A DNA stretch of 64,000 nucleotides from Eucommia ulmoides (taxonomy: Eukaryota; Streptophyta; Magnoliopsida; Garryales; Eucommiaceae): the NCBI GenBank assembly GCA_016647705.1, contig CM028336.1, forward strand, positions 5,638,048 through 5,702,047. The letters are read 5' to 3'. The notes under the pieces are model-generated. The model saw nothing but the letters and a program-made list of their open reading frames with translations, was not told the origin of the DNA and did no database searches. The position numbers were made by a program, and so were the translations under genes. This document shows positions 1 through 64,000 of this stretch, in pieces. Numbering within the stretch: the stretch's first letter is position 1; every line of letters starts with the position of its first letter.

Positions 1-63
1 CCTCTTTCAAAGCAATCCCCATTTGAAGCTCTGCTAAAGTCTCATCAGCGGGCTGATCTTTCA

Positions 64-430
64 CCTAGCATATGTGCAAGCATTAACGTTAACCCAGCCA
101 CACACACACACACACCCCAAAAACAACTAACTGATTGCGTTAACATTAAAGTTAAATTGCTTGCGTTAACGTTAAACATAAGCACAAAAACGAACAACTA
201 AGTTCGCTAACGCTAACGCAAATAACAATCCAGCCACAAACATCTGCTTTTTTGTTTATTGCGTTAACGTTAACGCATTTATTATTTGCGTTAACATTAA
301 CGCACTTATTATTTGCGTTAACGTTAACGCGATTATTTATGCATTAACGTTAACGCAAATAATAAGTGCGTTAACGTTAACGCTAACGCAATAACAATCT
401 AGCCATACATAACTTATTTTGCTTTAACAT
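64..430. repeat. Array of GTTAACGTTAAC-type palindromes, block 1
   Basis: About nine copies or near-copies of GCGTTAACGTTAACGC stand at irregular spacing (for example near 84, 138, 172, 260, 288, 315, 343 and 369). The core GTTAACGTTAAC is its own reverse complement. Variants include single-base changes such as GTTAACATTAAC. The copies are separated by ordinary AT-rich sequence, so this is not a simple tandem satellite. The block lies beyond the last visible exon of the gene fragment at 534-1,466. Confidence 0.8.
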
Positions 431-533
431 TATTGAAATAACTAATTGCGTTAACCATAACGCAAAATACCACATACCATGTTTTACGTACTTGCATCAA
501 CGTTAAAAGCACAACATGTTTTTTTTTGTTTAC

Positions 534-1466
534 CTTATCAGCTGGCAGTAGCCCGAGGGGAATGCCTCCCAAGTTGGAAGAAAACGTGGTGAGGCACCAC
601 TGCTCCAAACACGGCACACTATGCTCTCTACCCTCGGTGTGGTCAACCAACGTTGTGTGCTCGCACGACCAATACTGTAAGTAAAAATTGTAATATATCA
701 AGTAGGGTCCACAAACAACGCTTGTAAATATTTGAAAAACATTTTCACAATGAGTATGTGTATACCTGGAGAGCAAGCACGCATCCCGTGACCGACCGGG
801 GTTCCATATATGATTTCTTGAGGCTGGTTTCGAGATCTGTGAATATCGCAGCTGTCCAGTTGTAATTTTCCATGTCTTCAATCGTTTCAACATAGCGAAC
901 CAACGATTTCGGGACCTGCTGCCCAGTTGTTGCAAAGAAGCACGTGGTCATCAAGTGTAGAATAACCATGCTCACAACATCCTGTATTGTTTCATTGTCT
1001 GTGGCGTTCACATTCGCTTGCATTTGTGATCTCAAATATGCAACACTAAACCCGCGGTCTGCGAATGTCAGTTTGGACATGAAAGGAGAGTCGAATTTTG
1101 TGTAGCGACTCAAAACAATGGGTTCTTTGCCCGTTGCTATCCCGAATATAAGCTGGATGTCAAGCGGGGTTATCCGGATGAGCCTGCCTCCTATCCTAAC
1201 CCCCCCCCCCCCCCGCGTACAGGGTTGTAGCATCGGATGATCATTTCAATGAGATCATCATTTTTGTAGACGTTTTTGAGCGTCACTCGCTGCTCATATA
1301 ATGTCTCGAATATTTTTGCGAATGGGGTCCTGGCCAGCGGTGTCTTATGTTGATCTTTGAGTTTGCACTCTTTCAGCAATTCATACGTCTGCTTAAGGTT
1401 GGAGCGATAAAGGAATGTCTGCTGACTTGAGCTTTCCTTTTTCGGTTTCTTAAGGAGTTTTACTAC
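534..1466 (-). pseudogene. Transposon-borne plant gene fragment (plant mobile domain / Ulp1-associated type)
   Basis: The minus strand reads as exons. One runs from about 1,466 to 1,215 (peptide contains QTFLYRSNLKQTYELL and DDLIEMIIRCYNP). After a run of 15 C (1,200-1,214) it continues to 766 (GGRLIRITPLDIQLIFGIA, then YNWTAAIFTDLE and GCVLALQ). A 91-bp GT-AG intron follows (765-675). A further exon covers 674-534 (YWSCEHTTLVDHTEGREH, then PCLEQW) and ends at a GT donor. The order 'YNW...GC-LLQYW-CEHT...W' recalls plant proteins linked to Ulp1-protease or plant-mobile-domain transposons; that family call is from memory and unproven. The reading frame differs on the two sides of the C run, so the gene is broken there or the run length is misread. 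More exons are expected below position 1. Confidence 0.5.
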
Positions 1467-1504
1467 AAGAACGACAGGGAAACACAGTTAATGCACATTA
1501 CAAG

Positions 1505-2165
1505 CCACACGTTAACGTTAATGCAGTCATCCATATCCCTCGTTACGTAACAAAAACAGGCAACTATTTTGCTTTAACGTTAATGCACAACAATAAATGC
1601 GTTAACGTTAACGCATTTTTTTCAAAAACCCAAAATGTCGTACCAGATTTGAGAAAAATACCGACAAGTAACGCAAAACAGTCCCTTCCCTTGTTACAAG
1701 CAAACGTCTATGTGCGTTAACATTAACGCAATTACATCCACGCGTTAACGTTAACACAAAACGCAACACATAGTGGTGTACCAGACAGACAAACAAACAA
1801 ACCTAAATCTAAACACACGACTAACTTTAATATTAACGTTAAAGCAGTCATCCATATCACTCGGTACGTAACAAAAACAAGCAACTATTTTGCTTCAACG
1901 TTAACGCACCACAATAAATGCGTTAATGTCTACGCATTTTTCACAAAAACTAAAACGTCGTACCAGATTTGAGAAAAATACCGACGAGTAACGCAAAAGG
2001 GTCCCCCCCCTTTTTTACAGACAAATGTCTATCTGCGTTAACATTAACGCAATTACATCAACGCGTTAACGTTAATGCAATCACAATACGTAGTGGTGTA
2101 CCAGACAAATAAACAAACCTAAATCTAAACATACGACTCACATTAACGTTAACGTTAATGCAAAC
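1505..2165. repeat. Array of GTTAACGTTAAC-type palindromes, block 2
   Basis: About a dozen further copies of the palindrome lie upstream of the minus-strand gene fragment. Two segments (about 1,500-1,800 and 1,840-2,125) are diverged direct repeats of each other: both contain the series CGTAACAAAAAC, 'TTTTGCTT-AACGTTAA', GTCGTACCAGATTTGAG and GTGGTGTACCAGACA. This shows local duplication of roughly 320 bp units as well as motif reiteration. One more copy of the motif lies at about 2,667. Confidence 0.75.
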
Positions 2166-3010
2166 ATTCTTTTTAAATTCCTTCTTTTCGGAGGCAAAAC
2201 AACATGTGGGTCAACATCACAAAACCACGAAACAAAACACGACGTACGATTTCAAAAAAAACGTAAAATCAAAACAGGGGAACAAAGCATGTCGGAGTCG
2301 AGTAAAATAGACGAACATCATCGTCTCGTTTTATGATTTTGATTTCTAAAACGCCGTCGCCGAACAAAAGTGTATCAATTTTAGGGTTTCATATACCGTC
2401 GGGACTGAGGGTTCTTCGTTTCTGTGTGGAAGATGAGGGGTCGCGTTCAAAATTCTCTATTATCTGAAGACGGCTGGGCGATTTTGGATTATTAGTTTAA
2501 GGGTTTTAGGGTTTCGGAGTTTTTAAGCGTGGAGAGAATAGATAGCGTGGAGAGAATAGAGAGCGTTTTGGCGGTCTTTTGTATGCGATCGTGCAGATAG
2601 TGGAACGTGTAGCAGGACATATCGGAATCAGAATGGACACGGTAACAATGCTGACTGCTAACAGTGCGTTAACGTTAATGCAATCCGTTATTGTTAACAG
2701 AAAAAAAAAAAAAAAAAAATACCATTGCAAAGATATCGGCGAGCTCTTTAATTTGATCACATTTTTATATGATTTGATTTAGAAATCAGGTATATAAAAG
2801 CGGATTACATATTGGGGGGGGGTTTATTTAGTGCCCTGTTCATATTGTAGTGGTTTGTATCCTCAGAATGGCGTGTTTTGTAAATAAACTGTAAAAGGAA
2901 GGGCAAAATAGAAGGATTTTTTCCTAAAGAATTGATGTGGTCTGAAAACTTAATACACATTGTACCAGGGTCTAAATTGTGAAGTAACCTCTAAGAGAGG
3001 ATTAAAAAAT

Positions 3011-4139
3011 AAAATACCCTTTATTCTATCGTAGAACTAATTAATGCATTATAAAAAATAATTTTTTAAAAATAAAAAGTGTAGTATAATCCCAAAGGAT
3101 CTTTGCCAAGTACTCCAATGACAATGATAGTCAAATGCAATAATTTCTCACTTTAGACCCACCAAAAGAAACTAATTAAAAAACAAAAATCTACCCATAA
3201 AAATTAAACTAATTAAAAAAAGAAAGAAAGAAAGATAAATGGGTGAAGGATGTGTAAATGGTGTATATAATAAAAAGTAAATAACATTTTAGTCCTTATA
3301 ATTTACACAAATTACATTTTCTTCAACACGTAATCTCCTTGTGTTTACTTTTTGTAAACTAATAACCAACGACCGAACTGCTTGATGCCTATGGGAGAAT
3401 TGAGTCGCCCCCCCCCCCCCCCCTCGAATTTTTGAAAAAATTCACTATTACCTATATATTTTTAAGAAAAATCAATTAAAACTTCTTAAAATTTTACATA
3501 AGTCTTATAAACGTTCTTAAAAAAATCACTATTACCCCTATACTTTCAGAAAAAAAAAAAAAAAAAAATCTTAAAATTTTACGTAAGTCCCCTTGAATTT
3601 TAAAAATATCTAATAAATTTCCTAAAAAAATTAACCTCCTCCACTACCCCCAATCAATTTTGTAGATCTGCCTCTACTGATAACGCGTGCATAGCCACTT
3701 ACGAAAGATAAGCACAAGAGAATTTATGTGCTCACAAAAAAAAAAGGAAGGGGAAATAAGTATAATTCGCATAAAATTATAGGGGATAAAGTGTAATTTA
3801 ACCTAAAAAAAAATATTTTTTTACTAATTTTAAAAGTGTTCTATGACATATTTATTCTCTAAAATTATATTGAATTATTTATTTTTTAAAAAAATATAAA
3901 AAAAATATTTTTCCAAAATTATAATTGAGTTTTTAATAATATATGCCAAAAATACCCTTTTAACTTTTCTTTTGTTATAATAAATAGATGTGATTATTGG
4001 CAAGCAAAGTGTTATGTGAGTCATCAAAATCCCATTGAAAGCCACAAACTAGAGACTCAAATGATTAGCTTAATATTCTACTACTAATTATAAAATTAGA
4101 AATTATTATTTCCACTCCAAAAAACTCTACCTACACTCC

Positions 4140-4224
<85 letters not shown>

Positions 4225-4320
4225 ATTTTGTTTTATGAATCATTATTTTTAACTATTTTTAATAATAATTATTATCATCTTCTCTCTCAAAAGAACACTA
4301 TAATTAAAGTTCGCTTTGTA
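3011..4320. other. AT-rich intergenic DNA, no gene seen
   Basis: No ORF with family resemblance and no paired ends were found. Notable simple sequence: a run of 16 C at 3,408-3,423, several A runs, and a pure TA microsatellite at 4,142-4,220. Two adjoining pieces (about 3,425-3,545 and 3,525-3,625) are diverged direct repeats sharing 'TTTTTGAAAAAATTCACTATTACC' type text. Confidence 0.6.
4142..4220. repeat. (TA)n microsatellite
   Basis: An uninterrupted run of about 79 bp of alternating T and A. Confidence 0.95.
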
Positions 4321-5539
4321 TATCGGTCGGTCGGGTGCGAAGGGATCGTCGGAGATGTAATCCGACGACCGAACCGTCTCATATGACGGTCGGATCGGGT
4401 TTTACCCTACAGCGAAGAGCACCACCACCACATCCCGCCATCACTAGTCCTTCTCCCTTTCTCCCTTTCTCTCCCTCTCTACTCTCATCTCCTCGCCCTC
4501 TCTTTAAATATTTTTTGAATCATCTCCATTAAATTAATTGAATATGATTTAATTAATTTGAATGGTATAAGTGTTATTTAATATTAATTAATAGAATAAC
4601 GTTGACTTTTATCCTTTGACCATTAAAGTTAAAGAAAAACTTAACCGTTGCACTTAAGTATTAGGCAACAATTTGATCTAACTAGTGCAAAATAAAATTA
4701 ATCTAATATTGAAATTGTAAATTCCTTGTCAGTGTTCCAGAAAAGATAAATTTCTAAAAAAATAAAAAGTGCACAACAATAAAATCCACATAAAGGAACT
4801 TGAGTAAAATCCCAATTTGAATTTTTCTTGTCTGTTAGAAAATGTTACCCATTAGAAAACATTGATAAGATTGCGTTTGGGTAAGAGATTTGATAAATTC
4901 AAACAATTTTTTAAATAAAGGGATTTCAAAATCCTGAATTTTGAAATCCGTTCATTTCATAAATCCCTTATTTGGATAATAGTTTGAGCTGAAACATTTG
5001 AATATGTTATTTCAACAAATTATGGAAACAAAACAGAACATAACAGAATTTATGGAAACAAAAACAGAAACTCATCGCCAAACGCCATACCAAACCCAAA
5101 TCCAAAAACAAATTCAACAAATTCAACCAAATCCAAGAACAAATTCAACCAAATCAAAGAAGAAGCGGATCGTTCGTTCGAACAAGAAAAACCCAATCGT
5201 TTGTGTTCGTGTTCACAGTCGCCGTTCGAAAATGTGTTCGCAATCGCTGTTCGTGTTCGAAATCGCAATCGCTCGCCGTACTAAATAGGGTTCGAAAACG
5301 TGTTCGCAATTGACGTTCGTGTTCGTGTTCAACATCGAAATCGATTTCGAACCCTAAATAGGGTTCGATTTCGATTTCGAAATTGAAATCAATTTGGAAA
5401 AACGAAATCGAACCTAAAACGAACACCAACATAAGAACGAATAAGAGACGAAGCAGCAGAAGAATGAAGAAGATGCATAATTATTGAACTCTATTTTGTT
5501 TGAATATGCGTGTTGACGGCACAATTTTTTTGAATATGC
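4321..5539. other. Intergenic; small GC-richer patches, no supported gene
   Basis: 4,321-4,500 is GC-richer with CGGTCGG repeats and C+T runs. 4,880-4,985 holds a partial MITE-like inverted stretch: TTGCGTTTGGGTAAG on one side, then complementary AAATCCCT/AGGGATTT text. 5,160-5,440 repeats GTTCGTGTTCG and GATTTCGA motifs, including the palindrome-rich TTCGAACCCTAAATAGGGTTCGA area. The short ORFs on both strands come from these repeats, and I see no conserved domain. Confidence 0.5.
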
Positions 5540-6560
5540 ACAATTTATTAGGTTTTTGAATCATCTAAACAATGGGTACAAAAATTGACTTTTGAGAATA
5601 TTATACAATATTACATTCAACATGTTAGACAGTTTTACATTCAACACGTACTATGATTTTGAATTGTGGCATTTTTTAGAAAGTTTTACACATTGTTTTT
5701 GAATATTTGGCAAATTGATTCAATCAAATTACATTCAATAGTATCCAAAAAACTAAGTTTTGAGAACTGTAGACGATGTTACATTCAACACACATATTGT
5801 TTTTGAATATTTTTACAAAATCAGTCAGTGTTACATTCAACACGTACTTTGAAAGTGTTACATTCAACAAACACTAAAAAACAGTAGTTTTCAATTGTTG
5901 AATATCTAAAAATTGATTTTTTTAAAATATTAGACAATGTTATTAAATACGATTAGATAGTGTTATATTCAACACGAATTTTTAAATTATGAATTTTGGG
6001 AACATTAGGAAGAGTCAAATTCAATACATACACTGAAAAAAATTGACGGGTCAAAAAAAAGTTGTGAAGGTTTCAAGGAGGGAAGTGTAAAAAAAAGTAA
6101 AAGTTTGAAACTAAAGTTAAAATAAGGGGCGGAATATGTAAACAATGCTATTGTATATCTCCGTGTAACCGTTACCCTTTCAAATGCGACTGTGTTCCGT
6201 GAACGATGAAACGACGAAGGGCGACGGCGAACGATGAAGGACGAATGGCGAACGGCGAAAGCGAAAGGTAAGACTAATGGTAAGAATCATTTTTTTGCCG
6301 TTCGATTTCAGTTTTGAGAGTGTTTCAATTTTTTATTTCATTTGCAAAGATCGATTTTTAGGGTTTCAGGGACGAATGGCGACGGCAAATCAGTGATAGA
6401 TGAGTGCGCTGCTGCGGGAATGTATATGGAATGAGGACTGAAACATTTAATGGGAGTATTTTGGTCAGAGAAATATAATGGGAGTTATTGGTGCAAAAAA
6501 AAATCATTGGGTTGGATTGGTAGATGAAAACGTGAAATGGGAACTACCGGTACTCGCCTT
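5540..6560. repeat. Element remnant with TTACATTCAACA motif array
   Basis: About eight copies of TTACATTCAACA (or close) lie between 5,610 and 6,020. A GC-richer coding-like patch follows (about 6,190-6,400; GACGAAGGGCGACGGCGAAC). The end is rich in GGGAGTTATTGGTGCAAAA (about 6,480). The same three parts (motif, GC-rich patch, 'GGAC/GTTAATTGGTGCAA' end) occur in the element at 62,519-63,491, so these are probably relatives. I could not place the left terminus. Confidence 0.5.
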
Positions 6561-6594
6561 TTTTTTTTTATTGGGTATATGTTAGAGACCTCTC

Positions 6595-7332
6595 TTGTCT
6601 TTTTTTCAAACACTACTACTTCCTTTATTAATTAAAAATAAATAATTTTTTATTATAATACCAATTTTACCCTTGACTATTTAAAAAATAATTAAATAAT
6701 AAAAAATTAAAATACATAAATAACCATTTAATTTATATATATTCATCACCATCTCTTACCATTGCACCCACCGCCGCCACCACCTCCTACCGCCGCCGCC
6801 TCCTCCCACCGTTGCCACCACCACCCTCCGCCACCTCCCACCGCCACTACCCCCCCCCTCTCATTTAAAAAAAATATATATATTTTTTTAACCATTTCAT
6901 TAAAAAAAAAAAAAAAAAAAAAAACAACTTTTTCATTAACCCTTTTCTCTCTCTCTCTCCGTTGGTGGCGGGGGTTGGCGGTGGCCGCGATGGGCGGCGG
7001 CGGCGGTGGGTAGTGGTGGCGACGATGGGTGGTGACGGGGGAGTTAGGTGGTGGGTGGTGGGAGTTGGGTGGTGGCGGTGGTGGGAGGTGGCGCAGAGTG
7101 GAGGGTGATGGCGATGGTAGGAGGTGGTGGGAGTTGGGTGGTGGCGGTGGCGGTGGCAGTGGGAGTTGCGTGGTGGTGAGAGATAAATATAATTATTTAA
7201 AAAATTAAGGGTAAAAAATATAATTTTAAAATATAAGGGTGTTAATGAATTTTTTAAAAAAAAAATAACCTAAGGACAATTTTGTCCAAAGGGAGGTAAG
7301 TGGTGTTTGAGCAAAAAGATAGAGAAGTTCTC
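6595..7332. mobile_element. Short TIR element with a GC-rich CCG/GGTGG core
   Basis: The left end (6,595) reads GAGACCTCTCTTGTC... CAAACACTACTACTTCC. The reverse complement of the right end (7,332) reads GAGAACTTCTCTATC... CAAACACCACTTACCTCC. These are imperfect TIRs of about 45 bp. The inside is low-complexity: CCGCCACC-type repeats (6,762-6,850), an A run, then a GGTGGTGG-rich stretch (6,960-7,180). No target duplication is visible. A similar end occurs at about 29,375-29,440 inside a CHX intron. Proline/glycine-rich ORFs here are by-products of the repeats. Confidence 0.45.
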
Positions 7333-8282
7333 TGGTATTTGCACATGAGAAGTATCTGGTATAGTGTAAAATGATAGGAGAGGTCAATGACATATACTCT
7401 TCTTTTATTTAGTTTCTTTTTTCCTTTCCCCTTCATCCTCCCACCACCATTTTCTTTGGTGACCTCCGTTGCCGACCACAATTTTCCGGCGATGTTTTTG
7501 ATATTTTTCTCTCTTTTAGCCTGTTTCCTCCCATTCCTTATCCCCCCTCCTCCACCTCCTCCCACCCTTGGTTCCCACAAGTGAGGAGACAAGATTCGGC
7601 TCACCAGATTTGCGCAAATCCGACGAGGAGACACCACGCACAGGTTTGGCAGGGGAAGAGAGGGGGGAGAGGGGGGGGGGGGGGGAGAGAGAGAGAGAGA
7701 GAGAAGAGGAAGAAGTTATGAGAAGAGATGATAAGAAAAGAAGAAGAAGACGGTGGCAGGAGGCGGCGACGGCGGTGAGGAGTTGGCAGGAGGGTGAGAG
7801 AGAGAGAGAGAGAGTAAAATAAAATAAAATAAAATAAAAGTAAAAAAATTAATTATAAAAAGGATAAAATAATAATTGTCTTTATTTATTTATTTATTTT
7901 TGTTAAAAGATAAGAAAAAATAGGTAATTGACCATTATTTTTTTCGACAAGAGATCTCTATAGAACTCGTCTTAGGGATGTCAGTGACAATTTTTTTTTT
8001 GGCCAAAAAACATTTAATTCCCCTCTATGTCAAAAATTATTAAAATATTAATTGTAATAATAATTTATATTTAACAATTAAAAAATATATTAAATAATTA
8101 AAAAATAAAATACACAAATCTCCCTTTAAATTCTACATTTACCGCCATCTATCTTTTTATAATAATACCCCTATTTAAGAAAGAGTTTTTTATTATATAG
8201 TCCCCCATAGAGAGATTATTGAGAAAAAAATCTTTTTCATATATTTGATTAGAATTCAGACCAAATAGTACAATCAATTAAG
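7333..8282. other. Low-complexity and AT-rich DNA, no supported gene
   Basis: This stretch contains a C+T-rich patch, a run of 15 G at 7,671-7,685, GA and AAAAT microsatellite runs (7,686-7,840) and AT-rich sequence. 7,375-7,960 may be another diverged TIR element ('GAGAGGTCAATGAC' against 'TAATTGACCATTATT...GAGATCTC'), but the ends are too weak to call. Confidence 0.4.
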
Positions 8283-9128
8283 TTTTTAGTCCTCCAAAAA
8301 AACAAAAAGAACACTAAAAAGACACATGTACCCCTGAACAAACTCTCTCTCTTATTTATATTAATTATCACTCACACACACTCTCTCTCTCACTCTAAGC
8401 TCACTCTCTCTCCCACTCACTCTCTAAAGTTGAGCGTTAACACAACTAAATATGTTGAGCGTTAACATAACTAAATGTATTGGGTTTGTAATTGCGTTAA
8501 CGTTAACACAATTAAATTAAGTGTGCTAGATTGTAATTGTGTTAACGTTAACGCAATAAAATTAAATGTGTTAGGTTGTAATCGCGTTAACGTTAACGCA
8601 ATTAAATTAATGTGTTGGGTTGTATTTGCATTAACATTAATGCAACTAACATTAACGTTAATGCATACAAAATAAATAATGAAAGAGACGATAATATGAA
8701 ACACAAAAAAAAAAAAATGCATTAACGTTAACACACAAAAAAAATATAATAAATATTCAAGAGAAAAAATATACAATACGTCTGGTGATAAAATGAGTTA
8801 ACGTTAATGTAATGCATAAACAGACAGATTATGAGATGATGCGTTAACAAAAAAAAAAATGGATTTAATAACGTTAATGTCAATCCCAATGTAATATTGT
8901 AATATAGGTAAGTGGTATTTACTTGAATAAGTTACATTAACGTTAACATCCTTTGTTGTTCAAATTTGTCTTGTTGTATAATGACAAAATGACAGACTTG
9001 TAAATAAATGTTAACATGGAGGGCCATAATGAAGGACTTTTTTCTAAAAATTTGGTGGGGTCTGAAAACTTAATTGTTCATGTCAGTAGGTCTTTTTTCT
9101 CTATTGGGTTTCTATAGAGGACTAAAAA
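8283..9128. mobile_element. Non-autonomous TIR element packed with GTTAACGTTAAC
   Basis: The ends are TTTTTAGTCCTCC at 8,283 and, on the other strand, TTTTTTAGTCCTCTA at 9,128. Between them are CT-rich DNA, then about 14 copies or near-copies of GTTAACGTTAAC (8,430-8,950). The last 150 bp match the right end of the element at 1-3,010. It has no gene, so it looks like a deletion derivative of that larger element that kept the motif array. Translation of the array gives VNVNA-type peptides, which are artefacts. Confidence 0.6.
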
Positions 9129-9599
9129 ATTAATTACCCAATTATTTATTGTGACAATTTTTTATGGGACACTTTTTAATTATTTTAATCTTAATGTGTC
9201 CCAAAATTATAAATGTTAGGACACATTTAGTGTTCTTAAAAGTGAATTTGTTGTAGTGATCATTTGTTCATATTTATGGATTGCATATTATGAAGCGAGA
9301 TTATGGACATAATCGTTAGTTTCCGGGAAATTTAAAAAAATAAAAATAAAAATAGACTATCTATCCCAATTTTTTTAGAATAAAATTATGGCAATAGCAA
9401 TCTGGAAACAAAAACACTAAACAAATGGCACCTCAGGCATTGTTTATGTTCCTAGAATTCTATTTCAGTTCCCAGCTTTCTTAGAAACAGAAATGGAATA
9501 TGGGAACAAAAAATATGTCTCGGTTCTGCTCTCAATTTTTTTTTTAACTACTTATTTACGCCAACTTAGTTATGCCCTCAAAAAATTTGTCCCAAATTT
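9129..9599. other. AT-rich spacer with a MITE-like fragment
   Basis: There is no gene. 9,395-9,510 contains 'AAACAAAAACACTAAACAAATGGCACCT' and 'TGGGAACAAAAAATATG' text that resembles the ends and interior of the MITE family at 17,179-17,583. It is probably an old fragment. Confidence 0.4.
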
Positions 9600-10375
9600 T
9601 AATGACTATCTATTCAATTTGTGAGAAAGCTCTTCTCAACTTGGGTTGTTCATGAATTCAAGCGCGTGTATGGATCTTGGACAAGCGCCGTATAGCCAAG
9701 TGGTTGTTCAGTGTTGTCCAGGTACTGTCCGTTTGCTTGGAGCAATCCCAACGGTAGTTTGGCAACAACAGATGTTCTGGAGATGTTGGCAGATGTTCTT
9801 TGCTGTTCGGAGAGATTTGGTAGAGTTCAGTCTCGGAGGTGGGTTCAACGTTGATGTAAAGGGTTTCTTGGATATCAAGTTCTGTTTTAGTCTTCCTCCA
9901 TGTCTAGTTTAGAACTTCCTGTTGGGGTAATAAATATGGCTAGGTTTCCTTTATGCACCATCTGCTGCAGTTTTTTTTACCTAAAACAGCGGAAGTCCAT
10001 TGCTGCTTGGAGAGGCTTCAACGGAGATGTGGGTTTGGGTTCAGTGCAATGGTTGCATTAGCCTCCTTCAGATCTATCAAGATGGGGGAAAGCTGTTAAG
10101 GTTGAGTGTGCTACTTGGCCCAAATCTAGGCACGTGTTTAGAGTGTATCTATGTCTTGATTTTTTAATCCGATTGTTGGTGTCTTTATTTTGGCAGGGGG
10201 CCTGTCATATAGTTTTGGTTTGGTCTAATTGTGGTTGTAATAGGCTATATGTATTTTGTACTAGGTGTACGTGGGGTCTTGTGTGCTACATTTCAAATGT
10301 TTGGCGTGTAGTAAGGGAGACCCTTCTCATTTTTTAAATATATAAAAACTTATTTATCAAGAAAAAAGAGAAAAA
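9600..10375 (+). mobile_element. Possible 3' end of a LINE or other non-LTR element
   Basis: This is a less AT-rich, non-repetitive block ending in AAAACTTATTTATCAAGAAAAAAGAG, a tail type common on plant L1 elements ('...TTATCAAAAAA'). The short ORFs (for example 9,646-9,912 and 10,134-10,337) have no domain I recognise, and no reverse transcriptase is visible. The call rests only on the tail and the composition shift. Confidence 0.25.
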
Positions 10376-10554
10376 GAAATTGGCTTGTTCATGGAGTTAT
10401 GGTCGTTAACATTGTTATTGTTTTCCCCTTATGTGATTTCGTTTGCTAAATAATAATTTATTTTTTTGAATTGATTATCTTGACTTGTTCATTGCCAAAA
10501 CCACTTGAGTAATTGGAAAGAGTACTAGGAATATGCATCCCGTTTCGTTCTCTA

Positions 10555-10556
<2 letters not shown>

Positions 10557-10640
<84 letters not shown>
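10557..10640. repeat. (TTA)n followed by (TA)n microsatellite
   Basis: About 57 bp of TTA repeats run straight into about 27 bp of TA repeats. Confidence 0.95.
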
Positions 10641-10643
<3 letters not shown>

Positions 10644-10974
10644 GGGGGGAGGGCGGTTTGAGTTGTTTTTTTAGCTGCATTTGTTAAGATCATTTAGCTG
10701 CATTTCATAAGATCATTGCGAAGCTTGGTGAGGTGAATTCACTGGTTTCTTTGCATGTCTTTAATACTACTTTTAGACCCACATATTATACGATTCTAGT
10801 AAAAAAATTATATATATTTATTTGAATGTTAGACATACTTACAATTGATATTTTAATTTTATAATTCATACATTTTAGGAAAATATAGAAAAAAAAATAA
10901 AATTGAATATTAAAATAATACAAATAAAGTTAAAACCAAAAAATTTTTGTTAATGTTAATTTTTAAAACTATTA

Positions 10975-12100
10975 CGCTACGTTTGGTACGTTGGAATGGA
11001 ATAGAATGAATGTGGTATTGGAATGAATATGGTATTGAAATGGAATAACCATTACCATTCCTATGTTTGGTGACAAATGAGATTAAACATGGTATTGGAA
11101 TGGTTATTACCATTGCTACGTTTGGTTACAAAATACATTAAACATAATATTAAAATGACCGATAAAAACATAAATATGGGAACAAAATCTGGGAATAAAA
11201 ACAAAAACAAAAATCTGGGAACAAAACAAAAACAGAAATATGGGAACAAAAACAAAAACAAAAATCTGAGAACAAAAATAAAAACTGGGAAGAAAAACAG
11301 AAATATGAGAACAAAAACAGAAATCTGGGAACAAAAATAGAAATATGGGAACAAAAATAGAAATCTAGGAACAAAAACAAAAACCAAAATCTGGGAACAT
11401 ATTTCTATTTTTGTTCCCAAATTTCTGTTTTTGTTTTGTTCCCAGATTTTTGTTTTTGTTCTCATATTTCTGTTTTTCTTCCCGATTTCTATTTTTGTTC
11501 CTAGATTTCTATTTTTGTTTTTGTTCCCATATTTTTATTTTTGTTTTGTTCCCAAATTTCTGTTTTTGTTTTATTCCCAGATTTCTATTTTTGTTTTTGT
11601 TCCCATATTTCGATTTCTGTTTTTGTTCTCATATTTCTATTTTTGTTCCCAAATTTATGTTTTTCTTCCCATATTTCTATTTTTATTTTGTTTCCAGATT
11701 TCTGCTTTTGTTTCCAAATTTTTGTTTTTGTTTTTATTCCTAGATTTCGTTCCCATATTTTTGTTTCCGTTCCATGTTTTTTGGGAACAAAAATATAAAA
11801 ACAACATCACCATATTTTTGTTTTTCTTCTCAGAATTTTATTTCCTATTGTGAAAAATACGGAAACACAAGTATAAGTAATTTTTTTTTACTTAATACTT
11901 CATTTCATTTGGAATTAAGTAATCCTGGGATTACCTAATACCTAATTTTATTTGGGATTGACTAATCCCAAAAATTGTGGGATTAGTCATTACTTGGGAA
12001 TGAGAATGAAAATCAATCACACCAACCAAACATAGAAATAGAATAACAATTCCAATGGTCATTCCAATCTCATCTTGAATCCTGCGTACCAAACGCCACC
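10975..12100. mobile_element. Harbinger-like foldback MITE with TTA target duplication
   Basis: TTA flanks both ends (10,972-10,974 and 12,101-12,103). The ends are CGCTACGTTTGGTACG and, on the other strand, GGTGGCGTTTGGTACG. Subterminal arms carry GGAATGGAATAG-type and complementary CATTCCAATCTCATC-type text. The core is a large inverted minisatellite: 11,170-11,400 repeats GGGAACAAAAACAGAAAT units, and 11,400-11,790 repeats the complement (ATTTCTGTTTTTGTTCCC). The TTA duplication, the 'GTTTGG' ends and the lack of coding sequence fit a Tourist/PIF-Harbinger-type MITE, here unusually long. Confidence 0.65.
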
Positions 12101-12103
12101 TTA

Positions 12104-12988
12104 ATGTCATCAGTCATATTTAATTTCAGAAAAAAAAAATAAAAAATTTAAAGGGACTTTTCAAAAGTTGTTGTTTTTTTTTCTTCAGATAATAATTTTA
12201 AAATAATATAATAGGTCTTTTTTTTTTTTATATATATATTATTTAATAGTTTCTATTATTTGATTAAAAAATATTGGAATAGAGCAAATGAAATTTAATA
12301 AATTTTATATGTAATTAATAGATGGAGAAAGAGAATTTTATTAATTGGTTGGACAAAGAGAAGATGAGGAAGAGATAAGTCACATATAATTAATTATAAT
12401 AAAAATAACCATGAATCGTATGGGTAAGTTTCAGTGATGCCCCTTGTCATTTGAAAAACTTACAACGATATCCTGCGTCATTTGAAAAATATATCTGACA
12501 CCGCTTTTGTTTGATATTAAATATAAAATTACTTATTTGTACTTATTACTATACAATTAAAAATTTAGTTAAACGTATCTAATAAAAGAATTATTCTTAT
12601 AAACCTCTTAAAAGAATTGAAATTTTGGAAAAATTTGATTTTTGTATTTAAATTTTGTTTATCTAATACATTTTCAATTCTAATTTTTCTTTTATTATTT
12701 TTCAGATCAATTGTTAGTTGCTACACATTTTTTTAGTATTTAAAGAGTACCTGGTACTGAATTTTTTAAATTTAAAATTATTCTGAGAATTAAATATTAT
12801 TGATTTATGTAATACATTTTTAATTCTGTTTTTTAATTACTTTTGAGATCAAATGATGGCTTGTTACAATATTTTGAGTATGTAAAGAGAAATGTTATTG
12901 ATTTTTTGAAATTTAAATTATTTTAAGAACTAAATATTTTTTATTTTTGAAATTTACTTACAATTTATATATAAACTACTTAATTTAG
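12104..12988. other. AT-rich intergenic DNA
   Basis: No gene, paired ends or recognisable repeat were found. 12,620-12,850 contains two loosely similar halves (TCTAATACATTTTCAATTCT against GTAATACATTTTTAATTCTG), suggesting an old local duplication. Confidence 0.5.
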
Positions 12989-13083
<95 letters not shown>

Positions 13084-13339
13084 TGTTTAGTGAAGTTTTC
13101 ATATGATAATTTATTTAGTAATATTTTCACTCAAATTAAAAAACAATGAGCTTGTGGATTTTTTGGTGGTTATTGTTTTGCTCTTTATTCTGTTTGTACC
13201 TTTTATCTCATTTTATATGAAATTATTTAACAATGAGCTTGTGGATTTTTTGGTGGTTATTGTTTTGCTCTTTATTATGTTTGTACCTTTTATCTCATTG
13301 TATATGAAATTATTTAGTGTTTACTTAATTTAGTTATAG

Positions 13340-13390
<51 letters not shown>

Positions 13391-13560
13391 TGTTTAGTGA
13401 AGTTTTCATATGATAATTTATTTAGTAATATTTTCACTCAAATTAAAAAACAACAAGCTTGTGGATTTTTTGGTGGTTATTGTTTTGCTCTTTATTATGT
13501 TTGTACCTTTTATCTCATTGTATATGAAATTATTTGAATAAAAAGAAAAAAAAAATCATC
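12989..13560. repeat. (AT)n runs and three copies of a ~90-150 bp unit
   Basis: (AT)n occupies 12,989-13,080 and again about 13,341-13,387. The unit containing GAGCTTGTGGATTTTTTGG begins near 13,081. A shorter copy starts near 13,231, and a third long copy runs 13,388-13,535. The long copies are almost identical, so the duplication is recent. The small ORF at 13,103-13,333 is just the repeat read through. Confidence 0.85.
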
Positions 13561-13732
13561 ACTTCTATCAAAACTTATATGAAAAACAAATAATTAAAAA
13601 AAATATATATTTTTTTTAAAAATAAAAAGTCTAGTAAGTATGAAATTATTTGCAAAGAAAAAAAAAAAACATTACTTCTATCGAAAATAAAAAAAAAAAT
13701 TTAATAAGTGAAACATTTATAGTTTTTATTTA

Positions 13733-15561
13733 GGGATTTTTATTCTTTAGATCAAAGTCTATACTCTCTCTCCTCATCAAACTATTATGAAAGTAAGGTT
13801 ATTATTTAGACCACTAACAAAACATAATTATTTTTTAATCCTTTCATGAAGATGAATTGACATATTTACCACTTATATATAGGGTAAGAAAAACCCTAAT
13901 TCCACATTCATTTACGCCTTTGAGAATTTGATCCCTGAAATCGCCGTCCACTGCGCCGTCCACTGTCTATCTCCCATGTTCATCCGACGATGACGCATCA
14001 CCGCTGTTGGTCCCCTTCAAGTTTGGCTACCTTGCTCGTTGACACTGCCGCCGCGATTTCTACGACGATTTCACCGAACGCCATTGCCAATTTCGACGAA
14101 CGCCGCCGCTGATTTCGACAACGATTTTGACAAATGACGAGATGCTGATTTCAACGACGATTTCGATGAACGTCGAGACAATTCAAAGACAGAGGCGGAA
14201 CTTCCCAGGTGTGATGTTCATGCGATTTTCTGATTTTTGGGGGAATTTGGGAATTTATGTTCATTGTGATTTTATTTTATTTTTTGCCTAATTTCTCCGT
14301 GAATCAATGAGTTTGGGTGAACATTCGTTGCGGTTTAGTGAACATTCAAACTGATTGTCTCAACGTGGAATGTAGAATGTTCATACCAATTCATTTTTGT
14401 GTTTCCGGTTGTGTTTTATGAATGTTTACATATATTGGTAGAAACAATGTCCACACCGATCGTTTTTCACTGATCTTATTTTAGGTTTTTGATTTTGGTG
14501 AATGTTCATACGAAGTGTTTTTAATTAGAGTAGGTTTGGTGAATGTTTTATACGACATGTGTTTTCAATGTACTTGGGGTGTTTTTTGTGAATGTTCGTA
14601 AATGGGTGTTTTCAATGTACTGGGGGGTCTTTTATACGAAGTGTGCTTGAAGATTGCACTAGTATGACACTTAAAGCGTATTAGTACCAAAAGACATACC
14701 AGTCCGGGTAACATTGATCATAGGAAGTGCTACATTTTTTAGTTCCGTCTTCTGATTGTGAATATGTTATATTGCAGAGCATATGTTGTTTTATGCAAGT
14801 GAAAAATATCCTTTGGAGGATAGTTACTCAAAGTATATCACCGAGGTACTTTGTTTACTTGCTATTGATATTTTAATGTTTTTATATGTTCAAATGATTA
14901 AGGTTTATGCTTTGTCATTATTGTTCTTTTCAATGTTGAATGTTTTATACGAAGTGTGTTTTCAATCTATTGGGGGTGTTTTTTATGAATGTTTATATAG
15001 GGGCTAGATTTGTTTTGATTTTTCATTTGTGAATACCCCTTTTGTTTGATTTTGTTCATATCGATTTTTCAGATCTGATTTTTTGGGGAGTTTTGGGTTG
15101 CTTTCTATTTTGCGAATATTTTCTCCAATTCTGTTCAGATTTTGAATGTTCATTAGGTTTGGTGAATATCCATAAAAACTGAAATGTACTCTTGCAGTGA
15201 CCGGTTCAACATTTATATGAACATTCACTATTTTTCATTTCTTGTCCAAAAAATTCGAAAATTATCTCATTAGGAAGAGAATTTTATGAATATTAATTTG
15301 ATGTTTTTTGTTCACTTCATAAACCTGGAATTCGATCACAACAGCCCTTTCTTTGTGATTGGGTTTGATGTTTTTGAAAATTATAATTTTCCATAAATAA
15401 TGGTCGTGCATAAAACTCAATGGTAGAGGTTTGTAAATACAACATCAATAGGAAGGTAAATGTTCGGGACTATTTTCTAAGAACTACAAAATTTATTCAA
15501 CTAGTTAATTGGTTTATTTTATGAGTTGTACATCTCTTAGGGTCTAAAAAATAAAAATCCA
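13733..15561 (+). mobile_element. 1.83-kb TIR element, copy A, with 9-bp target duplication
   Basis: TTTTATTTA flanks both sides (13,724-13,732 and 15,562-15,570). The ends are GGGATTTTTATTCTTTAGA and, on the other strand, TGGATTTTTATTTTTTAGA. A second copy in the opposite orientation is at 21,748-28,973. Inside are: a TATATATAGGG promoter-like site (about 13,875); a GC-rich exon-like segment starting with an ATG (about 13,990) rich in Thr, Asp and Arg codons; a possible splice donor (CCCAGGTGTGATG, about 14,210); then about 1 kb with many GAATGTTCAT motifs. A 9-bp duplication and gene-fragment content fit a Mutator-like (Pack-MULE style) element, but the TIRs are short for that family. No transposase is present. 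Confidence 0.7.
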
Positions 15562-15735
15562 TTTTATTTATTTATTTACCATTTAAAACTTATTTAAATA
15601 AAATGTTAATTGAAGAGCAAAAATTGAGAAGAATGAATTTTGTAAGCATTTAATAGGGATTTTAAAGGTGTGAATTGAGAATGAATAAAAATATATTTAT
15701 TGAGCTCTTATTCATTCTTAAGTTTTGTCTTTATA

Positions 15736-17073
15736 CTAATTTTAGCCCACGCAATGCGTGGGTTTAGACAAAAATATATATATATAAAAAAAATCATATT
15801 AGGTTTGTTTATAATAAGACGAAATAGTTGTTCATAATTTGGATGCTAAACCAATATAAATTGTATTTTCTTACTCATGATGTTTTCATTTTATACTATT
15901 AATAAAATTGATCGAATATATACCTATGTTTTTTGTAGCAAGACATGTTTCGAAAAAACATAATGGAAGTTAGAAACCATAAAATATAAATAAACAAAAT
16001 AAAAATCACAAAATTATGGATTGGCAAAATTGGTTTCTGACTTCGGAGCAAAAAAATCACAAAAATATCAACATATTGCGTGTTTTTCAATTTTTGTAAG
16101 TTAGTAGAATGTATGGATATAAATTATAAGAGTGTTTTTTTTATTTTTTTTTAGAATAGTATACGAACTTGAAATTTTAATCAATGTATTTCACGTTGGT
16201 ACAATAATTTTATGAATCTAAAATTATAATACTACTTTAAAATAATTGCAATTTTCATATAAAAAATTATATAATTTTTGTAGCGTACAATAGCTTTTAA
16301 GTTTTGAGAGAATTATTGGTTATTCTTAAAAAATCACTACAAAAAGTGAATTAGATAAATAGTTAATCGTAAAATTTGGATTTAAAAGAAAAAAAAAATT
16401 TAATGTATGGAATGCTCATCAAGACTCCATTTTTTTTTTCAATTATGGAAAAAAAATACATTCATTTAGGATAAGATTAATGATAAGATAGACTATTGGG
16501 GAAAATGATATCTTTGAGAGTCTATTATTTTCAACCCACATGATTCATCCATTCTTTGAATAAAAAATAATTTTTTTAAAAAAAACAAAATCCAATATTA
16601 TGAATATTTTTTTTTTGTAAAAATAAATGAAAGTTCGAATTGATAATAAAAACGAAACAAAAATAAATAAATAGAATTATTAATTAAGACAATTTTATTT
16701 GAATGAAAATTTATTTAATTTAAAAAAAATCAATTTTGTGAATTTATTTTTTTTTTTTAAAAAAAAAGAATGAAAATTTTAATTGATTGAAAAAGAAAAA
16801 GAAAAAGAAAAAGAAAAAAAATAAATAATTATAATTATTAATTAAAAAATAATTTATTTTATTATGTAAATATTGGAATTAGAAGTAATTTTTTATTCAT
16901 TTTCAATGTTATTAATTTGAATTAAAAGTAGTTTTCTATTAATTTAATGTTATTGGTAATGGGTAAAGAAGATTTTGACCATTAATTTAATAAGAGTAAT
17001 GAGATTGGAGAGATTACTCATATTTCATATTAGATGCTTGTATTCCACTTTATTATAATAAGATAGATATAGA
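15736..17073 (-). mobile_element. Probable non-autonomous Helitron
   Basis: On the minus strand it begins after an A with TCTATATCTATCTTATTATA at 17,073; the large Helitron at 34,869 starts TCTATATAATAAATC. It ends at 15,736 with an 8-bp hairpin (CCCACGCA/TGCGTGGG, 15,746-15,762), about ten further bases, TTAG, and then a host T. The expected terminus is CTAG, so one base differs. There is no target duplication, as expected. The interior is AT-rich and has no coding sequence. The call rests on both ends being in the right orientation and spacing. Confidence 0.5.
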
Positions 17074-17178
17074 TTTTTGTATTCATTGAATTTCTTAGTT
17101 GACAAATCTTTTCATTTTTATTTTGTTTCAGGTCATTAATAAGGAATAAAAACAAGCATAATTTTAAAATAACACTTA

Positions 17179-17583
17179 GGCCCCGTTTAGTTACTGTTTC
17201 CGTTCCCTTATTTATATTCTCATTCATAAAATTTTAGGATTAATGTACATAAACCCGTTTGGTAAAACATGATCCTGTTCACAGAATTTCGGGAGTAATT
17301 TGGGAGTATTTTTAGAATTCCTTAAGAATCTGAAAAACAAAAAACGTTGATTCCTATTCACTACTACAAAATTATTCCCATTACCACCCCCACCAACCAC
17401 CACCGCGCCGGCCACCATACATTTAAAAAAGTACAAATGTTGCAACCAAATGTGTAGTTTCAGGATAATGGTCATTACCAAACATGTTTCTATTCCTAGA
17501 ATACTCCAGAACGGAAACAGATTTCTTATCCCAATTTATTAGAAGTAGAAACAGAAAAGCAGAAACACTAACCAAACGCCACC
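17179..17583. mobile_element. Tourist-like (PIF/Harbinger) MITE, 405 bp
   Basis: TTA flanks both ends (17,176-17,178 and 17,584-17,586). The ends are GGCCCCGTTTAGTTACTG and, on the other strand, GGTGGCGTTTGGTTAGTG. More than 200 bp of its reverse complement matches the start of each ~1.03-kb tandem unit inside the large Helitron (for example 36,239-36,470; shared TTCTACTTC-AATAAATTGGG and GGTTGCAACATTT). This links the two loci and shows that a family member entered the Helitron. Confidence 0.75.
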
Positions 17584-17586
17584 TTA

Positions 17587-18200
17587 GTTACTTTGTTTTG
17601 CCACAATATCCATACATCTAATATACAATATCTCTAGTAAAAAATATCATAAAATACCATCACACCTTAGACATTCTATTTTGGTTTGATCAAAACTATC
17701 ATGTCAGATATCGAGAATGATCATGTTCAGTCCTTACTATATTTAGTAAGTCCCTTGGTAGATGTTCTTGTACCTCATACTAATAGATTGAGACTCATTA
17801 TTCCCAAAGAGAAAACAAGTTATAACTTAGATTGTTGACGACACTTTTCAACAATTCAATACCGAATAGGAACAATTTAGAATATCGAGTTATCAAATGT
17901 CTTTATTCTTCTCCTATTTAATCATATTTAATTGGCAAACATTCTACTCCACATCCAAGATCTACCGCGATATTGATAGAATTACAAGAATAATATGAAA
18001 AATATATTTTACTAATACTTGAGATTGAAATGTTTTTATAGAAACAAGGCTTAAATGTAATATTACAAGATTGACCATAGGACTTACATCTAACACGACA
18101 TATTCGAATATGCCTCCAGTACATCCAAATTTGTCCAATTTGTATTTTGTTGTCTATCATGTCCCATACATGCATCCACATATTCGATTCATTAACCTAA
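17587..18200. other. Unique-looking AT-rich DNA, no gene
   Basis: I see no domain, paired ends or repeat. Short ORFs on both strands around 17,918-18,307 have no recognisable features. Confidence 0.5.
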
Positions 18201-18621
18201 TTGCTCGTTTGGTTAGATGGAATGGAATCAATGTGGATTTGACCAATGGAATAACTATTCAATTATCTTATTTGATTGTTAGTATATGCTTAAAAACATA
18301 TAAATGAATAATACTTTTTCACATTTCAATTTTGAAATCAAATTCATTCACAATATCTACCTAATAATAGATTTGAAAAAAAAAATGACTACAAAATATG
18401 AGTATTAATATCCCATATGACAAATAATCAAAATCTACCAACAACTAAAATTGTTTTATATATTCTTAATTCGTTCTTTTCACTTTGAGAGCATAAATTA
18501 ATAGATTATTTTTCTCAATTTATTTTGGTTTAAGAATAGATATATTTTCCTTCTGAAATTACACTTCCATTTCCAATAGATATTTTTTTTTTCTTCAATT
18601 CCACTTCCATTTCCTCCACAC

Positions 18622-18672
<51 letters not shown>

Positions 18673-19508
18673 ATTTTATTTTTCTCAAATTTCTATTTCT
18701 TATTCATGGTAACAAATAGATTTTTTGTTCTCAAATATATATTTTTATTTTGGGAACATTAACTGATTTTTTTCGTTTTCAATTTTTTTTTTTTAATTAT
18801 TGAAAATATAAATTTGTAAATGAGAAAATATTATTTATATAGAAAACATTAACAGACAAAACAAAAAAAAAAAAAAAAAAAAAAAAAAAAACAAAAAAAA
18901 AAACATGTTTCTATTCAAAAAAAAAAAAAATTGAGAACAAAAAAATCTATTTCTATTCTTGAAACACTGCCGGTTTTTATATTTTTTTTACAGGTTGGAA
19001 AACAAGCCATTGTACGATTGGTTTCCAAATAAATGGGCCCCCTTAATTACACGTTTTGGACGACGATTTGAAAAGTTTCTAAACTTTTTTTTATTTTGAC
19101 TCATTTTGGACGACGATTTAAAAAGTAAAAATAAGTCTTTCCCCTTATAATTAAGGGGGGCCCACTGATTTGGAAATCCACCGTACAATGGCCGGTTTCC
19201 AACCTATTTGAAAATAAATAAAAACAGCCTGTGTTTCAGTCGGTTAACTCTAAAAATATAATAAAGTGCAAATGTGTATTAGTGAGGGAATTTATTATCT
19301 TTTAAGCATTGAATACATAAAGACCTCCAAAAAAGGCCCTACCATGAAATATTAAATACAATTCCGACCCATAAAATATGGAATCCAATTACATCTATTT
19401 TCATTCAATGGAATTAAAATTTTTTTTTCCAATGATTAACCAAAAATTGGAATCGAATGCGAAATTGAGATTCTATTCCACCTCCATTCTATCTAACCAA
19501 ATGCATCC
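18201..19508. mobile_element. Harbinger-like MITE with TAA target duplication, holding a nested hairpin MITE
   Basis: TAA lies at 18,198-18,200 and 19,509-19,511. The ends are TTGCTCGTTTGGTTAGATGG and, on the other strand, GGATGCATTTGGTTAGATAG, with GGAATGG-rich subterminal arms on both sides. The interior is AT-rich with long A and T runs, a run of 12 C (18,621-18,632), CT and TA microsatellites, and a second element at 18,992-19,205. A 1.3-kb length is large for a MITE, partly through the nested insertion and simple-repeat growth. Confidence 0.6.
18992..19205. mobile_element. Hairpin MITE, ~214 bp
   Basis: The first ~60 bp (AGGTTGGAAAACAAGCCATT, then GGGCCCCCTTAATTA) are repeated in reverse complement at the other end (AGGTTGGAAACCGGCCATTG, then GGGCCCCCCTTAATTA). 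TTTTGGACGACGATTT occurs twice in the middle as a direct repeat. RNA from it would fold into a long hairpin, a typical small-RNA source. The family is not identified. Confidence 0.7.
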
Positions 19509-19559
19509 TAAGAGAAATGTATGATACATGTACTTTGTTTAGTTACAAGGAAAAATTCT

Positions 19560-20112
19560 TCATTTCTTCACCAATTGTTGTTGAACTACCAACACGGAAA
19601 CCGGTCTCCTGATTTCTTCTGATGCTAATATATCCCTAATTGGACCCAACTCTTGCAATTTGCTCTACTCCGTTAGACCTGTCAGAAGCGGAGAGTCCTC
19701 TCAGTGGTACCGCCCTACGATGATGAGATCATATTCTTCCTGCAACTCATTAACTATCAATGCCGTCTCTGGCCCATCTCTTACTTTTTCCTCCTTATAA
19801 TCTATGTTTCGTTTGTTCAAACACGAGTCTTAAATCTTTCAAAACCTTGATGTCGAGAATGGTGTCCCACTGGTTAGATATAGCATCTTCCAAAGCTACT
19901 AGGCGAAAAAGGGTCAGCTGGATTGATGTCATTGATCTTGACATTCATTTTGCGTACACCAGGGCCTGTCGGTCGTCATTGCCTCCTAAGAAAATGATGG
20001 TAATGTTGTACGACGAGTTGGATGGATTAGTGGATTGTTGGGCCCGAATTTTGCTACGATTAACAAGAATTCCTACAGAACAAGGGGCCATTTCAAGCAC
20101 TTGTTGGTTTAC
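19560..20112 (-). pseudogene. CHX copy 1, exon 5 (C-terminal cytosolic region)
   Basis: The acceptor CAG precedes 20,112, and the exon begins VNQQVLEMAPCSVGIL as in copy 2. The sequence matches copy 2 exon 5 (60,325-60,879) to the stop codon position. Compared with copy 2, a CGA codon has become TGA just after LVYAK (about 19,940), and a small deletion shifts the frame near 19,810. Both would remove the end of the protein. Confidence 0.85.
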
Positions 20113-20151
20113 CTGTTTAGAAAACCCAATATATAAATTTGTTAGATTCCT

Positions 20152-20195
20152 ATCCCACACGTTGATCATCTGAGTATCAAAACCACTATATAAAA
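20152..20195 (+). promoter_or_regulatory. snRNA-promoter-like pair (USE + TATA), copy a
   Basis: ATCCCACACGT (20,152-20,162) resembles the plant snRNA upstream element RTCCCACATCG. TATATAAAA follows at 20,187, leaving 24 bases between them, a spacing nearer to RNA polymerase III than polymerase II snRNA promoters. It lies in CHX copy 1 intron 4 and is part of a short repeat also seen at 20,386-20,490. Activity is unknown. Confidence 0.35.
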
Positions 20196-20393
20196 TAAAC
20201 AAGCTGCTTTACTTAGTACCATATGATTTTAAGTTGCAATCTCCTAATATAGTATGAGAGTCTATGTTATAAGTCTCTCAACTTTGTAATCAAATTATTT
20301 GTGTAAGTCGGAAGTGGAAATTTTTATCATTATCTTGTAGTCAAATTATCCGTTCAAACTAGGGATTGCACTTAAAGGCAGGTGTTAGATTCT

Positions 20394-20434
20394 ATCTCAC
20401 ATCGATCACTTGATAACTCAAACCACTATATAAA
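20394..20434 (+). promoter_or_regulatory. snRNA-promoter-like pair (USE + TATA), copy b
   Basis: ATCTCACATCG (20,394-20,404) is one base from the plant USE consensus, and TATATAAA starts at 20,427, 22 bases on. About 100 bp match copy a: GTTAGATTC upstream, then CCACTATATAAA, CTTAGT-CCATA and CTCCTAATA downstream. A T run follows at about 20,466. It is probably a dispersed repeat with snRNA-type promoter parts rather than a host RNA gene. Confidence 0.35.
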
Positions 20435-20607
20435 TGAAAATAACTACTCCACTTAGTGCCATACGTTTTTAAGTTAGAACCTCCTAATAAGTAATTTGGA
20501 TTCTCTTAAATAATCGATATGGAACAAAAATCTAACGTACGGGGCAAACACCCATATTTTATTTTATTTTAAGTATCTAAATAATAAGATAAGCCTTCTT
20601 TAAAATT

Positions 20608-21154
20608 TTACGATTCTCAATGCATTGCTGTCGAAAGCCCATTTGCCGAAATAGTTCCATTTCCTATGAAAAGGTAGTATTACCATCGATACAGACTTAT
20701 CAAACGCCAACTTACATATATCAAGATGCATGAACTTCATTAGCAATATAGAGGTGAAAGCCTGCACACTCATCAAATCCTGATAATATTTTTGTAGCTG
20801 CAAGAAGATCTCGATGATTTTCTGAGACCGTGACTCAAATCCCGATGATTTCTGACCCAGTTGGTGGTTAATCATGAGTGGCGATGCCCTACCAGCCAGC
20901 TCCAACAGGTGGAGTTCGTTAACCACCACCGGACTCTCTTTAGTTGGATTAGAGTTTGCTAGAATATTCGGGGAGGAGACGGCGTCATCAGGCCAGTAAG
21001 CGCATGCTATAATTCAAAGCTCGACATTGGGAGCGCTATGGAGATTGGTTCTCTTTTGGTAGCCGGTGTACATTTTCGAATAGTCGTAGAAGAATTTTAC
21101 GTGGATCCATGAGATGGAAGAGATTATCATGACTGGCGTAATCATCAGAGAGAA
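20608..21154 (-). pseudogene. CHX copy 1, exon 4
   Basis: The peptide includes ESFSLMITPVMIISSISW, KMYTGYQKRT, ELAGRASPLMINHQLGQKSS and MVILPFHRKW. It covers the end of the membrane domain and the first half of the cytosolic region. It matches copy 2 exon 4 (61,742-62,302). One in-frame TGA (about 21,020) stands where copy 2 has CGA. The donor end differs from copy 2 (ATCGTAAAA in place of AAGGTAATA) but keeps GT. Confidence 0.8.
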
Positions 21155-23511
21155 GGACTCAGGATCTATATTCTATTCTTTGATTCCAGAGAGAGAGAGA
21201 ACACAACACAAAAGAAATAACGTTTGTTAGTGAGACATTGGTATGTTTGTTATTAAAATTGTTAAACAAGACTTGTAGTCTAGCAGTTATTTAATGTTTT
21301 TTCTTAATAAGAGGTATAGTGTTCAAATATCTTTCTCAACCATTTGTACTAAAAAAAAAAAATTAGTAAAATTGTTTATTTGTGTATGCAAATGTGACTA
21401 GGTTTTAGAAAAATGGAACTAAGATTCTATGCTATTTATTGCAATTAATTAGTAGTTTAAATTCCAAACCGAAAAGAAAGTTACTAACGTCTATAAAAAG
21501 ATCATAATTAAATAATATTTTTGTTAATTATCTTTCTTATCATTATTTCGAAAATCTCAAAATTTTCATATCATTTATTAAATACCAAACAACGTATTTG
21601 ACCGATTTGTATAAAAAGACACATATGTCTTATATATATATATTGGTCAATTTTTAAAAAAATAAATAAATAGTACTCCTATTTTTTTAAAAAAAAAATA
21701 CTTTTCAACTTTTTATTTTTAAACAAAGTAAAAAAAATAAAAAATAAAAGATTTTTATGTTTTAGACCCTAAGAGATGTACAACTCATAAAATGAATCAA
21801 TCAACTAGTTGAATAAATTTTTTAGTTCTTAGAAAATAGTCTCTAACATTTACTCTCCTATTGATGTTGTATTTACAAACCTTTACCATTGACTTCTATG
21901 CACGGCCATTATTTAGGGAAAATTATAATTTCCAAAAACATCAAACCCAATTACAAAGAAAGGGTTGCTGTGATCGAATTCTAGGTTTACGAAGTGAACA
22001 AAAAACATCAAATTAATATTCATAAAATTCTCTTCCTAATGAGATAATTTTCGAATTTTTTGGACAAGAAATGAAAAATAGTGAATGTTCATATAAATGT
22101 CAAACCGGTCACTACAAGAATACGTTTAAGTTTTTATGGACATTTACCAAACCTAATGAACATTCGAAATCTGAACAGAATTGGGGGAAATATTCGCAAA
22201 ATAAAAAGCAACCCAAAACTCTCCAAAAAATCAGATTTGAAAAATCGATATGAACAAAATCAAACAAAAGGGGATATTCACAATTGAAAAATCAAAACAA
22301 ATCTAACCCTATATGAACATTCACAAAGGGGATATTCACAATTGAAAAATCAAAACAAATCTAACCCTACATGAACATTCACAAAAAATACCCAATAGAT
22401 TGAAAACACACTTTATATAAAACATTCAACATTGAAAAGAACAATAATGACAAAGCATAAACCTTAATCATTTGAACATATAAAAACATTAAAATACCAA
22501 TATCAAGTAAACAAAGTACCTCAGTGATATACTTTGAGTAACTATCATCCAAAGGATATTTTTCACTTGCATAAAACAACATATGCTCTGCAATATAACA
22601 TACTCACAATCAGAAGACGGAACTAAAAAATGTAGCACTTCCTATGATCAATGTTACCCGGAATGGTCTGTCTTTTGGTACTGATACGCTTTAAGTGTCA
22701 CACTAGCGCAATCTTCAAGCACACTTCGTATAAAACACCCCCAGTACATTGAAAACACCCCTTTACGAACATTCACAAAAACACCCCCAGTACATTGAAA
22801 ACAAATGTTGTATAAAACATTCACCAAACCAACTCTAATTAAAAACACTTCGTATGAACATTCACCAAAATCAAAAACCTAAAATAAGATCAATGAAAAA
22901 CGATTGGTGTGGACATTTTTTCCACCAATATATGTAAACATTCATAAAACACAACCGGAAACAAAAAAAAAATGAATTGGTATGAACATTCTACATTCCA
23001 CGCTGAGACAATCAATTTGAATGTTCACTGAACCGCAATGAATGTTCACCCAAACTCATTGATTCACAGAGAAATCAGGCAAAAATAAATTAAAAATCAC
23101 AATGAACATAAACTCCAAAATTCCCCCAAAAATTAGAAAATCGCATGAACATCATACCTAGGAAGTTTCGCCTCTCTCTTTGAAACGTCTCGACGTTTGT
23201 CGAAATCATCGTTGAAATCGGCATATTGTCGTTCGTCAAAATCGGTGGCGGCGTTCATCGAAATTGTCATCGAAATTGGCAACGGCGTTCGGTGAAATCG
23301 TCGTAGAAATTGCGACGGCAGTGTCAACGAGCAAGTAGCCAAACCTGAAGGGGACCAACGGCGGTGATGCGTCGTCATCGGATGAACACGGGAGAGAGAT
23401 AGTGGACGGCGTAGTGGACGGCGATTTCAGGGATCAAATTCTCAAAGGCTCAAATGAATGTGGAATTAGGGTTTTTCTTACCCTATATATAAGGGGTAAA
23501 TATGTCAATTA

Positions 23512-23745
23512 TGTCAAAGATAGATAGGATAGGTAGAATATCTTATTTTCATTTAATTACTTTGATAATATTTACATCAATATATATAGATACAAATCTA
23601 TTCAAACCTATATTTAAGAGGATGGTTGGAAAATCACATTAAATATGGAGTTGGGGAAGGTGAGCATTGAATATGATGGATGAGCATTTAATATGCTGAT
23701 TTGGAGAAGATGAATATGAACTCATTAATTGAACTCACACCAACA
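23512..23745 (-). repeat. 3' LTR of copia-2
   Basis: 234 bp, TGTCAAAG... to ...CCAACA on the plus strand, paired with 28,613-28,846. The five bases AATTA precede it. Confidence 0.9.
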
Positions 23746-26700
23746 CTCCCTCTCAAGTTGGTGCATATAGATCTCGGATGCCCAACTTGTCAAGTGAGTT
23801 GTAGAAACTTCTGTTACTTACAGCTTTCGTAAGTATATCTGCTAATTGGTCTTCAGATTTAACAAATGAGAATCGAATTATCTTGACCTCAAGATTTTGT
23901 TTGATGAAGTATCAGTCTACTTCCACGTGTTTGGTTCGATCGTGCTGGACCGGATTATGAGAAATGTCAATTGCAGTCTTATTATCACAGAATAGGTCCA
24001 TCTCGTAGTCAGGAGCAAAACCAATCTCAGTTAATAGTCTTTGAATCCATAGAAGTTCACAAAGGCCCTTAGCCATCCCATAAAACTCGGCTTCAGCACT
24101 TGATAATGCTACCACCTTTTGCTTTTTTACTTCTCCATGTAACTAGGTTGCCTCCAACAAATATGAAATAGCCTGAGGTGGATTTTCTATCAGAGATGTT
24201 TCCTGCCCAATCAGCATCTGTGTAACCTTCCACCCATAGATGATTATTTTTCGTAAACATAAGTCCTTTTCCGGGGAAAGACTTTAGGTATCGGAGAATC
24301 CAAATTACCGCACTCATATGATCTTCACTTGGACAGTGCATGAATTGACTTACCACAATCACTGCATATGCGATGTCAGGTCGCGTATGATAGAGATAAA
24401 TAAGTTTTCCAACTATTCTCTGATACCTTCCTTTGTTAGTTGGCACTTGTCCTGGGTATTCAATTCCAAGCTTGTGATTTTGGATTATTGGTGTATCTGT
24501 AGTCTTACAATCCAGTAATCCAGCTTCTGATAATAAATCTAGGATATATTTTCGTTGGGAAAGGAATATGCCTTGTTTTGACTTGGCAACTTCAATTCCC
24601 AAAAAATATTTGAGTTCTCCTAGACTTTTCATCTCAAAATCTATTGCCAGTTGCTCTTGAAGTCTTGCTATTTCCTTTGGGTCATCTCCTGTAATGATCA
24701 TATCGTCTACATAGATTATCAAAGTTGTTATTTTATCCTAGTAATGCTTTAGGAATAGCGTATGGTCTAAGTTGCTTTGTTGAGAACCATATTTATTCAT
24801 TGTCGAGTTCAAGCGCCCAAATCACGCTCTAGGAGATTGTTTTAAACCATACAAAGTTCGTTGTAACTTGCACACAATCTTAGATTTAGAGTTTGCAGTA
24901 AATCTTGGAGGGATATCCATGTAGATTTTTTCTTCAAGATCTCCATGAAGAAATGTATTTTTAACGTCAAACTAGTGCAATGGCCAATCAAGATTTGCTA
25001 CAAGAGATAGTAGAACCCTGACAGTACTCAACTTGGCCATAGGTGAGAATGTTTCTTGATAGTCTACGCCACAGGTTTGTGTATAGCCATTTGCCACCAG
25101 TCTTGTTTTGTACTGTTCAACTGATCCATCAACTTTGTACTTGATAGAGAATACCCACTTCCACCCCACTGTTTTTTTCCCTTCTAGTTGGGGAACAAGA
25201 GTCCATGTCTCATTTTTAAGCAATACTTCCATTTCTTCCTTCATAGCTTTGACCCACCTAGGGTCTTCTATAGCCCCTTCAACATTTGTGGGAATATGAT
25301 ATGAGGAAAGTTCATTCACAAAATTTTTGAGGGGTTCAGAGAACTTCTTTGTAGACACATAATTGGCAATTGGATATCTCGATCTGTGGTTCTCCAGTTC
25401 TGGAGAATATCTGTTCGCGGTTTGCCCTGATTGTGCCTAAAATGTAATTCATAACCAACAGGAGTATCCACGTTAGTAGAAATGGTAGGAGAGCTAGGAG
25501 AGCTTACCTCGGTAATATTCTCAGGAGATGGAACGTTGGATACTGGAGAGTAGGGGGGTACTGCTACTTCAGCTTCAAGAGATGTTGGCTCTAGAGCTGG
25601 AGTTGGCTCTTCAATGGTTATATCAGTTTCTAGAGATGTCAGCACTAGATCTGGAGTCGGCTCCTCAATGGTCAATTGAGGAGCAGTCGATGTTGTCTCA
25701 ACGTCCTTGAACCAGTCGAAAGTCAACCAATTCAACTCTTCTTCTTCTCGTGTCTCCCCCTGAAAAGAAGAATTGGATGCGGCATAAGAGTAGAAAGTGT
25801 CAGATTCAAGGAATGTGACATCCATAGTCACATAGGTGTGCCGAGTAGTCGGGTCATAGTATCAGTACCCTTTTTGGTGTACAGTATATCCCAAAAAAAG
25901 ACAAACGAATAGCACATAGATCAAGTTTCGTGCGTTGGTTCTTGCGGAGGTGAACAAACGCAACACAACCAAAGACACGAGACGGAAGCATCAATACTGT
26001 GGGTAGTGACACATAGGTTGACAAGGCCTGTACTGAAGTCTTGAACCTAAGAACTTTTGAAGGCATGCGGTTAATGAGATGGACAACCGTGGCAACAGCA
26101 TCGGCCCAGTGGTGGCTTGGTACGTGAGCTCCAAGTAATAGAGCTTGAGCAGTTTCGAGGATGTGATGATTCTTGCGCTTGGATACATCATTTTGTTGCG
26201 GAGTCTGGGAACATGAGGTCTCATGGATTAGTCCATGGTGTTGGAAATAACCACGGAGCTCTTGATTCACATACTCTCCACCATTATCAGATCTAAGAAT
26301 GCAAATCTTAGCATTAAACTGAGTTTGAATCATTGTATGAAATGATTGAAACACCCGAGAAACTTCATTTTTATGTTTCAACTGATAAAGCCAAGTCATT
26401 CGAGTATAATCATCAATGAATATCACAAACCAGCGGACACCAGATAGAGTAGATTTTGGGGAAAGACCCTACACGTTAGAGTGAATCAGAATAAAAGGAA
26501 CATCACTTTTATTCATACTCAATAGGTAAGTGGCTCGATGACTTTTAGCCAGAGTGTAAGTCTCACATTTGAAATCTACATTTGACAAGCCTGAAAATAA
26601 ATCAGAAAACACATATTGAAGATATCCAAATGACGGATGGCCTAACCGACGGCGCCACAGAAAAATTTGTTCTACTCTAAGGTTGCTTGGGCGGTGCATG

Positions 26701-28612
26701 CGGTGTGCTTGTCCAATACTGAAATCTTCCACATAATGGACCCCCCCCTCCGAGTTCCACATCCAATTATCTCCTTAGTGAGAATATCCTGAATAAGACA
26801 AAACGCAGGATATATGAGCACAACACAATTCAAATCTTTAGTAACTTGACTTACAGATAGTAACTTGTGAGAGAGAGAAGGCACTAGTAAAGTATTAGGT
26901 AGTGGTAGGGTTGGTGACAACATTACAGTCCCAACCCCTATTACCAAAGAGGTGCCTCCATTAGCATTAACAATACTAGCTCGCCAAGAAGAGAATGCCA
27001 GTAATATTATTATTCCCACTTCCATCACGATGTTTCAGAGCTTGGAGTTCGTGCCACCAATTGGGATACATGTGAAGGTTGAAACAGGCCTCACGCATAT
27101 GCTTTGTACTCTTACAGTGAGAGCATTTAGTACCATCAGAGATTGCTCTGGATCTGGAGTTATAACCGGGTTTGCCACCATGAAGAGAGAGAGACCCGGA
27201 GGATGTTTGTGGCTGCGAGCCATGTTTGAGACTTTTGGATGCCTGACCAGCTCCTGGTATATCATTGGGGCTACTTGTCATCATTACCGTTTGATGAAGA
27301 TCTTTTCTCTGGACGTGCGCATAGGCTTGCTCGACTGTTGGAAATAGTTTCATCTGCAGGACATCACTCCTGATATGGTCTATGCGGTCATCGAGACCAT
27401 CCAAGAATTCATATACTCGATTTTCCTGAATTAGAGTATTGTAGTGTTGAATATCATTTGGGCATTCTATCGGGTTTGGACGACGAAAATCGATTTCACG
27501 CTAGAGGCCTTGAAGATCATTGTAGAATGTTTCAAGAGAACCGCCAGCCTGTTTGAAGCGGGTCACTCGCCGTCGGAGGTCATACACCTGGGAGGTGTCG
27601 TTGCCATCAAAGTATGTAGTAGCAATTGCATCCCACACCAACTTGGCTGTTGGGAAGCGAATGAAGTTACTGATAAGAGAGGAGTCCATGGAATTAATCA
27701 ACCATCCTTTAACAATAGCGTTGTCAGTGCGCCATCGTCGAAAGGTAGGGTCCGTCAGAGGAGGTTGGGGTAAATCTCCGTTTATATATCCCAGTTTGTC
27801 TTTGCCTGAGATGTACATTTCGACCACCTGGGACTAAACAGCATAGTTGGTGTCATCCAACTTGATGCCGATCGATGCAGTAGTATTATCGAAAGTTTGG
27901 GTTGGGGTTGAAGTTTTGCTTAAAACTTCAACCATTTTTGTGGTCAATTCAGTTAGGATGGATTAAGATGGAGATTCATTAGTATGGGATTCTGTATCAG
28001 CCATCAGGAATTGGTAGTGGAGCGGACAGAAAAGGTTAACAGTAAATCGGTCTGTATAGTTATAAAAGGAACTATACTGTAGAAACAATATTTTGCAAAA
28101 TCGACACCACCTTTGGATTGGAAATACAAAATAACGCCAGGAATCGGTCTTATATCGTCAAGAACTAGTCAAAAAGAGGCTGAACCAGGCAAAAAATGAA
28201 GCGGCTGCACGTGGGCTTGGGAAGACGGCGCGTGAAACGAAGGCTGTAAGAAAGAAGCGGCGCATGAGGGCGCGTGAAACGTCAGAACTGGTCGAATAAT
28301 ATGTTATTGGAATATTTTTGAAAATAGGAGTTCAGATATGGTATCAAATTTGAAATCGGACCAAGAAATGGTTTCGAAAATAGGTTTATGTTGCTCGAAT
28401 CGGTAAGTTTCTGGGCAAAGTTTTAGTTCGCACGTGATGGCGCGTGGAATGTCAAAAACGATCGTGTAATATATAGTTGGAATCGTTTTAAAAAAAAAAA
28501 ATCGGAATATATGATCAGAAATTATAATGGAGGACCCGAAATTGAAGAAAATAGAAAAAAACAGTGCACGAAAAAACTTACAGATATGGGTTTGGGTTTG
28601 GCTCTGATGCCA

Positions 28613-28846
28613 TGTCAAATATAGATAGGATAGGTAGAAGATCTTATTTTCATTTAATTACTTTGATAATATTTACATCAATATATATAGATACAAATCT
28701 ATTCAAAGTTATATTTAAGAGGATGGTTGGGAAAACACATTAAATATGGAGTTGGAGAAGGTGAGCATTGAATATGGTGGATGAACATTTAATATGGTGG
28801 TTTGGAGAAGATGAATATGGACTCATTAATTGGACTCACGCCAACA
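28613..28846 (-). repeat. 5' LTR of copia-2
   Basis: 234 bp, the partner of 23,512-23,745. AATTT follows it, one base different from the flank of the other LTR. The primer-binding site adjoins at 28,612 and below. Confidence 0.9.
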
Positions 28847-28989
28847 AATTTATCTTCATGAAAGGATTAAAAAATAACTATGTTTTGTTAGTGGTCCAAA
28901 TAATAACCTTATTTTCATAATGGTTTGATAAGGAGAGAGAGTATGGAAATTTGGTCTAAAGAATAAAAATCTCAATTTTTTTTTTTTTT

Positions 28990-29636
28990 TTATTTATTAA
29001 ATCCGCCTATCCCATGCCAGTTTTCTTCTTATTCTTCTTTTCATTCTCCTTCTTCCTTTTTTTTTCTCCAGCACCACGCATTGTTAGAGCCATATAGATT
29101 TGGCTACACGCGCTCGGATCTATAAAGATCTATTGTGGCAGCACAAGAGAAGAAGAGGAAGAAAAAGGAGAAGGAATAAAAAAAACGGAAAAAGAGAGTG
29201 AGCGAAAAAAAATTGGTGTTACGGTGCTGGAGGTGACAACTAGCTGGACATATAGAAGATGAGGCAAGGAAAAAAATATATTAAAAAAAAAAAAGTTAAA
29301 AATTAATTAATTATTTTTTATTGTTAAGGGTAAAATTATATATCATTATAATTAAAATTTCAATAATATTTACTGAGAGGAGAACTAAATGGTGTTTGAC
29401 CAAATTAATAAGAAGTTGGCCTTATTTCGCAAATAAAATATTCTTTTTGGGGAAATTATTTAAAAAAAAAAAAAAAAAAAAGGACTCTTTGGGCCTAGTA
29501 AGTAAAAGTTCATAAGTTGGAAATAATTGGCTTTGAAGCTATTCATAAAAACAGTCATAGTTTTTAGGAGTAAAATGAAGGACATAAACAAGTTAGGGGT
29601 GATAATTGTAATTATAGGAAACAATGGAAACAATAC
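28990..29636. other. CHX copy 1 intron 3, remaining part
   Basis: 29,010-29,230 matches 63,800-64,000 in copy 2 (GATCTATTGTG, then a purine-rich GAAGAAGAGG stretch). 29,375-29,440 resembles the end of the TIR element at 6,595-7,332. Nothing else is recognised. Confidence 0.6.
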
Positions 29637-30064
29637 CTGGTTTGTGAACAAGTGGAAATACAAAGCAAATTGGACATTGCCCTGTGTACTCATGATCACA
29701 GACAGCGCGGCCGCATCCCTCGTCGGCATCTTGCACAGAAACGCTGAAAACAGAGTCGACGAGAATCTAATCACGACGGAGAGGGTGACGAGGCCGCACA
29801 ACAGCTGCGTGAAGCCCATGTCGTAGACGGCTACCAGATCGATTTTCATGCCGCAGAAGGTCACAAGCAGCGGCATGCAGATGCCGGTAATCACCGTCTC
29901 TAGCTTTTCCACCAGAGTAGAGCCCAACGGAGGTCCGTCCGGCACGCAGAGACCGAAAAGCAAAGGGCCTATTTGGTAAGAAAACCCAATGGTTCTGCCA
30001 GTGATTGCAACAAGAATCACCGTGAAGGCCACTAAACTGATGTAATGTTTATTCACAGGCTTTC
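29637..30064 (-). pseudogene. CHX copy 1, exon 3 (membrane domain)
   Basis: It is open across its length and bounded by an AG acceptor (GTGAACAG before 30,064) and a GT donor (CCAG|GTATTG at 29,637/29,636). The peptide has several hydrophobic helices and the motifs YQIGPLLFGLCVPDGPPLGS, VTFCGMKIDL and MSTQGNVQFALYFH, diagnostic of plant CHX exchangers. This exon shows no break. Confidence 0.9.
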
Positions 30065-30427
30065 CTGTTCACAATTTTGATTTCATAATGGCTAGTTAAA
30101 GAAACAAATCTTATTTATTTTTATTTTCAACAGATGAAATTTCCTTGGATTGAAAATGGATTTAAAAATAAAAATTATTAGACTTTTATAGAGATACATG
30201 TCAATAAACTAAATTTCTAAATTTATTTAAATCAAAGAATTTAAAATGACTTCATGCTAATAACTTAATTATCATTTAATTAACAATTCTAATGTCTAGT
30301 CTTCTTAATAATAAAAATAAATAAAAAATATATGAGTTAATTTTATGTCACATTTCTGTGGTAGATCCCTTATTTTATCTTAAAAAAAGTCTCATACTCA
30401 ATTGTTACTTGTGTTTTAAACTCGCGC

Positions 30428-30472
<45 letters not shown>

Positions 30473-30890
30473 AAGAAAAAAGTAGAAGGGCCAATACGTG
30501 AGTCCCATGCAGGGGTACTGAACGAAAACATCTATTATATGTATCTAACTTGTGTGTAACATATTTGTTAGGTGTAACAAAAATTTCACAAAATACATGT
30601 AATACAGTTAAATATAATTTAAGTACATGTAACTAATATTACATAAGTAATGTAATATAGTTACACATAATATATAATTATTAAATTGTAACTAATTTTA
30701 GTTATATGTAACTAATATTCACTCGAATACTGATTTATTTACTAAGCTCTCTCTACGCTCTACATACAATGTATGAGCACACGTGAGACAAATACGGAAC
30801 AGAGAACTAAATGGGACGCATAACATGTTACGTCCTTTATTTAGGACTATTGACCAATTATCCCTTATAAATATCTTTTACCTTGAACAA

Positions 30891-30932
<42 letters not shown>

Positions 30933-31304
30933 CTGAATAACCAAAAATATATAGGGATTTTTTAGAGCGCTCTCAAAATTTTAAAAATATATTTTTCAGG
31001 ACTACCTAAAATTCATGCAAAAAATACAAAAAAAAAAAAATTGTCATTCTAAAATTCTGTATAATCTTAATTACAAGTTCCAAACGAAGAAGGTGGAGGC
31101 AAAAAACAAAGATGATGGTGACACATGAAGATGAAGAAGAGGACGAGCGGATGCTGCGGTGACAGGGAAACAAGCAAAGGAGATGACAATGAGTATACGC
31201 TGCCACAGCGGAGATAACTAGCTATGACAAAAGAAACTGAAATAATTTGTTGAGGAAAACTTTTAAAATGTAACTTATAATCTCAAATGTTTTAAAAGAA
31301 ATAC
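30065..31304. other. CHX copy 1 intron 2
   Basis: AT-rich, with a long A run (about 30,430-30,470) and a long T run (about 30,893-30,932). 30,550-30,720 repeats TGTAACTAAT/TTACA-type text. No gene is seen. Confidence 0.6.
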
Positions 31305-31873
31305 CTTCGGGAGTTTGTTGTACAATCCAATGTAAAAAGGGTCGCGTGGACCACATGACAACAATGACTGATAGGGTAAGAGCATAAGGCTTTGCCGCCA
31401 AAGTAGTGGACCACCCAGCTAACGCCATTCTCATGTTCAATATCGCCATCCACGTGACGTTACTCAATAAATCACATATTAGTGTTGCCGCCATTGCCAG
31501 TCGCCCTAACTCTGTATTTGTAATCTTCAGGTCCATCAGCAGCGATGAAATCACCAGAAAAGTGTTCATTGTCAAATACTCCGATGATAGATCTTACCGT
31601 CGGAAGCCGGTAACTTGGTAGATAGTCCAAAGGCATTCCTCCCAGGAATACCAAGTGGGGGACCACCACCACCACAACGCCGATGATCCATGCCCTTATT
31701 CCGGCTTTGAATACCTTACTCGGATCCATCTTTACTCCGGCCAAAAATATAAAGAAAATGAATCCAATCACCGACAACCCAAGCACGAACACTTTTCCTT
31801 CTTTCGGGAACAGTGCATTACGCATAGTCGGGCTAACCCGGCCTAGAATGGTTGGTCCGAGAATTACTCCAGT
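31305..31873 (-). pseudogene. CHX copy 1, exon 2 (membrane domain)
   Basis: It starts after CCAG with TGVILGPTILGRVSP, continues FIFFIFLAGVKMDPSKVF and a Val-rich helix, then changes frame near 31,560 and goes on ISSLLMDLKITNTELGRLAM, AATLICDLLSNVTW to WIVQQTPEG, ending at a GT donor (31,304-31,303). The order is normal for CHX. The change of frame is a real break unless it is a base-call error. Confidence 0.88.
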
Positions 31874-32632
31874 CTGGTTCCAAAAAGGGAAAACAGAAAA
31901 ACATTAGGGACAACATATATCCATCTATATGTTTTTTTTATGATTAGTACATATTAGGTAAATGTTTTTCAGTTTGGGTCTCAAAGGATCAATTGTATAG
32001 TATTTTAATATGTCTTTTTTATCTTAAAATTTTAACAATTAAAAAAAATACAGTATTTTCACCAAAATGGTCCCAGAACTGATTCTCTCACCTAAATAAT
32101 TTAACATGTTTTTTTTCCTTTTTAATCAAGGTTTGACTCTACTATAGTAGGAACACTTCAGATATTAAATTTTCAATTTAATCCTGAATACACCGCATCA
32201 ATGTAGAGGAGTGCGCTCTTAACATCGTCCGGAGAAGTGATTATTTGAGGTGCGCGTAAGCTATAATGAGAATATGCTCCATTTTTTGGAGTTCATGCTA
32301 TATGACGTCTTAAGAGATTGCTGATATAATTTAGTATTTTTTGTAGTATATACATGAGGTGTGGGGGAGAGAGAACAATCGAAAAAGGATTATGTTCGTG
32401 TCAGCAGCAGCAGTGTTGCTAGAGGCTGCAATGCCAACCGTAACCAGACTATACACTGTGACCAACGTTGCTCTAGGGAGGATAGAGAGCGCAAGATGAA
32501 GAAACATATGATGAATCATGGAAAGGTTGGGTTTTGTTTATGACTATATTGATATACGAAAAAAATATACGATCATAGGAATGACTAGGGTTTTCCACTC
32601 TTGGGTATATGGTTTGATTTTGGACAAGTCTT

Positions 32633-32677
<45 letters not shown>

Positions 32678-32691
32678 GTGTGTGTAGGAAT
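31874..32691. other. CHX copy 1 intron 1, left part
   Basis: AT-rich intron sequence with a (CA)n/(TG)n run at about 32,638-32,686, directly before the copia-1 target site GGAAT (32,687-32,691). Small ORFs here have no support. Confidence 0.55.
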
Positions 32692-32858
32692 TGTTGAGAT
32701 AATTGAGAACTATTATATTAATTGTACAATATGGATGGTGGAATACATATATAGAAGAAATTAAAGAATTCAACATTTACATTGATATTTATAGGAAAAT
32801 GGGGCTAGGGTTGTGCCCTAATGGGCCTAAGTAGGCCAGGCCCATTATCACATTAACA
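32692..32858 (-). repeat. 3' LTR of copia-1
   Basis: TGTTGAGATAATTGAG... to ...CACATTAACA, preceded by the target duplication GGAAT (32,687-32,691). A purine-rich tract adjoins on the element side (32,859-32,875). Confidence 0.9.
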
Positions 32859-35082
32859 TCCCTCCTCAAACTCAAGGCGGTAAATGGAAGGTGAATTTGA
32901 GTTTAGAAACCAAAGAGTGAAAGCGTTCGGATAGATGGGCCTTGATGAAAATATCTGCTGTCTGATCGCTGAATTGACAGATTGTAGATAGACCGTATTT
33001 TAGAGAATGTGATGACGGATGAACTTGCAATCAGTCTCGATATGTTTTGTATGCTCGTGGAATACATCATTGTGAGCGATCTGAATAGCACTCTTGTTGT
33101 CACAGTGTAGGGTAGTGGCAGTAGGAGAAGAGATGCCCATGTCAGCAAGGAGCCATCGAAACCAGAGAAGTTCTTGAGTTGTATCAGCCATAGTATGATA
33201 TTTAGCGTCAGTACTGGAGCGAGCAACTACAGATTTTTTCTTACTATGCCAGGAAATAAGAGAATTGCTAAAAAAGAAACAGTAACTAATGGTTGAGCGT
33301 CTATTGGTGGGGTCTTTCGCCCAATCGGTATCAGAATAAGCTTGTAAGACGGGAGCAGACTGAGATGAGAAATGGAGCCCATGAAATAATGTACCCTTGA
33401 CATACTGAAGAATACGAAGAACAGCCAAGTAATGGGTGGTCCGAGGAGCGGACAAAAACTGGTTGACCTGATGAACGGCATAAGCAATGTCAGGGTGAGT
33501 AACAGTGAGGTATACAAGACTTTCAACCAGTTGGCGATATAGAGTGGCTTCTTGAAGAGGTGAACCATCAAGTGGGGTAAGTCTGACATTCGGCTCAAGA
33601 GGAGTGGTGGCAGTGGTTGAGTCAGTGATCCTAACTTTGGAAAAAAGATCCGAGGCATATTTGGCCTGAGAAAGAAAATATCCATCAAAACCCGATGAGA
33701 CTTCAAGGCCAAGAAAATAGGTGAGCATGCCAAGGTCTTTCATCTCGAATTGGCTGCTTAGAAACTTTTTGAGTTCAGAAATACCGCTTATATCATCTCC
33801 AGCGATAACCATATCATCCATGTACAGTAAAAGAAGGATAATACCATTGGCCGTATGACGAATAAATAGATCTTAATCATGAGCACTTGGTGTGAACCCA
33901 AACTGATGAATAATAGTGCTGAATTTTGCAAACCAGGCCCGTGGAGCTTGTTTCAAACCATATAGAGCACGACGAAGGCGGCAAACTTGATTTCAAGGAG
34001 CAGCCAGGACAGGACGGGTATGCATATATACTTTCTCAAGAAGATCTCCATTAAGAAATGTATTTTGACATCCATTTGAAAAATAGTCTATTTTCGAATT
34101 GCAGCGATGGCCAGAAGTGTACGACCAAATGTTAGCCTTGCCACAGGAGAAAATGTTTTTTCATAGTCAATGCCATATTCCTGAGCAAATCCCTTGGCAA
34201 CAAGTCAGACTTTATATCGTTCAACAGAACCATCAGAAAGTGTCTTGATCTTAAACACCCATTTGCACCCAATGGGAGTTTTTCTAGGGGGCAAATCAAT
34301 AATATCCCAGGTATGAGTTTTGGCGAGGGCCTGAAGTTCGTCGTCTATTGCTTTCTGCCAAAGAGGATTAGTACTAGCCTCCTTATAGGATTGAGGCTCA
34401 TGCAGATGGAGTATAGTGGAAAAACAATGGAAATCAGAAAGATAATGTGGAGGATGAGTTACCCTAGTGGACCGGTGAGGGTGATCTGGGGCGTAAGTGT
34501 CAACGGAAGGCGGCACAAGATCATCAACCACAGGAGAAGTCTCCGGCATGGTTGCTGGAGTTGGAAGGGTGAGATCAGCTAGTGGTTCTAGAGTAGGTTC
34601 AGCTGATGGTTCTGGGATGGACTCAGCATAAGGTGCAGGGCTAGGCTCAACTAGTGGTGCTGGGGTGGACTCAATAGTAATTAGAACAGGATCATCTAGA
34701 AATAACTTAATGGATGGATTAGTGAAAAATCTAGAGGTGGAGAGGGTTGACAAGTCAAATGACCGTAAGGAAGAAAACATTCGATGTTCCCAAAAAATGA
34801 CATGTCGCGAAATATGAAGGGTTTTAGAAATGGGGTCCTAGTACTGATACCTTTTATGTTTAATGCCATCTATATAATAAATCAACTCGTTTATATTCAG
34901 GACCGTTGGATGTCTCTGGATATTCGTAGCCGTTAGATTATTTTTATATACACAATATACACACACATATATACACACATATATATTTTATATTATATTA
35001 TATTATATAATATAGCAAGAGAAAATACATTTCAATTTATCAAAAAAAAAATAAAAATGGCAGAGAGCCTTACCATCAAGCA

Positions 35083-35396
35083 GTCGTCGTCGCCTTCTTA
35101 CTCTCATAGACCTGTAGCTGTCGTCTGCCGCTTCTCCGTGCCCTAATCCGAGTGCTCTTCTTCTTCTTCGTCGCCTCCCTAACCTTCACACACTATCGTT
35201 CCTCACCGTCATCTCCCTCATTGTAGAATCGTACGTCGTCGTCGCCTTCCTAATCTCATATAGCTGTAGCTGTCATCCACCACTTCTCCGCCGAATTCGC
35301 CCCCAATTTGAGTGCTCTTCTTCTTTTTCATCGCCTCCCTAATCTTCGCAGAGCTGTCGTTCCTCACCGTCATCTCCCTCATTGTAGAATCGTGTG
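35083..35396 (+). repeat. Tandem duplication of a ~153-bp unit in the Helitron leader
   Basis: GTCGTCGTCGCCTTC starts at about 35,083 and again at about 35,236. Both units continue through GAGTGCTCTTCTTCTT, TCGCCTCCCTAA and TCCTCACCGTCATCTCCCTC to TGTAGAATCGT. An ATG with a short open stretch (ATGGCAGAGAGCCTTACC, about 35,057) lies just ahead. This may be the transcribed 5' leader or a captured exon. Confidence 0.75.
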
Positions 35397-35499
35397 TTGT
35401 CGTGCCCTAATCCGTGCCTATCGAATCCTCTCTGCCCTAATGGAACCTATCAAAGCCCTAATGGAATCGCTCCATCTCGCATCTATAAAACCCTCGCTT

Positions 35500-38400
35500 C
35501 AGATTTCTGTTTGGTTTCTCGCTTCAGACAATGGCTCCTCGCAAGGTAGCATTTGGTTTCGGTTTCTATTTCTGTTTCTGTTTCTGTTTATGAATTGTTT
35601 CTGTTTCTATTTCTGTTTCTGTTTCAGTCAAGGGCTTGGACGGTGAAGGTCGCCAATGGTCGTATTTGGATGGTCGTCAGTCGCCCAAAGCTTCATCATC
35701 TCAGACAATCGCTCCTCGCAAGGTAGCATTTGGTTTCGATTTCTGTTTCTGTTTATGAATTGTTTCTGTTTCTGTTTCTGTTTCAGTCAAGGGCTTTGTG
35801 GTGAAGGTCGCCAACGGTCGTATTTGGATGGTCGTCAGCAGCCCAAAGCTTCATCATCTCCATTCATCTATTCACCCCTAATCATAGGTACTCTCCTCTC
35901 TCCATTCATCTGTTTCTGTTTTTGTTCCTGTTTTTTGTTTCTGTTCATGTTCTGTTTGGTTGCAACAAGGTTGTCGTTTGATCGTAGGCGTGGTGCATTT
36001 TCGTACTGTTTTTGGTGCGCATGTGTTAGATTGAGACACACATTGAATTTGTACAAATATATGGGAACAGAAACGCTAAACAAATGGAACCTATCGAATC
36101 CCAGTTTTTGTTTCTGTTCATGTTTTTGTTTTTGTTCCTGTTTTTTGTTTCTGTTTCTGTTCGCCATTTATATAGATGTATATGTTCTGTTTGAGGTTAG
36201 TTCTTAACTTTGGTGAAGTGTAGCATCATGGATATTTAGGTGGTGTTTGGTTAGTGTTTCTGCTTTTTTGTTTCTACTTCCAATAAATTGGGATGGAAAT
36301 TCTATTTCCGTTTTGGTTACGGGAATAGAAACATGTTTAGTAATGATCATTGTCTTGAAAATGTTTCTTTTAACTTATGAGAACATAAACGAGAAACACG
36401 TTTGGTTGCAACATTTATTTTTTGTTTTGTTTTTTTCCCTTTAAATGTATGGTGACCGGTGAGTGGTTGCAATATTTGTATATGTTCTGTTTCTGTGTTT
36501 CTGTTTGTCGTTTCTGTTTTCGTTTCCGTTTCTGTTTATGTTTCTGTTTGCAGTTTCTGTTTTTTGTTTTTGTTTCTGTTTTGTTGTTGTTTCTCACCCC
36601 CAAGTAGGCAATGTTTGGCTGCAATGAATTCGCCATTTATATAGATGTATATGTTCTGTTTCTGTGTTTCTGTTTGCCGTTTCTGTTTCTGTTTCCGTTT
36701 TCGTTTATGTTTCTGTTTCTGTTTTCCATTTCTGTTTCTGTTTTTTGTTTTTGTTTCTATTTTGTTGCTGTTTCTCACCCCCAAGTAGGCAGTGTTTGGC
36801 TGCAATGAATTGGACCTATGGAATTGAATTTAAAGAAACAAAAACCTGTTTAAATTGATAAGAAAAAATCAAAAAAAGAGAAAAATATAAAACAGCCAAA
36901 CGCGGCATAACGGGGAAATAAGACTTGCCATTGAATATGCAGAGTAAGCAAAATCGGACAATAATAAGTGAAAAAAAAATTAGATTTAAATTTATCTGAA
37001 TAGCAACAAATGGGAATTAATGTTATTTCATTAGGTGGCATTTGATTAGCGTTTTCTGTTCCCAAATTTTTGTTTCTGTTCGCAGAAATTTGTTCTAAAA
37101 AATCTGGTAATAGAACAAACAAAAATATGGGAACAGAAACGCTAAACAAATAGAACCTATCGAAGCCCTGTTTTTGTTTCTGTTCATGTTTTTGTTTTTG
37201 TTCCTGTTTTTTGTTTCTATTTTCGTTCACCATTTATATAGATGTATATGTTCTGTTTGAGGTTAGTTCTTAACTTTGATTAGTGTTTCTGCTTTTCTGT
37301 TTTTACTTCCAATAAATTGGGATGAAAATTCTATTTCCGTTTTGGTTACCGGAATAGAAACATGTTTAGTAATGATCATTGTCCTGAAAATGTTTCTTTT
37401 AACTTATAAGAACATAAACGAGAAACACGTTTGGTTGCGACATTTGTTTTTTGTTTTCTTTTCCCCTTTAAATGTATGGTAACCGGTGAGTGGTTGCAAT
37501 ATTTGTATATGTTCTATTTCTGTTTTTCTGTTTGCCGTTTCTGTTTCCGTTTTCGTTTCTGTTTCTGTTTGCCATTTCTATTTCTATTTTTTGTTTTTGT
37601 TTCTGTTTTGTTGCTATTTCTCACCCCCAAGTAGGCAGTGTTTGGCTGCAATGAATTCGCCATTTATATAGATGTATATGTTCTGTTTCTGTGTTTCTGT
37701 TTGCCGTTTCTGTTTCTGTTTCCGTTTTCGTTTCTGTTTCTGTATCTGTTTCTGTTTTCCATTTCTGTTTCTGTTTTTTGTTTTTGTTTCTATTTTGTTG
37801 CTGTTTCTCACCCCCAAGTAGGCAGTGTTTGGCTGCAATGAATTGGACCTATGGAATTGAATTTAAAGAAACAAAAACCTGTTTAAATTGATAAGAAAAA
37901 ATCAAAAAAAGAGAAAAATATAAAACAACCAAACGCGGCATAACAAGGAAATAAGACTTGCCATTGAATATGCGGAATAAGCAAAATCGGACAATAATAA
38001 GTGAAAAAAAAATTAGATTTAAATTTATCTGAATAGCAACAAATGGGAATTAATGTTATTTCATTAGGTGGCATTTGATTAGCATTTTCTGTTCCCAAAT
38101 TTTTGTTTCTGTTCGCAGAAATTTGTTCTAAAAAATCTGGTAATAGAACAAACAAAAATATGGGAACAGAAACGCTAAACAAATGGAACCTATCGAAGCC
38201 CTGTTTTTGTTTTTGTTCATGTTTTTGTTTTTGTTCCTGTTTTTTGTTTCTATTTTCGTTCACCATTTATATATATGTATATGTTCTGTTTGAGGTTAGT
38301 TCTTAACTTTGATTAGTGTTTCTGCTTTTCTGTTTTTACTTCCAATAAATTGGGATGAAAATTCTATTTCCGTTTTGGTTACGGGAATAGAAACATGTTT

Positions 38401-40660
38401 AGTAATGATCATTGTCCTGAAAATGTTTCTTTTAACTTATGAGAACATAAACGAGAAACACGTTTGGTTGCGACATTTGTTTTTTGTTTTTTTTCCCCTT
38501 TAAATGTATGGTAACCGGTGAGTGGTTGCAATATTTGTATATGTTCTGTTTCTGTGTTTCTGTTTGCCGCTTCTGTTTCCGTTTTCGTTTCTGTTTCTGT
38601 TTCTGTTTGCCATTTCTATTTCTATTTTTTGTTTTTGTTTCTGTTTTGTTGCTGTTTCTCACCCCCAAGTAGGCAGTGTTTGGCTGCAATAAATTCGCCA
38701 TTTATATAGATATATATGTTCTGTTTCTGTGTTTCTGTTTGCCGTTTCTGTTTCTGTTTCCAGGTTAGTTCCGACTTTATGATAATAATAATAATAAAGC
38801 ATTATTATAGTGATAGGCGATAATAATGGCGATGTTTTATTTGATTAATAATGCATGATGTCGTTTCAGTTATTATGATGTCCAACTTTAACCATTTAGG
38901 AACAAAACACTGTTGTAAAAAATATCTTATACATTTTTTCTTATACTGATTACGTTAGTGACAAATGTAACTTTGCTAATATGATTAAGTTTAGGCTTTT
39001 TTTTATTCAATTTTCAATTTTGAAATCCATTTCAGTTTCTGTTTCTGTTTCCGTTTCTGTTTGTATTGTTGTTCCTGTTCCTGTTTCTGTTCTGTTCCTG
39101 TTCCTATTGTTGTTTCTGTTTCTGTTACTGTTCCTGTTCTGTTCCTGCTCTTGCTTTTGTTTCTATCCTGTTACTGTTTCTGAACCTTGAAAGTTTTGAT
39201 TAGAATGAAATCCGTTCCCTGTTTCGGTTCCTATTCCTGTTTTCTGTTCCTGTTTTTGTTCTGTTTTCTGTTTCTGTTTCCGTTTCTGTTTCTGTTTATG
39301 TTTATGATAATTTGATAAAATGACCAATATGTTTGATAATTTGATAAAATGACCAATGTGTTTCTGTTTCTGTTTCCGTTTCCGTTTCTATTTCTGTTTG
39401 TCGTTTTTGTTTTTGTTTTGTTTAGGAATTTTTGCTCTCATTGTGTACTGTTTTCGTCGTTGTTCATCCAATTTACTAGGCGAGTTTCAGGGGTTCCAAG
39501 ATAGAAATTAGGTTCCCTGTTCCCGTTTCTGTTTTGAATTCGACTAATTTACTTATGTTGTGGTTTGAATTGCAAATGCAAATATTGGATAGGAATAGAT
39601 TTGAGAATTGTGTGTATTTCTTTTGCAGAAATTGTGCTGTTATTATTTGGTTCCTCACTTCAGACGATCGTTCCTCGCAACAGCAATTGTTCCTTGCAAA
39701 GTTAGTTCACTGTTTCATATTTGGAATTTTTGTTTTGTTTTTTTGTTTGCCTGTTTCTGTTCCTGTTTTTGTTTCTGTTTCTATTTGCTATTTCTGTTCC
39801 TGTTGTTTCTGTTCCGTTCCCTGTTTCGGTTCCTGTTCCTGTTTTCTGTTCCTGTTTCTGTTTTGTTCTCTGTTTCTGTTCTGTTATCTGTTTCTGTTTC
39901 CTGTTTCTGGTTCTGTTCCTTCTATTTCGATTCCTGTTCCTGTTTTCTGTTTCCGTTTCTGTTTCTGTTTATGTTTATGATAATTTGATAAAATGACCAA
40001 TGTGTTTTCGTTTCCGTTTCTGTTTTGTTTTTGTGTTTTTGGTTCGTATTAAGTTAAATTTAATGGAAAATATAATAGACACAAAACCTGTCATACACAA
40101 AACCAATGTGTTTCTGTTTCTGTTTCTGTTTGTCGTTTCTGTTTCTGTTTTGTTTCTATTTTTTTGGTTCGTATTCAGTTAGATTCAACGGAAAACATAA
40201 TAAACCCTTTTTTTAAGTTAAATTTTTGGGTCATTGTAAAAAAAAAAAAAAAACTTTTCAAAACCTGTCATACATAAAATGACCAATGTGTTTCTGTTTC
40301 CGTTTCTGTTTCTGTTTTGTTTCTATGTTTTTGGTTCGTATTAAGTTAGATTCAACAGAAAACATAATAGACACAACACCTGTCATACACAAAACCAATG
40401 TGTTTCTGTTTCTGTTTCTATTTCTGTTTCCGTTTCTGTTTTTGTTTCTGTTTGCCGTTTCTGTTTCTGTTTTGTTTCTGTGTTTTTGGTTCGTCTTCAG
40501 TTAGATTCAACGAAAAACATAATAGATACAAAACCTGTTATACATAAAACCAATGTGTTTCTGTTTCTGTTTCCGTTTCTGTTTCTGTTTGCCGTTTCTG
40601 TTTTTGTTTTGTTTCTTTGTTTTTGGTTCGGATTTAGTTAGATTCAACGGAAAACATAAT
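35500..40660 (+). repeat. TTTCTG-rich pyrimidine region of the Helitron
   Basis: About 5 kb in which the plus strand is dominated by TTTCTGTTTCTG, TTTTTGTTCC and TTCCTGTT motifs. Overlapping ORFs in it encode only Phe/Cys/Val/Ser-rich (plus) or Asn/Lys/Gln/Arg-rich (minus) peptides and are not genes. The text CTCCTCGCAAGGTAGCATTTGG occurs near 35,530 (after ATGG) and 35,711, and a variant near 39,670. AATGACCAATGTGTTTCTG and the linked GGTTCGTATTAAGTTAGATTCAACGG occur in five irregular copies over 39,987-40,660. Confidence 0.8.
36239..38760 (+). repeat. ~1.03-kb tandem repeat, about 2.5 copies, built on a MITE
   Basis: Unit starts (GTGTTTCTGCTTTT, then AATAAATTGGGATG) fall near 36,250, 37,279 and 38,312, giving periods of about 1,029 and 1,033 bp. 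The third copy stops near 38,760. The first ~230 bp of each unit match the MITE at 17,179-17,583. Each of the first two units also holds a ~125-bp inverted-ended insert (about 37,033-37,158 and its repeat). Each full unit contains two similar blocks beginning near TTCGCCATTTATATAGATG. Copies two and three are nearly identical, so the last duplication is recent. Confidence 0.85.
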
Positions 40661-40728
40661 AGACCCTTTTTTTTATGTTAAATTTGTTTTGCCTTATGTG
40701 TTATTTATGTCCTTCAATCTCAGGCAAT

Positions 40729-41328
40729 ATGGTACGACCCGCTACTGTATTGAGAACAAGTACTAGGTTAAAGTTGTGTAAGGAAAAACAATTCTTTTAC
40801 GAGAAACTTTATTTACAAAGTTGTCCCGTTAGAGAATATGGGATGAATAAAATTTCAAGTGCTAGAATTTTACAGAATTATAGGTACAAAATTAGTAAGA
40901 GAGACATAATGAACCAAATTGTTGATGGTTTACCATCAAATTGGGATGTGGCGACAAAGAACATATTTGAAAATCATCGACCTCTTACTGCCTTTGAATT
41001 TGTACAATTTTTAGAAAAGGCTGAACGAGATGTACATCCATTATGGAGAGAATTTAAAAGAGGGAAAATGAATGAAAAAGAGAGTGTTAGAATGCATGTA
41101 CTTAGAAAAGAGCGCATGTACTACCACCTAAGACGTAAGGGGTTTCAACCAAACTGGGCAGTGTTGGTGTATGTAATAGTACGTACTCTACTGAAATCTT
41201 GGCCTAGAGTTAGAATTCATATAACCTTAAAGAAAGAACTCCTAGACCTAAGAGCATTAGGAACTTTGTTAGAGAGCATCGAGGACGACCAGATTAGCTT
41301 AAAGGCACTGGAGGAATACGAGGTTTAG
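40729..41328 (+). CDS. Intact 199-codon ORF of unknown function inside the Helitron
   Basis: It starts at ATG 40,729, directly after a pyrimidine tract and CAG (splice-acceptor-like, 40,721-40,723), and stops at 41,328. The peptide begins MVRPATVLRTSTRLKLCKEK, is basic and has no membrane segment or zinc motif. A central part (NQIVDGLPSNWDVATKNI, then PLTAFEFVQFLEKAER) is faintly like gag-type helical modules of plant retroelements, but too weakly to name. It lies upstream of and in the same direction as the Rep/helicase gene. The start could be one exon further 5' in the pyrimidine-rich region. It is open while the Rep/helicase gene has about nine stops, which may reflect its shorter length, later capture or selection. 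Function unknown. Confidence 0.5.
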   Translation: MVRPATVLRTSTRLKLCKEKQFFYEKLYLQSCPVREYGMNKISSARILQNYRYKISKRDIMNQIVDGLPSNWDVATKNIFENHRPLTAFEFVQFLEKAERDVHPLWREFKRGKMNEKESVRMHVLRKERMYYHLRRKGFQPNWAVLVYVIVRTLLKSWPRVRIHITLKKELLDLRALGTLLESIEDDQISLKALEEYEV

Positions 41329-41793
41329 CTACAAATTGGCAGTCAAAGTAATGGAGTTGTGCCGTAAACTGTTTTTAAGGTATAAATAATTTTTAATGTA
41401 ATTTGTATTCATGATATACATCTTGTATATTTTATGTCTAATATATTTTTTTTATTTCTTTTCCTTTTGTAGGGTTACCACGTCATGTCTGTTTCTTCTC
41501 TTCGGTTGTTGAAGATATATTTTGAATGTATTTTGTATTCATGATATACATTTTGTATTTTGTAATGTGATTGATTGTTTTACTTTGTTATATTCAACAA
41601 AAATTGTCTTAATGCGATGAATTTAATATTATACATGCTTCTGTCTTTATTGTTCTCTTGCTTTTGTTAATCGTTAATTAATATGTAAATCTTACAATTT
41701 ATTTTTTAAGCTCATAATATAATTTTAGTTTATCATTTATTTTGCATTGAATTTTTATTTTTATTTTTATTTTTTCAAGGAAAAAATTTGGCA

Positions 41794-44700
41794 ATGGATG
41801 ACAAGTCAAATGAAAATTCTACTTTAAATAGTAGAGGGAAAGAGAAAGTGTGCTTTACCTCAAATGTTGCGAAAAGTGAAAAGGGGAACATCAATAGCAA
41901 TGTGGTATGTGTCTAAACATGATAAGAACATATTTAGTTGTGATTTCAAATATATAGTTATTTATCTAATCTGATTTTGTATTTATACTCTTGCCTTTGT
42001 GGTGATATTAAATTATCCGTATTCTTATTTATACCGTAACTTATTACATGTTATTTATGGTTTCATTTAGTACCAATTTTAGTTCGTACTTTGTCACACT
42101 GTCCTCCACTGTTCTTTTTCATTTATTCGATCTAGAAAATTGAAGATTTAATCTCATATTATCTCTAGGTATTTAATGATAACGTCATATCAAAATCTGC
42201 TCTATCCCAACGAATGCAAAGGGAACGAGAGAAGTTTAGTCGTCCGATTCTAGAATGTCAAGAAGGTGGAAGATCCCGCACAGGTAACATTGCCATTACA
42301 TCTAGCACAAACGATGTGTCAAGACGTTTTGTGGCTCAACTAAAACGAAGAGAACGGGAGAGAGCTGATCGGGAGAAATGTGATGGCCCTATGGAAAAAG
42401 GTCAGTCGTTTGTGTCCACAACACCTAACAGTCGCTCAACAGGGGTTGAACAAACAATTATACCTTCTGAATATATAGCATCCAACAAGAACGATGTATC
42501 GAAACGTGCTCTAGCTCAACAAGAACGAAGAGAACGGGAAAGAGTTAATCGGGAGCGGTGTGATCGCTTCAATAAAGATAATCGTGAATGCCTGGAAGGA
42601 GGTCAGCCATTTTTGGGAGAATCATCAGAGCCTACGTCGAAGCGAAGAATGGTTATAACAGTCTCTGTGTCATCATCAAGCACAAGTCGATATACCCCTA
42701 TAATTCTCAGTGATCAAGTTTCTTCTCCAGTAATGGAAAACGAAATGGATTCTAATTTTGAGACCAATTTGACGTCCCCACCAAATCTTACTGAAATGTT
42801 TGTGTTCACAATACCCAACAGTCGCTCAACATTGGACGTTGAGCAAACAATTACACTTCCTAAATGTATAGCACCCAACAACAACGGCATATCGAAACGT
42901 GTTCTAGCTCAACGAGCACGAAGAGAATGAGAGAGATCTGGTCAACAAAATATTCAGAATAGTCAACATTTAGAAATGAATAGAAGACTACTTGAAGAAT
43001 CATCTCAGCCTCTACTACAACAAAAAATGATTGTACAATCATGTGGGCCATCAGTGATTACGAGTCCATGTACCCCTAGAATTGTGGACCTCCTTAGGGA
43101 TCGCATTACTCCATCATCCATGGCTAATCAAATGAATTCTATTGTTGAACCAAATTTTCCTTTTCCACGTAATCTTACTAAAACATTTGTTACCGTAACT
43201 CCGAATGAATGCTCAACGCCTGAAGTTGAGGAACCAATTGTATTGCCTAGTATAAGGTATTATACTAATCCATTATTCATGTTATTAAGTATTAAATGTT
43301 TAAAAGTGTTTGATGTGTAAAATTTAATATTTTCCAACTATAGGTCAGCTTCAACAAATCAACACCTTGTCGAGAATCAAGATACTGAACATGCAGGAAA
43401 TTCATCTGTTGACGATGGGATGGTTACAAATTTGATTCCTCATTCTCTTGGTATAATTGACGATGCATGCCCTTCTGCGTGCGGTAACCAAGAATCTTTT
43501 ATTTCCACGAACCTTAATGAAAGCTCGATCGTAGCAGTTGAAGAAACAAGTCTACCTTCTGGGAGTAAATGGTTAGTTTCTTTTTTATCTTATTCATCTA
43601 ATTAAATACGGCATTCACAAATATGTTGTTAGAATCTACATAATAATTTTGTTATTTATCAAATGTAGGCCGCCAAATACTACCAATGATGAGTTTTACG
43701 ATAATCAAGATATTGACGAGTTGGACAATCCAACTACCGATTGTGATGTTCATACAAGTGAAAATCGACACTCGCCTGGTAGAATGAATGTCATGTGCCC
43801 TTATTGTTCTGCGTTACACTGGATGGATGAGAGATTAGCAAGATCATCCGAACGACGTCCTCTCTTCGGTACATGTTGCTTACAAGGGAAAGTTAGGCTT
43901 CCATTACTTCTCACACCTTCTCCGCAAATTAAAGCGTTATACGATGGTAATTATGATAGATCAAAATCATTCCGACGTTATGCTAGAGAGTATAATACAA
44001 GCAATGCTTTTACAAGCCTCGGTGCCAACTTGGATACAAGGCTGCTTTCCGGAAGAGGCCCAACAACGTTTACTATACATGGAGAGTTGCGTCATTGGAC
44101 AGGAGCATTAATCCTAGAACCGGGACAAGATGCCATTTATTCTCAGTTGTAGATCTACGATCCTGATTTCGCTTTTGGCGTGAGAAGCCGTAGAAATCCT
44201 CATTTGAGAACGGATGTTTTGCAAACTATTCAAGATACATTGTTGCAACATAATGCATTCGTAGATAAATTTCGTCAAGCATTTGCGATTTTAAATCAAT
44301 TGGATTTGGAACAACAAACGTTGCCTGCTTTTCTTCACTACACAGCATCTACCAATCGTCGGCGATATAATTTGCTGACAACTGATGACGTGGCCGTCAT
44401 ATTACCGGGGGATGGAACCGAAACTAGCGCGATGAGAGATATTGTTATACATTTAAGGGGGAGAAATGAACTAATGAAAATCAATGAATGTCATCCTACT
44501 TATCTACCATTGCATTATGTTTTGTTGTTTCCTTTTAGTGAGCTTGGATGGGAGCCTGAATTTAGACAGTGGGATGTGATTCACGGTCGACACACAAACG
44601 CTCGACTAACTCAAATGCAATTTTATAGCTACTATATTTTTGAAAGGCCGACAGAGTATTCGACAATTCTAAGGGAAGAAAAATTATTTCAAGAGTTCTT

Positions 44701-47700
44701 GGTAGATACTTGGGCTGCAACCGAGCAAAATAAGTTGAATTACTTTAGGTAACATCAACCAAATCTTCGTAGTGAACTCTATCAAAGTCTTACTGATGTG
44801 GCATTAGATGGGATGGAACCTAATCAAATAGGTCAACGAATCATTTTGCCATCATCTTTTATTGGTAGTCCAAGACATATGTTTAAAATCTTCCAAGATT
44901 CAATGGCCATAACCCGGTACCACCATCACCCTGATGTGTTTCTTACCATGACTGCGAATCCAACTTGGACAGAAATCACTGAAGCTTTATTGCCTCATCA
45001 ACAACCAACTGACCGTCCAGACTTAATCGCTCGCATTTTCGAGTTAAAAAGAATTGCTCTAATGAAAGAGATTGAAAGTACTCGAGTATTTGGAAAAACA
45101 GTTGCCCATGTTTTTACAATTGAGTACCAGAAAAGAGGTCTGCCGCACATGCACTTATTGATATTTCTTGATAATCAAGATAAAATTCGAACGTGCGACC
45201 AAGTAGACAGAATAGTTTATGCTGAATTTCCAGATCCAAATGAAGAGCCAGAAATTTTTGAGACTATAAAAAAATGCATGGTTCACGGACCATGTGGTGC
45301 TCGAAATTGTCAAGCCCCGTGCATGGAGAATGGCAGATGCACTAAGAGGTATCCATGAGATTTCGCGGAGTATACAACGATGGATTCAGATGGATATCCC
45401 ATTTACCGTCGTCGTGATAATGGCAAAGTTTATATCGTGAGGGGGCAACAAGTTGATAATAGAGACGTCGTCCCATACAATCCGTACCTTTCCAAGATGT
45501 TCGACTGTCATATTAATGTTGAAGTATGCGCTGGGATTAGGTGCGTCAAATATATCCACAAGTATATCTATAAAGGAGGTGATATGACGACATTGATTTT
45601 GGGAATGATGGATGAGATCAAGCAATATCTTGATGCAAGATACATTGGACCCTCTGAGGCAGCCTGACGATTGTTGAGTTTTTCTTTGCACGATGAGAAT
45701 CTAACAGTTGTTCGATTGGTGCTCTATTTTCCTAGAATGCATCAGGTTGTCTTCAATCCTACTGAAACAATAGAGTCTATTATTTCTCGAGCTCAGTCAC
45801 AGAAGTCGACTCTAACAGAAATTTTTTCATATTGTGATGCACATGCTTCTGCACGTGTGTATACTTATCAAGAGTTTCCCTAGCATTTTGTTTGGAATAA
45901 GACTGAAAAATTTTGAAAGCCACGACAGAGGGGATTTGCTATCGGCAGAATGTATTTTGCGCCTCCCAATTCGGGTGAACGATTTTATCTGTGTCTACTA
46001 TTGACTGTAGTCAAAGGGACACAATCGTTTAGGTGTCTACGCATTGTTAACAATGTTGAACATGCGACGTTCAAAGCCGTATGTGTAGCAAGAGGGCTAT
46101 TGGAAGATGATAGTGAATAGATACAATGTCTTCAAAAGGCGTCTATTATGAGTACTGGATATCAACTGAGAAGATTATTTTGCGTCATTCTTACACAATG
46201 CTCCCCTTTAAATCCGTGTGAATTGTGGGATCAATTTTGAATGCATATATGTGATGATCTCTCACATAAAGTTCACACGTTGTTTTCGATATCCGTCCCA
46301 AGCGAGGCACAGATTAAAGACTACGGTTTGTACCTTTTGAATCAATTACTTCAAGAATCGGGCAAGAGCTTAGTAGATTTTCCTTCGATTCCACAACCTG
46401 TCCAGAATTGGAATATGGTAGTTGGAAATAGATTGATATGGGAACATCGTCAAATGCAAAGTAAAACACAACAAAGGAATGTGCAGTGTAATATTGATCG
46501 TCTCAATGAAGACCAACGTGTTGCATACGAATCAATCACTTCATCAGTGTTCAGAAATTTAGGGAAAATGTTTTTTTTGAATGGTGGTGCTAGTATGGGA
46601 AGAACGTTTCTATATAATACCATAGCAGCAAAATATCGTAGTAACAGTCATATTGTCATTATTGTGACATCGTCCGGTATTGCATCGCTACTACTTGAAG
46701 GAGGTCGAACTGCACATTCCACATTTCGCATCCCTTTAGATATTCTTGATAATTCAATTTGTCATTTCAGTAAACAATCGTTGCATGCCGAATTGTTTAG
46801 AGAGACAAAGTTAATCATTTGGGATGAAGTTCCGATGCAACATAAGTACTGCGTTGAGTCTGTGGATCGCACGCTACAAGATATTTGCAGTAATCCAAAT
46901 CCATTCGGGGGTATCACAGTCGTTCTTGGAGGAGACTTTCGGCAAATTCTACCTGTTATACCTAAAGGTGTCCGTCAACAAATTGTGGCAGCATCGTTGA
47001 GACGTTCGTACCTTTGGAATGATATACATGTCTTAACTTTGAATTTAAACATGCGCCTAAATAGTAGAAACATTGAAAATACAGAGTTTTCGAGATATTT
47101 ACTTCAGGTAATATTTCATTTAAATATATTTTAGCATTTTGTAATAGATTACTTATATATGCTTTGATACTAAATTATTCATTTACATTTATTTTTTCTT
47201 TAAATAGGTTGGCAGTGATCCGCATGAAATCGTACAGTTGCCGTCAACCATACACAAGTGTCGTAATGTGGTTGAACTAATATCTTCAGTTTATCCACAT
47301 CTAGGCACACCCAGTGTTGTTACCCCTACATTTCTAACTGAACGTTCTATTCTTTCTGCAAGAAATGACGATGTTAGTGCTATTAATTCAGTTACTTTAA
47401 ATATTTTTCCCGGAGAAATGATCACATATCTAGCTGCAGATAAAATGTCTGAAGATGATGGAGCCGATCGTCAAATTAAAAATCGTTATCCTAACGAGTA
47501 CTTAAATTCCTTAGATCCTCCAGGATTACCTCCGTTCAAGTTAGATTTGAAAATTGGATGTCCAGTTATGTTGTTGAGAAATATCGCACCAAGTGATGGA
47601 CTTTGTAATGGCACACGATTAATGGTTGTCAGGTGTTCTTTACGTGTAATAGAAGCTCGAATATTGACAGGGGATAAAGCAGGAATTTGGCGTTCATTCC

Positions 47701-47974
47701 GAGAATATCCTTGACGCCATCGTCTTCTGAATTTCATTTTCAAATGACAAGGTGTCAGTTTTCAATTCGTTTAGCGTATGCTATGACGATAAATAAATCA
47801 CAAGGACAATCAGTGAAATTTGTTGGAGTTGATTTGACTACACCGGTTTTTAGTCACGGTCAACTATATGTGGCCTTATCAAGGTGTACATCATTTGATC
47901 CATTAAGTGTACTTCTTCCCAAATATGGATCTCTATCCACGATAAATATTGTTTATCCTGAAGTATTATTGTAA
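41794..47974 (+). pseudogene. Helitron Rep/helicase (RepHel), five exons
   Basis: Exons by GT-AG reading: 41,794-41,904; 42,169-43,256; 43,344-about 43,571; 43,669-47,107; 47,208-47,974. The N-terminal part carries repeats of RRERERA/VNRERC type. A zinc-finger part follows (MCPYCSALHW...FGTCC, about 43,790-43,880). The Rep part has FLTMTANPTW, the HUH motif in KRGLPHMHLL (about 45,143) and the two-tyrosine motif VKYIHKYIYKG (about 45,551-45,565). The helicase is Pif1-like: Walker A region GGASMGRT (about 46,583, Arg where Lys is usual), Walker [19 protein letters not shown], and at the end [10 protein letters not shown] and YVALSRCTS. Exon 4 has eight in-frame stops and exon 2 one, with the frame otherwise kept; one frameshift is near 47,685. 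Confidence 0.9.
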
Positions 47975-48062
47975 CTGTAATTGTTTCTGTTGATGCAACA
48001 TTTAAAGTTGAATAATAAAATAAATTGATATAATTGTTCAAATAGATGATGTATGTTTTATG

Positions 48063-48093
48063 CCCGTGCCTTCAGGCACGGGTTATACGCTAG
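48063..48093 (+). terminator. Helitron 3' hairpin and CTAG terminus
   Basis: CCCGTGCC and GGCACGGG form an 8-bp stem with a TTCA loop (48,063-48,082), followed by TTATACG and CTAG. In Helitrons this structure marks the 3' end of transfer. The match to the expected layout is exact. Confidence 0.92.
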
Positions 48094-50400
48094 TATCCAA
48101 TAAAATAACACAGGTGAGCCCTTGGTTCCAACTTATTATGTTCATGTGGTTTGAGAAGAACAAAACAGGTGCAACTAAAGACTCTAAACTCAGAGTAATC
48201 AGGCGGTTTACCAAAAAGGCGCTCAAATGGAGACTGGTTCTGGATTGTAGCAGGAGGGACATGGTTTATGGTGTAGACGGTTATGAAGGTAGCATCTTCC
48301 CAAAAATGCTCGGGGACATGATGAAGAAATGAGGAGAGCACAAACTATGTCAAGAATATGTCTATGTTTGCATTCAGCTCGTCTATTTTGTTGGGATGTA
48401 CTAGGGTATGAGCGATGGGAGAGCGTGCTATTTTTGCGAAGTAGGTTAAGAAATGCACGATCCTTGTATTCCATTGCATTATCTGAGCAAAAAACTTTTA
48501 TATTTCTAGAAAATTGGGTTTGAACTATAGAAGAAAACTCAGAATATATTTGGAATAGTTCAGATCGTTGTTTCATAAGAAAGAACCATGTATATCGAGA
48601 GTAGTCGTCCATAAAGATAACAAAGTAACGACAACCACCTATCCAGGCATGAGGAGACGGCCCCCAAATATCAGAATGAATTAGATCAAAGGGTGCAAGA
48701 GAAATAAACTGACTCTCTTTGAAAGGTAGGGCTGGTTTTTTTGCAAGCTGACAATGAATACATTTAAAGGACTCATGCTAAACTAAACCTAGATGACCAC
48801 TTGAGATAAGCAATTGAAGTCGGTTAGATGAAGTGTGGCCTAAACGAGCATGCCAAAGTTGGGATGGTGAGAGAGACATTGGTGGTTGTGGAGATAAGGA
48901 TGAAGAGGATACTGACGGTGGTGGTGAGGTTTCATAAGTTGATGAAGGGATATTTGGTTGTGGTGATGGTGGAGTTAGAGATGAAAGGTGTAAACTGTTA
49001 AGTTCAAATAGGCGTCCAACCTTACGACTAGTCCCTAGAGTTTCTCCTATCCGAGAATCCTACACACGACAACCACTATTAAAAAATATAACTTCAAATT
49101 CCAATTCACAAAGTTGCCCAACATATAAGAAATTTAAGGTAAGGTTCAGAATCAAGTACGTGTCAAGAATAGAAATATAGGAAGTAAAAACCTGACCGGT
49201 ATGTGTAACAGACATTTTAGAACCATCAGCAGTATGAATACTAGAGATATTCATAGCGGATAGTTTGGTTGAAAAAATATTGGGATCAGATGTCATGTGA
49301 TTACAACAGGCAGAATCAAAGAACCAATAAGAATTACCTGTAGTAAGTGAGAGAGCAGGGGAAAGATTTGTACCAGTACCAATTTTGAAGAATATACGAA
49401 GGAGGAATAAGGTCAAATCTGCAATAGACATGGTGACAGTAGAGGAGGAAGGGTCCGAACCCTCTTTGGCATTGAAAATGAGCGAAGAACCCATAGGCAT
49501 CGCTGTTGAACCTGGAGAAACTGTTGTCACTGATGAATTTAGAATGCCAAAATTATCCATGAACCGATGTAAAATCTCCAAGAACCGGGCGAAAAAACGG
49601 GTAAACCGACGTAGAAACCACACGAATATAAAAAAAAAAATATTCTGTGAGTCTCAAATCACAAAACGGAGGCCGGAAACAAAATCAGAATGTCAAAAAA
49701 TATCCGAAACTGGTCCAAGTTTGCAAAAACTAGTCAACAAAGCCTTGAACCGGCACAAAAAAGTTCTGATGACGTGGCGGAGTTTGAGGTGGCAGTCAAC
49801 ACTGATGTGGCAAGGTCAATGCCGATGTGTCAAGATCAACGCTGACATGGTAGTGATGTGGCGATGACATGGCACTAACTGGTCGCTGACGTGGCACTGA
49901 AAAGGCGCTAATTGGGCACTAGGGTTGACATGGCAGCAACATAGATGAACAGTGCGCGCGTCTATCTGATACGATATGGTAGCAGCCTATTCAGTTCGCG
50001 TGTGCGTGTTTGTGAACGGTAATCGGATGATGAAACTTATGTTTTTGGAATCATCTCGTCGATACGGTTCCGATGATATATTGTGAGTTGAATTTCAAGC
50101 TCTGGTTGAGGCGGTAGAGCCCAAAATCCGAGACGACGCGGCTAGTGGTTACTGCAGGCTGTTGATGGCGCGTGGGAGCGCGTGAATATTCCGATGGCGG
50201 TGATTTTGGTGGCGTTGTGTTCGTCTCTGCAGGATGAATTCGGTCGTGTAGTGCTTGATGATGCCGGGGTGATGTTGAAGCCTGTAGCAGTAACGATATC
50301 TACAGGAGAAAAGAGACGGCGGCGGCGGTGGAAGCTTTATGGTTTCATATTTATTTTTTTTAGATAAAATGGGTTCAGAAAAAACTTGCTCTTCATAACA

Positions 50401-50566
50401 TGTTGAGATAATTGAGAAGTATTATATTAATTGTACAATATGGATGGTGAAATACATATATAGAAGAAATTAAAGAATACAACATTTACAATGGTATTTT
50501 TAGGGAAATGGGGCTAGGGTTGTGCCCTAATAGGCCTAAGTGGGCCAGGCCGTTATCACATTAGCA
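50401..50566 (-). repeat. 5' LTR of copia-1
   Basis: TGTTGAGATAATTGAG... to ...CACATTAGCA, followed by GGAAT (50,567-50,571). The adjoining inner bases are a weak match to an initiator-Met primer site. Confidence 0.9.
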
Positions 50567-50570
50567 GGAA

Positions 50571-50820
50571 TAAATGCAAGAGAAGGGAAATAATCATGAC
50601 ACCAGGCAAATATAGGCGTTTCAAAGAGTGCATGCAGACATTGCGTTAGAATGAATATAAGACACAACTGCAGCTGAAATCTGGGCAAAGCGTAGGTTAA
50701 AAAGGCTTTGGCATCAGAAAGAGACCACATTCCCGATGAATGAAGTAATACATCAATCCCACAAGACTAATTTACATGACTACGGGTTTCCTCCATCAAA
50801 AGTGATTGTCCAGCCACCAT
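50571..50820 (-). pseudogene. CHX copy 1, exon 1
   Basis: It is read from ATG at 50,820 on the minus strand: MVAGQSLLMEETRS..., then, after one in-frame TAG, SSGMWSLSDAKAFLTYALP and QLQLCLIFILTQCLHAL, then in another frame LKRLYLPGV. 'YALPRFQLQLCLIFI-TQ-LH--LKRL--P' is the usual first membrane helix region of CHX proteins. The copia-1 insertion site (GGAAT) is right at its 3' side. It is recognised by pattern only, but the strand, order and place next to intron 1 all agree. Confidence 0.7.
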
Positions 50821-52121
50821 TGTTGATCTGTGGTCAAGGTTTCAGGAACTCATCAGTCATAAATAAATAATTAACTAATAACGAATAATTTTAACTTTTT
50901 TGTCTAACAAATTAAGACAAAACAGTGAGAGAGAGAGAGAGAGAGAGAGATGTATTTTGTCTCCTGATAATCATGAAACAGACATTAAAATTAATGGATG
51001 TAAGTATATAGGTGCGGATAACCACACAAAATATGGTCTTGGAAACTCATAATGTTGACTGGTGAGTTAGTTTTTTCTTCATGCTATATTTTTATAAATC
51101 TTTTTGTAACTGCATGTCAGAAAAATCTGACTTAAGTAAAACACTAATATTTTTCATTAAAAATAGGTCAGGTGATTGCTTTTTATTAACAAATTGGATA
51201 AAAATACTAAATTTAACTCCTTTATTTTGCCTTCTGGAAATTAATTGAATTATTTAATGTCTTGTACAATTAAATTCAGAGGATATAGGAAGAATTATGT
51301 GATATGGAGCAACCCCATACCACGATTGATAAACACATCCTACATGTGAATTTGCATATCTGGTACAGATATGGCTAATTTAGGAGAATTATCAATATTT
51401 CTAAAAAATATTGGGATAATTGGTTAATGATTCGAATTAGGCAGTCTAGTTTATGAATTATCCTATTTTAGAAATCTATTCATTGTATTTTACTATATGA
51501 TAAGTCCCATGATCAACGTTTAATTTCAATATGTTAAGTCCCATAATGCCAATTAGGGTTTTATGTCGCCACCGCTTCCGCCGGTGGTCAGAAATTTTTT
51601 GAGTTACATTCATCTCCATTTTCAATACATCTTTAGTTAGATTCGTCCATTTTTTAGTTACATTCGTCCATGTATAATTTTTTTATGATACTCATGCATG
51701 TTTAGTCATATGTTAGTATTTTATATTTACATTCATGCAATGAATGTAACTAGGAAAGTAGAACAATACTGTAACTAAAAATATGTAGCTCAAAAATAGG
51801 TGAATATGACTAAAAGAAAATCTACCAGCCAAAATATTGTTAGAATTTTTAGCAACTTAATAATTAATGAAAGTGAGAACTATTAATTAAATTAATCGGT
51901 TTAGTATTCTAATGCGTTCCTCATTGTTTGAAGATCTAGGTGGTACATTTATATCTAAAAAATTATTTAAATTTGAGTGAGATTTTAATTCTCAAAATAC
52001 CCACTCGAGGTTGGTTGAAAACTAAAATGGACAAACAATCCTACATTAGTTGTGGAGAAAGATTTGAGCATCATAGCAAATTATATATATAATAGGTATT
52101 TTTATTATTTAGTCCTCCAAG
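50821..52121. other. Upstream flank of CHX copy 1, no gene seen
   Basis: (GA)n at about 50,926-50,950, then AT-rich sequence. 51,600-51,780 repeats GTTACATTCATC/GTTAGATTCGTCC-type text. 52,100-52,121 contains TTTAGTCCTCC, like the element ends at 8,283, directly next to the CACTA element. Confidence 0.5.
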
Positions 52122-55100
52122 CACAACAAGAAAAAAGACTTTTTATCATGCTTACTAAATATAAATTATCTTATTTTTTAAATAAACTGTGATTATAAAA
52201 TTATAGGTGTAATATAATCTCGTTTTAAAAATTTTGTGCAATAAAAAATATTTTTTATCTCATTTTTTGAATTAAATGTGATGGTAAGGTATTAGTCTTT
52301 CTGTTCCGCTTTTTTCCCTTCTTAAAACCTCTGTCTCCCGATTTCTTCCTTGCTCTCACAATCTAACATGAGCCAAAACCTAGCTGCTCTCGATTCGCCG
52401 CTGCTCACAGTCGCAAAACCTAGAAACCATATCCCCAACTCACGAAGATCTTCCTCCATTCGTTCAATCGCCTCCCTGAACCACCGAATCAGCCGCCATG
52501 CCAAGACCTGTGATCAAAGAAATTGATGCTGAGAAGAAGTTCGAGGTACGTACGTTTTCAATCCATAGTATCTGTTCGATTTATTTGAATGCTCAAGTAA
52601 CTAGTAACTTATGATTTTCGATTGAACGATGAGCCAGTTGTGGAGGTCATGAAAGAGGAAGACAACGACAATGCTGAAGATTCCGACGACGACAACGATA
52701 ACGAAGACGCCACCCAAGGTTAGCTCACTTCTGTTTTGTTACTGTATATTTCATGCTCGTTTGATTGCTCGTTTGGGTTTTGTTCTGCTCCTATTTGTTC
52801 TTGCTTTTATTTGTTCTTGGTGTGTTTGATTATTCATTAATTGGGTTTTGCTCTTGGTTGAACATTATGAGGTGTACAGAGATGAGGGGGTAATGATACT
52901 GGGTTTTTGTTTCTCTTTATGATTTATTTGAAGCATTAGAGCTCAATTAAAGGATTAGGGACTTCATTAGGAGAAAGAAATAAATGTCCTTGGGCAAAAG
53001 CTATATGAATTTGTGAAAACTGAAAATTTTGTAGTATGTTTCTGTTCTGTTCTGTATCCTGTTTCTAATATGTTCCCCACTTTCTGTATTTTTTTTTTGT
53101 TGTATTCCCGGTTTATTTGTCGGTAGATCATTTGCGCATGTTGTCCTGACACAGGTAAAAACACATTCTTCCTAATAAGTAATTTCATTCATGTTCTCGT
53201 TAGTTTTATTTTTCCAATTCTGTTATTTTTTCAGCACTAGTTCTGTTTCATTCCAAAAAATTTGTTGAAGCCCCCTAAGTTTCCAAATAATGACTTGCAT
53301 TTAGAACAAGCATTATAGGAATGGGTGAATGTGGTGTATTTTTTGAGTTCTATGTTTCTGTTTGTTCCCAAGCTGATGTTTAGTTTTTAGTTACTTTTTG
53401 TTTGAGCTATTTTATTTTTTTAGTGTTGTTTTTTCAAGTTACTGGTTTATTTAGCTGTTGTTTTTTTAGACTTAGGGTTTTTTATTGAGCTTTTTTTTTT
53501 TTTTTTGTTTGTAGCAGCCGGCGATGGACTTCTTCTCTTCTGTCCTAGAGCCTAATGTAAAAAGCTCTGCTCCTCTCTTCCCCGCTGCCCTAATCCAATG
53601 CCCCTCTCTCTTGATGTCTTTCTGTCGAGCTCACCGCGCTGCTTGGTGTAAGAACTTCTAAGTAAGGTAGTGTTTTGGTTGCAAGGAATTGGGGCGTTGA
53701 AATTAGAATTAGAACTGAATGTTTGGAATTTTTTAGTTCTTTTTACATGCATTCATTTCTAATTCCAATTGCATTGTTCAATTTTGTGCTTCCAATTGCA
53801 AAGATTCAATTTAAGGTGAATGGTTGCTTCTGTGAATAACTCTTACATAATTATATATTTATATGCATCCATGATTGATTGATTTTTCACTTTTATACTC
53901 TTCGGTATTGAATTTTATGTTGCTTATGCTTTTAATTTGTCATTTGATTACTTAACTAGGTATAAATCTCCACCAGATATCGACTACTGGAAAGTCCACC
54001 AATATTGTTTGGCATAAATGTTCTGTTTTGAAAAACTTAACAGGGAAGAGTTGCTTCAACAAAAAGGTTGTGTCATATAGATCACACGCCTCAGTGGTTC
54101 AGGTTTTACAACTCACTGTTCTACTTGAATCAATTTGAAAGCTACTGATAGATGTTGAGAAGGTTGATTTGGCACCACCCTTTTGTAAATTCGGAAATAG
54201 GTATATAAATAGATCAAAATAAATTCCTATCTGGTATCATGATGCATTTTTACTAATTCTTTTCAAACATTTTTACTCAAAGTAAAGGTAAGAAGACGAG
54301 AAGTGCTTGCATTTTTGTGTTATTGTTTTGATTTGAATATCTCAGTTAGTTCTTAAAAATCGACCTTGGATTTCAAGAAAGAGCACTTTGGCATTTGCAT
54401 TGAGTCGAGGCTTGAACTCTAAGGGAAAGTTGAAATTCAAGCTACCAAGAGACAATAGCTTTAGGGAGGTCACTTGCATAAGGTAAGCTTCGTTGTTTTT
54501 TCTTTATTTATTTTGATTTCGTATCTCAGCAACTAATTAGATATTATTTTCCATTGAAACATTTTTCAATTGAATTTAAGGGTTTTGTCTACTATACTTG
54601 TATACCAAGTGTCAATTTTCTTTTTGTTAACTGTTTTTTCTCAAAATCTTCATTAGTTAAGCTTTTGTAATCTTATTATCAATATTGGTTTAAGACCCTA
54701 CGGTCTGCAAATTGGTACACTTTTATCTGGTGTGCGTCTTATACCTGGTTTATAAGTTTGTTAGTGACCTTAACTTTGCTGTTTTTTGTTGCTGCAGACC
54801 AGACTTCATTTTTGAATCTCCTGATGGCAAAAGCTAGTTAAACTTCACCTTTGGATGCGCTATAGTGAGGCATTGGTAGATTAGTTTACCATAAATTAGT
54901 TATTCGTATTTATTTTATACTGGATAAAAAAAAATTCGTTTTAGACATTTGTAGTTGTAGAAATTCAAGGTTATGATTTTTGTATTGAAAAACATTGGTA
55001 ATTGTGTTTTCCATGTTGATGTAAAATTTTTATGTCATCAATATTTTAATTGTTTAAGAAATATGAAATTCATTTTTAAGTTAATTTTTTATTTTGATTG

Positions 55101-55530
55101 CATTTTTTTATAAAATAGTAGGGTAATTTTATTTATTTTTTAAATATAGATATGAGAATAATCACAGTTTTTAAATGTGACTGTTTTAGTATTAAAGAGC
55201 ACGATTTTTAAATGTGATAGAAAAGAGATTAAAAATCTCAGTTTGATACAAAAGTGAGATAAATATTGTCTAAATAATCACAGTATTTTACTTTGATCAC
55301 ATATATATGATCCTTTTAATCACATTTGAAAATTGAGATATTAGATGGACTAACCATCTCAATTTTTAACTGTAATAAAAAGCCTACCATCTCTATTTTT
55401 AACTATGATAAAAAATCTACTTTTAATCACATCCCATTCTATCACGGTTTGTTTTGGAATCAAAAATTGTGATAAAGACCTTTTTTATCACTTTTTTTAA
55501 CTGTGATAAAAAGTCTAATTTCTTGTTGTG
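52122..55530 (+). mobile_element. CACTA (En/Spm-type) element, non-autonomous, with gene fragment
   Basis: The ends are CACAACAAGAAAAAAGACTT (52,122) and, on the other strand, CACAACAAGAAATTAGACTT (55,530). Plant CACTA termini read CACTACAAGAAAA, so one base differs at each end. Three-base flanks are AAG and AAA. Both subterminal zones are filled with short repeats of TTTTTATCA and ATCACAGTTTTTAA/AACTGTGATAAAA type (52,130-52,280 and 55,140-55,520), as in transposase-binding regions of this superfamily. No transposase is visible. The interior (52,490-54,850) has exon-like GC-richer pieces. Confidence 0.75.
52498..52718 (+). pseudogene. Captured fragment resembling NAC-alpha (nascent polypeptide-associated complex) exons 1-2
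   Basis: ATG at 52,498 gives MPRPVIKEIDAEKKFE up to a GT donor (52,546). A second exon (about 52,622-52,718) gives LNDEPVVEVMKEEDNDNAED followed by an acidic Asp/Asn/Glu run, then GT. Plant NAC-alpha proteins start with a short MPGPVIEE-type segment, then DEPVVED and a long acidic run. The splice acceptor before exon 2 is not clear (TTTTCGATTG). A later short piece near 54,800 (PDFIFESPDGK) may be a remnant of the NAC domain text 'KPDVFKSP', but weakly. The conserved NAC domain itself is missing, so this cannot be a working gene. Confidence 0.5.
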
Positions 55531-57035
55531 AAAGTAACATAAATTATTTAAAAATAAATAAAAATCCAAACTAATGTAATTAGGTTTTTGATCCCCTATG
55601 ACACTTTAGTAAATATTAAATAGTCCTCCCTGACCATGTATTAACCATGTTGACATTCAATTTAAAAATTATGTCAATTTACAAAATCTACAACCGTTAA
55701 AATAAAATTAAAAAATTCATTAAATCATGGAACAAATCATATCTAAAGAAATTAACATTATGATCTTTTCCAGTGAATTTTTTTTAAAAAAAAATACATT
55801 TTATTGTACAATTTATGCTCTTTTTTTACACACACACAAATGGTATATTTTTTTAAAGAAAAAAATAATTGCAGTCTTGTGAATGTTCACATTACTGTCA
55901 AATTTCAGTGGTTTCGAAATAGATTATGTTTTTCAAAATATTTAAGCCCACGTTCCCCACTCAATATTCCCTTTCATATTAGGATTTCTTTTCTTCTTGA
56001 ACTTCCAGATGCACTACAACTTTTGGTTATTGTTCAGATTTTATAATATAAGCAAATGAATGTCTCATTTTAACTGTAAATATTCATATTTAGTTTTCTA
56101 TTTTTAACATTTAATGCAACACAGTTACAATAACTATGTGAACTATTATGAATGTTCATAACGCCTAATATAAGTATCCACATTAATTATGACTTCCCTT
56201 AACAACAAATATCAAATTGTTAATATGAAACATTCAAATGTTCCATACCATTTTAACGTGTGTAATTATATTGTGATCAACATTCACATTCTCTTATTAT
56301 AATTTTCTGCGACTTAGAGTTTTAGATGCACTATAAACATGCACATTTTATTTTACTATTTTGAACATTTAATACATAATAGTTAGAACGACTGCAGTAA
56401 ACTAATGTGAGTGTTCACAATACCTATGTGAACATTCATATTTTCTTGTTATCTTTTACAACAACGTAAAGTTTTAATTGCATTATCACATTTAAGATAT
56501 AGTCGGGTATTTTTATATGTAAATGAATGTCTGCTTTAATTGTGAACAATCACACTATCGTGTACTATTGTAAATGTTTACATTATTTCGAAACAATAAA
56601 TCATACCGCACGACAATTAATTAAATTATTAGTGTGAACATTCACACTGTTATTGTACTTTTGTGAATGTTGACACTATTTTGAAAGCAAATGTAATTTC
56701 ATATAGTGAAAAAATGAAGAAAAAAAAATGAAGAAAAATTGTCCAAATCTCGTAGAAAAAATACAAAAAGTTTAATCCAATCAGATCCATTTTATATACA
56801 TTCTTTCCAGAAAAAAATTGAAAAAAAAAAAAGTGAATTTTTAATCAAACCATTTACACCTTTCCATTTTATGATGTTTTATATCAAGCTAGTAGAATAC
56901 AGTCGGGATGGTAGATATGCTTACAGAGCATTTCACGAGCTTCGGAGCCAAGAACAAAGGGTTTCTTGTAGACGGCGCAGTGAGACTCACTCTTGATGTG
57001 TAGATAGATGATTTCGATGATTTCATGTTTAACGA
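55531..57035. repeat. Region with GTGAACATTCAC / GAATGTTCAC motif array
   Basis: About a dozen copies of GAATGTTCA or its complement lie between 55,875 and 56,690 (for example TGAATGTTCACATTAC, TGTGAACATTCATATT, GTGAACATTCACACTG). It is the same motif as in the 1.83-kb elements at 13,733 and 21,748. I found no TIRs here, though AT-rich flanks could hide them. A slightly GC-richer patch at 56,930-57,000 follows the array, as in the other elements. Confidence 0.5.
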
Positions 57036-57530
57036 CCCGATTTTTCAGGGCCGTCACTAGGACTTGTCCTCCTGATAGGTCTTAACGCAACATATCCATA
57101 ATCAATTCTATATTTAGCTTTTCTTGTTAAATCAATAACATATTTTTATTACCTGTATGGCTTGCCCTCCTAATAGATCTCAATACAACATATCATTACT
57201 CAATTCCATATTCAATTTTTCCTGTTAAATCAACAACATCTCGCAGGACATGTCCTCCTGACAAAACAATTATGATATAGCAAGATAATGAAAATCAATC
57301 TTCACATTTTAAAATACTTGATCCATTTAATATCATAAATCTATCCATTTTCATCAACATTTTTTTTTTTTTTTTTTACAATTTAATACGAAAAGTAGAA
57401 ATTGACGATTTATGTAAAAGACAATAACCACCTTTAAATTAGTCCGTTCAATTCAATGACAAATCTTATGGTTTATTATTAACCCACCACTCACCGAGTT
57501 TTCCAATAAAATTCAACAATCATAATCAAC
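57036..57530. repeat. Direct repeat, copy 1 (with internal ~45-bp reiterations)
   Basis: It contains GGACTTGTCCTCCTGATAGGTCTTAAC and related units (57,070, 57,160, 57,245), then TTGATCCATTTAATATCAT, AATTTAATACGAAAA and GACAAATCTTATGGTT. The same order occurs at 59,190-59,650. The edge at 57,030-57,050 (minus strand GAAAAATCGGGTCGTTA) is like the end of some plant LTRs, so this may be part of an old solo LTR. Confidence 0.55.
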
Positions 57531-59189
57531 TAATAAGAGTCATTACAAATACTCATATTAAAATATACTGACCTCATCACTTTGTCAAATTCATGTCATT
57601 TTGTATTACGGTAATAAACATACAACCACATATGTAACAATTGTCAGTAACACAACACATACAAGTCACTAGCCATGTGTAAGTGCATGAAAAAAAAGAA
57701 CACGTAACCATTAGCCTACATGATAACAACTATCACACAACTGAGCCAAAAAAAAAGAAAAAGAAGCAGCCAATTCACAAAGATTAAAGAGTGCATATAT
57801 ATGATATTAAACCTTTCCAAATATTATTTTTGAGCGAGATTAACATTTCTGTCTAGATTTCGAATTCAAATTTCAGGTTGAATTTCTAACTCTTTTAATA
57901 TATGTATTTAATTTCTTTTAATATATGTATTTAATTTCTTTATTGTGAGATTTATGTTATTATTATTGTCGAATTATTTGTTATATTAATTAGATACACG
58001 TATTAGGGATTTGAAATTCTACTGAACGTTGGTTCACAACTCCACAGTTTTAATTGCAGGGCTAGTGAGAACGAAACGACACTAAAAAAATTTAGTTTAA
58101 TTTTTATTTAATTTGTAATAATTGTACTTATTATTTACTGTTGTAAAATTGATTTGATAAATCAATAAATTGAGTGTAATTATTCAATCGATAATTATGA
58201 TGATCGAGAAAAGAATATTGGTGATTACAAAGTGCAATCTATTATTAAATTACTATTGAGAAAAATAAAATTCTTTTTAATTTGTTTCTTCAACGTTTGT
58301 TTCTTCATAGCTCAACACCTGCGATTCCTATTAACATGTTGATCTGAAAGATGGACTAATTCAATTAATTCAACTAAATAAAGTCATGGTGGAATATTGA
58401 TGTTTTGTTCTCCTGATGTTGACAGAAATTTTCCTTTCTTCCCTTTATCATGATTTTTTTTGCTTGGAGAAATAATAAAAATATTTTTTTAAATGCTGAT
58501 AATTATATTAATCAATATTTTTTAAAAAAAATATTGATTAATATAATTATCAGCATAATTGTAAAATACATGTCAACCTTATAAATATATATCAAAATAC
58601 ATAAATACGTTTCAACCACATAAATATGTCTCAAAACACATAAATATATCTTAACCATATATGTACGTCTCAAACATATAATTACGTTTCCAAAGTCACG
58701 TAACACAACGAGTTCAATACTGAGTTCAATACTCATATAAAATGTATATAAAATTACTCCATAAAACCCCAATCGAATTTCTAAAATACCAATTAATCTC
58801 AAAAATTCAAATTAACATTTCCAAATAACAATTAGCTCCCAATAGTCTCACAATGACCCCACACTCCGACTCCACCTATCGCTAGTTGTGGACCAATATC
58901 TATTTGAATTATTTCTCGGTGTATTGTCTTCATAATACAAAAATCATTTTATGGATCAATTTTTTTTTTTTTTTCAAAATTCACCTTTCAACTAAATGTA
59001 GTCACACTGGGCAATATCAAAATTCTAACAAAATATAGCCACTCACTTGTCAATATCAAAATTCTAACAAAACATCATCGAAATAAAACAATCGAATTTA
59101 AATCGACTGATCTACTTACATTTATATAATAAAAATATCATATTCTTCACTAGTCATAGAATCGTTTTACCTCACAATCGGGAATTATT
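57531..59189. other. AT-rich DNA between direct repeats; palindrome at 58,493
   Basis: There is no gene. 57,890-57,945 has a small exact tandem duplication (TTTTAATATATGTATTTAATT). 58,570-58,690 repeats CATAAATATATCT/ACATAAATACGT-type text about six times. A perfect long palindrome is listed separately. Confidence 0.5.
58493..58556. repeat. Perfect 31-bp-arm palindrome
   Basis: ATGCTGATAATTATATTAAT... on the left arm is repeated exactly in reverse complement on the right arm, with a loop of about two A residues. No mismatches are seen. It is AT-rich and would extrude as a cruciform or fold as RNA. Confidence 0.9.
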
Positions 59190-59650
59190 ATATTAACTAC
59201 CTATAGGACTTGCCTACCTGTCAGGTCTCAACATAACATATCAACAATATATTCAACCACCTGCAGAACTTACCTTCTTTACATGTCTCAACACAACACA
59301 TCAACATACGTTATACAAGACATGCTCTCCTGTAAGGACCAACCACATCTCGCAGGAGCTGCCCTCCTGATAAGACGACTATGGCATAGCAGGATAATAA
59401 AAATAATTTTTAACCTTTTAAAATTTTACTTGATCCATTTATCATCGCAAAATTGTCCATTTGCATATATATATATATATATATATATATTAATTTAATA
59501 CGAAAATAAAATTTGACGATTTATATGAAAGATAATAAACACATTTAAATTGGTCCTTTTAATTCAACGACAAATCATATAGTCCATGACTAACACGTCG
59601 AGAGACCAAGTCTTCTCAACTTACTATTTGCTCTGCTCTTTTTTTTTTTT
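59190..59650. repeat. Direct repeat, copy 2
   Basis: The partner of 57,036-57,530, in the same direction: GGACTTGCCTACCTGTCAGGTCTC, CATCTCGCAGGAG...CCTCCTGATAAGACG, TTGATCCATTTATCATCG, TTTAATACGAAAA, CGACAAATCATATAG. A TA run at about 59,467-59,490 replaces the T run of copy 1. The text diverges clearly, so the duplication is old. Confidence 0.55.
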
Positions 59651-60324
59651 CTTCATAAATCTGCCAATTTCCATGGTCTTGATGGGCATTTTTTTTAATG
59701 ACCCTTTAGAATAAATAAAATATGGTACCCTTTGTTACTGTTCCATATTTCACTGTTTCTAGTGGACTCATCCATTTCAAAGCCCGTAAAAAAAAAAAAA
59801 GCAAATCTCCATATACTATAGGGAAATACCATTGACATTCATCCAGAGACATGAAAATGGATTGATCCATTATTTTTTATATTACTTCATTATGGGTAAC
59901 GGGTAGTACAACCCAAACCTATAGTTGTCGTAAACCTGGCTTTGATAGCATGACATTGACTCGATTGCAGCTTTTGAAGCTGATGACTATTCTGATTGGC
60001 CTAGGCTTTTCGCTTCGATCTTAGCTGGCTAATCGATGATGAGTCAATCAAAACTTGACCCATCAAGAACTCCGACATGATTGATGGAAGCAAGCATGAT
60101 ATAATTCCATCCATATTTTCATTTCAATGGAATCAATTTTTTTATTCTATTGGATAACTAAACAAAAAAATCACAATCAAATGTGAAATTACGATATCAT
60201 TTCAACCTCATTCTGTCCCTCCAAAGAAATGTCTAATACATGTTTCTTAGATTTCTAAAAATTATATTGGCGGCTGGAAAAGTTCTAGGGGGCTAACATT
60301 TGTTTAGTTGCAAGGAAGATTTCT
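59651..60324. other. 3' flank of CHX copy 2
   Basis: 60,115-60,324 matches 19,400-19,559 beyond the stop codon of copy 1 (ATTCAATGGAAT..., AAATGT-TAATACATG, TTTGTTTAGTTGCAAGGAA), so the duplication runs past the coding end. No gene is seen in 59,651-60,110. Confidence 0.6.
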
Positions 60325-61496
60325 TCATTTCTTCACCAATTGTTGTTGAACTACCAACACGGAAACCGGTCTCCTGATTTCTTCTGATGCCAATATATCC
60401 ACGATCGGACCCAACTCTTGCAATTCGCTCCACTCTGTTAGACCTGTCAGTAGCGGAGAATCCTCCTGGTGGTGCCGCCCTACGATGATGAGATCATATT
60501 CTTCCTTCAACTCATTAACTATCAATGCCGTCTCCGGCCCATCTCTTACTTTTTCCTCCTTATAATTTAGGTTCCGTTGGTTCATACACATGAGTCTTAA
60601 ATCTTTCAAGACCTCGATGTCGAGAATGGTGTCCCACTGGTTAGATCCGGCATCTTCCAAAGCTACTAGACGGAAAACCGTCAGCTGGATTGATGTAATG
60701 GATCTTGACATTCGTTTTGCGTACGCCAAGGCCTCCCGGTCGTCATTGCCCCCTAAGAAAATGACGGCAACATTGTATTGTGAGTTGGACGGACTAGCGG
60801 ATTGTTGGGCCCGAATTTTGCTGCGATCGATGAGAATTCCGACAGAACAAGGGGCCATTTCAAGCACTTGTTGGTTTACCTGTTTAGAAAATCCAATATA
60901 TAAATTAAGTCACTATTATATATTTTTAATTGGTTTGGGTTAATTAGGTCCACCTCAACTAATCACCTCTCAAAATAATATTAAGGGTGTGTACTCTCTT
61001 ACATCGATCCGATGCATTTAGAATTAGATTCAAATTTTAATTTTTGAAATGTTTTCCAAAATAGTCGAATCCTGATTTACAAGAAAAAAACACTTCACTT
61101 TGCCAAACGATTCTAACATTTAATGGGTAATTAAATCACTATTTGGTAGCATTTTTTAATGTCTAAATAATAAATAACATTTTTTTGTCCCAGTAATAAC
61201 GAAACTATTCTTAAAAAAAAAAAAAAATTAAAAATCTGTCACTTTTCTTCTCTATGTTTTCACAACTAAAAAGGATAAAAACACGATCACTATCACTATT
61301 AGAAAAAGATTAGGGTATCGATTAAAAAATCATATATGGTTTTTTTTTTCTTGGATTCAACTTAATTTGAACTTGATAATTTAATTTTTTTCCCCAATAT
61401 AATTCGGAATTAAATGATAAAAAAAAGATAAATAAAGAAAATTTATTAGTTTTTATCCAGGAAAAAAATTATTAAAATAGGAACATATGTTGAGTA

Positions 61497-61535
<39 letters not shown>

Positions 61536-62302
61536 GTAGTAGTAAGGTGTGTTCAGACCAGTTTAGGCACACTTTGCCTAAAAGGTTGCAGTCCCCCACA
61601 TTGGCCTGATACATTCAGATTCAAGATTTAATTTTTTGAGTGTTAGACTCGATCTCTGGTTGGCAAGGAAATAGGACACGTCACCTTACCAACTGGTTGA
61701 ATTGATGAGTGCATTATTCTATAAAGATAAAACATTATTACCTTTCTCAAAGCATTGTTGTCGAAAGCCAATTTGCCGAAGTGGTTCCATTTCCTATGAA
61801 AAGGCAGTATTATCATCGATACAGACTTATCAAACGCCAATGAACATATATCTAGATGCATGAACTTTATCAGCGATATAGAGGTGAAAGCATGCACAAT
61901 CATCAAATCCTGATAATGTTTTTGTAGCTGCACCAAGATCTTGATGATATTCTCAGACCGTGACCCAGATCCCGATGATTTCTGACCCAACTGGTGGTTA
62001 ACCATGAGTGGCGACGCCCTACCAGCCAGTTCCATCAGGTGGAGTGCGTAAACCACCACCGGACTCTCTTTAGTTGGATTAGAGTTTGCAAGAAGATTCA
62101 GGGAGGCAACGGCATCATCCGGCCGGTGAGCACAAGCGAGAATTCGAAGCTCTGCGTTGGGAGAGGCGTGGAGAATGGTTCTCTTTTGGTAGCCGGTGTA
62201 TGTTTTCGAATAGTCATAGAAGAATTTTACGAGGATCCATGAGACGGAAGAGATTATCATGACTGACGAAATCATCACGGTAAAAGACTGAGAATCCATA
62301 TG
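60325..62302 (-). CDS. CHX cation/H+ exchanger, copy 2, last two exons (partial gene)
   Basis: Exon 4 is 62,302-61,742 and exon 5 is 60,879-60,325 (TGA); both are phase 0 and joined by a GT-AG intron (61,741-60,880). The upstream exons lie beyond 64,000. Exon 4 starts HMDSQSFTVMISSVMIISSV, a hydrophobic helix, then KFFYDYSKTYTGYQKRTI and HLMELAGRASPLMVNHQ. Exon 5 reads VNQQVLEMAPCSVGILIDRS, then VIFLGGNDDREALAYAKRM and ELKEEYDLIIVGRHH, and ends LVVQQQLVKK. This is the CHX C-terminal cytosolic region, with two universal-stress-like halves. Unlike copy 1 there are no stops or frame changes, so the gene is probably functional as far as visible. CHX proteins exchange K+/Na+ for protons in plasma or endomembranes; the specific role is unknown. 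Confidence 0.88.
60880..61741 (-). other. Intron 4 of CHX copy 2
   Basis: GT-AG, 862 bp, AT-rich, with (ATT)n at about 61,498-61,535. 61,550-61,730 holds a short-interspersed-like piece (GTGTTAGACTCGATCTCTGGTTGGCAAG, then CACCTTACCAACTGGTTGAATTGATGA). It is not the same repeat as in the matching intron of copy 1, so the two introns gained different insertions. Confidence 0.6.
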
Positions 62303-62518
62303 CTGTTCTTTGATTCCAAAGAGAGAAAAAAAAAACACAAGGAAAAAGAAACAATGTTTGTAAGTGAGACTTTGGTGTGTATCCAAGGCTTGTAGCCCAT
62401 TGAATATTTAGTTTATCTCTCTTGTGAAAGCTGTAGAATTTAACCCTATCCCAACATATGTATATATATATATATATATAAAAAAAAAAAAGGGCATGTA
62501 CCATTTAGTCCAAAAATA

Positions 62519-63491
62519 CAAAAGAAATTACCAATTACTCTCATTATTTTTTTTGCACCAATAAGTCTTTTTGTCTTTTTTTGACCAAAATACACTCACA
62601 TGGATGTTGAATGTAATATCAAAATTAATAATTTTATTTTTTATTTTTTATTTTTTTATGCTATTTTTTTCTGACCAAAATACCCTTCATGTGGATGTTG
62701 AATGTAACATCATTTTTTTTAATGCTATTTTTTTCTGACCAAAATACCTCTCATGTGGATGTTGAATGTAACATTTAACACTTGTGAGTGTTGAATATAA
62801 CATCAACTATATATATATTTTTTTTTAATGTTATTTTTTTCTGACCAAAATGTCTCTCATGTGGATGTTGAATATAACATTCAACACCTGTGGATGTTGA
62901 ATGTAACATCAACTTCTTTTTATTTTATTTTTTTATTTTTTATGATCTTATTTTTTTCTGACCAAAATACCCTTATGTCGATATTGAATGTAATATTTAA
63001 CACTTGTGGATGTTGAATGTAACATCCATTATTCTCTTATTTTTATATGCAGAGTAAAATACATATGATATTACATTGAATACTTGTGGATGTTACATTC
63101 AACACCTGTAAATGTTGAATATAACATCAATTGTTTTCTTGTTTTACGTTACATTTAGTAACGATTTTATCCTAAAATCAAGATTTTTTTTTTTGGAACA
63201 TATAAAAATGACAAAAAGTTATAAAGTTTGGGGTAAAGCTGTAATTTATGGCGGTGGAGACCCGCGGCGACGGCGGCTGATAGCGGTGGTATACCAATTT
63301 GACGACCTTCCTTCTCGATGTGAAATTCACGAGAGGGCATTTCGGTAAACTCAATCCTCACCATTTTTTTAAATGGGACTAATTGGTGCAATGAAAGATG
63401 TTGATGGGACTAATTGGTGCAAGAAAAACGTGTTGACGGGACTAATCGGTGCAAAGAAAAATCAATGGGAGTAGGTGGTAAATAATTTCTT
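62519..63491. mobile_element. TIR element with GTTGAATGTAACA motif array, in CHX copy 2 intron 3
   Basis: The left end is AAAAGAAATTACCAATTACT...TTTGCACCAATAAGTC. The reverse complement of the right end is AAAAGAAATTATTTACCACC...TTTGCACCGATTAGTCC. The interior (62,590-63,130) has about a dozen copies of GTTGAATGTAACAT or variants, and repeats 'TTTTTTCTGACCAAAATAC-CTC' four or five times. Then comes a GC-rich patch (63,250-63,350: GGAGACCCGCGGCGACGGCGG) with an exon-like look, and the end, where GGGACTAATTGGTGCAA is repeated three times. It relates to 5,540-6,560. No transposase. Confidence 0.6.
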
Positions 63492-64000
63492 TTTTTTCAA
63501 ATTAATAGGTAATATTCCCCCCCAAAAAATGCAAATGTGTCTAGATTTTAGGAAAAATGGAACCAACATTCTATGGTATTTATTGTAATTAATTGATAGT
63601 TTAAATTCCTAATCGAAAATAAAGTTGCTAAAGTCTATGAAAAGATCATAATTAAATAAATTTTTTGTTAATTACTTTCATTTCATTTTGTTGAAAATCA
63701 TATTTTTTTTTATATTCCTGTCAAATACCGGTAAATTTATTTGACGGATTTGTATAAAAAGACGCAAATTAATATCTTTACCATATATTTTTTTTTTTTC
63801 ATACTGGTTTTCTTCTTCTTTTTCATTCTTCTTCTTCCTTCTCCAGCGCCACACGTTATCAGAGCAATATAGATCTGGCTACATGCACTCGGATCTGTAA
63901 AGATCTATTGTGACATCACTAGAGAAGCAGGGGGAGAAAAAGGAGAAGAAATAAAAAGACAGAAGAAGAGAGAGAAAAAATATTTGGTATTACAGCACCG
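63492..64000 (-). other. CHX copy 2, intron 3 (continues past the window)
   Basis: It matches the intron of copy 1 on both sides of the insertion there: 63,530-63,760 with 21,390-21,630, and 63,790-64,000 with 29,010-29,230. By that alignment exon 3 of copy 2 should begin roughly 400-500 bp beyond the right edge. Confidence 0.7.

Follow-up and report, generated by a model that had tools for sequence, protein, structure and literature searches.

The two palindrome-bearing loci in the window analyzed here, a 64-kb stretch of the Eucommia ulmoides genome, probably belong to a single Mutator-like transposon family that is built like the VANDAL and KIU elements and whose second protein binds the palindrome and lifts silencing. 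The anatomy of the elements, their protein domains and target duplications, the density and placement of the motif, and its persistence in two diverged relatives were all observed.

Counting overlapping matches, we found the palindromic 12-mer GTTAACGTTAAC 32 times in the window (8 exact copies, 15 with one mismatch, and 9 with two), and 31 of these copies lay inside the two elements (24 in positions 1–3,010 and 7 in positions 8,283–9,128). Dinucleotide-keeping shuffles gave mean expectations of 0.36 copies for the left element and 0.20 for the small element (200 shuffles each); for positions 9,129–64,000, which contain the one remaining copy, the mean was 1.8 copies with up to two mismatches (5 shuffles). 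The exact core TTAACGTTAA occurred 22 times, always within the two elements, while the runner-up among the palindromic 10-mers that passed the complexity filter had 6 copies in the window. When three mismatches were allowed, 37 non-overlapping copies were present in both elements together, with 26 further matches elsewhere in the window. The first-pass annotation, which had counted some three dozen copies and placed them in the elements rather than outside, was thus right about both number and concentration; the reiterated palindrome is real and larger than was described. Its statement that the repeats are not a satellite held overall but failed locally, as parts of the motif-bearing DNA form tandem arrays with units of 27, 45, and 25 bp, and a 321-bp stretch of the left element is duplicated in tandem (1512–1832 and 1833–2153).

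The motif is also abundant and clustered in the genome. Exact TTAACGTTAACGC gave 8,262 matches when both strands were searched (a fully palindromic site being scored twice), against 79 for the reversed control. Among the 100 matches listed, 88 were distinct, and 72 of these 88 had a neighbor within 1 kb, for which the random expectation is about 1.7%. A search of IMG/VR with an 18-mer returned 0 matches, and nothing resembling a transposon paper appeared among the listed literature matches to GTTAACGTTAAC or TTAACGTTAA, as judged from the listings.

Comparison with genomic copies changed the limits of both elements. The small one, initially placed at 8,283–9,128, is bounded in its family by GAG-TTTTTTATTATATAGTCC and ...GGACTAAAAAATTAATTACCC, and a perfect 9-bp duplication was found in 21 of 28 copies (best of 30 offsets); the window's own copy lacks it (5 of 9 positions matching). 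A first-look search yielded 1,547 genome candidates, and the 40 that were scored, the window copy among them, were 91–100% identical. The proposal that the small element is a non-autonomous member of a real family was upheld. As to the termini said to be shared by the two elements, their right ends were homologous within the window over 77 bp (79%) and a further 24 bp (87.5%); TTTTTAGTCCTC lies near the ends and is not the terminus itself, since homology in genomic copies extends outward to GAGTTTTTTATT and TTACCC. Around the original ends of the window copy, the best duplication matched at 8 of 9 positions; because 65 of 200 flank pairs drawn at random did as well, this search was uninformative. 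A possible third element near 52,106, suggested by a one-mismatch TTTTTAGTCCTC, had no motif with up to two mismatches and no partner end within one mismatch.

The left locus, first delimited as 1–3,010, proved to belong to a 14.8-kb transposon that starts at about window position −11,794 and of which only the right end falls within the window. The element begins with GAGTTTTTTATTAAATAGTCCC, ends with ...AAATACCC, and is flanked on both sides by the perfect 9-bp duplication TTTATTCTA, whose presence at both −11,794 and 3,019 rules out a separate element at 1–3,010. It holds 75 motif matches, against 1 in 13,134 bp outside. The element also contains a partial tandem duplication of the second gene and right end, which comprises the PMD-like exon, E3, a portion of the middle region, and the right end. 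The features located in the window are listed in Table 1.

Table 1. Positions of the annotated features in the 64-kb window
Feature	Position	Strand	Basis or remark
Right-hand 3.0 kb of the 14,814-bp Mutator-like element	1..3019	.	Ends, 9-bp duplication, 75 motif matches inside the element
Exon E4, second gene	1..64	-	Acceptor TAG/GTG at 65/64, open frame in phase
Intron E3/E4, first motif array	65..533	-	GT..AG borders; 27-bp tandem units at 259–383
Exon E3	534..674	-	Splice borders, in-phase frame; 91.5% match in L075 and L085
Exon E2, PMD/DUF1985-like region	766..1194	-	Weak Pfam matches
Exon E1, part	1195..1462	-	Frame shifted in this copy by a C run near 1201–1214
Non-coding region upstream of E1, second motif cluster	1463..2698	.	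Motif positions; contains the 321-bp tandem duplication
Motif-free right terminal segment	2699..3019	.	Last motif (up to two mismatches) ends at 2698; right end alignable with the small element
Small element, a 957-bp non-autonomous member of a high-copy family	8183..9139	.	Ends fixed from 28 copies
Motif arrays of the small element	8430..8947	.	Dispersed copies besides tandem units of 25 and 45 bp
Lone 12-mer copy (up to two mismatches) beyond both elements	10949..10960	+	Chance expectation 1.8 for 9,129–64,000

The family belongs to the Mutator superfamily (MULEs), as shown by its 9-bp duplications and its DBD_Tnp_Mut, MULE, and SWIM domains. Eleven loci were examined for duplications; 3 had no findable left end, and all 8 complete copies with both ends found had perfect 9-bp duplications, scored, like those of the small copies, at the best offset tried and without a swapped-flank control; some are runs of A or T. 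The terminal repeat is imperfect, with 16 of 22 positions matching in a hand count on the end sequences. Full-length members with a transposase, which the first-pass annotation had presupposed, were found: relatives of 10.7–11.0 kb encode a Mutator transposase plus an antisense second gene, and in the full copy L075 the Pfam matches to DBD_Tnp_Mut (1.2e-14), MULE (4.2e-9), Transposase_mut (1.6e-7), and SWIM (1.4e-9) all exceeded the cut-offs. The transposase of the window's own element is incomplete. Its pieces match those of L075 at 83–89%, the MULE-domain stretch of L075 has no match in it, and the only domain detected was SWIM (0.02, below the cut-off). Of the superfamilies named initially (CACTA, hAT, and Mutator), CACTA and hAT did not survive these data; the ends GAGTTTTTTATT.../...TTACCC with 9-bp duplications differ from the CACTA/G termini and 3-bp duplications of CACTA elements, and the 9-bp rather than 8-bp duplications and the Mutator transposase speak against hAT membership.

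The second gene, antisense to the transposase, has a weak PMD/DUF1985-like region, followed by a middle region and, at its end, an Ulp1 (C48) protease domain. Exon E4 passes the left edge of the window and runs into the middle-region exon, with the frame open to about window position −805. Some relatives, L069/L070 and L075/L076 among them, have a 244-aa frame that is open through the site of the E1 C run. The joined E2–E4 translation scored higher with PMD (PF10536; E=1.1e-5, 25.2 bits, below the cut-off of 34.9) than with DUF1985 (PF09331; E=0.0048, 17.3 bits, below the cut-off of 35.1). Across second-gene pieces, E values were 0.0016–0.0072 for DUF1985 and 1.1e-5 to 0.017 for PMD, all below the curated cut-offs, and the piece in the internal duplicate gave no DUF1985 match up to an E of 0.1. 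DUF7745 and UTP20_C also matched the PMD/DUF1985-like region weakly. Two pieces of the window's own element matched Peptidase_C48, one above the cut-off of 20.7 (E=2.2e-4, 21.6 bits) and the other below it (E=0.02, 15.2 bits); both lie downstream of the PMD-like exons on the same strand, with matches at equivalent positions in L075 and L085, and they presumably form one transcript with these exons. A single-sequence structure prediction of the PMD-like exon (mean pLDDT 38.5) was set aside, and the 11 weak matches in a PDB sequence search, the best being DsbD at E=0.016, were judged to be due to chance. A first look at the genome gave 1,872 candidates for the second gene, of which 150 loci were scored, the window locus among the latter.

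The placement of the motif bears on what might recognize it. The 8 complete copies carried 497 matches with up to two mismatches in 90,600 bp (overlapping matches counted), whereas their flanks, about 28,400 bp in all, had 2. None of the 24 motifs in the window's left element fell in exons, and in one full copy only 1 of 57 lay in the coding DNA that was mapped. According to the first-pass annotation, the palindrome is a site of the element's own transposase; a transposase bound there would pair the ends or repress its own promoter. CACTA and hAT elements do carry reiterated sub-terminal sites, and the transposase of this family has a DNA-binding domain. In addition, both Spm TnpA and MuDR MURA are reported to lower methylation (PMC10398659). 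However, the first ~550 bp and the last ~320–360 bp were motif-free (up to two mismatches) in all 8 complete copies, clusters lie thousands of bases from the ends, including one inside an intron of the second gene, nearly all checked motifs are non-coding, and 50–75 matches per element seem well beyond the needs of synapsis. We therefore regard a transposase site as unlikely. Even less probable is a host transcription-factor site, with the arrays serving as transcriptional enhancers. MYB would be a candidate factor because the motif contains TAAC/GTTA; its core resembles MYB-type sites, and the arrays flank and interrupt the second gene, but about 60 kb of the window beyond the elements holds just 1 copy of the motif, which also clusters among the genome matches listed, whereas a host site would be expected in host promoters too.

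The palindrome was compared across sequence contexts and relatives. Core identity among the array contexts was 96%, a value inflated by motif selection, and identity in the far flanks was 31.7%, against a null of 31.3%. Two relatives, 71% and 73% identical in the E2 protein, retain 6 and 7 motifs upstream of the gene, although non-coding DNA with the motifs masked failed to match in one of them (C9) and in the other (C5) matched over no more than a 96-bp block and another 14 bp. In the same two relatives, the intron array is not conserved, as the 750 bp beside E2 contained just 1 motif in one and 0 in the other. Within the small-element family, motif conservation was modest (A/T sites, 1.7% versus 2.4%; P=0.018), and in the window's 321-bp tandem duplication the motifs were no better preserved than the remainder in an alignment judged by eye. 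Retention of the central versus the outer CpG was 10:2 versus 4:15 in the small element (P=0.001), which is merely a hint because numbers are small and copies non-independent, and did not differ in the large element (17:6 versus 30:12). It is highly improbable that the repeats merely arose through replication slippage and duplication and are recognized by no protein: the 27-, 45-, 25-, and 321-bp tandem units and the motifs of the 321-bp duplication, not visibly better kept, would fit such an origin, but the palindrome alone is common to different contexts, avoids coding DNA, and persists upstream of the gene in relatives with little or no non-coding alignment.

A dense motif spread through the interior, which the first-pass annotation did not recognize as a pattern, has already been described in Arabidopsis VANDAL elements, in which short motifs form non-coding arrays and are bound by VANC anti-silencing proteins; these motif-dense arrays, one in a VANC intron included, evolve by tandem repeats (PMC5735166). 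VANDAL21 (Hiun) with VANC21 and VANDAL6 with VANC6 resemble the present family in being Mutator-like, in carrying a transposase and an extra gene, in having a short motif dense in introns, intergenic and terminal regions and mainly non-coding, in arrays that vary by tandem repeats, and in short or degenerate terminal repeats (PMC5735166; PMC10398659). They differ in the motif, a CpG-centered palindrome here versus the same-orientation YAGTATTAY (PMC5735166; PMC10398659), the published VANC21 motifs having one orientation (PMC5735166). Other differences are that the outermost few hundred bases are motif-free in the Eucommia family, that VANC is described with DUF1985 (and DUF287) whereas the protein here scores PMD above DUF1985, both weakly, and that no vanB-like gene was noticed among the open frames listed, by inspection rather than targeted search. 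KIU genes, according to a review (PMC13317346), are Ulp1-carrying VANC genes of non-TIR MULEs that are strongly conserved in eudicots and recognize their own kind of motif; the likeness to the second gene, a VANC-like gene with an Ulp1 domain, transduplicated in KIU, is one of description, not sequence. PMD-bearing MULEs likewise carry PMD as an extra frame, often antisense to the transposase, and make 9-bp duplications, but the passages describing them mention no reiterated motif like that found here (PMC6446971; PMC5418596). In grasses and Amborella, PMD-C is fused to MULE transposases, in contrast to the separate antisense gene here, and an anti-silencing role of MULE-captured PMD has been speculated (PMC5418596). 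With its motif arrays and an anti-silencing-like protein that presumably binds them, the family appears to match the VANDAL/VANC–KIU design and is most likely an additional case of this kind with a different, palindromic CpG-centered motif. En/Spm (CACTA) elements also carry a reiterated short motif; it is sub-terminal, unlike the arrays here with their motif-free ends, and they belong to another superfamily. Like the second protein proposed here, En/Spm TnpA is an element protein linked to demethylation (PMC10398659).

Since the family carries a second gene resembling known transposon anti-silencing genes, the palindrome most likely serves the encoded protein as an address, through which it would keep its own family active. 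We infer both the identity of the binding protein and its anti-silencing (demethylation) effect: the second protein would bind the palindrome TGCRTTAACGTTAAYGCA (core TTAACGTTAA) arrayed in the introns and intergenic DNA of the element, and many clustered sites would recruit it specifically to this family. Silencing marks would then be removed from the element and the transposase expressed again. The small element would be de-silenced and mobilized in trans because it has retained related ends and arrays. In a bolder version, which we consider unlikely, the palindrome would act as a methylation-sensitive switch: a dimeric PMD/DUF1985–Ulp1 protein would read the CpG in the palindrome's core directly, giving a self-reinforcing, family-wide on/off state. 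This state would be held by sites that number in the tens in each element and in the thousands across the genome, with the high-copy small elements as a sponge or as hitchhikers.

With such a switch, the VANC system would have a form that reads CpG, and MULE-borne PMD would gain the anti-silencing role that has so far just been suggested. If the second protein does bind the palindrome and lift silencing, sequence-specific transposon anti-silencing would be extended to a very abundant family with a palindromic, CpG-centered target. The family supplies a specific motif for testing the anti-silencing idea on MULE-captured PMD proteins (PMC5418596), and a short palindrome specific to a single family would also offer a handle for targeted epigenome editing.

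Allowing up to two mismatches, the 12-mer GTTAACGTTAAC matched 32 times in the window: 24 times at 1–3,010, in the Mutator-like transposon whose right end lies in the window (the left element), seven times at 8,283–9,128, in a small non-autonomous member, and once elsewhere (shuffle expectations 0.36, 0.20, and 1.8, respectively). With 31 of the 32 matches inside them, the clustering of the palindrome in two stretches described in the first-pass annotation was confirmed. All 22 exact copies of the 10-mer TTAACGTTAA lay within the two elements, versus six copies of the runner-up palindromic 10-mer passing the complexity filter. Position counts gave the broader consensus TGCRTTAACGTTAAYGCA, and array unit lengths varied (27, 25, 45, and 321 bp). 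Between 16 representative contexts (120 pairs), core identity was 96%, a value inflated because the copies were picked by motif; the far flanks (26 + 26 bp), free of that bias, were 31.7% identical, equal to the null (31.3%).

The window's own genome (947 Mb, 391 contigs) was then searched. Exact TTAACGTTAACGC occurred 8,262 times on both strands, a tally that counts a fully palindromic site twice, versus 79 times for the reversed control. The 100 matches listed (part of one contig) represented 88 distinct sites, 72 of which had a neighbor within 1 kb, as compared with 1.7% expected at random. The small element yielded at least 40 scored copies, the window copy included (91–100% identity; 1,547 first-look candidates), and their flanks placed its true ends (left, GAG-TTTTTTATTATATAGTCC; right, GGACTAAAAAATTAATTACCC) farther out than first annotated. 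The 9-bp duplications around 28 copies (best of 30 offsets each) were perfect in 21, a part of these being A or T runs that weigh less, 8/9 in four, and 4–5/9 in three, among them the window's own copy. In these copies, core non-CpG sites departed from the majority in 2.4% of cases versus 5.1% elsewhere; for A/T sites alone the effect was modest (1.7% versus 2.4%, P = 0.018). CpG was strongly depleted outside the motifs at 8283–9128 (3 CG versus 43 TG and 31 CA) and the central CpG of the motif was mostly retained (10/12), a contrast that the large element did not show.

The multi-exon gene fragment noted earlier in the left element was borne out as minus-strand exons E1–E4 of a second gene, antisense to the transposase gene, with in-phase borders from E2 to E4. 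E2–E4 matched the plant mobile domain, PMD (E = 1.1e-5, 25.2 bits; below the cut-off of 34.9) and, over the shared region, DUF1985 (E = 0.0048, 17.3 bits; below the cut-off of 35.1), with weaker matches to DUF7745 and UTP20_C. The E2 protein was found at no fewer than 150 scored loci, the window's counted (71–100% identity; 1,872 candidates), a number of which contained stop codons. Ten further loci were fetched and both ends were located in seven; in the other three, the left end was not found within the stretch fetched. All seven complete elements had perfect 9-bp duplications, were 10,686–11,032 bp long, and carried 50–73 motif matches each, with 0–1 match in flanks of about 2 kb each. Summed over eight complete elements, 497 matches in 90,600 bp versus 2 in about 28,400 bp of flank demonstrated enrichment of the motif inside the elements. 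As the first-pass annotation had envisaged, a full-length member with a transposase exists: in L075, a complete relative, a Mutator transposase gene lies on the plus strand (domain matches DBD_Tnp_Mut 1.2e-14, MULE 4.2e-9, Transposase_mut 1.6e-7, SWIM 1.4e-9). Its minus strand carries a PMD/DUF1985-like region (E 0.00073 and 0.0016), then a 481-codon open frame for which a family search returned no significant family (HTH_70 0.022, bZIP 0.048), and then Ulp1 C48 protease pieces. The Ulp1 pieces of the left element (E 2.2e-4, and 0.02, below cut-off) were matched at the equivalent place in L075 and in L085, another copy.

Features in and near the window (window coordinates, negative to the left of the window, except motif clusters, which are along full elements)
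Feature	Position	Strand	Remark
Left element, left end	about -11,794		in L009/L010 DNA (stretches left of the window); preceded by TTTATTCTA
Left element, right end	3,019		followed by the same nine bases, TTTATTCTA
Left element, two right ends	-1657 to -1637 (L009); 2997-3019		4,656 bp apart
Left element, transposase	about -9251 to -8247 (L009)		incomplete
Exon E1	from 1462	minus	C run shifts frame between E1 and E2
Exon E2	to 766	minus	in-phase GT..AG border with E3
Exon E3	674-534	minus	in-phase GT..AG borders with E2 and E4
Exon E4	64-1, extends left of window	minus	in-phase GT..AG border with E3
Small element	8,183-9,139		
Motif cluster	about 0.55-1.6 kb		inside or near transposase gene in some copies
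Motif cluster	around 4-5.5 kb		ahead of Ulp1 pieces
Motif clusters	between second-gene exons and upstream of second gene		
Helitron pieces	44753-47131	plus	Helitron_like_N 1.9e-43, PIF1 helicase 1.5e-74
Copia-type retrotransposon pieces	24096-26468; 33003-33872; 48226-48777	minus	RVT_2, rve
Na_H_Exchanger pieces and CHX17_C piece	29463-31903; 60328-60909	minus	apparently related cation/H+ antiporter genes
Roughly 1.03-kb unit, three direct copies	36420-38784		92% and 73% to first over 300 bp; abundant AAACAGAAAC-type repeats nearby
Leucine-rich-repeat receptor-like gene pieces	about -19947 to -14497 (L010)		apparently tandem (read from translations)

The left element spans 14,814 bp, with 75 motif matches inside versus one in 13,134 bp outside. 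Since it has single transposase and Ulp1 regions but holds the right end, the PMD-like exon, E3, and roughly two thirds of the middle region twice over, it contains a partial tandem duplication. The outer ends enclosing this duplication keep an intact 9-bp duplication. The MULE-domain stretch of L075 had no match in the left element's transposase, and the element is therefore probably not autonomous.

None of the 24 matches in the left element's part of the window overlapped an exon (chance 0.0002, assuming uniform and independent placement, which tandem copies violate), and the first array fills the E3/E4 intron. In L075, one of 57 matches fell in mapped coding DNA (4,997 of 10,737 bp), at the open-frame edge. 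In eight copies, the first ~550 bp and the last ~320–360 bp were motif-free. The first-pass annotation took the palindrome to be the binding site of the element's own transposase; the lack of motifs at the ends and the presence of an array in an intron make this reading less likely, although it gains some plausibility from MURA and TnpA, which are likewise linked to demethylation.

Two distant relatives (E2 identity 71% and 73%) carried six and seven motifs (up to two mismatches) upstream of the second gene. When motifs were masked, the upstream non-coding DNA of one had no match to the window's region, and the other retained a 96-bp block at 74% and a 14-bp match. The 750 bp beside E2, the expected place of the intron array, held 0 and 1 matches. 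Thus, in the two relatives examined, the motif outlasts its surrounding sequence, and individual arrays appear and vanish. Variant sites such as GTTAACGTGAAC occurred alongside the standard motif in L092, a diverged relative that perhaps represents a subfamily with a drifting site.

The nearest precedent for this motif-array family is the VANC system. According to PMC5735166 and PMC10398659, binding of VANC21 to YAGTATTAY holds in vivo as well as in vitro and takes place in introns and in intergenic and terminal non-coding regions; the motif is dense in VANDAL21 only, chiefly in non-coding DNA; its arrays evolve via tandem repeats; and VANC21 strips DNA methylation from its own family. The PMD/DUF1985-like region, open frame, and Ulp1 pieces, presumably parts of one second gene, correspond to the make-up of Ulp1-carrying VANC genes as outlined in the review PMC13317346. 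A table in PMC6446971 lists MULEs that carry PMD, frequently in antisense orientation, and PMC5418596 offers an anti-silencing role of captured PMD as speculation. A full-text literature search for the motif gave no transposon paper among the matches listed; the motif or family could already be in print in Sasaki 2022, on anti-silencing evolution in Mu-like elements. Because the VANC system is the closest precedent, we think that the second protein, rather than the transposase, would bind the palindrome and, once bound, would counteract silencing. By this analogy, the present family may work like VANDAL/KIU–VANC, a likeness in mode of working and not a placement in the VANDAL clade.
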